DNA from: Panaeolus papilionaceus
Taxonomy: Eukaryota; Basidiomycota; Agaricomycetes; Agaricales
Assembly: GCA_015501605.1 (NCBI GenBank)
Contig: JADNRZ010000011.1
Span: 1,240,001-1,304,000 of the forward strand
Length of the DNA: 64,000 nucleotides
Reading direction: 5' to 3'
Numbering within the stretch: position 1 is the first letter of the stretch; each line of letters begins with the position of its first letter. The notes under the pieces are model-generated. The model ran no database searches and had not been told where the DNA came from. It was given only the letters and a program-made list of their open reading frames with translations. The position numbers were made by a program, and so were the translations under genes. Positions 1 to 64,000 of the stretch are shown piece by piece.

Positions 1-8
1 CGAGAGCT

Positions 9-823
9 TTAGACCTTCTCGTGCAGCGAGACGGACGACTTCTCGGCGGTCTCGGGGACAGATTTTGGTGCCTCAGTTGGCGTTGATGAGGAGGCTTTGA
101 AGAGGACGAAAGCGGCGATGAGACCGAAGAAGACAGCTATCCATGGGAAGACAGCAAGGAGACGGACTGAAGGTAAATTGCTGTCAGCACCTAAATGAAT
201 TGATAGCATCACTTCGAATTACTTACGATAGTCGATGTTCTTGTAGAATGCCTTCGCACCCACACGAGCGGCCACAAGAGGTGCAACCACTGAGTTCGGA
301 AGTTGAACGCTACCGAGGAATGCCTTGACCGATGGTCCTCGGTTGGCAAAGAAGTATGTGTAGGGGATCATCGATGCGATAATAACGACGACACTGAAGA
401 GCACTGCAAGGGATTGCTGACGAAGGGTCCTCAGCGACAGGTCGCGAGTGCTAGGGAGGAAGCTGAGACCAGCGGAAGCGGAGGAGAAGAGGGCGAGAAG
501 GACGGCTCCAGCAGCGGCACCAGCTCCAGCTCCACGAACATCTATGGCTCTCGTTAGGTTTGTTAGCAGATGCTTCGAACGAAGTAAATACCTTTGATGC
601 TGATGTCGAGGGTAGTACCTGCAGGAGCGAATTTCTGCAGGCCATCGACATTCTTCTTCGACTCGATCAGTGCATTGAGAGCTGCGAATGATATCAGTAC
701 AACTGGAGAAGAAGAAAAACCTGTTCGAAACGACGTACCGACTCCACCAGCAATAACACCAAAGGCGGCTGCGAGCCCGAGGGTAATGAGCCGAGGCACA
801 AAGAGAGGACCTGAGGAAGACAT
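9..823 (-). CDS. Small multi-pass membrane protein, four exons
   Basis: Spliced model: exons 739-823, 592-681, 227-547 and 9-166, giving 217 residues from the ATG at 823 to the TAA at 9. Introns have GTACGT, GTATTT and GTAAGT donors and CAG or GAG ends, and the phases agree across all joins. Four hydrophobic stretches are visible: about residues 10-28 (LITLGLAAAFGV), one Gly/Ala-rich stretch starting near residue 62, one around LAVLFSVVVIIASM, and one near the C-terminus (LLAVFPWIAVFFGLIAAF). A short polar Ser/Thr/Glu tail follows. This suggests a four-helix integral membrane protein. Small four-helix proteins of the DUF1772 type are common in fungi, but I see no diagnostic motif, so the family is unassigned. 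The gene is complete just inside the left edge. Confidence 0.72.
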
Positions 824-3484
824 TGTGCTTTGTGAGGTGCTAGTGGGGGAGTTGAGTCAAGAGGGAGTAATGGGGACGTGTCCTGACCACTCATTCGACA
901 TGTCCTCACCTCTTTAAAGCTCCAAGGTTCAGACTGAATCTCTGAAAGTCAAAGTCCATTTTCAAGCTTCATAACTCCATATGTATCCCTGCATCGGCTA
1001 CAATCTTGGAGATCTTGTATCAAGGTGGTGAACCTGTCGAGTGTCCATGTGGAACCCTTGTCACGCGATCAAAAACCCACCTAAAAAGTATACTCCTCTG
1101 GATCGACTCTGCCTAAACCACATTGCCCGTGAAATTTATCCCCCTCCTAAGCCATCTCCAAGACAAATTGGTGATACAAACTTGTTGGGAAGCGACTGAG
1201 GGAATTCGTGATGGAATGGTCCACTCGCTGCCAATTTTTTCCAAAGTTTAGAGCATCTTAAAAATGACCAGCCATTTTTCGAGTTTCATCTTCAAAGAAC
1301 GAGGAGAATGATTTTTGCACCAACTCATTAGCAGCAACTTATCTAAACGGTAGCAGCAAAATCAATCGCTTACCTATAATATCTTGGAGATTGTGTACCT
1401 GAGCATTTGCATCGCTTCGACGAAATTCGACGCGCGGGGCCCCGCCTCCTAACCACATATGTTACCACTTTGATTCGTTGACAATTATTGATGTGGAGAC
1501 GGAAATTGCCATCGCCCCATGGGTCATCAAAGGACGCTGCGAGCGCTTGTGGAAATTAGAGGACATGGTTTTGGACACCCTACGAACTACAACTCTCTCT
1601 TCCACAGCATCAGCGACGGACCACGTTTCTTATGTTCCGATATCTATAAATAAGCACATAGCTTATTTTTTTTGAATGGTACGGCGCCATTGACCGACTC
1701 TGATATCGACGATCAATTTCTTTTTTTAAACGGAGCTATCATTCGAAAATAGCATTTGCAACGCGCGGAACTCTACCGTGGCCGCAGCACAACATAGAAG
1801 CTTTCTATATGTTCCATCTCTCCCATTGATGAGTCGATGATGATATTGCGGATGCGCAAAGCGTGGGATGCGGAAAGTTATGTAGAATATCGTACCACCA
1901 TGACCAGTGCCACTCTGCCTGGTTCGCCAGCATTTTCAATTTCAAAGAGTCTTGAAGACGAATTGATTATGAAGGAACTTGAAGGAAGCCGACAAATGTC
2001 AGCAAAAAGAGAACAATAAAGTGACGGAGCTACATATACATTTAGTCTTGCTTTACAAGACAAATATCGGCACGCTCACAGGAACGCAAGTATGCACGCT
2101 TAACTGGCGGTCTCCAGCGGTCTCTGTGGAAAGGCAGGGAGGAAAGGCCGCTTTGCGCAAGCCAAGTGCAAGTGCGTTCAACGGCGGCCACCAAGTTCCA
2201 CGTCTGCATACATCATACTTACTCTCCACCCACGATTTCACAGATAGCCATCACGGAGCTTCGGTGTGTGTACCAGCAGAAATGGAGATCCCTTCTCTAA
2301 TTTTATCATCGGTTCCGACTCACCGACTGAATGAAGCTGCTCCAAGGCGGGACAAGCTTGCGAAATTCGAATGCTATGCTTTGCATTACATTCCTTCAGG
2401 TTGTACTCTGGAACTAAGGCGGATGTATTTGATGTCCTAAGGTCTCTTCATGTTGTAACAACAAGACGACATATCTCACCATTCCCAGAGACCCACCCAG
2501 ACAGAACGCTTACAAACTACACATGGAGCATCGCAGTGATATCACATTTTGACTAGATGAATAACAGGTTACAACATTTAACGTGAGCAGGGTGTCATAT
2601 CCATCGCCACTTTCCTCCAGGTGTTCCCATTCGAATGTTCTCGTTCTCAGCTTTTGTGTACACTTTTATCACAAGCCTCTGGTTAGACGCTGATAAAGAG
2701 CTTAAGGATGATAAATGGACCTCGAAAACCTCATTGAGTCATAGAGACCCTGGGCCATTCCTCAGTTCCTGAGATACAAGGTCAACTGACCAGCGGCGTT
2801 CAACGGCTGCCCCTCATAGACACCGACGGGAGCTCAGCTGTAATAAAAAATTATCACCTGCATGATCATTATCTTCTGGTTGGGTCCTAGCCATAGTTTC
2901 CATGGTCGTGTAAAGGACCTGAGATACCTCTCCAAGGGTCACGGAACGTACTTGGGTGCTTGGCGAGAAACCTAATAAACACGGCATAGAACTCGTGAAA
3001 TGAGATTCACAACATTCAAACCCGAATGTTGTGAAAGATGCTTGATCACAGAATCACGGTCAGGCGGAACCTACGATGGCTGAAAGAAGCCTGCCCGTGG
3101 TGTGCTGGGGTGCGAGTCCCTGCAAGCTTGATCACTGTAATCGGGGCGTGGTTAATTGAAAATGCTCAGGTGACAGAGCTGAGCAAAACCTTAAATTGTA
3201 ACAACCTTTTCGGTCCTTCTCTGTCGAGATGTCGAGCGTCGACGGAATCAACCGCACGCAAAAGGTAGGTAATGGGGATAGAACGTCATAAGACCATCGT
3301 TATCTCCAACGATGATATTCAAAACTCGAAAGCAACACTGCACGCTACAATGACAAATTGGATAAGCAAAAGGTGAATGAAAGAAATAAATCAAATCCAG
3401 AAAACGTGGAGAGCTTAACAAAATACAACGACTCAATAAGGATACAGATAGCAATATGCCATGAATAACGATAAAATAAAACAA
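824..3484. other. Intergenic stretch, no gene supported
   Basis: The longest open frame (plus, 1979-2440) shows no recognisable motif, no sensible intron partners and no coding-like composition. The stretch presumably holds the promoter of the membrane-protein gene at its left end and the 3' region of the chromodomain gene at its right end. I see no transposon or RNA gene. Confidence 0.5.
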
Positions 3485-6400
3485 TCAACTTGAGGGAAGG
3501 TGTGTGCTGGTGACATGGTTGTTGAATTCCTGCAAAGGTCTCTTGTCAATTAAACAGCCGAGGAAAAACAGTCGGAGGGGGCTTACAGCAAGGGTTGTAA
3601 AAGTGGCCTGGCAACTTTCGTTTAGGCCTTCTGTTCTCCAGCCACAGGGGTAAACAAGTTCATGACTGTCTCCCCCCTCATCTTCATGTCCCTGCTTACC
3701 GATCCTCTCCAGCTTATGTTTGGCCTCATCCAGCTCCTCAGTCAGTGCCCCAGTCCGACTCTTCCACTGAGCAATTTCTTTCTCCAACTCCATCACCCTC
3801 GCGTTCCTAACCTGCGCCTCGTTCTCCATATCATATATCCTCTTATCCCGCAAAAACACGTTCTCCCTCTCCTCAGCCAACTTCTTTCGCACCTCAGGTT
3901 CCTCCGCTGCCCGCTTCCTAATTTCATCATTGGTCATGCGATCTTTCTCAATCATGAATTGAGCGGTATTCCGCCAATGCTTGATATCGTCTTCCAACAT
4001 CTGCGTCCGCGCCTCATACATCTGTCTCACAAAGTTGACACCTTGCTTCACCTGACCATCCGCAATATCCGCCCGTTGCTTCAACTGCTTGTTCTCGGCA
4101 ATCGTGTCAGAGACGAACGCAGATGCCCTTGTGTACTGCTCGCGGAAGAATTCACGATCCTTTTCAGCAGATTTCAGGTTGAGCCTGACGGCTTCCATCT
4201 CTGCGCGTAGATTCATCTTCTCGAGCTCCCACTCTGAACGTTCGTTAGTCCATTGAAGTTGTAAGGCTGCGAGGTCTTGGGATATATGTGAAGCAATGGA
4301 TCCATCTAGGCCTGAGGGAACAGCTTCGTCCAGTTCCATTGGGTGTGAAAGGGGTCCTGTCATGCCATAGTGCTCCTGCTAGCCAAATGCATGAAGAGGT
4401 CAGCACAGTTCATTGATGATAATGTGTGAGCGCTTACGGAATGTTCTTGGGACATGGGTATCAATTCTTCTTGCTCTGGGGGTATAGAGGCCTTATCGCG
4501 TTGGTCAGCTGAAGGTGAATGCTGTTGTAGGGAGTTCGATATTGGCTGAGAAATGGGAGAGGGATGAGATGACTGAGCAAAGAGAAGGCTGATCGGTTAG
4601 AGTTTTCGTGGAATAATGAAAGCACGTACTTGATGATGGGGCAGAGAAGTCGATTCCAGTGGTTTCTCTACATGCTTGCCGTTGGGGTGGTTCCTCTGCT
4701 CCTCTATATCCTGCGTGTTTTCCTCTTCTTCTTGACGCAGGAGTTTAGGGTCTATTGTTCTCGCAGGCTCTTCCTCTTCGCCGAAATCAATAAACTGGTG
4801 CATGGCCTCCAATGAAAGCTGATGGTCGGATTCAGGTGCTGTTGCGGGTAAAGGATGCGACGAAGGGGCAATAGGGTTGGTCGATACATCCTCCATTTGT
4901 CCACCCTCCTCATCAGCCTCATCAATTGCAGGCGGCGGCTGTGGTGGGGGTGGTCTCGATTTAGCTTGAGCGATATCTAGGAGACTCCTGGGTTTCGCAT
5001 TAGAAGCTAACCCAGAACCCGCATCTAGCGGCTCTCGCTCCTTCTCCTTCCTCTTCGGAGCAGCGGCAATCTGCTGCCCTCTCTGAACAACCTCTGATCC
5101 CCAGATCTCTGACGCACTAGGTTCTCTAGAATGAGAAAGGGCTCTCTTCTTACCCTTATCCTTTGCAGGAATAGTTTCAGATTCGACGACGACAGGACGT
5201 TGCTTCGCCTTGGCAGCTTTGCTCTTCTCCGGTGTGTCAAATTGCTCAATGGAACTGAGTGGCGGGTCGTCGTCATCTGTCGTGAGCCTCTTCCCTTTAT
5301 GTGGCTGGGAGCTGTCTTCGTCGATCGTTTCAGGGATAGAGTTTTGCAAGTAAGGGTGGAAAACCTGGGGATCAAGTGTGGGTATCGGGCGGAGCGTTTT
5401 CCGGGATGGACCAGCCATTGGAACTTTGTCGACCGATGGTTGCTTTGCAAGTGGCGTACGGCATTGCATTTTAATCTTGCGGGTGCTCGTCTTTTTGTAA
5501 GGGGGTGTAGCAGGTGGAGGAGGTGTATTTGCCGATGATGGTGAATTGACATCGGGAGGTTCCATCGACGGCGAAGAAAACTCTGTTTCGGGGACGACGT
5601 CCTGGGAATCGTTGTTCGCCTTGTTGGCCGGCTTATGCTGGGCGCTGTCGGGTTTGTGAATCTGAGCCCTTCTTCGTAGTTCCTCTTCAGCTGCAGCTAC
5701 TTCACGATCAAAGATTGAGAGCCGATGGAGACTCCTAGGAGAAAGGACGGCCCTGCGTGCCTTCTCTTCACCATCCCAAAACACTGAACGCTCTTCCACA
5801 GGTGTGGCGTGACCTCGGGAAGGACTGGACGACCGGAGAAATAGGCGCTGCTCCTGCTGCTCGTCAGAATCAGGGGTGACAACTGGTAGTCTCTTCTTGG
5901 TCAATGTTCGCTTGCGGCCCTCAAAAATGCTTGACCTTGAGTCCGTTTGCCGCGATAGAGGTGCTGGCTTCGCTGTGGGTAGCCGCATTTCTTTATCTGG
6001 GATGTCTTCTGTCGGTCGCGTTCTACCACCAGGCTTTTTGCTAGGCCCAGGTTGATTGTGTCCATTCTTCGAAGAACCAGCCACACCGTTCCTTTGCGCA
6101 TTCCCATTGGGAGGTGGTGCTAAATCTTCTCTCTCACTGGAGGCTCCAGGACTCGAGAGCGCCTGCTCGACTAAACGCTCTTCGTCTTCGTCCCTCTCCT
6201 CCGCTACATTCACCCTGGGAGGCATACGGTGACGAGGGCTAACAGTCATCATACCGCCAGGCCGAGGTGCCAGTACGGGTTGTTGAAGCCTTTGAGCCGT
6301 CTTGGAAGGTACTGCTGGCGAAACCATTTCAGCCTTGAGAGGTGAAGACTGGGCAACCTTCCGCTTCTTCGCCGGCGGTATCGTTTTCCGTTGAACTATT

Positions 6401-7068
6401 TCTGCCTGTTCGTCCGCGTCGACATCGATTACGGGGACATTGGCAGAAGTATGTGTACTGGACACCTCAGCATGTTTCCTCTTGTTTCCAGCTTTCTTGG
6501 ACTTGCTGATCGTTTCCTTGGCTTTCTCAGCCACAGGTTCTGGATCGGGTGATGAATCCGACGATGACTCCTCCTCTTCCTCTCGTATAGGCATTTTAGA
6601 ACTAGACGCACGACGGCCTTTGGTGGCAGTTACTGTTGCAACGGACTCCGAACGCAAAGAACGGGCATTTGCCGTGGACGCCCTAGATTTAGTTGTCGCG
6701 CCAGAAGCGGTTGACTCGCGCGCTGTAGACTTCTTGGACGCGACAGAGTCGCGTTTTTTCACCGATGCTACAGACATTTAGCTTTTACACGTTCGACAGA
6801 GGGAGTAGAACACACATTTCCGTCTCTTTTTGTCCTTCTGCTTTTGCTTCCAGACCATGACGAGATCATCCGTGCAGTCGTGTCGGGGAACCCAGCTCAG
6901 TGGCCAGGGTTTCATAGTTTTCGGGTCAAGGCCATCCCATCGCACTTTGTAGTACCCTGACTTCTCTCCTGTTATCTCTATGACCTCCCACAGCGCCTCC
7001 TCGTCTCCTTCTTGAGGTTCAAACTTTTGCGAGGGTGATGATATCTGAGACTCTTCGTTTGCCGACAT
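3485..7068 (-). CDS. Chromodomain / coiled-coil / C2H2 zinc-finger nuclear protein
   Basis: Spliced model, five exons: 6816-7068, 4630-6767, 4438-4572, 3587-4378 and 3485-3529, giving 1,120 residues. Exon 1 encodes a chromodomain-like fold (about residues 20-75) with the aromatic core YYKVRWDGLD and SWVPR. The large exon 2 is disordered, rich in Ser, Pro and basic patches (KKRK, KKAGNKRK), as in nuclear proteins. Exon 4 is a long heptad-rich coiled coil (about 870-1060). Removing the last 57-nt intron joins C1087-x10-C1098 to H1111-x4-H1116 with 12 residues between, completing a C2H2 finger. The first intron skips an in-frame stop and a second ATG at 6777 that would otherwise look like a separate start. 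A chromatin role is likely from the domains. The exact target is unknown and I recognise no named orthologue. Confidence 0.8.
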
Positions 7069-7297
7069 AATTTTTGTGTCTGAATGATATTTTAGAATCA
7101 ATAATTAACATTTGATGCTCACCCCCTTACCAGATAACAATATCTGAGTGTACCCTCCGGTACGTCGGGGAACGGAAGAGATGGACGAGCAGGACAATGG
7201 CTAGACTCGCTGTTGTCTGTAGCTAAGATTACATCATGCATCATTCTTCCCACGCTTCGACCCGTTGATGAGCCTCATTTGGGACACGTGTTTTAAT

Positions 7298-7379
7298 GGC
7301 CGTGTGGCGAAATGGCATCGCGTCTGACTACGACTCAACGCGAATCAGGAGATTGCAGGTTCGACCCCTGTCTCGGTCA
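7298..7379 (+). tRNA. tRNA-Arg (ACG) with 10-nt intron
   Basis: Cloverleaf: acceptor GGCCGTG against CTCGGTC (one GU pair and one T-T mismatch), D arm, anticodon stem TCTGA/TCAGG, T arm GCAGG-TTCGACC-CCTGT, discriminator A. The anticodon loop contains 17 nt. Removing CTCAACGCGA after position 37 leaves CTACGAA, the anticodon loop of eukaryotic tRNA-Arg(ACG). A T-run follows directly, as a Pol III terminator. An identical inverted copy lies at 9655-9736. Confidence 0.93.
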
Positions 7380-7720
7380 TATTTTTATTCCTTCTGCGAG
7401 GGATCATACTCTCGGCCAAATATGGTCTTCACGGAAGAATCGATGAAGTCATTGAATGTTTAAATCGGACATGCTCTCTTTTGCTGCTTCGCCCATCTAT
7501 TCAATTGATGAACACGATAAAGATGTTCTGGCTTTCACATGTACCAGCGCTACACCGAGAATAGAGAGAGAGCTGAGGACTCGGGGTCGGATCATTATAG
7601 TAATTCAATGCTACAGTGCTATTCAGTACTAGTTCGGTATAGGCCTTTGTAATCGAAGTATGTTACTAAACCCGCAATTGTTTTACCTTGATCAAAATCA
7701 CCCCTTTCATTCCGTCCACC

Positions 7721-9394
7721 ATGTCGTTGGAGAAACCGAGTGCTGCATCGACGTCAACTCGCCTTTACCAGCATGCTCGAAATGTTATGTTTGGCGCCAT
7801 CGGCCTCTATGTCCTCATAGTGGTCCTCGTAATGACGCCTATTGTACAGACGTAGTACGTGACATGTGGCTTTGGGTCTTTTAGTGCAGTTCGAACTGAT
7901 AAATCCCTTAGTGTTTTATATGCACATCATATCGATTTCTTATGGTACAACAAATTCGACCATCCTGAGGACTACGGACTTGCACGTAAGTCGTGTACGC
8001 TGTTTCGAGCCGTTGACATACAGTGCTAACAACGCCGCCCACCACGCCGCCTCGCCACTGTTCATATTACAGCGGGAAAAACTGTCAACCTCCGGCTCAA
8101 CAGCTCTGACGGAACCCAAATCGGAGGATGGTTTATCTTCTCTCAACCCTTCTATCACACTCTCGCATACCCTCCCCCGCCCAACACCGACTTCAGCTTC
8201 CCTCGACAGGAACTCATTCCCAACGCACTGCGTAAAAGCCCTACCATTCTATTTTTACACGGCAATACCGGCACACGAGCACACCCCCTACGCACTACAC
8301 TCTACTCCTCCTTCACTTCACGTCTAAATGCCAACGTCCTAGCAATTGACTACCGTGGGTTTGGTGACAGCGAGGGTCATCCAACCGTGGCTGGCGTATC
8401 GAAGGATGCCAGGGCGGGATGGGACTATCTCATCCAACAGGGCGCAAAACCGGAAGACATTCTCATTCTTGGACATAGTTTGGGAACTGCCATCGGAGGC
8501 TTGCTGTCAGCTGAGCTCGGCCGTGAAGGTATCCATCCTCGGGGCACAGTGTTGATGTCGGTCAGTGTTGTTATTTTTGGCCTGATGAATGTTTGAATGA
8601 ACCTTCGAACTGACGAACAAAACTCATCTTCATCATCTTGAATGTTTGAACTGTTGTTGTTATTACCTAGCCCTTTTCATCAGTGCGCAGGCTCATTGAT
8701 CAATACTACCTGTTCAGCGTTCTGCCACTCTTGAAGCCCCTTCAAACGATACCCCTTGCACCGAGTAAGTGCTAGATGCATTTCTAGCGACGGGGACCAA
8801 GCATTCTGATTTCACAAAAATAGGACTCTTAACATGGTCGTTGGTCCATCGATTCGATACCCTCACCTTGGTCCCGGTATGTGGTTGTCTGGCATCTTCC
8901 GCTGAAACGTCATCATTGATATAAAACCCCTTTTCTAAAAATAGGACATCAAGTCATCTGTCCTCCTCGTCCACGCAGGTGCGCACATCTGATCTTCATT
9001 CAATAATAATATACTGACTAGTGACTTCTAACTCTGCACGTTCATTAAAACAGACGATGACTGGGACATCCCTTCTTCCCATTCGAGTTTGCTTTTCGAC
9101 GCATTCCTCGAACCACATCTCCCTTCTACACCCCATGTTCCCGAAAACCCTCTATCATCGTCAGAGTGGGAGAACTACACCATCCAAGATACCATGAGGA
9201 TTTCGAAACGCAAGGACCTTGTTTCAACGACCCACATACCCGGATTTGGAGTGTACGAGGAAACTAACCCCGAGTTGGTCGCTTTAGAGGGCCGCAAGGT
9301 CGCATTGCTTCGTACGGATCGGGGTAAGCATGATATTGGACGAGTTGAAGGTGTGCAAGATACCATTGGAAGGATGTTTGGTTTTTACGCGTAA
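7721..9394 (+). CDS. ABHD12/BEM46-like membrane serine hydrolase
   Basis: Seven exons: 7721-7851, 7912-7985, 8073-8560, 8671-8764, 8824-8876, 8945-8978 and 9054-9394, giving 404 residues. One N-terminal membrane segment (about residues 23-44) precedes an alpha/beta-hydrolase domain. Visible motifs are the oxyanion-hole strand LFLHGNTGT, the DYRGFGDSEG turn, the nucleophile elbow GHSLGT (Ser204), the acid in HADDDWDIP (about Asp293) and the catalytic His in GKHDIGR (His384), so the triad is complete. Family members of the ABHD12 / BEM46 type hydrolyse lysophospholipids or monoacylglycerols on internal membranes. That substrate is inferred from family, not visible here. The gene lies between two inverted tRNA-Arg genes. 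Two donors are weak (GTCAGT at 8561, GTGCGC at 8979), but phases agree throughout. Confidence 0.86.
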
Positions 9395-9654
9395 CGATCT
9401 TTCCAAGAAAGGTGTAAGGAATGTATATCCCATAGGCTAGTTATCTTCATAAAGTAATTGTGATACCCGGTGGTGTTCTGGAGATCTGTAGTAGTCGACA
9501 CCTTAATTTATATATATAGCTTGTAACGATGTCCATTACCTGTCATACCCCCTTGTAGCTCTGTAATTCCCGCATCTGCTAAAAATGCCCACTTTTGCGA
9601 AACACCGTCGCCAAATAGTCTGGACCCGGGAACCCAAGAGCGCCAAAAAAAATA
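9395..9654. other. 3' flank of hydrolase gene
   Basis: Short AT-rich stretch between the hydrolase stop and the second tRNA-Arg gene, with nothing further recognised. The A-run near 9646-9653 is the Pol III terminator of the minus-strand tRNA. Confidence 0.4.
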
Positions 9655-9736
9655 TGACCGAGACAGGGGTCGAACCTGCAATCTCCTGATTCGCGTTGAG
9701 TCGTAGTCAGACGCGATGCCATTTCGCCACACGGCC
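9655..9736 (-). tRNA. tRNA-Arg (ACG) with 10-nt intron, inverted copy
   Basis: The reverse complement is identical base for base to 7298-7379, including the 10-nt intron CTCAACGCGA. It ends with a T-run on its own strand. Flanking DNA of the two copies is not obviously similar beyond the terminator. Confidence 0.93.
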
Positions 9737-10140
9737 ATGCGTCATGTTGAATCTTTGCTACATACGTCAGCCAAGCAAATTCGAGGACATACTAAATGCG
9801 TAAACGCGCTCAAGTCCACCAATTGTCGGCAGGTTCATATCTTTGGAGCAACCTCTTGCGACTCTGCTTCTCACAGGGTTCAGGGGAGTAGCATCATATG
9901 TGATTGTGCTCTAAAACGTATTTTTACAACACTAAAAGTACACGAAAGTCAACGCAAATGTCCGGAATAAATCAACGGTTAACGAAAGGGGGATGTTGAA
10001 AGAACACGAAAAAACGAAACGAGAGAAGGGGTTGACGTGATCGATGTAAAACATGGAAAACAATAGAAAAAGTAAACGAATGCAAAATCTGAAGTCAGGG
10101 CGAAAAAAAAGAAGGGGCGAAACAAAAGACAAAATCTGAA

Positions 10141-12019
10141 TTAATAACTAAAGCTCCACCTCGTCGAATCAGAACGATACCATGCGTCAAAGTGGGGGTC
10201 ATTGAAAGTGCCGCCAGGCAAGAACGCCTCCAGTTCGGCCTGGGCCATATCCTGAAGTTCTTCCTCTGAGATCTCGAAGCTCGTTTCATCACTGCTTTCG
10301 TCAATGATATTAACGATGAGCCCAGGCGACGATGCCCTCGAAAGCTTAGCTGCCTTCTCCGCGTCATTAACGTGGATGTCCAATTCCTTTAGACCGTTAA
10401 CACCCTTCTTCTGGCGCTCAGCTGCAAAGCCGCCTACGATAAAGTCTAGTTCTTGAGTATTGAGATTTTCGGAGCCCCTGATGCAGAGCGTGCGCAGTTG
10501 TGGGCAAGGGCAAGGGGTAGCGAATGGGACATCTGATGAGGGCGATGATCCTCCTGGTAGAAGCGCTTGAACGGCCTGAATGGACATCCCGCTTAGCTCC
10601 AAATGCTGGAGCTCAGGAAGCGCGTTGAAGAACGCGCGCAATGGTCGAGGGGATGCGTGCATCCCCTTTAGCGTCACGCGCTCCAAAGAAGGAAACGCAG
10701 ATGGCGACTCCTCCGAGTCATCAGAAGTACATGTGACGCATTTCGGAAACCCGCTGCTGCTCGTCGGCGTCGCAACTGCAATCTCATAGCGACCCTGATA
10801 TAGGTCATATGCGATAGGAAAAATATGGTTGTCAAGGGGCGACTCCTTTGTGCCAATGTAGGTCAAAATGCTACCGGCGTCGATCTCCCCTGTCTCTCCT
10901 GGATAATTTGCGTCTTCTACAGTGAGCGACTTGACGTTCCGTGCCTTCAGGAGCTCTAGGGTAATCCGACCTTCAGTTGCGTTGCGATAGCCTACGATAA
11001 CATCGCGCAGCGCTGGGAGTGAGACCGGTTCGTAATCGCGGCCGATATTGTCCGTGTTCAGAGGAAGAGAGGGTCCGGAGTTATTGAGGGACAGTTTCTG
11101 CATAGCGGGACTAGCTTTCAGGAGTTTATGGAATTGATCCAGAGTTGGGCGAACGTCTTCGCAGTGTGAGGCTAGTTCGAGGCTCACAAGAGACTTCGAA
11201 ACGGAGAGTGTTTCATTGAGTGATGTCCAATCGAGATGCACGCCGCGAAGGGAAAGGTGTTTAAGTTTGGGGAAGATGTCGGCTTTCGATGCGCTTTGGG
11301 ACTTCGAAAGGAAGTCGATTCCTCTGCGCTTTGCGGGTTGGAAGTTAGGACAGTAAGCCACAAAGTCATTGCACCTCATGAGTGTCAACGATTCGAGAGA
11401 GGCAGCGCCGTAGTGGGAAAGATAGGGGTTGATGGTCTGGAGGGCACCGCGCATTTGCGCCCAGCTGTCTGTCAGGACGGTAAGACTCCGCCAGCGAGGA
11501 AGATGTGGGATGAGCAAAGAAACGGCCTCCATCATGTTCGACTCTGAGAATTTTGGGATGTAGTCATCTTGCTCCGTTCCATCGTACATCCTATATGACA
11601 AAGGTCAGCGGCCACACGCAGAGCATAAAAATAATAACGCACTCAGACTCCTCAAAATCCCATTCCGGATCCCTAGCATCAATTAGAATGTCGAGAGGAT
11701 ATGATCGGGATCGTGCAAGGTATGAAGCAATATGTCGGGGGTCTATGGTTGGCTTCCAGCTCAGAGAATGGTCGACGAGATCGGCAGAGACGCAGATCTT
11801 TGCCCACAGGCTCAACTGGGATAAAGCAACAGCTCTCCATCTCCTGCATACTGATGATACAACCAGTGGCACTCGAATGCTTTCTGGGGTAATTTCTGGG
11901 GTGTTTTGGTCAGTGCCACTCGATGGCTCTGAGGCGACTTGTGTGCTGAGGGTGAAAATATATGATAGTAGCTCGGTGGGCAGATGGTTGATAGGCGCTG
12001 AGGACCGATAAGAAAACAT
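10141..12019 (-). CDS. F-box protein with leucine-rich C-terminal region
   Basis: Two exons: 11643-12019 and 10141-11590, giving 608 residues. The 52-nt intron (GTGCGT...TATAG) joins GAG E126 across the splice. The N-terminus carries an F-box: INHLPTELLSYIFTLS near residue 10, then VCRRWRAVALSQLSLWAKI near residue 60. The rest has scattered leucine-rich strands (for example LKHLSLRGVHLDW, LQHLELSGMSI), typical of the large family of basidiomycete F-box/LRR proteins that select substrates for SCF ubiquitin ligases. The C-terminus is acidic (ESSDETSFEISEEELQD). The substrate is unknown. Such genes are often expanded and variable between strains. Confidence 0.85.
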
Positions 12020-14167
12020 AGTTAAGAGCGAAGGGGAGATGTGAAGGGAATGTGATCAAAGAACGAGTTGGTGTTAGATATTATAGGGCATCTCTTTGTC
12101 GACGAACAAAAAGAAATATGACGAAGTTGAAAATCACTAGATCATATCGGGAATTGCCTTCCTTAGCATTCCTTATTGTTCAGGCAGAGGTATCAAATGA
12201 AATGAATGCCCACGCACCTTCTGCCAACGGTTGATAAACAATAAGGACCAGTCGCTCAGGCTACGAGCGAGAAAAACAGCCGGAATTTGTTGAAGAGAAG
12301 GGAGGGGGTTAGTGGGTCACTAGGGAGCGAAGGAAGAGTATGTCCAATTTACACCCCTCAAGCAATATAAGGCGAATCCATGGGCTGATTCGAGTAAGAG
12401 GTCGTTCAAAGGAATGCCCAATTTCATCCTCTACAACAAAGGGAACCTCAAATTGGAAACCAGATCGAGATACCGTGCGTCGGGAAACAATCTCTCACAC
12501 CCGTGTGCCGCGCATTTGACTTTCGCTGCCCCATTCAGTAACGTTCGGCCAATAAATTAGACATTTTCATGATTATTTTTATAAACGCGTTCGTCGTTGA
12601 GGAGCGACCTTGCGGGACATCATGATGCGCCGCTCGGGGCAATATACATGTAACCATATGACAACGTCGACCCGTGCAGTTTCACCGCGCCCCTTTGACG
12701 ACGCTTTACGTGTGGTGAAAACATCTTGTACCTCCTTTCACTGATTTTTTCACGCCGACTGCAAGCCGACTGCAGATCAACATCGTCCGGAAAATATTTT
12801 GGTTTGCTGACAAGATCCAAAGGCAGCGTATATTGGTGGCTAGGCCTGACACCTCTACCACTCCCATGGCGTTAACACCCATGTTAAGCGGGTTCAGTTT
12901 GGCTCGATAAGGCGTTAGTCGTGGGTTCCAATCCTTCCAACTTCATACATATGACTCTTCAACTTGCCCAAAGAATGAGGACCAAGTCCTGCTGCGTGAG
13001 ATTATGACCTCAGGACGTATTAAAACAGCCTTTAAGTTTACTCGCGCAAGATGTCGAAGCCCCAGGTGAATTCCCATTGTCCAAAATGTCCAAATCTTAT
13101 CTTGGAAAGCTTGCATGTACTGATGACGCCTGAACTGAACTAATATGTATTTTCCATTCTGAGATCGCGAATATTACCCAAATGATGCAGTCCTTTATTT
13201 CGGCCGACACGGTCAGAAAATTCGAAAGATGGGGTAAAGGGCAGTACCAATCATGCACATCTACCTTCATAACGCAAAGCGCGACGTAACGGAGCTCGGA
13301 AGGCTCATTAGTATGATGCTGCGATCAACATCATAATATTACAAGTAGACCAATGGAAAAAGCGTACAGGACGCCCATCACCGCCGTGTCTAATGATAGG
13401 AGAGCAAAGGAATGGACGGGCATAACCTACATCCTGAATTCTGACGCATTGCCCGCTGTCATCCCCTGTCCGGGACACGTAAGTCGACAACAAAGGAATG
13501 TCCAAAATTGGCGCGCGCCTATATCACGTGGCCCATTAGAAGACGCACGGGTCCGTCTAGGTCCGCCATCAAAACTCCATTTTTGGTAAATTGGTAATCT
13601 GCCTCTTTCGCCATTCTGCTATTTTTTCCCTAAGTTGTAAGATGGTGCCTTCAAAGTACGCCAGTACTTAAACGCGAGTGTCTTTGTATTTTATATTCCT
13701 CCCGTTCGCATTCTCTCCGGCCTTCCCATATCTGATCATCGTTCAGGATGAACTGAATGTTATTAAATTAATCATCGTCATTTTCCAGAATTTCTTCCGG
13801 GAATGCGGGCAGGCAGCAGAAAAGCTACTGCAAATTCTATGTACGTTTGCTAACCTACAAAGGAGTATGTAGGGAAAGGGGGATATCAAAAAATATATAG
13901 TAATATACATACTGAGCACTCCACCATGCTGAAGCATGGGCATAAAGGAGTAAATAAAACGTAACCTTGATCAGAAAAACTGCAAAACAGGCCGCATATC
14001 ATAAAGCGACGTGGGATATTGGTGTAGATGGAGGAATGAGACGATGAGAGAAATATGCACAACAGAAATGGGTGGCATAGAGTATGAGATAACTACGAAA
14101 AACATAGGAGAAAAAGAAAAGAGCGTCCATCCACCAGAAGGCGCAAGTCAAAGCGTCGTCAACGTCG
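12020..14167. other. Intergenic, nothing recognised
   Basis: About 2.1 kb with only short random open frames on both strands. The left end should hold the F-box promoter and the right end the 3' region of the Zn2Cys6 gene. I found no RNA gene or repeat. Confidence 0.45.
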
Positions 14168-17100
14168 CTATGGTGAAGTCGTCACCATCTTGAGGAAACC
14201 ATGCCCAGGACTGTTGAACGACGGTGTCGATCCCGGACCTCCTTCTGAGCCACCCCCTCTTTCGCTCGAATGATGCCCATTCTGCGCACTTTGGCTCCGT
14301 GAGTGCCCCTGACCAGTTGCTCCCGCCTGATGACTGTGCATAAAGTCGGGTGAGAAAAGGTGGTTCACGTCCATACTCCCTCCATCAAACAGCGACATCA
14401 CATCCTGCGACATCGACATGTACATTTGCGGGTCTTCCCTTATCATGTCCATTCCCATGCCTCCTGAAGGATCCATGAACGACGTTGTTCCATTGCTCTG
14501 TGTCAATGGAACCACATTTGAAAATGCAGATGGGCTACCCCCAGAATTTGACACCGAATTGACAGGGTGGCCGGACACGCTTCCTGATGAAGTAGAGGGT
14601 GGTCCAGAGGCGAATGAATTCTTGACGGGATCAACGAAAAAGTCCGAGGGAGAGAACGCTTCAGGACTGCTGTGTTGTGAAGGGGAATCCCCGCTATGGG
14701 TAGACCGTGCTACAGATGGCGCTTTCTTGCGCACAGGCCGGATCCAGGGCGGTCGTGTGGCGCTCGCAGGCCCATCCTGGCGCGACGTTTCCAGAGGGAT
14801 GTTAGTCACTAATAACACAGAGTGAGCAAAATGTCAAGCAGGGATTTGGAAAAGGACTAACATCGGCAGAATTCTTCCATCAAATCACCAGAGCGAAGAC
14901 CACAGACATAGCGACCACTAAACCTACGCAAAAGGCCGATACACGACCTCAGGGCGTCCAGACCAGGTGGGATAAGATGTTGTAATGCATCTGTTTTACA
15001 ACATAGCAGAACGGCGACCAAGGTCCTTCCTGCCTGGGTCAACTGATGAATCACGTGTACTCCATCTATAGATAAAAAGATGCGATGAGCAAACCGAAAA
15101 AGGGGTGAACACGATAGGCATAATGCTTACAGTAAGTCATCAGTCCCTTCTTTGCGATATTGACATGAGCACCAATGATCTGGAGGGCTGAATTGTGGGC
15201 AGAGATCAACGCCTCCTTCTCGGCCTCTGTTTGTTCCTCCTCCCCCGGTCCGCTCGTCCTCTCCGCTACGAGTTCCGAGAATCTATGACGGTAGATGAGC
15301 AGACGGACAAAGTGTTCGGCACAATGCAATCTCTCTGTCTGAGTGAGACGAATGGTATCGTCACTGTTCAGAGTTTCCGGAGAATGCTGCCAATACGGTG
15401 GAGTCTTTCGGTTGATCTCGTCAAGCAAAGCCTCTTCTTCGCGCATCTCCTTGAATCTGCGAGCCCCTGATAGAACACTTGCGGCCCTGCGCATGAAAGA
15501 AGAAGCGTCGTCTGATTGGCGGGCCGGGGGTGCATCCAGCACAGCCTCCAGAACGACCATGATACGAATCGAGACTACGAAGGCACTGAGTCTACATTCC
15601 GTCCCAGGCGGTGGAGTACCAACTGCTTCTCGAGTAATGAATTCATCATCGACAGGAGCGGGTTCGGGTACGTCGCAATCCCTGAGCCGGATGATAGATG
15701 GCCGTCCAAAGTGTGCACTAAGCTGTTTGTCCCAGATATAAACACACCAGAAGGTACGCTTTCGAACTTCGTCCTCGATGGCGTCAAAGAGATCGTAGTT
15801 GTCCGCAGAACGATGAAGCCCGGCGTCGGTACACATGGTCACCGCTTCGGCTAATAAAGCAGCAGCCTTCGAAAGTTTCCCAAGTCCAACTCCATAAACA
15901 GCGGCGATAAGATTCGCTTGAATGTTGTACAATGTTGGCCTGTCAGCAATGGGCAGAGTTCGCAGTCGTCCAAATAGCTCAAACCACTGAGTACCGGCTG
16001 AAATACCATCATTGGGGTCGGCTCTAACTCGTGGGTCATCCATATGTCTGGAAGCGAGACAACAAATCGCTACGATGAAAGCGGCAAAGCCAGGTTCTCC
16101 CCATTTCTGTGGATTACCGTAGTCCTGCAAAGCACCGTGGAAAAAGAGGGTAAGCACGATGATCTGGTCGGAATTAGGAGGTAAAGACCTACAGCCAAAA
16201 AGGTAGGAACATGTAGGAAAGGGAGGATGTAATAGGAAGTCGAGAGGTAACACTGGACCAGACTAGGACGATCATGAGAGCAAGTTCATTGCCAAAACTG
16301 GAGAAAATGACATACCTGTCCATCAAGTCAGGGACAATGTAAGAGGTGATTAGCCGCCACAGCGTTTGAGGATTCATGTCCATACGACGGAATTGGCGAT
16401 TGGGAAACCATTCTACGCTAGCTGCGTTTGCAGCATGGACATCGGATCTGAATTTTTCAACGTTTGGTGCCTGGGCAGGTTGTGCATGTCGTTCGACCAG
16501 TAAATCGAGAACAGGAAGTCCAGAGCTCTCGCCCTGCCATCTCGTATAGCCTTCGTCGTCAATGTAGAGGTACGATGCTGATAGTGACATTCTTGATGTC
16601 TCCTCTGCTAGCGGGTCCGGATTTTGGGGTGGGTGGAAAGGACCGTTGATGAATGATCCTAGAGAGTTGTGGGGACTGTGATGTCGATCATCCATTTTAG
16701 AGTTTTGTGTGAAATGGGTGGAGGGGTTCATGAGGGGGAAAACATGTAATGATGGCGGCGGTACCCCAGAAGGTATATTATCTGGATATATGAAAGGAGC
16801 GATCGAGGCTGCAGATTCTGAGGTCGTGTGTCCTTGGGGTATTGACGACATCGCTCCGCCAGCTGCGAAGACTGCAGGTGGTATTGCCTGAATAAGTGTC
16901 TCAAGGTGGTGCATACGATCTTCCAGAGTTGCCGTTCGTCTAGAGTAAGGTGAGAAGGTGAATAATGAACTCTTTGGTCCATGTAAGACACGATACGCAC
17001 TTTGATTTGTGAGGATGAGTCCTCTTTCCCGGCTCTTCGAATGTACATGCTGAATTTGCGGTCAAACAAGCTTGACATGGGTGTCCTTCGTCGCATTTTA

Positions 17101-17348
17101 TTCTCCTTCGTCTGTGAAAGCAGACATTAACCGTCTATTGAAGATGTACAAGTTAAAGCCTAGGACTTACCTGCAACGATCACACGCTCTGATAACACCA
17201 ATTCAAGCGTCAGGGTTGCAAGTCCTGTGAAGTACGCAGAAGAGCTTGCTTACCTGCTAAGTTTGAAGCGACGCTCCTTTAAAATGGAGCTCGATGTCGA
17301 GGACGAAGCTTGCGGTTCTTGAGTATCGGCAGTCGTTACAGGAGGCAT
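14168..17348 (-). CDS. Zn2Cys6 fungal transcription factor
   Basis: Eight exons: 17254-17348, 17171-17188, 17001-17111, 16316-16939, 16193-16262, 15131-16124, 14862-15065 and 14168-14808, giving 918 residues with every phase consistent. The DNA-binding cluster is C34-x2-C37-x6-C44-x5-C50-x2-C53-x6-C60, and the first two cysteines are encoded by an 18-nt exon. A short basic linker and leucine-rich helix follow ([12 protein letters not shown]). The middle is a fungal-specific transcription factor domain: LPFLHVPTF, then [18 protein letters not shown] and [13 protein letters not shown]. The C-terminal part is Ser/Pro/Gly-rich and disordered, likely for activation. The nearest relatives are general fungal regulators of metabolism. 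I cannot assign a specific regulon. There is no sign of control of the distant P450 cluster. Confidence 0.85.
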
Positions 17349-18349
17349 GATGGTGGTGGTGTGGGCTCAAGGCAGGATCGAGTTTATAAGTAACCAATTG
17401 AAGGCCTTGTAAATAAAAGTAACCAAGACGAGATTATATCATTACAAAAGTATTTTCGCAGACCGAATCTACCCGATTCACGCGGTTTTCTATAAGATCG
17501 ATCAGTAAAGTAACAAATGTCCATTACAATTCAGTCAAACCAACATGTCGTTAATCTTGGTTTCTGGTCAGAAATCTCTGTTATTTTACTTAACATAAGC
17601 CCTTTTATTACACATTAATGTCAGTAAAACCTTATTAAATAAATAAAACCATAAACTCACGTCCGGATCTTCCTTCTCTATAAGAACATGCGGCTGAGTT
17701 TTAGACATACATCGTCCAAAATGGATACCTTCCAGGTCGGTGTGACTGTGACCATCAATTATCTACATTCCCATGTGATACTATTAATGGTCTTTGCCGG
17801 CCTCTTAAAGTTGCCCCTCTGCCTAGTAAAATAACGAGTCATATACTTAGAACAGACTCCAGTTTCTTCATTTCAATTTCTTATGTTACTATCGCAGAAA
17901 GACCGCTCGTTTAACAGAGACAGATCCTCGACATGTTTACCTTGGGTACAACGTCATTTGTTTGCATGTCATTAAGGTTGGTATACTAGCGAGAGATAAT
18001 GGAGTCAAGTTTCAATAATTAAGAAAAAGGGACAAGGAAAAGCCGAGAAGAGGGGGAAGAAAAAAAGGTGCATTGGTAAATGTCCAATCCAGATGGTGCG
18101 CCATATAAAAACACTCCTTAGAGATGAGATAAAAACATGTCAAAAGGTGCAAAGGTGCAAAGGGTTGATAGGTAGACGGAATTAGTTCCTGAAGGTTGGA
18201 GTAGACATAAGCAGTACTGGATCCGGGAAAAATGAGAGAAAAAAAGAAAACGTCGCGAACGACATCTGGAAAGAAGAAGCAAGCGGATCCGGTATAGGAA
18301 ATGAAAAAAAAAGTGACGACACACAACTGACAAAGAAAATAAATAATGT
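17349..18349. other. Intergenic, AT-rich
   Basis: About 1 kb between the start of the Zn2Cys6 regulator and the stop of the flippase gene. It should hold the regulator's promoter. No coding or structural feature recognised. Confidence 0.45.
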
Positions 18350-21300
18350 TTACAATGCTTGACCTCCCTCCCATGTCGAAGTAGCTGTACTCGCTCGCCT
18401 ATCACCCGTTATCGTATTATTATCGTCGTCGTCCACCGCTAACACCGCAGGCTGCTGTTGATACTGATTTTGGGGATGTTGAACATGACGCTGCGGTTGC
18501 GTTTGCGACGCTTGTTGCGGGTAAATTTGTCTGTACAGCTCATGACGTTGTTGGGCCCCCGGGGAGACGGGTTGGTTGTACGATAAACTACTTGTTGCCC
18601 TTTGTGCATCATCCTCAGCTGTATAGAAGTCGTCCACCGCAGACACATATGAAGCCGAGCTTCCTGACCTCTCATACGCATGCGAATAAGCGGATGGTGG
18701 AGGATCGTCCGGCTGTGGACTTCGCACACGCATCTCATAAGCTCCAGGGTCACTCGGCCCCGCTGAGCGACCATACGCTTGAGCGGTAGTTGCGTCCATA
18801 GGATGTAAGTGTGTTGGATTTGACATTCTTCTTGGTTGTGGAGGTAGAGGAGAAGTGGGCATAGGGCTTGGGGGTGCACCGCGACCTGCAGATGTGCGTG
18901 AAACGCTTGTCTGTCGACTTGGCGGCGTATTTGTGATCTCGCCTGTCGCAAGCTTAAATTTCGGTGAAGGTAGGGGTGATGATGTTGGGAGATCAGACGC
19001 TGAGTAGTATGATAGCTGGGGTGATGGTTGGTAATTTCGTGCGTCAATCGGCGAAAGGTGTTGTTGGTTATCAAAGGCGCGTGGTTGGTTGTACTGCACC
19101 CCAGGTTCGCGTGGAGGAAGGTCGACATGTTCGTTCAGGGGAGGTGTGTCGAGATAAGTGGGTCTGGGTGCTTCATTGGGCGCTGGACTTCCTGTCGACG
19201 CCGGCTCATACTGATGTGTTGACAATTCTGAGAATGACCGATTATGCTGTTCTTGGAAAATAGGCGCGGCTTCGAGGTTATGCTCTGCATGCTCCTTGTG
19301 CTTATTTTTACGGTGCCCAATTCCCAGCTGATCCTTGAGATCGCCCTTGACCCACATTTCCCGGACAATATCTTTATCCAACGGCATATAGACTGTTGTC
19401 CAGTATTTGATGATGAATCTCGGGGCTGTGAAGTGGGGTTGGTCAGATGAATGTTGAAAGAATGTGACATCTATTTAAAAGCATACCAAGACATATAAAG
19501 CTAGTCACTAGGGTCGTTGCCCAGAAACTGACGGTTCCAAAGAGGATGATGACCTCGTCCATGAAGTCAGGGCTCGGGAAGAAGGAGTAGATGACGATCC
19601 AGAGCATCATGATCACAGTAGAGCCGACGACGACGATCCAGGTCATAATGGTCCAACTATAAAGCGGCATGTCAAAATCAGGAAAACATGTGGGGCGCAA
19701 AAATGGAACTCACTAATGCGTGTTCAAGCCAACATATGTATTGGCTGACATGATCGCAGCCACTGACACCGTTGTACCAAAATCTGCCAAGGAATCCAAT
19801 CCTTTCCCGTTCCACGATGCTTGCAAGCCCAGTGTCCAGACGAAATAAGGGATGAAGAACACAACAGCGGATTGATAAAGACCGTCTGCCATGTACATCC
19901 AGAACTTGGTGCGAGTGTATTCAAGACCACGAATTCCGCGAACATAAAGTTGGGGAAAGGCAAGGGCAGCTTTGGCGTTAATGTCTTGGTCGAAGGCTAT
20001 ATAACAAAACAGGTTAAAAATGCGCTAGTGTCAGATATCTTAACACGCACCTCCTAGGACTATGACAGGTAGTGAGGTGAAGACGAGATTGCAAAGCAGG
20101 ACGAAGGTATACTGATACAAGTACGTTGCATCAAAGCTGAAAACCAAAGTTAGTGGTCACCCAACGCCTTAATCAAACTATTCTCACCTGTTGAATGGCA
20201 AAAACCAAAACATAGCAAACGTCCAAATAACATTCTAATCCCAAACCGTCAGCCTCCCATTCTTATCAACTCACAAAACCCAAACTCACCTTGTAAAAGA
20301 AATTACTATGCATATCTGCCACACGCTGATACGACCACCGCCCATGCACCAAAAGGAGTTTTGTCAAAAACCTAAACTGTCCAAACGCGTAGTCGGCTGA
20401 CATGGCTGCCTGTGAACCTTCCAGGCCGAAAAGACCGCAACCAATATTAGCTTCTTGTATCATCGCGACGTCGTTTGCGCCGTCTCCAATCGACAATGTC
20501 ATCGCATTACGCCCTTCTTTAACCTACCAAAATTAAAAACAAGGTGAGCAAGGCAACAACCGACAAAAAGCGATTCCACACTCGTGTGTGTACGCACCAG
20601 ATTAACTGTCAAGGCCTTTTGGGCGGGGGACACACGACAACAGACGACAGTCTCACACTGCGTCCCAAGGTTCAAGAACAACGGTTTCAGCTCAGGTGTC
20701 AGAGCATAGCGCAACGTCTCGCCATCAATGACCACTGCGAACGATGCCTGAGCCCCAGGGACGAATCCACGCTTTCGGATATCAAACGACGGCGGGCCCA
20801 AAACGGATGCGATCTTGTTTAAGCCCGCTTCGAGCTGTGCCCGTGTCGCTTCTGGTGTTGCCGCCGAGAGAATCATAAGGTCCATGTCTTGCTTGAGGAG
20901 GTTGCAGCTGTAGCCGATTTCGATGGCTGTTTGGAGCTTGTCGCCTAATTACACGATACAACATGACATCAGAAAACGGGAAACAAGAAACAGAAACGCT
21001 TGACGCACCGGTTAAAATCCATAATTTGATTCCAGCCCTATGCAGCATCTCAATAGCCTCTGGTACACCCTCCTGCAACTTGTCCTCCAAAGCTGTAGCG
21101 CCAAGGATGATGAGCGAGTGTTCAATGAGCGCAGTCGCCTTGTCGATCTCCTCTTCACGGTTCTCAACCGCACTGGTAGCGTTGTCGTACGTCCTAGACC
21201 ATGTCAAGTACTCCTCCTCTTCCAAGTAGCGGTACGAGATACACAGCGTCCGCAGACCATTATTCGCAAACGCCTCCATATCCTTGCTTGTCTGTTCCTT

Positions 21301-24099
21301 GAGCACAGGGTCATGGTCCTTCGTCAGCCGTTCATAGATAACACTATCCGCCCCCTTGCAGTACAAGATAATCTTGCCATCCGGACATCGCAGAATAACG
21401 CTCATGCGCTTGCGGGTACTGTTAAACTCGATCATCTTGAGCATCGTGTATTTCTCCACCTGGCCCATGACCTCAATCTCCAGAGTTTCCTTGAACTTGC
21501 CAATAAAGGGGAATCCAGCATCGCGAGCAGCGGCAACGAGGGCGGCTTCATCAGGAGACTCGGCCTTGTAGTTGATGAGGAAAGGCTCCTTCTCCGGCTC
21601 GGGTTTATCTGCGAGTACGCTGTGACAGAGAGCAAGGGCGCGGAAGAATGCCATGATGTTGTTGCGTTGGGATGAAGACCTATCCGCGACGTCCTCTGCG
21701 AGTTTAGGTGATACAAGGGTGAGCTTATCCGCCTGGAAATACCGGTTCTTGAACGTGCGTTCCATCGTCGAAATCATCTGGTGTTTGAGTTTAGCGAGCT
21801 TCTCGTTGATCTGCTGAGGGTTGAACGCGTCGGCGTTGCCTTCACGGGTGGCAGCACCACGTTGAGCTTCCGTTATGCCTTCACCATATGCCACACCGTG
21901 TACGGAGCACTTTTGGAACTCCATGATGTTCTGCGTGAGCGTTCCTGTCTTGTCTGAAAAGACGTATTCGATCTGGCCCAGGTCGTCGGAGATGTTCCAC
22001 GTTTTCGGGACGCAGGCGGTGTCGTAAGGCTCGTAATACATGTCGATGTCTTGGGAGATGAAATACGCCTGGATGGTCTTGACGATTTCGATGGAGATGT
22101 AGAGGGATATAGGAACGATATTCTGGAAGGCGATGAGGCAGGACCTGGAGAGCGCGTCAATGAACCGAAAAAATCAAGAAATTACGGGAATCTTACACAA
22201 AAGTAATAACCGCATTGACAATGAACGACGACGTAGGATCTGAGTTGATTTCGAAAAACTGCGCACTCGTCCCTGTCCTCGCATCCTCCAACCCGCTCAA
22301 AATGGCCGCAATCAAGCACATGAGCGTAAGGACGAAAAAGTTGACAATGACATTGAAGTTGGTTTCCTTCTCGATTTTACTGCGCTTCGAGGGGGTTTCA
22401 CCACCGTTGAGCATAATCTTCGTGTCGGCACCGGTGAAGACAACCAATCCAATAATCCAGTTGGTGTTTCGGATAGCACAGCCACGCAGCAAAAGCTCGT
22501 TAATGCTAACGGCTTCCTGCTTCTGCTCGTCCGTATTCGAGTCCTTGTAGCGGATGACGCCATGGTAGTGATATAGGTTCTGATGAGCCGGCTCTGAGTC
22601 CAGGTAAAACGATGATCGCTCAATATCTTCCTCCGAAGAGATGGTCGACGTTGCCTTGACAGACCGCCGGGGTTTCAAGTTGGTCTCTCCATCCAAATTC
22701 TTCGTCTCGAGGTAGCACATGCCCTCTGGGTCTGAAGTCGACAGAACGACGATATCCGCTGGAACCTGGTCGTTTTCGCGCAAAAGGACGATATCCCCAA
22801 CCTCCAACTTCTTCCATAGCGTCCTCTCCCACTTCGCTGAGCCACCTGTTCTCCTCTTCCAATCAACTACGCCGAAGCTTGACCGGGAATGAATGGATTG
22901 CTGATATTGTGATAGAGAGCCGAATTGGCCCCATTCTTGAGGGTTCTTGCCTGGAGGCGCCGATGATTCAGATAGCGAGGTTTTAGATGCTTCTGCGATT
23001 GTCTGTGGGGGGTAACTGTGCGAGTCGATACTTTGGATGTCTTCAAGTCTCCGTCCGCCGGCGCCGCGCTGATGCGATAGGTCCAAACTGCTCTGACTGA
23101 CATCGTGAGTGAGGACACTAGCCACGTCCTCGCTGCCCTTGCTCAACACCACCCGCACATTCTTCCCTGCCTCATTCGCCTCCTTATCTCGTAGCTTCTT
23201 CACACCCTTCGTGACCTTGCCTGGTGGATTCAAACCCAACAACTTCTGAAACCATTGCCGTGAATCCGTCGGCTGATTCACGTTGCGCCAACCTCCTCCA
23301 AGCTTGGTCGCAGCTGATGTGTTGACCTCTTCATCGAGATTTCCACGTCGCCAATCCTCGATGCCGTCCTTGATAGCGGTAACCGTTAAAATAAATACAA
23401 GGGGTAACACAGCTATTGAGCCTGCCGCTGCGCCAAAAATGGGGAATACTGCCAGACAGACATACGCATTAGCAATTTTGAGAATCCACTGCTGAGGCTT
23501 GCTTACATTGTAGAATTACGAGAGAAAGGAAGAAAAGATTGGCGACACTGTGGCATCATGGGCTCAGCACTGTTGTATCCCTGGTTTCCAAGGCTGAAAT
23601 GTAAAGCTCACCGTCGAAATTGTTCGTACAAGTTTTTGGGAATAAAAGTGTAAATGGTATATTCTGCAAGACGAATGAGTGGCAGGTCATTAAAGATTTG
23701 AAGGTTATGAATAGTATACTCACTGGCCGTCCTAACCTTGTTCCTCACATACCGTACTTTAGGTTCTCCTTCGTGATCGACCTCCATGGCCGATAATGGG
23801 TGGTTTACATAGACATTTCTGCGGGTGCCCGGCACTTTAGACGTTGGAGCAGGTTGTGATGTTGTTGCAGGCGGTGGTTCAGTCTTCTTCTCTGTGCGGC
23901 TGTTTCTACTCCGGAAGAAGCGCGACCTCTTATGCTTTGTCTTCCGCCTCTCCATACGCTGCTCGGACCTGATGGATTCTGCTATAGCAGATGCTGCCGT
24001 GCGCACTGTCCGCAAACGCAGCTCTGGGTCAATACTGTCATCATTTTCTTCGTCTGTGTCAGGTTCTTCCGCTGGTTGATGTCGTTTGAAGAAAGACAT
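18350..24099 (-). CDS. P4-type ATPase, phospholipid flippase (Dnf-like)
   Basis: Twelve exons: 23724-24099, 23612-23663, 23507-23547, 22197-23448, 21009-22144, 20598-20944, 20290-20523, 20188-20234, 20051-20136, 19714-19996, 19487-19656 and 18350-19425, giving 1,699 residues. It uses ATP to move phospholipids to the cytosolic leaflet of Golgi, endosome or plasma membrane. Diagnostic motifs, in order: [13 protein letters not shown] before TM1, LDGETNLK in the actuator domain, PISL in TM4, phosphorylation loop SDKTGTLT (Asp near 635), GDGAND (about 1081-1086), and C-terminal membrane helices. The N-terminal cytosolic region is long and basic. The 300-residue C-terminal tail is rich in Ser, Pro and Gln and probably regulatory. 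The extended N-terminus and total length favour the Dnf1/Dnf2 class over Drs2, but subclass is inferred. Catalytic residues look intact. Confidence 0.92.
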
Positions 24100-26880
24100 A
24101 AGTCACCCTTAATGGTAACGGAAAGAAGAAAGAAATTATGGGTAATGTACCCTCCAGCTTTAGCCGGGGACGATGAAGGGAAGGTAATGGAAAAAGGAAA
24201 GCGGTGTAGTCGTTGTTGGTGATGATGAGCAGCAAGGGACTTGTGCCCAGCCTTTTCGGAGTTTGATTGACCCCTGACACTGCTGTCTATAGCTTGCGGG
24301 CATTACATTCACAATCTATTATAATTCGTACAACCATCGACCGCTCATGTTCATTTATAAACCCTTGAACATTTCGTGTATTTATTTCATATAAACTTGA
24401 ATATGAACGAGAGCGAAACGAATAGAGAGACTCATGAAATAATTTGTTACAAACATAAATTTCATCATCTTTGTTCCTTGGCCGGCAGAGCGGGATCACA
24501 GGTATGCATGTACACGGTAGTCAGCAGATCGTTAGCATTGCTGTATTTTTCCGCAGGAAAGTAGTCGACCTGTTCTCCTATAGATATGCGTGCACGGCCG
24601 CAGTAGAATACGGTCTTTTCTTGCCTTGGTGTAAATCGACTTGAACTCACTCAAGCTATACACGCAATCTAAAGTTTTACCACCCAAGAGCTAGGCGTTT
24701 CCTTGAGTGTTGATTTTTTAAAGACCACTACAGCTGACGCGCTGACGTTTGTAGACAGAAACAATTAATACCTCGATCTTATTTCGAAAGAGAATCCATC
24801 ATATCGATCCTACACCCTCGACCAGGACAGCTTCCAAGTTACACCTGTCAGCACATACGGACACCGCGCCCAAACCATCATGCAAGCCAGCAATACTGCC
24901 ATGAGCCCAATCTGCAAGGAAAAATGGTCTTGGGTTGGGCTTGGAATCTCTCGGTCTCCCTTCAACCTGTGCTTGCCCCCCGCCTCGTCAACTCCAGTCT
25001 CCTAATCCGCCATTTCCAACTACGATTTTAAAGGCAAGGCACAAAAATCACAAGTGCGAATTTAGAATTTATTTAGAGAGGTTGGTGAACATGACAGACC
25101 AGGAGCGACCATCCCCTATTTAGCGTTCCAAGGTCGCTCCAACAAACAATCCAGGTGTCGTGTCAATCTGTCCAAATCGGATTTTGTGTGTGTTCAGGAC
25201 CCCGCGCACTAGCACAACCAGTTAAAAAATAATGGCATATTATGATGCGCTTGTACAGCTGCAGCCTGTCCAAGTCTTTCTGTCTTCGAAGATTACGAAC
25301 CAAAAATAAATGATGGGAGGTATGGGAGGTGTGAGCAAAGATCGTTATTTTTGGAGATTGACCATGAATCCATGATTAGGCTGATTGATCATCAGCTTTT
25401 CTTCAACCTCTACGCACCACTATCATTGTATCAACGTTTCGCTTTCCTCCTATTGTGGGTTGTGGCAGCGAATCTCGAAAACCCACTGTGCACATCCGAC
25501 CAAAATAAATAAAGCAATGCCTATGTTCGACGTCACCTACCTCTTCAGTCAAGTCAGCCGAGCTTCTCCTACCTTCAGCATCCTATTACTAGCCTGAGAG
25601 CATCCCTCATTCATACCGCTTGGTTCAATGCCCAGATTTTGCTAGTTCGACTTTTATGCATGCAGACAATAAACCGGCCATACTCGAGAGGCTGACTGTT
25701 CATCAAGCCCACGATTTGCCTCTCCATTTTTGCCCGCATCCTCTTCCTATGTTCCGAATTTTCAGCATTTTCGAAAATCAAGGCACTCGCCCATGCAAAT
25801 CCATGTCGATATCTGCTGGTCAACGACCACCGTTCTTGGTGCCGGGCGCCTCGGCTATTGTCCGAACTTTCGCTGTTCAATTTTCATCGGCTCGATATGC
25901 TGTTCTTGTGCAGAGCCAAGGTCATACCGCCAGCTTCTGGCCCGATTCTAGTGCCATCCGTTGAGAATTGGCGCTTAGAGTAAGACATCGTGCATCGTTA
26001 GATGTAGCGTCTAGCATTCGAATTTAGATTTAGACGCGACAGGCAGCACGTATACGCTAGACTCACCGCCTTATCCCAGCCTCTGCCAGGAACATATGAC
26101 ACTGTAGAAAATAGCGCTAAGCGCGTTAATTTTAAGGATATTGAACAGTTGATTTTATAGGCCACATGTGATTAGTCCGTTGCTTGAACCAACCTTAGTG
26201 ACGCAAAGCTCAGATAACGTGTTTCGATGACGAAGGTTATGTAGACGATGGGAGCACTGGAGCAGATTTGAAATGGGCAAACTCTTTAGAGCGGCTTGTA
26301 TGGGACTATATGACTTGTCCAAGTGACCTTCTCAGAATTTAAGGGTCATTTCTGCTGACAGACCTCAATAGAAACCCTGCTAATCTCTAGCCTCTCACTA
26401 TTGTTCACCGTAGTCTGATGAGCTTTCGGATCACAGGCGACGCCTATCGTGGGCTTAACTTAACAATTGAAGTCTACATTCCTTACCCAAAGCTTTTTAT
26501 TCGAAGCTTTTATCCGGGCTAATCCACGTTGCTGAACACAATAAGAGGTGGCTATCGACATATCCCCGGAAGGTAACACTGCCAATGTGATGACGGCAAT
26601 TCACACCACACGCCTAACCCTTCGCTGCTTTTTGTTCTGGCTCGGTATGTATAGACCAGCTCTGGACTATCCAAAGTCGCCCTGAACTTCCGATAACCCC
26701 CCATCCTCAACGAGGATTTATCGCGACACCCTCGTCTGCCTTCTCTCCCCTGATTTGACTTCGTTCTGTCCCTCACTAGCACTTTTCTTCACGACCTTAC
26801 CTTGTCCACTTTTCTACTTCATTCCTCATCTTCATCTCTTCATCTCTTTTTAACGTTTCGATATCTAAAACTCTGTTAAT
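24100..26880. other. Intergenic, 2.8 kb
   Basis: No gene recognised. The left end should hold the flippase promoter. The right end (26700-26880) is strongly pyrimidine-rich (runs of CTTCATCTCTTC) just before the next ATG, typical of fungal transcription start regions. Confidence 0.45.
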
Positions 26881-28329
26881 ATGTCTCTTCACGCCAAAGT
26901 CGTGTTCCCGACTCCACCACCTACCACTAATGCCTTGACGCCTGAACAACGCATCCAACTCGTACGCAAGACCCGCAAGATCGAGCAGATCTTCGGCACG
27001 ACACCTTACCTCCTCGACAGCCCCATCGAAACTTTGGGTATGTCGTTGAAATAAAAATTTTCGGTATTGTTGCTAACGAATCACGTCCACTTTGCAGGTG
27101 CTTTCCATGTCCATTTCCCCACTCAAACTCGCATTTCGAAGGATAGCAAGACGAAGACGCGAACATCCTCGATGGACTCTAGCTCGTCTGACTCATCTTC
27201 CAACTCCCCTGTAAAGCTCTCCCTTCAAAGAAACCCAAGATCCGACTCACCCAGAAATACCGAGCGCCGCTCGAGCTCGCGGCCTAGCACTCCTTCCTCA
27301 ATCGCGGTGCAAGAGTCATGGCCCGTCAACCAAAACAAATCACCCGTCCTGCGCCTCGCAGTCCAATCCCCACTCGACACCATCCCCGCTTCTCCAGACC
27401 CCACCTCTACCACATTCAACATGGAGCCTCTCGCACAGGCTCTAGACCTCCCCACCAGCAGCTCCCCACGCCCCTCCTCATCGCACTCAGACTCCTTAGA
27501 CTTCTTCAACGGAGTCGCACCAGAGCTCGCATCCTCGCTGCAATCGACGTCATTCATCATCCCCTCCCGCACGAGCATCCGAAAACAGAAACTGGATAGG
27601 CTTCGGAAGAAACTAGGATGCGAAGTCCCTCTCAACCTGATACTCTCCCAAGTCGGTGATCTTGACGATTCCGACGTTTCCCCATCCCGCCCCGCATCTC
27701 GCACTGATTCGCGCCACCAATACAGTTTGCAATCTTACGCCTCATCAGGTGGAGAATCACCAAAGCCGATCCCGAGGATGAAGAAGCCTACGACGGCGAA
27801 AATTGCTAGTGCGCGTGATTCGATTGAGGAGAGCACGTTTAGCGGTAAAATCCATCGCGCGAAACGGCAATTGGCGTCAGCTGGCTTGACGAAAAAGGCA
27901 GGCAAGAAAGCTGCAGCGAAGAAGACGCGGCAGGAGGAGGTTCCTCCCTCTCCTAGGCCTGTTATCTCGAGCCCTACAGACTTTAGAGTGATCAAGGAGA
28001 AATTATCTCTTATCATTGAGAGTCCGGAGGAGCACGGAACTGGGTGCTCGGAGGAGTTTGGGTTGTCTAGGGTGTCGACACGAAGCAGCTCGACTGGCAG
28101 TTCCGCCTCGATGGCGAGGTCAGCAACTTCTCTCTTTGATTCTGGGGATGCGGATGTCAGGATGTGGAGCACGAGGAAGGGATACGAAGGCTGGAGGCCT
28201 AGTACACCCAGCGATGCATCTTCGACACCTCCCACCACGCCTTCCTCCCCCGTTTCTACCCAAGGGCTCGTTAGGCGCTCTTCGAGCTATCGTAAACCCC
28301 CTCCTCCGGTCCCCGCAGAATGTCTTTGA
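26881..28329 (+). CDS. Ser/Pro-rich protein of unknown function
   Basis: Two exons, 26881-27037 and 27098-28329, giving 462 residues. The 60-nt intron (GTATGT...TTTGCAG) splits a glycine codon. The N-terminus looks conserved and structured (LTPEQRIQLVRKTRKIEQIFGTTP..., about residues 19-50). It is followed by a long disordered region rich in Ser, Thr, Pro and Arg, with short basic segments such as KQKLDRLRKKLG and a Lys/Ala patch (KKAGKKAAAKKTR). The C-terminus has WSTRKGYEGWRPSTPSD and a proline-rich end. I do not recognise a family. Composition would suit a nuclear or signalling protein. The pyrimidine tract upstream supports this start. Confidence 0.75.
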
Positions 28330-28953
28330 ATCCTATCATTTATTTTGAGTCCACTACCTTATACATTCGTTCCTTTTGGTAATTCATGACAACTTTGTAT
28401 GAAATCTTGTACATATCAAGCTGTACGTGCCTGGTGCCCGTTGTAACACCCTTGTCGTATGTAGTATGCAAGAACGATTTTCATTCTTTGATACCTATTG
28501 AGAAACCCCAAGCAGTGAAGCTTTGAGGACCTAGTGGCTGGTGGTACTCTCGTTTCTCGTTATCTAATCTTGAGTTGGGAAATTACCACACCAGAATATC
28601 TGCCCTAAGTAAATAGCTTCCGACGTCTGTCTCCCAGCCCACAGTCTGGGTGTAGTGATCTCAATCACCAGTGTTTACATTTCCCCTACATCTACAACTG
28701 TTTTTCTGGCTTTATTCTGATGACGTCCCACTCTGACAAATAAAGAAATAATCAACGCTTTTCCTCCGAGCAAATTAAAACAATACAGGAGAAAGTGTAA
28801 CCGTAGTCGACAACCACAAGATCATATCGAGCTCGGGCTCCCAACTACTTAGTGATTGGAATCTGGAAGACGCAGGCAATTGCTCACGTTCTGTCATGAG
28901 ATAATGACTTCGCTTCCATATCTACCTTCCTTGTTCCTAGCGGTGTCCGAACA
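28330..28953. other. 3' region of unknown gene and P450-1 promoter
   Basis: About 620 bases with no open frame worth calling. The right end leads into the TATA-like element of the first P450. Confidence 0.4.
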
Positions 28954-28961
28954 TATATATA
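28954..28961 (+). promoter_or_regulatory. TATA-like box of P450-1
   Basis: TATATATA lies 92-99 bases upstream of the P450-1 ATG. The second P450 has a TATAAA at almost the same distance, which supports both as core promoter elements. Confidence 0.5.
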
Positions 28962-29052
28962 GTAACTCCCTGCGAAGTTGTGTGCTACACCTTTTTCATC
29001 TTGTCAAGTCTGAGAGCTCGATCTCCCCTGTTGAACTTATCCAAGGCACACC

Positions 29053-31206
29053 ATGCCTCTGTTTTCCCAAATGATCGAACACCCATATCATGCATTATTG
29101 GGCACCATCCTCGTTTGCACCGCGATCAATAGCATCGCAGCTCGTCGTCGCCGAAACCCACTTGGTCTCCCTCTTCCTCCAGGACCGAAAGGGTATCCTA
29201 TTATCGGTAATCTTCTGGATATGCCAACGGAAAAGGCGTGGTTAACGTACCATGAATGGTCGAAGACATATGGTTCGTACCAGCTTCTCTGATCTGTGAA
29301 GGATGGAGATCTAAGAGGCTCTCAATGTAGGGGATATGGTATACTTCGAGGTGCTTGGCCAGCCATTCCTTGTTCTGGATACTTTAGAAAGGACAACGGA
29401 CTTGCTTGAGAAGAGGTCGTCTAATTATTCTGATAGGATGAGACTTCCGATGTTGATTGAGTTGTGCGTACATTTACTTCATAGCACTGAAACTAATAGT
29501 CTAATACACTCTTTGTCCACGTTAGAATGGGCTGGGACATCGACATGGCGCTGTTACCCCATAACGACTGGTGGAGGAGACATCGTCGTGCGTTCCACGA
29601 ACATTTTCATGGAAATGTTGTATCGAAGTACCAGCCCACTCAACTCCGAGAGTGTCGTGCATTTTTACAGCGTCTGCAGCATACACCAGAAGATTTTCTG
29701 CATCATATCAGGCAGTACGTCTTCGTCATGTAACCATTTGTGCCTCATGATCATAACTTCGTATCCAGCACCTTCGCTGCAACGATCATGCAAGTCACAT
29801 ATGGATACTCCGTAAAAGACAGCGAAGACCCGTATATTCTCAACGCAGAGGCTGCACTCGAGGGGTTCAACGAAGCAGGCCATCCAGGTGCTTTCTTAGT
29901 AGACTTGATCCCTGCTCTCAAGTACGTCCCTGCATGGTTCCCTGGCGCTGGGTTCAAGAGAAAGGCTGCACGGTGGCGGCAGATTAACCAGGAGGTGTCA
30001 GTAAGGCCGTTTGAGATGGTCAAAGAGCAATTGGTAAAGAGCCTATCTTGTTGTGCAGAGATGGTCATTCTGAACCCGATTGCAGAGAGACGGCACTGCT
30101 GTGCCTTCGGTTGCGACAGCTTTGATTGAGAAGCTTCCGAGCGAGACCGATCCCACACGCGCTGATGAAGAATTGGTAGCAGTCAATACTGCATCTGTAA
30201 CATACCTCGGTGAGCAGTGGATTAATTCCGTACTCGAAAAACCAGGTTTATCTCATATTTATGTTTCTTCAGGTGGCGCTGATACTGTAAGATGACTCCG
30301 AGCATCTCGATTTGCTACTGCTTAAACCACGCGTTATAGACTGTCTCCGCTGTGAGGACATTCTTCCTCGCCATGGCGCTCTATCCGGAGGTGATGAAGA
30401 AAGCTCAAGCAGAGCTCGATGCCGTCGTCGGTTCGAATCGTCTTCCTGATTTCACCGATCGACCCGCGCTGCCTTATATCACGGCTCTGGTGAAGGAGAC
30501 GATGCGGTGGCATCTTGTTGGTAATCTCGGTAGGCTTTTATTCGAATTTCCTCCTTGACAGAGAGGCGATAATCTGAACTTGTATTGTCCAATCTAGCCC
30601 TGGGACATACAGCTACTGAAGACGATGAGTATAACGGGTATTTTATTCCGAAGGGAACGATTGTGATGGGCAATTGCTGGTGCGTAGAGATTCGACGGGA
30701 GTCATTGCAAACCTGTTGACCTTTCTCCAGGTCGATACTTCACGAACCCACTGTATACAAGGATCCGCATGAGTACATACCCGACAGGTTTTTGAAAGAT
30801 GGTCAGCTTGATCCTACCGTTCGAGATCCAAATGTTGCGGCGTTCGGTTATGGCAGAAGGTTAGAACCTCGAACTCCGTTACAAGCTCGAGCTTATGTTC
30901 ATCCTTTTTGTTACCAGAATATGCCCAGGTCGTCATTTCAGCGACAACGGGTTGTTCATCATTATTGCGTCTACGCTGGCAGTTTATAATATAATGCCAC
31001 CACTCGATAGCAATGGAAAGGTCGTCAAACCGAGAGTCGAATACGCGCCAGGGTTGTTATCGTAAGTAGTATTTATGACGCTTCCTCGGAAGACGAAACT
31101 GAGTGCAAATATGCGACATAGATATCCCTTGCCGTTCGAGTGTCGTATCACTCCGCGATCAGCAAATACATCGAAGCTTATCCAGGATGCCCTCGATCAC
31201 GAGTGA
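29053..31206 (+). CDS. Cytochrome P450 monooxygenase, copy 1
   Basis: Eleven exons: 29053-29272, 29331-29463, 29526-29714, 29769-30033, 30086-30209, 30273-30286 (14 nt), 30340-30529, 30598-30679, 30731-30859, 30918-31061 and 31122-31206, giving 524 residues. It has an N-terminal membrane anchor, then the hinge [15 protein letters not shown]-helix GGADTT, K-helix ETMR, PDRF, and the haem loop [14 protein letters not shown] with the cysteine ligand. All catalytic motifs are intact, so a working ER-bound monooxygenase is expected. It resembles the large basidiomycete group often labelled O-methylsterigmatocystin-oxidoreductase-like. The substrate cannot be read from sequence. Paralogous to the P450s at 36123 and 41117, with identical exon structure. 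It ends tail-to-tail with the Lys/Asp-repeat gene. Confidence 0.92.
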
Positions 31207-31381
31207 TATCGTTCCTTTGACTATGAACATTGATTCAGTGCACTACCGGTTCCCATGTTTAAATACAGCCCCATCGATTAAATTCACACATTTAAAACTC
31301 AGTTTAACGTTTCTTTGTCGACGCCACAGGAGAAGCTCTTTGGAATTGAATGAACCAATACATCGATACGGAGTGCTACGG

Positions 31382-31969
31382 TCAATCCTTGCCCTTGCTT
31401 TTCTTGTCCTTCTTATCCTTCTTATCGTCCTTGTCCTTCTTATCCTTCTTGTCGTCCTTGTCTTTTTTATCCTTCTTGTTGTCCTTATTTTTTTTATCCT
31501 TGTCATCCTTGTCACCCTTGTCCTTTTTGTCGTCCTTATCCTTCTTCTCCTTCTTATCATCATCCTTGTCCTTTTTATCTTTTTTATCATCCTTCTCCTT
31601 CTTCTCCTTCTTGTCTCCTCTATCTCCAGCATCTTTATCTTTCTTACCATCTTTCGATTTCTTCGAAGGCTTGTCATCGTCATCGTCATCATCGAAGAGT
31701 CCCTCGACGAAGCCGCCCACACCACCAGCGACGGCACCAGCAGGGCCACCAGTAAGTCCACCAGCAATGGCAGGGGCGACACCCTTGAGAGCTGCCTTGC
31801 CTACATGCTTTCCTGTCTTTAGGAGCGTTTCTTTGGATGGTAATTTCAAGTCTTCTTCGAGCTGATCGTCGGGGATGACCGAGATGTCCTCCTCCGGAGT
31901 TGGACTGGGCGCAGCGAACGCCAGGGCAGCGACTGTTGCGAGGATGGCTAGGGTAACGTTGACTCTCAT
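31382..31969 (-). CDS. Small secreted Lys/Asp-repeat protein
   Basis: A single coding exon of 195 residues. Residues 1-19 form a clear signal peptide (MRVNVTLAILATVAALAFA) with a likely cut before APSP. Next comes an acidic stretch, then a Gly/Ala-rich segment (GVAPAIAGGLTGG, then GAVAGGVGGFVEGLF) that could insert in or sit against a membrane. A run of seven Asp follows, and the final ~95 residues are almost only Lys and Asp in short repeats (KKDKDD, KKDKKDKDD). The tail is strongly charged yet nearly neutral overall. No catalytic domain. Candidate roles are wall, ion or surface binding, or a secreted effector-like protein, all inferred. It is convergent with P450-1, 175 bases away. The opposite-strand open frame is a shadow of the repeat. 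Confidence 0.75.
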   Translation of the reverse strand: MRVNVTLAILATVAALAFAAPSPTPEEDISVIPDDQLEEDLKLPSKETLLKTGKHVGKAALKGVAPAIAGGLTGGPAGAVAGGVGGFVEGLFDDDDDDDKPSKKSKDGKKDKDAGDRGDKKEKKEKDDKKDKKDKDDDKKEKKDKDDKKDKGDKDDKDKKNKDNKKDKKDKDDKKDKKDKDDKKDKKDKKSKGKD

Positions 31970-31989
31970 TGTGGTGGGGTCGGAGTGGC

Positions 31990-32037
31990 CTGTTAATCAG
32001 TTAGACGGTGCACTTCATATGGGACGTTGAGACTCAC
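31990..32037 (-). other. 5' UTR intron of the Lys/Asp-repeat gene
   Basis: On the minus strand GTGAGTCTC...CTAACTGATTAACAG forms a 48-nt intron with donor, branch point and acceptor all good, ending 20 bases before the ATG. It adds no coding sequence. Confidence 0.6.
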
Positions 32038-32088
32038 AAGTGTGAACTGATGACGATTTGCCTGCTGGAATATGTTGAGATTAAACCT

Positions 32089-32098
32089 GTATATATAC
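32089..32098 (-). promoter_or_regulatory. TATA-like box of the Lys/Asp-repeat gene
   Basis: GTATATATAC (self-complementary) lies about 120 bases upstream of the ATG at 31969 and upstream of the 5' UTR intron. Confidence 0.45.
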
Positions 32099-33132
32099 GC
32101 GACATATCCGTTCTAATCCAGTTAGGCAGTAGCGTTGGATTATGAACATTGGGTTAGAGTCGGCCATTGAAGTGTATCGATCAAATTTCTTCAACTTGGC
32201 GCTGTACTGAAAAGCACTTCCGGAGCCACAAGTCCGTAACTCGAACATGAAATCCACTTTAAAATCTTATCTGGTCGTAAAACCGTGCTTAATAGAAAGT
32301 ACCAGAAGAAATCCCAAGACCAAATTTTATGCTAAAAATACCAGAACACATTCCCAGATTCGGACTACTAGTCGACTAGTTGACATTGGTAGGCGCCAAC
32401 CTCCGCTCTCTATCCACTCTGACAATTCGTGCTCCACTTGGTACCGTGTTTGGTGTTTAGGAAATATCGGTACATAATTTAATAACAGATTGAAAAAGTG
32501 TAGCTCGATTGATACTTATTCTAGAAGCATTCACGTATTCAAGTTGTTCTGTGAATGAGCGCTTCATTGGTATGTAGTCACATGACCGCGTTCTAATGAA
32601 CGGGAGAGACGCGTCGCGTCGTTAATTGGTCACCCCAGGTCGATGTAGATAAAAGTATTACTATTAGATCAGTGTGAGCCGCTGTGGATAAATTTTTGCT
32701 TGTGTGCCACTACCCGCGACATCGGGTCGCTGATCACCGACCAGCCAAGTGGAACAAAAAAAAAAAACAACTTTGAAATTGCGTGCCTTTAAATTTCGAA
32801 CGGATGCACTGAAGGGCTCACCCATGCAGTTTCAACACAGGAGTCTACTGTTGAGCTTAGAAATACCATGCCTAAACTTTCAAGTGCACTATGAATGTCT
32901 AAGTTCTAACGGCCCAGATTTTTTTGTTGGGAAAAGAAGAGAGTGACCAATACCACCGAGTCAGGGGCACTATTTGACCCTTTCCTATTTGTGGATAGCA
33001 CCATTTGTCCAAATATCCTCGTTTCCCGACCCTTCAGGATGCTAGGGTCCAGACTTTGTTTCTCCCCCAAACAGCCAGCTACTGCATCAGGATTCGCCCT
33101 CCTGCTGCACGCTCCATTTCTCTGAGCCTACT
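32099..33132. other. Intergenic, shared promoter region
   Basis: About 1 kb between two divergent genes, so it should carry both promoters. A poly-A run lies near 32756. No gene recognised. Confidence 0.4.
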
Positions 33133-34848
33133 ATGCCCTCGCAAAAACCAGAGCCTTCAGCTTCTCCGACGTGGGACGCTATGAATGGTTCGCCCATTTT
33201 CTTCTTTTTTTTTTGTTGCCTAAAAATAAAAATTTTCATCACTTCGCAGGACATGGCAGTGCCCATGAAGGAAGTCAACACTCCAACGAGGACATCGATA
33301 TCCTGTTTGGTGATGACAGCCCCGAAAGCTCTCCTGGAGCTCCTGCAAGTGCACCGAGGAACAGAGATAACATGGTAGCTACAAAAAACTCTGTACTTTC
33401 CAACGGTAAGTAAAATTATTCTCAACAACAATGACCACCTGTTCTTATAATTTCGTTGTCGGGTCTTAATAAGAACCAGATGCGGCGACCAGTTCGAAAT
33501 CACAAACTTATCGACAGACCGCTCGCAAGTCCACTGGAGGAAAGCCCCCAAAAGGATATCTCTCCCGACACGGCCTGAAAGGAAAGGCAGGATTGGAACC
33601 AAGTCGTTCCAGCAGGTCCGAGACGACTTTGGAAGTACTAGTTACGAGAAAGAAGCCTCAGCTAGTTGAGACCCCTCCTTCTACCGGCACATCATCAAGC
33701 TCCCAAGAAGCTTTGATTCAAGCTGAGAGCTCGGATGATGAAGACATCACGGAGGCAAAGCGCTTACTACAGGAACTACAAAGGCAGAAGGTGGAGGCAA
33801 AGGAGGGAAGGAAGAAGCGCGAGTTGGAAGCTGCGGCTGCGCGCAAAATGCAGGAGGAGTTGAACCGAGTGGCTGAAATCAATCGACTAGAGCGAGAAAG
33901 GAAAGCTACTGAGGAACAACTAATGAGGTTGACGAGGGAAGAGCAGGACTTAGTGGACGCCGTTGCTGCGAGAACCGTCAAGGTGAAAACAAGGCCACAA
34001 CCCGAGCTTGAAGGACGCTCAGACAGCTTTCCTCGTTCCGACAGAGTTAAAAAGGTAGCACCCGGGGGTCAGTGTCTTTGTTTGTGGCGGATACAAGCAG
34101 AAACTGAAATCATGTTGTTGATATTAATTTTTCCCTACAGTTCGTACAGTACCATGGGGCCCCAACAACTCCTGTGCATTTTGTGAAGATATAGGCAAGA
34201 ATTGCGTTCCAGCTAAGAATGAGGATTCGAAAAAATGTGAGCTTTGCGATCGAAAAACTCTTGAATGTGGTCCTTGGAAGCTCGCCCGGCGCAGCATTAA
34301 AATAGACGGGCATGAGGCTACCAGTGATGACTACGACGATGACGACGATACAGAAGAAAGCGAGACAGAGGAGTCTCCATCGGCTTCAGGCGAACGTGAG
34401 TCCTGTACAAATTCCTGGGTTATTACGACTGAAATTCTATTTCAAAGCCTGGGGACCAAGCAACCCGTGTCCAGAATGCATCAGGGAGGGAACTAAGTGT
34501 GAAGCACAGACACCCCTGAAGATCGCCAATTTTAAGAAGCCTGGGGCGCTCAGGCCCTGTTCCAGATGCGCAAGAAAACGTATCAAGTGTGGCACCTATG
34601 CTGGTCGCAAATCGAGTCGTAAAGGAAAAAATAGGGAAGGAGGAGGGAAGGAAAAAGCAGCCAAATCGAGACCTGAGTCCCTTCCAATCAACCAAAACTC
34701 TGATCAAGGAGCCTGCATCATCGATTTACTCCAACAGATTTTGAAAGAGATGAAAGGTCGCAAGAGATCCAGGGACACAACCGAAGGTTTTTTCTTCAAA
34801 GATTCGGACGACGACGTCGAAAAACCCAGAAAGAGGAAGAAGATATGA
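33133..34848 (+). CDS. Nuclear protein with histone H3 tail-like motif and two Zn2Cys6-type clusters
   Basis: Five exons: 33133-33187, 33250-33405, 33474-34067, 34141-34395 and 34448-34848, giving 486 residues with consistent phases. Residues 85-94 read QTARKSTGGK and continue PPKG, matching the histone H3 N-terminal tail around K9 and K14. A coiled coil rich in Glu, Arg and Lys follows (about 160-240). Two cysteine modules come next: C280-x2-C283-x6-C290-x10-C301-x2-C304-x6-C311, an ideal Zn2Cys6 spacing, and C361-x2-C364-x6-C371-x19-C391-x2-C394-x6-C401, with a longer loop. Each is preceded by a WGP(N/S)N motif, so they are internal duplicates. An acidic stretch lies between them. The C-terminus has basic nuclear-signal-like runs (KRSR, PRKRKK). 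DNA binding and chromatin recruitment are inferred. No known orthologue recognised. Confidence 0.78.
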
Positions 34849-35384
34849 TCGAGGAGCCGAGTGTGTTTTGGCAAGGACCCAGTACATTAGTATATTCATT
34901 TTAATGACATTTACGATTTCCAAACGTTTTGAACTCTGATATATGAGAGCTTTGGTGCTTGGATGCGCACCACCAGTGAACAAGGTGACAAAGATGGTAG
35001 TTCGAGTTGTGGTTGGAGGTCACGGCACAGATGGTGACAGATATAAACGACAAACACGCGCAACTTGAATCCCAAACACACCCCTAACCTGCTGGGCCAT
35101 CCTCCTTGCGTCTTGACCTGGACCACGCACTCAGTTCTTCATGTTCGAATAAATTTATCCCCTTGTTCCGTCATTGCATTTCGAAATTTTGTTTAAATTG
35201 CGTCAATGGTGAATATGGTGAGGTGACAACACTCCAGGTGTTCAAAACTGCCCATCCGAAGTCAACCACCATTCCTTCCTCGAGACAGAATCATGGCGCG
35301 TTGTGGCACATTATTATTATTATACTGTATGCAGTGATAAGATTACCCAAACAGCCAGATATCTCATGAACTCCGGCCATAGGT
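34849..35384. other. Intergenic, no gene
   Basis: The 3' region of the H3-motif gene and unrecognised sequence up to the P450 relic. There is a short ATT repeat near 35309-35323. Confidence 0.4.
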
Positions 35385-35600
35385 TGGATAGAAATCGGAG
35401 AACCTATCACACCTGTGCCAAAATATACCTCCGAGTCAGGGGGTTCCTTGCGTATGTGAACGATGTATCCTCGATTGATAGAGACTCTGACACTGTGCCA
35501 TCCAGACATCCTGTCCCGTTCAAATGTCAGATCACCCCTCGATCCACATATATTCCTATGGTCATTCGAGACGGCCTAGATATACATAGTATAGGGTAAA
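35385..35600 (+). pseudogene. P450 relic (C-terminal end of a fourth copy)
   Basis: This stretch aligns by eye to the last two exons of P450-2. GATAGAAATCGGAGAACCTA corresponds to the exon-10 end. TTCCTTGCGTATGTG corresponds to its donor. CATCC then leads into CCCGTTCAAATGTCAGATC and ACCCCTCGATCCAC, encoding P(V/L)PF(K/E)C(Q/R)ITPRST. Small insertions break the exon-10 frame. The upstream 90% of the gene, including the haem loop, is missing. Similarity continues past the stop (AGTATAGGGTAAATT). It is a dead remnant of the P450 array, followed directly by an ORC5 relic. Confidence 0.75.
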
Positions 35601-35659
35601 TTACTGAAGAAAGGTGTTATCAAAGGGCTCCGACTACAAGTATATCCACCCTATAGGGT

Positions 35660-35752
35660 TGTTATCGACCTGACAAGAAAAAGCAGAGTCGATATGATAA
35701 TGTGCGACTTGTCATTGTCATGGAACAGGGTCGAAGGCTGAGGGATAACTTC
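35660..35752 (+). pseudogene. ORC5-like relic
   Basis: About 90 bases match the end of exon 1 of the intact ORC5-like gene (38990-39085). Shared runs include GCAGAGTCG, TATGATAATGTG, GTCATTGT, TGGAACA and CTGAGGGA. Nothing upstream or downstream of this piece remains recognisable. Its position just after a P450 relic matches the P450-ORC5 order of the intact module. Confidence 0.7.
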
Positions 35753-36026
35753 ACGCAATACTTCATGTATATAGAGGAAGCAATGTGATGAACTGACAGT
35801 GACAGCCCATCCAGTGCGACACCTCGTGGACTGTCGATGGGCTCCAGCTGTAGTTGATGGAAGCCATTGGAAGGACATCTCTCACGTCGTGCGGGGAATG
35901 TACCCACATATTTATTTTTATTCTTCCCTTCTCAGACAACCGGATACCATTTGTACCAGCCAACATTGACAGAGAAGTTTCTCTCAGAGCCCGCATTTTG
36001 ATGATAAGGACTCAAGCTCGCGATCG
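35753..36026. other. Intergenic, P450-2 upstream region
   Basis: About 270 bases without a recognised feature between the ORC5 relic and the TATA element of P450-2. Confidence 0.4.
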
Positions 36027-36032
36027 TATAAA
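36027..36032 (+). promoter_or_regulatory. TATA box of P450-2
   Basis: TATAAA lies 91-96 bases upstream of the ATG at 36123, the same spacing as in P450-1. Confidence 0.5.
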
Positions 36033-36122
36033 TTCAATGCCGAGGGAAATGTACACCATGCTTCCCCGGGCCCCCAGAGCATAAATCTACAGTAATACCC
36101 TTCGACACATTGTGTGTGCTGC

Positions 36123-38347
36123 ATGGAAACACTGTTGAATCTTCTTAGTGACCCTTACTATGCTGCTGGGGCGATAATAGCAGGGTGTACCTTCATTAAC
36201 CTCACATTTCGATCCAGGCAAAAGTCCCATCGCATCCCATTGCCACCCGGTCCAAAAGGCTTTCCATTGATAGGAAGCTTGCTAGAAGTACCCAGACTTG
36301 AGGGTGAGCCTTGGAAAACGTATGATCAATGGAGGAGGAAGTATGGTTAGTAAATACCCTTTGAACTCGTTATACTTTCTGCTGAACAGAGGGGGGAAAT
36401 GTTAACTCATTAACATCGCCACTCCAGGTGATATGATATACTACGAGGTTCTTGGACAGCCTTTCCTGATTCTCGGAACTCTTGAGACCGCGCAGGAGTT
36501 ATTCGAGAAGAGGTCGACAAATTACTCGAGTAGACCTCCGATGCATATGGCCAGAGACCTGTAGGTTCTCCTCGAGACAATCCTGGCCTGATGGGATCAC
36601 TGATGAAATAGTTCATGTCTTCTTCAGTGTCGGATGGGACTTTTCATTTACTTTCTTTCCATATGGACAACAATGGAGGAAAGATCGACGCGTTTTTCAT
36701 GAGCATTTCCACTCTGGCGCTGTTAAGAATTACCAAGCCGCACAGTTAAAAGAGACGCATATATTCCTGCAACTTCTGCTGGACAAACCGGGGGACTTTC
36801 TATACCATGTTCGACAGTACGTGCCCGTCTCCTGCTTTTTCACAATATACCACGGGGTGTTAAGTCACTTTCTGGTTTCAGTACATTTGCCGCAACAATC
36901 ATGCGTGCATGCTATGGGATTACTGTTGAACCCACCACCAACAGTGTCTACGTAACCGTAGCGGAAAAGGCACTCAACACGCTCTCGCTTGTAGCAATAC
37001 CAGGAAGCTTCTTGGTGGACATCATCCCTGCGCTAAAATATGTACCCCAATGGTTTCCAGGTGCAGAGTTTAAAAGGAAAGCTGCGCGGTGGAGGAAGGA
37101 ACTGAACAAATTTATTAATTTACCCTTCAACCACGTGAAGGAGCTGATGGTCCGTTTTACCTCCTTCGTCTCAATTGCTGCCAACCATTCGAGATTTACT
37201 GATGGCGAATCTCTTCAGAGAGCGGGAACTGCAGTTCCTTGCCTTCTAACCAAACTGCTGGATGCCCTTCCAGATGAAGGCGACCCATCGAGAACAGAAG
37301 AAGAAAACAGGGCAAAGCATGTGCCTGCCAACGCTTTTGCTGGTAAGTCCGATCCACTTCGACTGTAAAGTAGACATTATTAATCAGCCTTAAATAGCGG
37401 GATCTGATACTGTGCGTTGTCTTTATGACGATAATCAGCGCGCTTGTTAATATTTTGTCCCCAGACTGTGTCGACCGTTCAGACATTTTTCTTGGCTATG
37501 GCAATACACCCTGAAGTTGCAAAAAAAGCACAGGTAGAACTTGATGCCGTGGTGGGCTCCGGGCGCCTACCAGACTTTTCTGACAGACCTTCATTACCGT
37601 ACATCGACGCTATAGCCAAAGAGTGCATGCGATGGAAACTTGTTACGAATCTTGGTGCGTTTCTGTCTGGAACTCAGACACAATTACAGTGCCTATATAA
37701 ACCCCTGTAGGACTTGCCCATATGGTCTCAGAGGATGACGAATACAGGGGATATTTTATTCCAAAAGGCACAATAGTTATGGGGAATTCATGGTACGTAC
37801 TGACTTAACCGTGACGCATCCTCGTTGAAAGTAAGACATGGTTTACTATTGCTGCAGGGCCATTCTTCATGATCCAGAGATATTTGACGACCCCGAAGAG
37901 TTTATTCCTGAGCGCTTTTTGAAAGATGGCAAACTTGATCCCTCTGTCAGGGATCCATCAACAGCCGCCTTTGGTTTCGGTCGAAGGTACGCACAACTGC
38001 CCGCCGTAACGCTATTTGGACTACTGTGTTTTAATGACGCTGAAATATCATCATAGGATCTGCCCCGGTCGACACTTTAGCGATCAAAACCTGTTTATAA
38101 TCATTGCATCTACCTTGGCTGCTTTTGATATCCAAGCGCCCCTAGACGATAACGGAAAGCCCATCACACTTGTGCCACAACACACTTCCGGATTCCTTGC
38201 GTAAGTGTATCTACATAAGAGTATATTATCACGCGAAAGACTCTAACCCTGTCGCCATTCAGACACCCGCTCCCGTTCGAATGCCGTATTACCCCTCGAT
38301 CCACTGCTGTTCATAAGCTCATTCGAAATAGCTTGGATATGGTATAG
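36123..38347 (+). CDS. Cytochrome P450 monooxygenase, copy 2
   Basis: Eleven exons: 36123-36345, 36428-36560, 36628-36816, 36882-37149, 37219-37342, 37398-37411 (14 nt), 37465-37654, 37711-37792, 37858-37986, 38057-38200 and 38263-38347, giving 526 residues. Exon lengths equal those of P450-1 apart from 3 extra bases in exons 1 and 4. Motifs are an N-terminal anchor, [15 protein letters not shown]-helix AGSDTT, K-helix ECMR, PERF and haem loop [14 protein letters not shown]. All key residues are intact. The ATG at 36123 is used, since the frame upstream has no other ATG. Likely an ER monooxygenase of the same family as copies 1 and 3. The substrate is unknown. The ORC5-like gene begins 240 bases downstream on the same strand. 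Confidence 0.92.
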
Positions 38348-38587
38348 GGTGAATTTTTAGGGGAAAAAAACCATATTTTTAAAGGGTCAGAATACTTACA
38401 GATACTTACTAGTTGTCATTGTACTTCTGTAAACGAAAGGCCATGAATAAACGAGTCATTGCAACCCTGATTGAGCACAATGAAGCCCCTATTCCTGCGG
38501 GATCAAAGGCTGGAGTTGCCGCTGGCCCTGGAGTTGTGGTGTTTGTCTGGCGTGTCTGTGAATTTTGAAATTTGATCCCTTACCTCC

Positions 38588-40396
38588 ATGACATATATTA
38601 TACCTGGCTACGATGGCTTCTGCAACGAGCTATCGACACTTATTTCAACATCGCCGCCACCCTTTATCTATATCCACGACCAGCAGTCAATGCCAGTAAC
38701 TTGTCGTGTCACAGACGCGTTGTTGAATGATGCATCCTTTGGGGAATCGTCCACCAAAGTCAAACATGCTCGCGTGGATGGGATATCTTGCTTCACGACG
38801 CGTCTTTTCTATGAAACAGTTATCAACTCCTTGATAGGACATCGGGCAGATTGGGATGAGGGATGCTCGAACTGGACCCCAGAAGAGGACCTAGGAATCC
38901 GATGGAACGAAAACCTGGACACATTTTTACACGGATTACGCGCAGTTCATCAACATCTATGCAAGCAAAACGATGCATCAACGCTGCTGTTGGTCACATC
39001 TGACAAAGGGAAGGAACAGCAGAGTCGGTATGATAATGTGAGGCTCGTCATTGTAGTGGAACATGTCGAAAGACTGAGGGACAACCTTCCGGAACTCATC
39101 GTGCCTCTTACACGCCTCGCAGAACTAGTATGTATATACACATTCAACGTTGATTTCCTTGTAACTTTCTCTTTAGGCCCGGATAGACGTTTGTGTTGTT
39201 TTCATTTCGCAAGTTGGGTGGCAAGACATTCGTCCGTCCTTTGGAGCATCTCCAGACCCTTATTATGTCGACGTTTGCCCACCAGCAAAAGAAAGTACGT
39301 GCTACAAATTCAAGTTATGCCAAATGGTTGATTTGTATCTTCAGATATCGTCAAAACTCTCGTTGGGAACTTCTCCGAGCTTTCCAAGCGCTGGGATGAA
39401 ACGAGGAACCCTTATCACCCAGCCCTACAATCCTTGTACTCCCACTTCATCACCTTCCTTTGCGATGTTTGCTTCCCATTCACCCACGATCAACAAGAAC
39501 TACAATACATTGCTGCTGCGCGGTGGCCAGGGTTCGTGAAACCCACTCTCGACAAGTACAACAGTCATGACGAGGACGAAATGGAGACGCAAGCTATCAT
39601 AACGCCACCAACTGAAGAAATCCGCATGCGGTTGAGCAAGCTCTTCAATCCATCCCTTACTAGTGCACTTGAGGCATTATTACCTCGTCAAACCAACGCG
39701 ACAGAATGGAGTCTTGCCAATGAACCACCCCCAAACCTTCTTTCACTCACTCCAGCCCATGCTGCTCAGGCAATAACAAAGACCAAAACGGAAAAATATT
39801 CCGCTCCAGAGTCAGCAGCTGGTATGAAAGACCTGCCGAAAATGTGCAAGTACATCATCTTAGCGTCATTCCTGGCATCGACCAATCCTGCCAAATCCGA
39901 TCTGAGGATGTTTGGACGAGGACTCGATGATAAGAAACGCAAGAGGCGGGTTCATAAACAGTCGGGGAAAGCGAAAGCTAACGCTGGGCCTGCGAAGATA
40001 CCACAACGTCTTGTTGGACCCTCACCCTTTCCCATGGATAGGATGGTCGCTATTTTGGGCGCACTTTTGGAGGAGAACGACGCTGATACGTGGATTGGGT
40101 CCATGGAATTCATGATACCAGGAGAACAGACAGACTTGGAGACAATGAAAGTCGGGGTGATGGCCGATGTACGTTTATGTTTTTTTCTTCATTTCCATAT
40201 GCAGGTTCTGAGCAAATATATGTCTTTTCTATAGGTGATGGAACTCACGTCAATGCGACTACTTCACCGGACATCTCCTGTCGACCGATTGGATGGCCCA
40301 CCTATGTTTAAATGCGTGGTATCGTATGAAGAATGTCTGGCACTTGCGAAACAATTGGACGTGGCGTTGAACGACCTCCTCTGGGACCCGCTATAG
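38588..40396 (+). CDS. ORC5-like protein (origin recognition complex subunit 5 family)
   Basis: Four exons: 38588-39127, 39177-39294, 39345-40168 and 40235-40396, giving 547 residues. ORC5 is a subunit of the complex that marks replication origins. Family signs: the N-terminal STSPPPFIYIHD segment, FTTRLFYETVINSL, a Walker-B-like strand (RLVIVVEHVERLRD), and the C-terminal ORC5 block CKYIILASFLASTNPAKSD. The expected Walker A loop after the first strand is replaced by HDQQSMPVT, without the Gly-Lys-Thr needed to bind ATP. This could therefore be a divergent paralogue and not the essential gene. The reading frame and introns are intact. A truncated copy lies at 45640 and a relic at 35660. Confidence 0.78.
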
Positions 40397-41116
40397 GATT
40401 GGTCTATATTTTTATCCACCTATCTGCTCGACTCTTATGTGATTTTCGTCCTTGATTCGCTATTTTTAAACTCAAATGATTGAGCTACTTCTACAATGTT
40501 GTATGTATATCTCTGTTATCCATCACTTCACGTTCCTGGATACAAGGAATTTGTTTTAAAACCTCTACTTCTTTTGCTTTCTTGAATGTGACTGCATTAT
40601 ATTTAGAGCCATTTGCACCAACTCGAGGTAAGTTTCCTTCTATGGTTGTTAGTGAGTCTGCTAATTTTTTTCCAGGGCGTTTGTAGTGAATGATACGAAA
40701 GTGCTAGACACTGGTCGCATGCTTGCGAAATATGTCATTGTGTCTTTCCAGGCTCTAATCATTGGATACCCTTCTTCCGAGTGTCGCAAACTCTAGCTCC
40801 CACACATGTCAGACCTATCAGTGCTTACCATGCAAAGATGTTGACATGATTCTCCAGTGAGAAAGCTAATAATATCAGGAATGGTAATGGATGTTCATTT
40901 ATACTGATATGCCAGACCAATTGGGTTGATTAATTCTCATCCTTATCCACAGAACCTTAACCGTGAGTTCAGGTGATTGAAAGGCAGGTCTGATTCTGTT
41001 TTCATGACAGCTTTGGGTTATTATTTCCGGTATCTGAGCTACCCGAATACTTAAACCAGAAGAAAGGCGTAATAAATGTCGAACTGCTACTTCTTCTCTC
41101 CTTATCCACATTGGTG
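40397..41116. other. ORC5 3' region and P450-3 upstream region
   Basis: The first ~210 bases (to about 40605) are duplicated after the truncated ORC5 (46478-46695), including the shared words CTACTTCTAC and ATGTTGTATGT and TATCTCTGT. The remainder is unrecognised and should contain the P450-3 promoter. I see no clear TATA box there. Confidence 0.55.
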
Positions 41117-43289
41117 ATGTTCCAGTTCATCAACGACCCGTATTACGCTGCCGGTGCAGCAATCGTTGCATACATCGCCATCCGCTTCGCGCTGCGGTCG
41201 AAGAGCAATCCCAATAAACTTCCTTATCCACCAGGCCCAAAAGGTTATCCGTTAATCGGGAGCTTATTGAGCGCACCAAAACTCGAAGAAGAGCCTTGGC
41301 GTACTTACGATCACTGGAAGCAGATTTATGGTTAGAATTTTATCTGAACAATTTACTGAGAAGCTTGTTGTGAGCTCACTGAACACCTTTTAGGCGATCT
41401 CATTTATTTCGAGATTTTGGGACAGTCGTTTCTGATCCTGGGCAGCTTGGACAAAGTACAGGAGCTCTTCGACAAGAGGTCATCTAAGTACTCGAGCAGA
41501 CCTGGGCTCCCTATGGTCCGAGATCTGTACGTGTGTTGTCGTGCATTTGTTTAATTCTTCGATACTTACAATCTTCCTCTCATGTCGATCTTTAGCATGG
41601 GCTGGGACTTTGACTTCGCTTTTCATCCTTATGGTCAGATGTGGCGGAAGGATCGACGAGCCTTCCATGACCATTTTCATTCAGGGGTCGCCCCAGGCTA
41701 TCAGCCCATGCAGTTGAAAGAGGCACATGTCTTTTTAAATCTTTTACTAACCGAACCAGATAGTTTCCTTCATCATGTGCGACAGTACGTGCTGCTTGTG
41801 CTCTCCTGATAGAAGGGTGTTTATTGACGCGGAATGAAGTGCTTTTTCTGCGACAATTATGCGGGTGGCATATGGCATTGTGGTTAAGCCTTACGTCAAC
41901 AGTGTCTATGTAACAGCAGCTGAAACCGCGGTCACTACGCTTTCGCTGGCTGCCATCCCTGGGACGTTTTTGGTGGATCTCATACCTGCCCTCAAGTATG
42001 TACCGCAATGGTTCCCTGGTGCTTCATTCAAAAAGAAAGCGGCACAATGGCGGAATGAGCTGAATGACTTTATCGACCTACCGTTCAACCATGTAAAGGA
42101 GCTGGTGGTATGAATTCCAGATTTTTCATCCAATCGTACAACATTTGACTCTAATTCCTACAGGATGCCAACAAGGCTCTTCCCTCTTTCGTCAGCAAAT
42201 TACTTGACGCCCTTCCAAGTGAGAATGACCCGTCTCGAGCGGAGCAAGAGGATAGGGCGAAATATGTTCCAGCAGCAGCCTATGCAGGTAAGTGTATCAG
42301 ACCATAGTTCAAAGCTTACTACGCTCAAAAACATAATTTATAGCGGGTGCAGATACCGTACGTTTTACGAGTTGTTCTGTTCAATCTGTTTACTCACGTC
42401 GAACATACAGACGGTATCCAGCGTTCAAACATTCTTCCTTGCTATGGCCATGCACCCCGAAGTGGCAAAGAAAGCACAAGCAGAGATTGACGCCGTTGTT
42501 GGTAAAGGACGTCTACCAGACTTTTCTGACAAACCTTCGTTGCCATATGTCAATGCTGTAATGAAAGAGTGTTTGCGTTGGAAGCTAGTAACAAATTTGG
42601 GTCAGTATGCGTCACTTCTCAACTCATGAGGTATTCAGAGCTAACGAAAGTGTTTAGCTCTCGCGCATTCTGTCTCAGAGGATGATGAATTCAATGGTTA
42701 TTTCATTCCTAAGGGAACGATTGTTATGGGCAATGCTTGGTGCGTATTGGAGTGAAGTACAATAAATACCAAACGCTGAAAACGCCATAATATCTTTGTT
42801 AGGGCTATCCTTCACGACCCAGACGTATTCGAAAACCCTGAAGAATTTATTCCAGAGCGATATCTCAAAGATGGCAAGATTGACCCCTCGGTCCGCGACC
42901 CCGTTGTCGCTGCCTTTGGCTTTGGTAGAAGGTGAGTTAAGCGATTCCTTTCAATAGATAAATCACTCAACGTCATCCTTGTCATAGAATCTGCCCCGGC
43001 CGTTACTTCGCCGAACAAAATTTGTTTATTATGATTGTGTCCACTTTGGCAACTTTCGACATCAAGGCGCCCGTTGATGAAACAGGAAAGCCCATGAAGA
43101 TGAAAGCTGAATACGTTGACGGATTGTTATCGTAAGTACTCTAGTCCACCGAGTTCGAGTCGACCATCGCTGACAACCAGATAACTGGCGCTGATGTTTA
43201 GATACCCTCTCCCATTCAAGTGTCAAATTACTCCTCGATCGCCTTCTGTCTCTAAACTGATTCAAGACAGCCTTCTTGATTCAGAGTAG
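41117..43289 (+). CDS. Cytochrome P450 monooxygenase, copy 3
   Basis: Eleven exons: 41117-41330, 41394-41526, 41596-41784, 41840-42107, 42164-42287, 42344-42357 (14 nt), 42411-42600, 42658-42739, 42803-42931, 42988-43131 and 43202-43289, giving 524 residues. Motifs are [15 protein letters not shown]-helix AGADTT, K-helix ECLR, PERY and haem loop [14 protein letters not shown], all intact. The ATG at 41117 starts [13 protein letters not shown], matching SDPYYAAG of P450-2, so this start is well supported. By eye it is closer to copy 2 than to copy 1. The acceptor of exon 4 is AAG instead of CAG. Expected to be an ER-bound monooxygenase of unknown substrate. Confidence 0.92.
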
Positions 43290-45521
43290 AGTCAACAGGA
43301 GGTCGATTCTCGTTATCCATGACCAACGCTCCACGATAAGATTTTACAGCTAGCATACCCTTCTCGATATACTGTATAACCTTAACCAATCTCGGTACAG
43401 GATTGCTACGTCACGGAGAAAGTACTTCCATTATTCAGGGTTTTGAGATACTTGTCGCTGTGCAACCAGACGAAGCTCGGGTATTCGGATCGTTGAAGTC
43501 GCTTCACCACAACAGCTCGAGAAACCGATGTCATTGGCTTGCTCTATGGTATACAGAAGGGTATAAAATAACCCTTGCCCACTAGCGACCACCCTCGACC
43601 GCCTCGTGTACGTCGAAGGCATATGTTTAGTGCAGCCTCGAGGCGGGGCGCTCCGCCAAGCGCAATTGGGAAAGCACCTGCAAGTCGGGCGAATTCTTCC
43701 GATGGCCGTAAATGCACAACTTCCGCAAATTTAAAGAACCTTACTTGGCTCGCTTCGTGTCTTCCTCGTACGCCCAAGATGCATTTCTTTGAGAGAATAT
43801 GAGGCTTAGATTTCTGTAATTTAAATCGCTCCGAACTGAGGGTGAGAACCTAAGGGAGCGCCCTCAGTATTTCGTAAATCAACACAGAAAACGAGGCAAC
43901 GATAGTGCTAGGGTCTACGTATGGTCTTGGATTTCAAATGCGCAGGCACTGTCGGCGAAGCGCCACCATAAGTATTGTAAGGATGCGCTGTCGTGGATAG
44001 ACGGTTCGAAAATTTTGGGGGACCCATTGATATCTTACGCCCTTGGGGAAACCTGCATGCTTGTCCAAAAGCTCTCCAGTTCGTGGTGCTAGGTTGCCGA
44101 GGCTGGTCGAAAGGAAAGAGAATGAGTCAAGGCGTATTTTCGGAAATACCAATCCGCTTTCTTCAGAAGCAGGGGTATTCAGTCTGAAGCAAGTTTGTAG
44201 CATAACGAGAGCACTGATGCTGAAAGAACAGCAGTTCAATTTAACTTCGTGGGAGTCTGCTTGAATGCCTGGAAAAAAGCATAATTAATGAGATCAAATG
44301 CAGATCGTCGATGCCGCATGCGCAAATGAAAATGGATGAACAAATTTTAGCACGCGCAAACGGTAAGGAAGACATAGGGAGTTTTCCCCCCTTTCAATTA
44401 CTTTGACGAGTTCAAGATCTTAGTCCAAGTGCCAGTGCCAGTGCGAGGCATTGCCCTGGTTGCATGCATTCACATCCTCGCGGGATATATGGTCAAATAT
44501 TTCCTACGACTCCTCCGTTGGCATGCACAATGGAGATGACACAGCTAGGTCTGGCGAACGGTGTGAATTATAAACGAGATAAATAACACCTGCATGTGCT
44601 TCCCTGTGGCTTCGTTGCGGTTAGGCGCCTCGAGGCGCGGCTTTTGTTGGGTGATTTCGGGAAAGTGCGTCATCCATCCCCTTTCGAGACAATTTTGTTG
44701 CGCCTATTCGCGTCATTTCTGAGAAACTGGGACAAAAATGGCGATCAGACCGAGCGCGAGGCGATTCGAGTCACGAATTGTCATGTCCTCGGATACTGCA
44801 AAAATTTTAGGGACAGGTTTGCTCGCCCTCCGCCCTATTCCATCGAGATATGGGAGCGTGCGGCTCACTGCTCATGAGCAGGACTGCATCCTGCGCACGG
44901 CTTAGGGTCAGAAAAATCTACCAGGTCTAATCCATGGGTAGACACCTGGAAAGGGCTGTGAATCTGTGATGAGTTTAAGTTCTTAAACCCCGATTTGTTA
45001 TAGAGACTTTTTTTGACAAAGTTGTGCGATTCCAATCTCCGGCGGCCTTTATCAGCCGTTTTATGTCTGAAAAAAAGCTTAGGTTACATCCTCTGCGGGT
45101 GGCAGGTCAGTCACTGTCAGGGTAACACATTGGATATCGAACGTTTCTCAGGTGAGTCGTTGAGTAGCGCTCCAACCAGTGGTTGAGCAGGTGCATTGGG
45201 TACGAGCAGGCTATACCAAGATAAATTATTATCCAGGCCAAGTCGACTTAAATGCTTCGAAACCTTTCTCAGTTTAGTCTACCCAGAACGTTATCTGCCT
45301 GCCTCCTACCCTCAGTATAAATGACATGTCACAGTACTCCATATATCTGTATTACCGTGGAAATACTTTAATCCGTTAAGATTTATTGTTTTTAACTAGA
45401 GAGTTGAGAAATTTGACTAGAACCTTGTGTCTAATTGAAAGCCAATCGAAGCGTATATGGTGCCTATGTCGTGCTGAATAATTAGCTCCTCGTGGTCCGT
45501 TATTAGTAAAGCCTTGTAACC
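43290..45521. other. 2.2 kb insertion-like stretch inside module 3
   Basis: In module 2 the P450 stop and ORC5 start are 240 bases apart. Here the P450 and the ORC5 remnant are 2.35 kb apart. The stretch has no supported gene. It has inverted repeats (ACTGAGGG at 43835 against CCCTCAGT at 43861) and a perfect 14-base palindrome GCGCCTCGAGGCGC at 44625-44638. A related GCCTCGAGGC lies at 43634-43643. It may contain a decayed non-autonomous element, but no terminal repeats or target duplication could be defined. Confidence 0.4.
44625..44638. repeat. 14-bp perfect palindrome
   Basis: GCGCCTCGAGGCGC. Its core GCCTCGAGGC recurs 1 kb away at 43634-43643. Confidence 0.5.
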
Positions 45522-45563
45522 GCCCGCCTAGCTCAATCGGACTGAGGGTCAGACTCTTATCCT
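45522..45563 (+). pseudogene. tRNA-Lys(CTT)-derived relic
   Basis: GCCCGCCTAGCTCAATCGG resembles the 5' half of eukaryotic tRNA-Lys, including the A box, and GTCAGACTCTTATCCTG resembles its anticodon arm with CTT. The D loop is altered (GGACTGAGG), and the T arm with B box and the 3' acceptor strand are absent. It is either a truncated tRNA pseudogene or the head of a tRNA-derived SINE. Confidence 0.6.
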
Positions 45564-45639
45564 GTGCTTGCAAGAGCGCTTAATAGTTCTCATGTTGTGA
45601 TGGTCGATTACATAATCATTCTCCCCAATTTGCCGGGGC

Positions 45640-46695
45640 GGGTTAGCTTGCGTGGATGGGATCTTGCTTCACGACAGATATTTTTTATGAAACAGTTATC
45701 AACTCCTTGATGGCCCATCAGACAGATTGGATGAGGGACGCTCGAATTGGATCCCAGAGGAGGACCTAGGAATCCGATGGAACGAAAACCTGGACACCGT
45801 GCAAATAAACCACCCCCAAACCTCCTGTCGCTCCCCCTAATTCATGCTGCTCAAGCAATCACGAAGGCCAAAACCGACAGAAGTTCTGCTCCAGAATTTG
45901 CCGCTGGTATGCGAAAGTTGCCCGAGATGTGCAAGTATAACATCCTAGCGTCATTCCTTGCCTCAACCAATCCAAATCCGATTTAAGGATGTTTGGAAGA
46001 GGAATCGATGATAAAAAGCGGAAAAGGAGGATCCAAAAAACTCTCGGGGAAACCTAAGGCCAACACTGGACCTGCGAAGATACACAGCGCCTAGTTGGGC
46101 GCTCTCCCTTTCCTCTGGATAGGATGATTGCGATTTTAGGCGCACTTCTAGAAGAGAACGATGTTGATACATGGATTGGGTCCAAGGAATTCATGATACA
46201 AGGAGAACAGATGGATTGGGAGACGATGAAAGTCGGCATGATGACCGACGTGCATCTTTACTTTTTTTCGCCATTTACCCATGCAGGCTCTGCGCAAAGA
46301 AATCCCTTTTTTTCATACGTGATGGAACTCACATCAATGCGACTACTTCACCGGACATCTCCAGCCGACCGGTTGGATGGCCCACCTATGTTTAAATGCG
46401 TGGTATCGTATGAAGAATGTTTGGTTCTTGCGAAACAATTGGATGTGGCTTTGAACGACCTCTGGGATCCTCATTAGGATTGGTCCATATTTTGATCAGT
46501 TCATCCGCTTGAGTCTTCTTTGACTTTCGTCCCTAACTCTCTATTTTTAATCGAGTGTCTTGTGCTACTTCTACGATGTTGTATGTGTATCTCTGTCATC
46601 CATCAACTTCACGTCCCTGGCTACCAGGAACTTATTTCAAAAGTTGTACTCCTTTTGCTTTTTTAAATGTGATGACTGCATTATTTCGTAGGGTT
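45640..46695 (+). pseudogene. Truncated, frameshifted ORC5 copy
   Basis: Homologous to the intact ORC5-like gene and its 3' flank (about 38760-40605). Lesions seen: the first ~170 bases of coding sequence and the start are absent; a 2-base loss near 45660 (GGGATCTTGC against GGGATATCTTGC); an internal deletion of about 800 bases joining GAAAACCTGGACAC directly to AAACCACCCCCAAACC, removing introns 1 and 2; and a 4-base loss near 45970 that brings a TAA into frame at 45984. The last part (46124-46477) stays similar and ends in the same DL-WDP C-terminus, with the last intron region degraded. Not expected to make an ORC5 protein. Confidence 0.85.
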
Positions 46696-46863
46696 TGCTG
46701 TACCCACAGTGACACCGAGTAGTCTGATTCTTATGAAGAGCAGACAGTCGCAATTGCTCAACTTGAAAGGGAAGTGAATTGAAATTAGGGGCTTTCGCCA
46801 TCATGAATAATTACAAATCTTTTTAGAACAGCAATATTTTAGCCGAGAAATTCACTAGGTCCA

Positions 46864-47866
46864 CTAAGTAGTACTATCTAGTACCTGTGGGACCGGAGAT
46901 TGACTTGCCACCTCGCCTGCTTCAACTTGTTGCTCCAAGTCCGCCATCCGCTTTTTTTCACGTTCTTCGGCCGAGTCTTTTTCAGCCTGTTCGTACATGC
47001 GTTCGAATGTTCGAATCGCCCTATTTAAAGCAGCCACAGCAGTTACCAGATCGTCTTGCTCTTCGAAAGTCAAGTCACCCTTCTCCCTTAAATTGCCCTT
47101 CAATACGTGTCGCAATGAAGAGCAAACGGCAATAAATGGATGCAAAGGGGCGGTTACCAGTGTCTTGTAGGGCTCGATAGGGATTCCATCAGCTGTTGTA
47201 ATTTTGAAAGTGGCATTTTTACGGAATCCTAAGTGATAGACATATTCGTTTTGCCGAGGAACGAGCTGGGACAACTTGCACGTCACCTTTCCGTCATAAT
47301 TACCGTTTCAAGAAAGTACTTACATAGTCCAGGCACCTGAACCGCTCCTCATCCACGACAATCTTCATGTTTTCCCTCATAGCATTGGCGAGTTTATGAA
47401 AGAAGTCCAGGTTGGTGGGGAAGAAATCCCACATTCCTTCCTGAAATGCGAGAGCCATGTTCATCTCAACTAATCCATTCCATCGGGTTGCATTCAAGTT
47501 GAGGTGAGTTAGAACGCTGTGGGGCAAATAGAAACATACCATCAGGAACTTGTGCACTGAACTTGGCTGTATACACATCGTTCTCGTCGTCACCAAGATC
47601 GTCCAGTTTGGCTCCAATGATGTCTATATACCGCTCAAACTGCTCCAAAACAAAGGATGTCACGGAGTGGAAGTGGTCAATAAGCGTCTAAACGCCCAAA
47701 ATTAGGAAAATTGTAATAGTTCGCTTACTTTCCGCTGCTTCAGCACACCAGTGCATTCAGTAATCCAAATGGTTGTTGACTCAATTTGGTTTGTTGGAGC
47801 CGTTGCTGAACCAGCCGAGTCCGTCTTTACAAATTTTAAGTCCTTGATAGGTATTTTGATTGACAT
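46864..47866 (-). CDS. Protein of unknown function, four exons
   Basis: Spliced model: 47729-47866, 47540-47687, 47324-47469 and 46864-47274, giving 280 residues. An alternative acceptor at 47287 would shorten the last intron to 37 nt and add four residues (VTCK). The start reads MSIKIPIKDLKFVKTD. A middle part (FHSVTSFVLEQFERYIDIIG, then MNMALAFQEGMWDFFPTNLDFF) is helical-looking. The C-terminal third is a charged coiled coil (about 225-270: RTFERMYEQAEKDSAEE, KKRMADLEQQVEAGE). No signal peptide or membrane helix. No family recognised. Codon phases agree over all joins, which supports a real gene despite the lack of homology. Confidence 0.6.
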
Positions 47867-49753
47867 GGTTCTGCATTGAGATGTGGTTGGCAGCTGGAAT
47901 AACTAGAATAAGGATGCACAATGCATCGCAGTGTTGCCGACAACGTCACGTGACCGGCAACGCTCCTCCCCGAGTCAGACTGAGACTGGGACGATCTGAG
48001 ACTCAAAGCGGGACGATGCTTCGTCGATGGTGCTTTGACCTTGCTACGCCGTCTGTCCGACAATTCTAAAAAATAAATTTATTTGATAAATTTAATCGGT
48101 TTTAATATGACCAAGAGGATAATGATAATGATAATCGAGCCTAATGTAATCCTGAGTCAATGATAACAGAGTACTACAAGTGTGAAATTAAGACAGTTGC
48201 GTTCGTTATTTACTTCAGGTCTCGAGGAGAGACTATTTAAGTAAGATCTCTCAACATTTGGCATAGAGCATGTAACACTAAACTGACTTGAATTCTTAAT
48301 GGCCGCACCACGCGACGCGCACGGGTCGACACGTCATTAGCGTATCCCGAGCCCGGAAGACCTGGCGAAATTCCGTTGCTCCGTTCCGAGCCTTTGTGCC
48401 TATGACTGCGAAGGTACCCACGCGTCTTTTTCCTTATCTGGAGATGGAACCATTGTGGGTTCACTCAAACTCTGTATACCGCGTTGATCTCAAGTGTTTC
48501 GACACGCTAACCACAGGGTGAGAGTGTAAGTAATTTGATGAGCACAGTAGATGGCAACAGATTTGCGAAAGGTTCCACTTGCACACTTGAGGTAGATATA
48601 TGTGTACATTCGAGGCAACATTGCCTCCGAGTCTGCTGCAGAGGAATGACAGACATAAAGGTCCTGGGCACAATCTGCCTTCTCAAATAGCACAAAAGCA
48701 AATAGGTGTTCCATTTATCAACATATATTTGGATTGACGATGACTATAAGCTTGAGTCAGATGACGGATTTAATTTTGTCATGTAATTGTTGGCTAGGCT
48801 GATAGCACAGGTGACTTTGTACTCTACACCTTATCACTACGATCCCCAAATATGTATCGAAACGAGTAAACATGCAGTATGAGGTCACTGGTATAACCCG
48901 ACAATATCTCACTATCTAGAAATAGCCCGTACTACATCAGTTATTCGACCGCTACTACCTATTCATGTTTTAGGGGCTTTGCAGAATTAGACTTCAGCTT
49001 CATTCAGGCAAAATTATTGACTAATTCAACATTTCTACCCCCCTCCCATGGCATCCCAGGCATCCGAAATTGATCCATCTGACACTATCGATAGTGAATA
49101 GACTGCAATCGTAGGACTAGTCAGGAAGGAGGGATGCGCCCATGATAGTGCGATAGCCATCTGTTCCTCCGAGATCCAGAGATGCAATCTGCAGGTTTCG
49201 AAAGCAGTAGGCGCAGTGCCCTTGTGACATTTGGAGGGGATTCGAAGACCTAATGCGCACCTACAACTACGCAGCGAGCCAATAGGGGGGGCTCTGTCTT
49301 GACTGGGCACCGTATGGAAAGTGAATACACCCTCTCACCTAACACTTCATAACCTCCCGCTTCCGTTTCCGCCGCCGCTTCCGTTGACCTACATTGCGGT
49401 ACATTATGTGCGTGCTCACCACAATCGCACACATCGCACACCAGCTTCCTGATGCTCACCACCCCCGCTGCCGTTATTTCGACCCTACAGGAAAGAGTGA
49501 ATGCAAGGGAAAGCTAGATCACAGGAGATCACACCTCCGGTGCACTTATCGCCCCGCATCGCACGTTGATGCCTGAACAAACGTTTTGAATGCGACAATG
49601 AATGGCCACAATGGACATACATACAGTTCGCAGTCGGGAGCGGAATGCAGACCGATCAAACTTCGATTAATATCCGCTGTGCCACAACATGTCTTTGTAC
49701 ATAAAACGACCCGGGTTGGATGATGGGATAGCAACCGATTTGAGGATAATTTA

Positions 49754-49776
49754 GGATGGGATGGGATGGGATTGGG
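49754..49776. repeat. GGATG short tandem repeat
   Basis: Short run of GGATG units ending in GGATTGGG. Confidence 0.5.
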
Positions 49777-51887
49777 TGTGGATATGCGATAAGGATGTTC
49801 AAGGACAGAGGGCTGAAAAGGGACAGATTTAAAGGGTGTTTTGTCATTTGAAACGCAGAGATAAGGCGGAATGAGGCTTCGTGAGAGGGTTGAATGCAGG
49901 ATTGTAGGCGTTGTTTCTGCCCTCGGATAAAATCTTGACATCGGTGCCCCAATATCATGTCCAAGGCGCGTCATGTGGAAGCTATATTGTCGCACAGCTT
50001 TACGAATATATATTCTATACTCACGAGAACACTCACAATGTGAAGATAAGATGACGAAACAAGCAGTGCAATGTATCGAAAGGTACAGGTAATTATAGAC
50101 ATGAACTAATGAAAACTGCTGCACCGCACATACACGAAGGCGAGCGCGTTGCATAATTGAGTAGAGCTAATTATATGATGAATAAATAAGCTTCTCGAAG
50201 GTCTTGCTCTCATGGTAAAGATGTGGTGGATAAGATTCCGCGCATAGCTAGCTGCGTGTTTGGTGAGCACTGCGGTCATCTGAGTCCTGATAAGATATGG
50301 CTCTACCCTGCTCAGTCATCCTCTGACATGTAGATAAGTGTGACGGAAGCGGATGCTGAGATTTGTATCAGGTTCCCTTGAAGCTCTCCGAAATGAAATC
50401 ATGAGGCCGTGGGTCCAATAAACCTGCTTGCATTTGTGGCAACGGCCACAGAGGCTTCTTTTCTCAAGAACCCTGAAAACGTCAGACTTCCTCCTGACCA
50501 ACAGTAGGGATCGTCGTAGTAAGATGCGCCTGCGGCACATAGATAACGCTGAACGACTTCAGTTTTGATAGTGAGAAATATAAAGGTACCGGAACCGGGT
50601 GTTCATACACTCTCGGTTAGCACAACATACGTCTATAATTCAATATCTATCATGAAATCAGCCTGGGATTTCACAGGGTTTAACCCCTCATTTTCTTGTT
50701 TGTGGCTCGTGCGTTGAGAACGCCTGCTATTGGAGTAGGGTTTCAAATTGAGGGTAAAACGCCGTCAATGCGTTACTTCGGACGTTGGCATGATAGATGC
50801 GACCCTAATAGGGTCTTAGGGCTTCACATAACGCTTCGAAAGGACCTCCTAAACCCCGTTTTTGCGAGCTTACCTTAGGGCTCAGGATAACGCTCGAACC
50901 TTTTGTTCAGCAGGGATCACGGGGAAATTTATACTTCTACGTTTGTTCTACGTACACGCCCGGGTGTTACACCTTCGATTGGAGGTCGCCGGTTGATTCA
51001 ACGGACCTCGGAGACTGCCTCGATCATGCACATCAATCGACACGATGGGCCAGATCACGAGCACTCGTGGTGCGAGAGGGACCTACAGGTGTGTGTAATC
51101 GACCTTATGACGTCGATGTGGTCTGTATATTAGTAGCATTATATTGGTGGATTCAATTTCGTAGGTGTGGATCCAAGAGGTTTGGTGAGCGATGTGGAGC
51201 CCTTTCTGGAGCGCTTATATGTCACTTATGCTCCTCAAATTGAGTTTTGATCCGTCCGAGATGTGAGGCACTGAAGGCGCGCGACGCGCAGTGTTGGTGC
51301 GTATGTCATAAGTAACGTGCTGCGTTGTGGCTGATAGCCACTGCCATGCAGGATGAGTGGCTCGATCATTTGGAATAGGGCGTTGTGCGCCGTCAGAGTG
51401 TGATGTGAAACCTAAACTAGACGAGCATCATTCGAGCGGGGAACATACTACGTAACATGGAGGACCGCTTCTGCTAGTACTTTCTAATTCGAGGCGGTCC
51501 TGACTTTACATATGAAATTCCCTTCAACGCCTCGTCTCTCCTGAAAACTTGTAACGTACAGCATCCGAATCAGGAAACTTCCGAGTTGATTCTATCTAAG
51601 TGGCTCAACCGTCATGGGGTGTGTATGTAGCTTTGGAAGTCCCTTTCATCCTCATTCTTTCATGTTGGCAATAGGTACACACCCCTTTCATCTCTCGCTC
51701 TTCACGAATCGCGTTTGTTCTGCCTAGAATGTGATACCCTTACCCTGAAAATTCTTGGAAGATGCGTTCGTTTTTAAGCGTGAATGTTCTCGAATGAATT
51801 ATGCGAGGGTAACATCGTAATACTCAGATTACTTACATACCCAGAGTGTTTAGTCATGAATTACTCGGACTTGATCATTAAATTCTT

Positions 51888-51907
51888 TGACTCTGACTCT
51901 GACTCTG
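51888..51907. repeat. TGACTC tandem repeat
   Basis: Three perfect TGACTC units in a row. Confidence 0.55.
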
Positions 51908-54900
51908 AGCATTTGAATTCCTATCGTTGACTCGTTGAGCGCAGCAACCTACAGATTCGCGGTAAGTGTAAGTGTGCTAATACATAGCCTCTCGCAAATA
52001 GTGCTTCAAGCGAGGTATTATTAAACTGTGCATTTATAATATAACACGTTATGGGGCCTGTATGTGTATACACGTACATTTTCGAGAAAATACACAATGG
52101 ATGAGTAGAGAAGACGGCATCCGATCGATAGCGTTAAAAATTTCAAAGGGTTTGTTTGAGTCAACTAATACTGTATGACTCGCTAGTCGATGAGCTGAAA
52201 GGGAATCGGATATCGATGAGAGCAGCTCGAACAAAGGTACTCGAGTTCCACTTTCAATGGGATGCCAATGCAGATAGACAATGTAAGCATGGTTGTATGT
52301 TATGATGTGCTATCCGTACAAAGGATATTGTGAGTATGTGTACTCTGTTATCATTAATTTATATCTTCAATGGGGTGGCAGGCATTGTAAGTAAACACTG
52401 TAAACATATGCATGCCTTTCATTAAAACACAGCCAGCCGGCGAATTCCAACACGAAGGATTGTGTGATCATACGGAAAACGGACGGGGACTCGGAGATGC
52501 ACGGGGTGACTGGGTGGAAGGTGACGATCGCTCGGAGGAGTTTGGGATGCGATGAATTGAAGAGTTGGCTTAATTTCTTGTGGGTCAATGTTTAATTCGG
52601 AGGCCTCCATGTTCTTGTGTGCAAAAGTCATTGTACTTACATGGACTCGGAGACGGGAAATCGCTGATCGGAAATGCATTGTGCGTTAGTGGCAGTCACA
52701 ATGGGATTCGGGATTCGAAGGAATGATCGTCTCGACGTCGCGTCGGGGATCGTGGGTCTGTTGGCGTCGAGCATGATATGATGGATTGTCTACAGTGTAG
52801 AATGTATTCTGCCATTGCAAATGTGGTGATTGACAAAATGTATGCTGCTTATGTTACTGAATGTATAACGAGAGCGCTGTTGTGGAATGACACGCATATA
52901 TCTATACGTTTATCCATGTATAGATGAAACACTGATAAGCAATCCATCAATCCCCCCGACGTCGACGTCGATGTACACAACGCACACAAAGTAATCCCTC
53001 TGGCAATGGCATTGATATGAAGTGAAAAATGGCCATGAGGCTCCGAGTCAGGGCAGACAGGCACATCGCTTGTCTTGATTTGGTTGAACCTCGGTGGATG
53101 ATGTATACCCAATTCGAGTCTAAAATTTAGACTGTCCCTTCAAGCCTTTTTTTGAATACCGAACAGCGGTCATCATAATCAACATCTCCGCCCGACTTTA
53201 TTGATTTATCAGGTCTAGCTCAGAGAGGATACCCTCAAAAGTCAAGGATCATGCATCGTAATCAGAAAGCATTGAGTTTATTCAGAATGGTACCCGAAAA
53301 GTAGATAAGAATACAATACAATAGGTGACCCTACACGGTGAACCGATGATAGGCTGTTCCCTTTTTCAACCCTCAGGCTTGTTGATTGATAAAAGGGATA
53401 AAAGTACAATAATAACTGATCTCGCGGTAACCCTGCAAGCCACATAAAATGGAGGCGGCGGCGTTCTGTTTTGTGTCGTTACATATCCTCGCTGAGCATC
53501 GACAATGGTAACGAGAAAGAAGGAACAAGAAAGGCATCAACAATAGGAATGACAAAGACGAGGAAGGAGAAATGAGGATGTGAGTGGGGATTTGACTGAA
53601 TGCTGTCGTGAACATTAATTGCCAAAGGATGGGATGGATCAGCGCTCAGCCATGATTGCTCAGTGCTAGTCTGGCTTGTTGACGATACGAAACGTGCTAA
53701 ACGTGGACAAGCGATAAGTCGAATCGCAGACTCGCAGTCTATCCCTAGAGCCTACTAGCTCCCGACACGCTTCGTTGAACACCATGGTCAATTAAACTCA
53801 TAATTAATTAACTTTTAACCTCAAAGCGGCGCCGCCGACGCCGCATGCCTCGACTATACCTTCTGTATATTTCCCGCTTGTCCTCTTCGTAGTCACTTCA
53901 AGTTGAAAACGATGTTGCTAGATCAAAAACGTGAACGATTCTAGGCTGCGAAGTTGATTTTGATCAGCTGTGCGTGCTGGGTGTGGACAGTAGCGCCAGT
54001 CCAGGTATCGTGCTACTCCGGATCTTATAGATGACCCAGCGCTTCGACGACCAGTTAAGTCGAAGTTGGTGACAATCGAAAGGCTTAAAGTCAAACATAA
54101 GAAAGCTAGGTAATATTTTACAACCTTCATATTTTAACGTTGAGCTTGAGTCGAAGCTTAATCTCGAACCGCACTTCAATTCACGTTCACATTCGATTTA
54201 GTCGTTGAGGGGTTGTATCATTAAATCAAGGGCGATCTCGATTCTCGAGACAAAGCGGGACGAGACACGGATGAGGTGAGGGTATAATTAAAGTAAAATT
54301 AGAATTAACTATGAGAAAATCGTCATATGATAATGAGCAGGACCATGAGACTTTTATAGCTGTCGCGGGTGCGCTTCAATGTTGGTCAGATCGCGTGGCT
54401 CTCGGCTAGATATGGGAGCGTAATGCGCACGGAGGACCTCGCTCAGCGAGACTTGGTGTTGACCGAATTCTGAATGTGATATGATGCAAAGCGGGCTGCT
54501 GCGTTGAATCGGATTTCTACTTGGATAAAGTCTCGTTTCGAAGGATTATTCCATTGTCCAGTGGATTAAACATGAATGTTGTATGGTGTATGGTGTGTAG
54601 AGGTAATCTCATCCAGGGTCGCCTGACTCGATGAACTCTCTACTCAGGCTGAGAAGACTGAGTTCTGTGGAATATTCTCTTCTCTTGAAGTCGCTGTGCG
54701 GTCGCTATTGTGCCGTAGTTTGTCGGATAACGAAATACAGGAAGTTGTGGGGTAATGTGGGGTAAGAAGGGCCTTGAGTGTGTACAATTGTGCCCCCGAG
54801 GCGGGAGGTGGGAAGTATCTTGATTAGATATTGCTTCGAGCGTCATACCTTACTTCCTGATGCTCGACTTATGGCGCATACGTATACGGTATGTCAGATT

Positions 54901-55613
54901 GGAGCAACATATGTATAAATCAAGAAGAAGGTTTTATGAGGACTTGATGGCGTGTGTCCTGCCCAAGCCCAAAGAAGTATATGCGCTCAGAAGTCATGGG
55001 AAATGGGTGGGTGATTAAGCTTTCTTTGGGAACGCCTTCGAGGACGACTCACAAGGGTGAGAGGGGTGGTCAGCTGCGAGTTCGACATCGAGTAATTAGT
55101 CAGCCCTTCACAGCGACAGAAACGACGACGAAGAGATGAGCTCGAGTTGCATCGTTGAGACGAGACGAGACGAAACGATTAAAGACTATGAGCACCGGAC
55201 CTAGACATGATCATGACAGACATACAAAGTCGCCGTGCGTGCGTAATGTGGAGGGATATGATTGGATTTGGAGCGGTTCTTATATCATATACACTTGTAG
55301 GATTCTATTACAAGCAACAAGCACATACATATTCAGCTTCGGGTGGAAATGAAGGCGGGAACACTTCAATCCAAAGGCATCCAAGTAAAGCAAGTGAGTA
55401 CCTGAGGCAAATGGGTGGGGTGGGGTGGGTATACTGGAATAGGTAAAGACGTCCCGACGTACGGTTAATCAAGCTCGTCCATATATGGCATACATGTGTT
55501 CGAGAATTCTGGATGTGTCGTCATGATATGTATTATATTGTCGTCACCTAGCTATGCGCAGCGAATTCCAACAGAACAGCGTATTATAAGTAATCAATCG
55601 TGTTACCTCTCAA

Positions 55614-55632
55614 CAGAACAGAACAGAACAGA
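55614..55632. repeat. CAGAA tandem repeat
   Basis: Consecutive CAGAA units, with further CAGAA words nearby at 55571-55580. Confidence 0.55.
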
Positions 55633-57913
55633 ATTCAACAGAAGAGAACACCCCAGAAAGTCGACCAGAAATTCCAGAGGAAGCGACGTCTCAGGCGTCG
55701 TACTAACCGAAATGAAGGTGGAAAAACATACTCCAGACTCCAGACTCCAGAGTTCAGTTCAGAGAGCGGGGGGTCAGGCGGTCTATCGCTCAATAGCGAC
55801 TTTATTTAGGCTTGTGTACCGTCGTACCGAGGATGAAGCGGCGGAGGGTCGGATGATGCTTTTGTGTGTGTGGATGTTGAGATACGTATGTTAAGAGGAG
55901 ATATGACGTATAGGAGCGCAGTCCAGGTGAGAGGAGAGGCGGGGGTTTTATGGTTGCAGAGAAATACGGATATGCAGTCCAGGAAAAGACCGACCATAGA
56001 CATGTTCAAGAGTTAGAGTCTCTTGCAATGGTTGTATTGTATGGGTTTACCGCTGACATATGCACACTGCAGTACCAGTGGGCGTAGACCGCATCATCAC
56101 ATCGCGAGTGCTCAGAGGTGGGCCTTTCGAATGCCCATTTGAGTAGTGTGATGGACATATTTAAAGTTTGGACATGGGATATACAGTTCGACAGACAGTG
56201 GATATTAATGCCGAGCGCCGAGTGTGTGTGTTGTATGTGGATTCGAGGCGAGACCAGGGGAGAAACGGTGGATGAGATTGGATAATATGGAATTCTGGGA
56301 CGTGGACGTGTCGATGCGGTTATAAGTAGACATTAGCAGAAGACCAAGGCCTAGGAAGAATGTAGCGCTGGCAGTCTAGCCAGCCAGCCAGACAGGTAAA
56401 ATTAGAAACGAAAGAAAATTTAATCATAGTGGAAGCGACGAGAATTTTTTTTAATATGAAAGTGTGGGAAAAGTTCAAGTGGAACGTAACACGTTTCAAG
56501 GGGAGGAGGCCATCCAAAGGGAGACAAAAGTGGGTGATGAACGTAGCACGAGGCTCGCTTGGTGACAGCGCCTAGTTCTTGGCTATGACTTGGCCCGACG
56601 CGGTGGTTTGGAACCTTCCTCTTTAGGGTGATTTTTAGAGCGAAAGTTTGCGGGTGTATAATTGAAAAAAGTATTTTTGTGACGGGCGTATTGATGTTTT
56701 CCCGGAGTCCGGAGTGGGCGAGAAAGAGGTTCGGCGGTGGGTGGGTTGGGTTAGGGGAAATGAAAACGAAAGGAAAGGCGAGGATTATGATAATGATACT
56801 GATAATCGTGTTTGAAGGAAGGCGTAGATAAAAAGAGAGGCCTTGAGGCAGCCTCACTTTAAGAGCTGGTGAAAATCATGAGCGAGTGAATCTCGATTTG
56901 AATCTTGATTCGTCACCTAATCGGGGTAACTGGTCGGATGGTTTGGTGTATGGTTCCCCATTTGGATCTGCGAAAAAACCCCTTCGCCCTATAACATTGC
57001 TTCCCATATCATCAATTTTTTTCTTTTTTCTCTTCGTCTTTGCCTATTACGCTCATCCACGCAAGAGTGTAAGCAATCCCTCTACTGCTGTGTTTCCCTT
57101 TTCAAAGAAGAACGCAAGAATACTCTGCTCTGGTCTTTTCTCTGTTACCTTTGCCACTCAGACCCAGCCATTCCAACAAAAACAGGCTTGTTCAACTTAT
57201 TGTCCCTGCTCACCGTTCATCTTCCTCGACCGCGTCCTCTACCGACCCACCATCCACCCCTCGAATTATCCACCACCGACCACACTTTTCTAGTCTTTTC
57301 TCTGCTTTTCTCTTTCTTAGTCATCCCTCTCCCCTCCCCGGTCCCGTTTCAACCGATTGTTGTCATCGCAGAGCCCGAACACCGTTCGATTTCTGCATTG
57401 ACGACATTCCCTCACACACCCACTTTATAATCACACAAAAAGCTTACCCATAAGCTCATACAAAAAACGGTGCTTGTCCTCCGCCGTTTTTTTATTTTTA
57501 CTTGTTCAAAAAGAGGCACGACCCCCCCATCCACCTTTTTCACGTTCGATAACCCAACCACCCAAAAAAAATAAGCGGAAAATCCAGACGTACCTTTTTG
57601 TGTTAGAGCATTTTTTTCTTCATTGCATTGCATTGCATCTCAATTGTGAGTGAGCACCCGTAATTAATTGGAGTTCAAGTCATCAAATTTACTGACTTCT
57701 TAATTTTAACCCCCCTTCTCCTCACTCATCGCATTCTATCTCTGACTCACCGAAAGCAGACTCATACTCATAAATACCCGCACGATCTCAATTTCAGCAT
57801 CAATACAAACCTTTTGAATCCCCTCACCCTTTAATATTTTTGTTACAATTCCTTCTATCAATTTACGACCCAGTTTATCACTTTCTACTCCATCCTCATC
57901 GTCTAGAAAAGCC

Positions 57914-60900
57914 ATGTTGACGCTATCCCCTGGTTGTTCATGTGATGTCTGCGCGGAAGAGTACTCCGCTACGAGGTTGCCGCATTCGATTCCCTGTGGT
58001 GCGTCTCTCCTTTCTTTTCTTTTCTGCTCACTCAAAAATTAACATACATCTGAAATGACAGGCCACGTCCTCTGTGCACCCTGCATCACCCAAATCGGCG
58101 ACAAAACCCCACCAAGACTCCAACCCGCCTGTCCCTTCTGCCGCGAAACCTTCACCCCCGACGCGATGCGCGTCGTGCGCATGGATTTTAGCACGTCCGG
58201 GTGGAGCACGCCCCGTCGTGCCCCTGCTCTCGACACCTTCAATTCGTTCAACTCGGAGATGCTGCATAGGAAGACGGAGAGGTTGGTTAGCGGGAATGGC
58301 GGGTTCAATGCCTTTGGAGGAGGAGGGGGGAGGAAAGCGGATGTGGCAAGGCTGGAGGACAAGGTGCAGAGGATTGCGAAGAAGAAGTGTAGTGTTGAGG
58401 AGGTTAGTGCTGTTTATAAGGAGTTGGAGGAGTTTGTCCTGGGGGCAAAGGATGATGTTGTGAGTGTTCCGTCTGTTTTCTCTTTTCTCTTTTTTTTTTT
58501 TCCTTTTTTTTGGAGAGGGAATTTGGGATGTGATTTTTGGGAGGGGTAGGAGACGCTACGATCGGTGCCGATGTAAGCGCTTATCTGCGCACCCTGTACA
58601 TCCCATACACCCTGTGCAACGTGTGCGCATACGCAAGCGCCGCGCGTCCATTACCTTCACGCTCTGCATGTGCCACTTCTCTTCTCGCATGCGTCATCTT
58701 GTTGATTGAGCGTCGTTCTCATACCTCCGCACGAACCCGACAGCCTAACGGGTTTAATCGAGTCATCATGGTGTAAATTTTATGCTTGATATCTCGGCTG
58801 GCTCTTGACGCCTCTGTCCCCGTTGGGTAACCTCAAGGACTCCATCCCCCTCATTCTCACTCTTCATTTTTCATTCATCTAATCATATCTACACATCTTC
58901 TTGATCTATTTACTAACTCTACTTGCACGACAGCCAACCTCACTTTGCCTCTCAGCAGCGCTCTTACACGCTATCCTCACGAACCACCATGCGCACAGTG
59001 AGAGCTCCAAGAATGCGAAGAATACGGAGATGGGATTGAGAAGACAGGTAGAGGAGTTGGAGGGGGAGGTTAGGAGGTGAGTTTGGATTTTTTTTAATCT
59101 GGTTTTTGGTTGCGTTTTTGGTTCTGGATTTTTTTGAAACTTTGGGTGGTTGTATTTTGGATGAGTGGAGAGCTCGATGTGCCTAAGGCACGCAGAATGG
59201 AGACCTCCCTCGGTGGCGGTGGATATCCCAAAGTGCCTTGCAGTACTATGTGGATCCACAACTCGGATCGGGTTGTGGTGTGTTTATCTTGACGGGTGGA
59301 ACGGAACGGCGTTCTGAGCGCCTCATTTGTGGGTGGAGTGAGACACGTTTTGATGCGTTGTGTTGTGGGTGAAACGTGTTGGCGCTTCCTGTGGGTGAAA
59401 CGTGGCCCGCAGAACGTGGTTAGCGCCTTGTGTGTTTGATCGTCGGCTGGGGCGCTTGGGCTGTGATTTGATGGGATGGAATGTGATGATGCGATATGTT
59501 ACTGTGGGCGGGGTGATTTGATTTGATTATCTCCCTTTCATTTCTTCTTTGTTCTCCATCCTATTCTTTCTATTGTTGCAATCTTTTCACTTATCCTTTA
59601 TCCTTGATTGATTGATTTGGTTTTAATCTGGATGATATACTGATTATGCTCTTTGTTCTTTTTATATGCGTTTTTGTGATGCCTTGCCGATGCCTTTATC
59701 TGGATGTGTTTCATCGATACTTTTCTGGATATCTTCAATGGGTGCTTTTTTGGATGCGTTCTATGGATGCCTTTTCTGGACCTGGCTCGATTCCGACCCG
59801 ACATGTGTTCTGTGGACACGTCCTTCCATTCCGATGGTCACCCGGCACTTCCAACTTTGTCTGACACTCCGGTGCTTCTAACTCTGCCTGGTACTCCGAC
59901 GCACACGCATCTGTCCATCTTCTTATTCATCCATCTATCGATGTGATTAGACAAGTGAGCTCTTTTTTGAATCAAAGTAAAGGAATTACGTCATATACTA
60001 ACTCATCCTTTCTCACAAAGCGTCATCAATACACCTCCAAATCCCAGGAATGTACCCAGCTCCGTCAAGAAATCAGCCAACTCCGCGCGCTGGCTACAAC
60101 CCTCGGAGGCAACATTCCCGAGTCTCTCTCACCTTCCCGATCACTCTCCCCTACGCCAACGTCGACGCCGCAATCTACCAGCCCGACGCCCTATAGCTCC
60201 GCCAACGCCGGCGCCATTTCTTCTGCTAGCGCACAGGCGGCGGGCATGACCCCTGTGTCGAGATTCTCTTCTATGCACTCGAGGAGTTTGTCGATGTCCG
60301 GAGGCAGGCCTACGACCCCTGCGTCCCCTGTTTCGCCTACGCGTAGCCATACACCTGCTGTGTCGTCCACTAGCTCCCCGCGCTCTCACACCCCCGGCCC
60401 TAACTCCAGCGCCCCACGCTCTCATACTCCCGGACCGACCTCGAGTAGCGCGCGCAGTCATACCCCCGGCCCGCTTTCGAGCGCTAGTGCGCAGGCTGCC
60501 CAGGGTCTGAGGAGTCTCAGCCATACGCCCAGCCTTAGGAGCGCTACACCGAGCTTGAGGTCATATGGTGGACAGTCGATTTCATCGAGTGGGGTGCCGC
60601 CGGTGCCAGCATTGCCGACGGAGAGGGACACTCGAGCAGGTAGGGCTACGCCCGCGCCTGGTATGTCCAGCGCGAGCGCACAGGCGGCGGCGCATGCTGC
60701 TGCCCAGGCTGAGCGTGCGCAGGAGTCGCAACAGCAGGCTTATGCACATGCGCATCGGTCCGAGCGTGATCGTGCACCTCCCATGATGAGCTCTGCAAGC
60801 GCCCAAGCTGCCGCCCACGCACAAGCCACAGCGCGCATGCAGCACTCGCAGACGCCCGCGCCGATTATCCCGCCCAAGCCACGCAGGCTGTCACAGCCCA

Positions 60901-61322
60901 GCCCACCCAAGGCTGGCTTGATGATGCGGAGCTCGAGCGATGAGAAGGCGACTGCGGCTGCTGGTGGGCATGTGTTGGGGAGTGGCCCGAATCAGGTGTG
61001 GGTGCCGCCGAAGATGGACAGGGAGGATATGGATTATGTGTTGAGGGATAAGGAGAGGGAGGGGCATTCGTATTCGGCCCATTCCACCAGCACTAGAGGG
61101 GTTTATGGGATGACGAGCGCCAGTATGGGTGTGTATGGGCAGAGTGGGCAGCATAGTAGTGCCCCGACGAGCCCGCAGGCTACATCTGTGAAGACGGGTG
61201 GGTTTGGGTGGTTTGGGAGGGGTGCGGTGGGTGAGAAGGATGAGAGGGCTGGGCATCAGAGGAGTGCGAGTGTGAGACCGCCGAGTAGGATGAGCATGGG
61301 GATGGGGAGGTTTGTGAGTTAA
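57914..61322 (+). CDS. RING-finger protein with coiled coil and Ser/Ala/Pro repeat tail
   Basis: Exons 57914-57998, 58062-58459 and 58934-59076 are well supported, and a last exon starts about 60040 and ends at the TAA at 61322. The first two exons encode an N-terminal RING: C-x2-C (CDVC), PCGHVLCAPC and CPFC, implying an E3 ubiquitin-ligase role. Coiled-coil segments follow (RQVEELEGEVRR, then QLRQEISQLRALA). The tail has repeated RSHTPGP and SSASAQAA units. Introns 2 (474 nt) and 3 (about 960 nt) are far longer than others here. Joining exon 3 (phase 2) directly to the visible acceptor at 60048 gives the wrong frame, so a small exon in the gap or another splice site is missing from this model. 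Substrate unknown. Confidence 0.68.
60211..60837 (+). repeat. Coding repeats SSASAQAA and RSHTPGP
   Basis: Within the RING gene's last exon, SSASAQAA occurs four times (starting near 60217, 60475, 60667 and 60787) and (R)SHTPGP three times (near 60385-60475). They make a low-complexity, Ser/Thr-rich, probably disordered tail. Confidence 0.7.
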
Positions 61323-64000
61323 GCGATGGTTTTGTTGAGGAGAGGAGAGGAGAGGAGAGAGGAGGAGATATTTATTTTTTGGTTATGCAGCCTTTGATTT
61401 TTCGATGGATACCCCCGCCCACCCGCCTTCGCATCGCTTGAAGCGATGTACTTAATACCTTGCACCCCTTCTCCACCCATACACACGCACGCATTAGCAT
61501 GGCATGACCCCCAGCATTTCGCATTGGACGCACGCACGCTCATATTCGCATTCGCATTTTCGACACTTTGGTTTCAATTTTAATCCTGGCTTTTTTACGG
61601 CTATGGTGATCGTCTGATTGATTTGGGCGGTTACGTAGAGCGACACCTTTTCCGCGTTAACATCTTCATCACACCCCTTCATCCATTCCACCTCGGCGCT
61701 CGTACCCCCCCTCCCTATTTTCGGATTTAATCCGACCTAAAAACGAGTGTCTAGTTTTTTTGATTCTGTTTCTTGCTTTTATGGGATTCTTTCTTTGTCT
61801 TGCATCTTTTTTTTCATCCACGTTTGCATTTCCCTTCCCTTCCCTTCCCGCTTTGCTTTTTTGTTTTTGTTTCTTGGAATTGGGCACGACACGACACATT
61901 TTTTGATACTATTGCTATGTTTTCACCACACCACACGGACACTGGATTCACGTTTCCCTTGTTTAATTACTTTACTTACGACTGGACATGACTCGACGAC
62001 TCGACTTTGGATTGGATTTATGACTTATGCGCCTTGCTTTGATTGCTTATGATTATGATTTATGCATATGGTCTCTCTTTGTCTTCCTATTCACGCCTTT
62101 CTATTCCATTCCATCCGTTTATCCGTCTATTATTCAGATCAGTCGCGCAGCGATCGATGGCACAACACAGCCATGATGGAATTGGAACGACAATTAAACA
62201 AGGAAGGAAAGCTGGATGTATAGAAGGAAGGAAGGAAGGCCCGAAGCGGGCTGATATACGCACCCCGAACACGAGGCAGACGCGCGTCAACTCTATCTGT
62301 GTCACTATTTTGGTTTTTTCAATTCAACCGCATACGGCACGGCGAGTACACCCCACCCCATTTGAGCCAGCGGGTCCTCACATGTCCCCTCCTCGCGTGG
62401 ACGTCCGAATCGGCATTGCATCATCGTTCCCCAACCCTCCCTTTGCCTATCCTACGCAGTCACCTTTATCCTCGTTCAAGCAGAGGCTGAGGCTAGCTGT
62501 TCAATCTAATTTGTTTTTTGCGATCAACAAAAACAAACTAGGAAGGGCAATGCGAATGCGAAAACAACATGCAACGATGATACAAACGCGATATGTCCTA
62601 TCGCGTTTAGCGCATGTTCCATCGATTAAGCATGCTGGACGCGATTTGGAAACGGAAACGGGACTCGGGCAGAGGGTTATTTCTGTGGGCGCGTTTTGTC
62701 TGCCTGGCTGCCTGGTTGGTGATGTTGTCATTCCTATGTCAATGTGCTCCCTCCCGATTGGCATTCCGAATGTATGACAGACACCCATTCATTGGGCGAG
62801 ACGTGGCGAGACGTTATCTGGGATCGATGCGATAATTACATTGCACAGCAAAGCAAGGCGAGTGTTGGATAGGAGATGCTGCGATGGGTATGTGAATTGG
62901 TTTTATATGTTCTATCTGTGTTGAAAATTTTTAATTGATGATGTGGCTTGTGGTTTAGATGGATGGTACTCCGATATCGATTGCCAGCGGATCATCTTCG
63001 TTGATTACGACGCGTTCATTGACCTAACGTAGCTTGGGCATAGGCGTCCTTTGATCCCGGAGCAGCAGCGCCAATATCAGTGGCAAAGTCGGCGACTCGA
63101 AAAAAAAATCCAATTTCAAGTGTTCCCGAGAGTTGTCGAGTTTTTTCAGTGTTTGTGTGGTTTTGCGGTTTGTATCGTCGTGCCCGTTCCTCTTTTTCAT
63201 TATTCTGTTTCGATTTTGTCTGCCTTTTCTTTTCTTTTCTTTTCTCTTTTCGATTTCTCTATTATCTCTGTCTAAACCCCTTATCTCTCGTCTCGCTTGT
63301 TTTATAATCGTTTAATTCCGGTCTCGTTCTCGCGTCTCCACATTTCTATCTGTTACTGCTAGCTAGATAGTTACTTTTCTCTATTCTCTCTGTTTCTCGT
63401 CGCTGTGTCTGATTTCTTGGTTTCGTTTCTCTTTTTCTCGTCACTTCCATTGTTCCCCCATCCCATCCATCCCATAGAGTTTCTTGCCTTGTCGGTTTCT
63501 CTGTTTCTCTCTCCGTCTCATCTCTTTCCCATTTTGTGCTATACTCATCTCTCTCTCTATTCATTCCTCTCGCGTTCTCATCCCCTCATTCACCATTGAT
63601 TGGTTCAGAATGAGAGTTGTATGAGCACGATGTGTAGCCCTGGTTTCCTTTCTCGTCTCTTTCTCATTTTCATTTTTCAATTTGTGTTTCTGTCTCGATT
63701 TCTCTTCTATCACTGTATTCTGACTTATGATCCCCGTAATGCCTCTCCTTTCTCTATCCCACATGCACACGGTGCTGTCGTTGGTCATAGCGATGGTCTA
63801 CTTCCCCTTTCCCCTCTTCACATTCCGACGTCATACGGATCCAATGTTCACCCCTCGAAATCCAATCGGTCTTTTCAATTCTAGGCCATACACCCACCAG
63901 ACACTCCACTAAAAACTCATACACCACGCTACCGCTCACGTGTATGCTCACTATCAATTCTCAACGCTTTCATGCACACCAGCACAAGCACACGCATAAA
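61323..64000. other. 3' region of the RING gene and unassigned pyrimidine-rich sequence
   Basis: T- and C-rich runs dominate, especially 63180-63720 (TTCTCTTTTC words). Open frames on both strands are low-complexity artefacts. This could be the 5' region of a gene beyond the right edge, but nothing inside the window supports one. Confidence 0.45.

Follow-up and report, generated by a model that had tools for sequence, protein, structure and literature searches.

The genome of the agaric Panaeolus papilionaceus encodes a 484-residue protein in which ten consecutive residues, QTARKSTGGK, are identical to Q5-K14 of the histone H3 tail and are written in codons of the fungus's own H3 genes. The best explanation, to which we assign a probability of about 0.4, is a lineage-specific, probably nuclear protein that carries a captured, in-frame piece of H3 and may be able to act as an H3-type substrate. 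The donor would be an H3 gene or its cDNA, of which about 30 bp would have been captured in frame. Coordinates are those of the window, which is the whole stretch of 64,000 nucleotides that was analysed (C3:1240001-1304000 of an assembly of 50.85 Mb).

The gene lies on the + strand between 33133 and 34848, and its model, based on consensus splice sites, preceded all protein searches. It is comprised of five exons: exon 1 (33133..33187), which opens with an ATG at 33133; exon 2 (33250..33405); exon 3 (33480..34067), which holds both the H3-like stretch and a long helix; exon 4 (34141..34395); and exon 5 (34448..34848), which ends at the stop codon. Intron 1 (33188-33249) is 62 bases long and possesses an unusual donor, GTTCGC, while intron 2 (33406-33479) has the form GTAAGT...CAG. 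The 484 residues obtained by splicing correspond residue for residue to the deposited protein BJ165DRAFT_1528860, and the exon 2-3 junction (33405/33480) brings QTARKSTGGK into frame and matches the deposited protein, in line with the splicing assumed in the preliminary description. It is therefore very improbable that the frame of QTARKSTGGK is a gene-model artefact that is not translated. The unusual donor of intron 1, and a frame without the support of conservation (no homologue was found in three protein searches), would speak for such an artefact; against it stand the identity of the pre-search model with the deposited one, the presence of duplicated cysteine modules in frame across two exons, and the annotation of this grassland-litter species, which the genome project improved as a whole with RNA-seq (PMC8480192).

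The H3-like stretch is located at 33515..33544 (+), corresponds to residues 83-92 of the spliced protein and is translated exactly, without mismatch. The preliminary description had placed it inside 33474-33560, where it is encoded as described, in a reading frame that starts at 33473 and not in the first frame of that interval; its numbering as residues 85-94 was off by two, and the equivalent of H3 K9 is K87 instead of K89. S10 and K14 correspond to S88 and K92, respectively. When aligned to the fungus's own H3, Q5-K14 are identical, R replaces K4, and the equivalents of P16 and L20 are kept downstream, in a segment (33545..33562, +) where the H3 likeness fades to a weak remainder of 7-8 matching bases out of 18 (P 0.14 and 0.06) that is not clearly H3. 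A degenerate pattern allowing up to two mismatches found this single site in the window and no match in any of 100 shuffles, and the local alignment score against the H3 tail was 62, compared with a maximum of 57 among 3000 shuffles of the protein. No histone family was among the five Pfam matches listed for the protein at E <= 10, the histone fold PF00125 included.

Four H3 genes (L001, L003, L004 and L005) were found in the assembly, the tail having been sought in 8 of the 18 places that matched histone profiles. Over its 30 bases the stretch agrees with L001 and L003 at 27 positions each, with L005 at 26 and with L004 at 24, and is thus about as similar to the H3 genes as these are to one another (25-28 of 30 in the six possible pairs). 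Because the residues are identical, all base differences from the four H3 genes are synonymous (three each from L001 and L003), and each of the ten codons is also used at its site by one or more of the four. This ten-codon fit to the H3 set has a probability of 0.0006 if codons are drawn with the usage of the gene itself and of 0.0011 if they are drawn with that of eight ORFs of the window; with the same two codon usages, the match summed over the four genes has a P of 0.004 and 0.008, the longest identical run, of 17 bases, a P of 0.017 and 0.025, and the best-of-four match a P of 0.021 and 0.039, these tests having been devised after the codons were seen and the more conservative statistics reaching only P 0.02-0.04. 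In a leave-one-out comparison, each H3 gene has 7-9 codons in common with the remaining three, compared with 8-10 for the stretch when it is set against those three. The best match of any 30 bases elsewhere in the window to the start of one of the four H3 genes was 21 of 30, and nothing else in the 64 kb is conspicuously H3-like. Since the codons match those of the own H3 genes, the capture of a piece of H3 coding DNA, about 30 bp long, is favoured over convergence at the level of the protein.

The edges of the stretch are informative as to its possible donor. In the 15 bases before Q5 there are 0, 2 and 1 matching sites with L003, L004 and L005, respectively, and the H3 likeness therefore starts sharply at Q5. 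In L001 (C12 near 131454), as read by splice consensus, the sequence from Q5 to the first base of G13 forms a 25-base micro-exon between two introns, and the sharp Q5 edge of the stretch coincides with this exon edge. The stretch itself is 30 bases long and runs without a break over the position of the G13 intron in L001 and L003, with which it shares 27 of 30 bases; that the likeness crosses the site of the second L001 intron suggests that the donor was a cDNA or an H3 gene lacking this intron. Exon shuffling of the L001 micro-exon as a genomic piece, a possible route, would fit the start of the stretch, while the crossing of the 3' intron site speaks against it. As a full match over the 30 bases is found with none of the four H3 genes, the stretch is unlikely to have been copied very recently from one of them, and a closer donor may exist among the histone-profile places beyond the eight inspected. 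A second DNA copy of the region 33400-33700 was not found in the own genome, and a repeated transposon was not seen around the gene.

The gene looks lineage-specific, as judged from three protein searches in which no homologue was found. The whole protein retrieved only itself at E <= 0.01 among the 7990 candidates that a cap admitted to scoring, as did residues 70-116 (7 candidates) and residues 258-420 (100 candidates), both at E <= 10; these searches require shared five-residue words and a length of 0.55-1.75 times that of the query, which places histone H3 and distant relatives out of reach. With no homologue to compare, the motif gives no indication of selection. The eukaryotic genome searched was that of the window itself. 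Here the whole protein gave seven matches, five of which were the gene itself and two of which were weak (E 0.08 and 0.26) and had no loose cysteine pattern in the three forward frames; the motif region and the motif peptide gave themselves as single match, and the cysteine modules matched themselves twice, with a third match at E 6.5. A 35-residue H3 tail query retrieved L004, L005 and both halves of L003 and missed L001 as well as the motif, which indicates that peptide searches lack the resolution to rule out additional ten-residue fragments elsewhere in the genome.

The protein that carries the stretch is probably nuclear and may bind nucleic acids. Residues 1-155 are disordered according to the charge-hydropathy index, and residues 13-92 have a pLDDT below 50 in a single-sequence model that is weak overall (mean 52) and too poor for a fold comparison of the cysteine modules, so that the motif is located in a stretch predicted as disordered by both model and composition. 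A helix of residues 157-236 (33737..33976, +), in which the ten-residue pLDDT means are 92-97 over residues 161-230, is the sole longer segment with a confident model. It is followed by two cysteine modules, which both begin with WGPxNxC: module 1, residues 278-309 (34173..34268, +), with the spacing CX2CX6CX10CX2CX6C, and module 2, residues 359-399 (34468..34590, +), with the spacing CX2CX6CX19CX2CX6C. Module 2 is an apparent duplicate of module 1, the local score between them being 89 against a maximum of 52 in 2000 shuffles. The classical Zn2Cys6 spacing is CX2CX6CX5-12CX2CX6-8C. The assignment of the protein to the Zn2Cys6 type, made in the preliminary description, agrees with the X10 spacer of module 1, but not with the X19 spacer of module 2 nor with the Pfam result, in which the protein scored 11.9 bits, below the curated cut-off of 21 for PF00172. 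The C-terminal end is basic as judged by eye.

Several explanations compete with the preferred one. The strongest rival holds that captured H3 DNA is carried as an idle passenger, which a young gene tolerates in a part of its product that is disordered and which has no action as a mimic. It draws on the same codon evidence as the best explanation, and both the apparent lineage specificity of the gene and the absence of another copy of the motif region among the matches in the genome are in line with it. What tells against an idle passenger is that all three differences from L001, and likewise from L003, are synonymous, for which the neutral chance is 0.019 if all of them arose in the orphan gene, a figure that carries no information if they arose in the H3 genes. 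On balance we consider an idle passenger possible, and less probable than a piece that can serve as a substrate.

A chance ten-residue match in a disordered protein rich in K, R, S, T and G is unlikely. The protein does have a high content of several of these residues, rare coincidences become likely somewhere when very many genomes are scanned, and similarity to H3 was not significant in a search of the PDB: the 22 sequences listed at E <= 10 included 17 H3 chains, with a best E of 0.37, and an unrelated cytochrome ranked first (E 0.28). Against chance stand the expected counts, calculated for an assumed 7 million residues. With the composition of the eight window ORFs, 4.5e-6 occurrences of QTARKSTGGK are expected per genome and 4.4e-4 of any 10-mer of the 34-residue H3 tail, the latter rising to 1.3e-3 with the protein's own biased composition; that the last three residues of the 35-residue H3 query, taken from L004, were read from an intron has a negligible effect on these figures. 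The rarity of a ten-residue identity, claimed beforehand, is borne out by an expectation of about 5e-6 per genome. Furthermore, H3 codons are not expected for residues that arose by chance, and they are equally foreign to convergence at the protein level, selected for H3 mimicry as is presumed for mimics of the G9a type, since selection on residues does not pick H3 codons. Much shorter sequences suffice for H3K9 enzymes and in known mimics such as ARKS, so that function alone does not explain why the identity extends over ten residues. Despite a SUV39-type locus in the genome and a motif that fits the H3K9-enzyme pattern (PMC10611923), such convergence seems to us decidedly unlikely.

Returning to captured H3 coding DNA as the preferred origin, its ten unchanged residues in a predicted disordered stretch imply that the protein can offer H3-type substrates. 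K87, the K9 equivalent, would be methylated by a methyltransferase of the SUV39/Clr4 type, S88 would be phosphorylated by an H3S10 kinase, and K92, the K14 equivalent, would be acetylated by an acetyltransferase of the Gcn5 type. Gcn5 prefers G-K-x-P, a context kept around K92 as G-K-P-P, and kinases have a preference around S10. Methylated K87 could then be bound by chromodomain proteins, which the orphan protein would recruit or sequester wherever its cysteine modules bind. Each step in this series, from methylation of K87 over binding by a reader to recruitment or sequestration, is possible, the modification, the binding and the effect on chromatin all being inferred from sequence.

Candidate writers and readers are encoded by the genome. 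One locus contains a Pre-SET and, in a following frame, a SET domain, which is the SUV39/Clr4 architecture, and A85-R86-K87-S88 meets the linear motif of H3K9 enzymes, [GCSAKLN]-R-K-[TGQSVMALNKER], a permissive pattern that is carried by more than 17,000 proteins (PMC10611923). Chromodomains were found at no fewer than 141 places (Pfam Chromo, E <= 0.001, six frames, introns ignored). The idea that the protein is modified like H3 thus gains from the published motif pattern, the predicted disorder and the Pre-SET/SET locus, but loses the chromodomain gene that the preliminary description had placed 26 kb away: none of the 141 places listed lies in the window, and six-frame Pfam analysis of 5001-9952 and 57001-61952 listed no chromodomain at E <= 0.1. 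Pfam analysis of eight chromodomain loci showed integrase-type domains in five, which look like retrotransposon integrases (L023, L025, L026, L027 and L029); of the other three, one has a domain of the SNF2 type (L022), one has a chromodomain only (L024), and one showed nothing in the frame chosen (L028). Identical scores recur among the chromodomain matches, which suggests recent copies. A profile search for the chromoshadow domain of HP1-type proteins gave no match and is uninformative, as its control gave none either. In the fungal retrotransposon MAGGY, the chromodomain is reported to read H3K9me2/3 (PMC3350952).

The putative mimic can be compared with known systems. H3K9 mimics include the automethylated H3-like motif of G9a/GLP and the EHMT substrates WIZ, CDYL and ACINUS (PMC9768651, PMC10611923). 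They have in common with the orphan protein an enzyme-accessible, K9-like motif in a non-histone protein, whereas the identity over ten residues (Q5-K14) and the H3-like codons set the latter apart; for G9a, methylation and binding of HP1 are reported (PMC9768651, PMC10611923), whereas for the orphan protein both would be predictions. In fission yeast, an H3 mimic of Swi6/HP1 and an autoregulatory loop of Clr4 are described (PMC7192584, PMC10135481). These are likewise histone- or substrate-like peptides in fungal proteins, but they act in cis within heterochromatin proteins, in contrast to an orphan protein without known partner. EZHIP is similar in that a non-histone protein acts on a histone enzyme via a short H3-like peptide, and differs in that it inhibits PRC2 in a K27M-like manner, while the present stretch spans K9 and K14 with the lysines kept (PMC6513997). 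With respect to the origin of the stretch, Pseudocercospora fijiensis and its relatives, in which hAT elements captured intronless H3, offer a possible parallel for H3 coding DNA without introns outside an H3 gene in a fungus (PMC6710886). The 784 H3-like copies of P. fijiensis are mostly 71-100 residues long, stem mostly from the third exon, and are inactivated and located in hAT elements, unlike the orphan gene, in which a single in-frame piece of ten codons from the start of H3 is found in a host-type gene where no transposon was seen (PMC6710886).

The new element of this work is evidence at the DNA level on the origin of an H3-like stretch. Histone mimics are usually regarded as short motifs that arose by convergence. 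If true, a mimic with host H3 codons would make the capture of coding DNA a second route to histone mimicry, by which a new protein would receive a whole control region for several marks at once. The further-reaching version of this idea is a long shot: a fragment of the H3 gene that covers exactly the K9-S10-K14 control region would have become part of a lineage-specific nuclear protein, which would be written and read like H3 and could serve as a movable H3K9me bait, recruiting heterochromatin readers or diverting chromodomain integrases. Among the papers listed from the literature covered, which leaves most subscription journals outside, no title or abstract opening dealt with the capture of an H3 fragment, as DNA, by a non-histone protein that acts as a mimic.

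The surroundings of the orphan gene show several further features. Two short direct repeats flank the gene, one at 32950-32967 and 35425-35442 (17 of 18 bases alike) and one at 33066-33081 and 35346-35361 (15 of 16 bases alike), and their order is swapped between the two sides. Long repeats bracketing the gene were not found, the longest repeat within 32300-35600 being 24 bases. Just upstream, an open frame on the - strand (31385-31996) shows a C19orf12-like Pfam match (E 1e-7, 32.1 bits compared with a cut-off of 30), and possesses a signal-like start, as judged by eye, and a K/D-rich region of low complexity. Elsewhere in the window, a P450 gene and the end of an ORC5-like gene are duplicated in tandem (36426-38164 and 41392-43095 for the P450; 39715-40600 and 45800-46684 for the ORC5-like end), with a DNA identity of 66-67% in two aligned pieces of the P450 and of 81% for the ORC5-like end. 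A further P450 is located at about 29-31 kb of the window.
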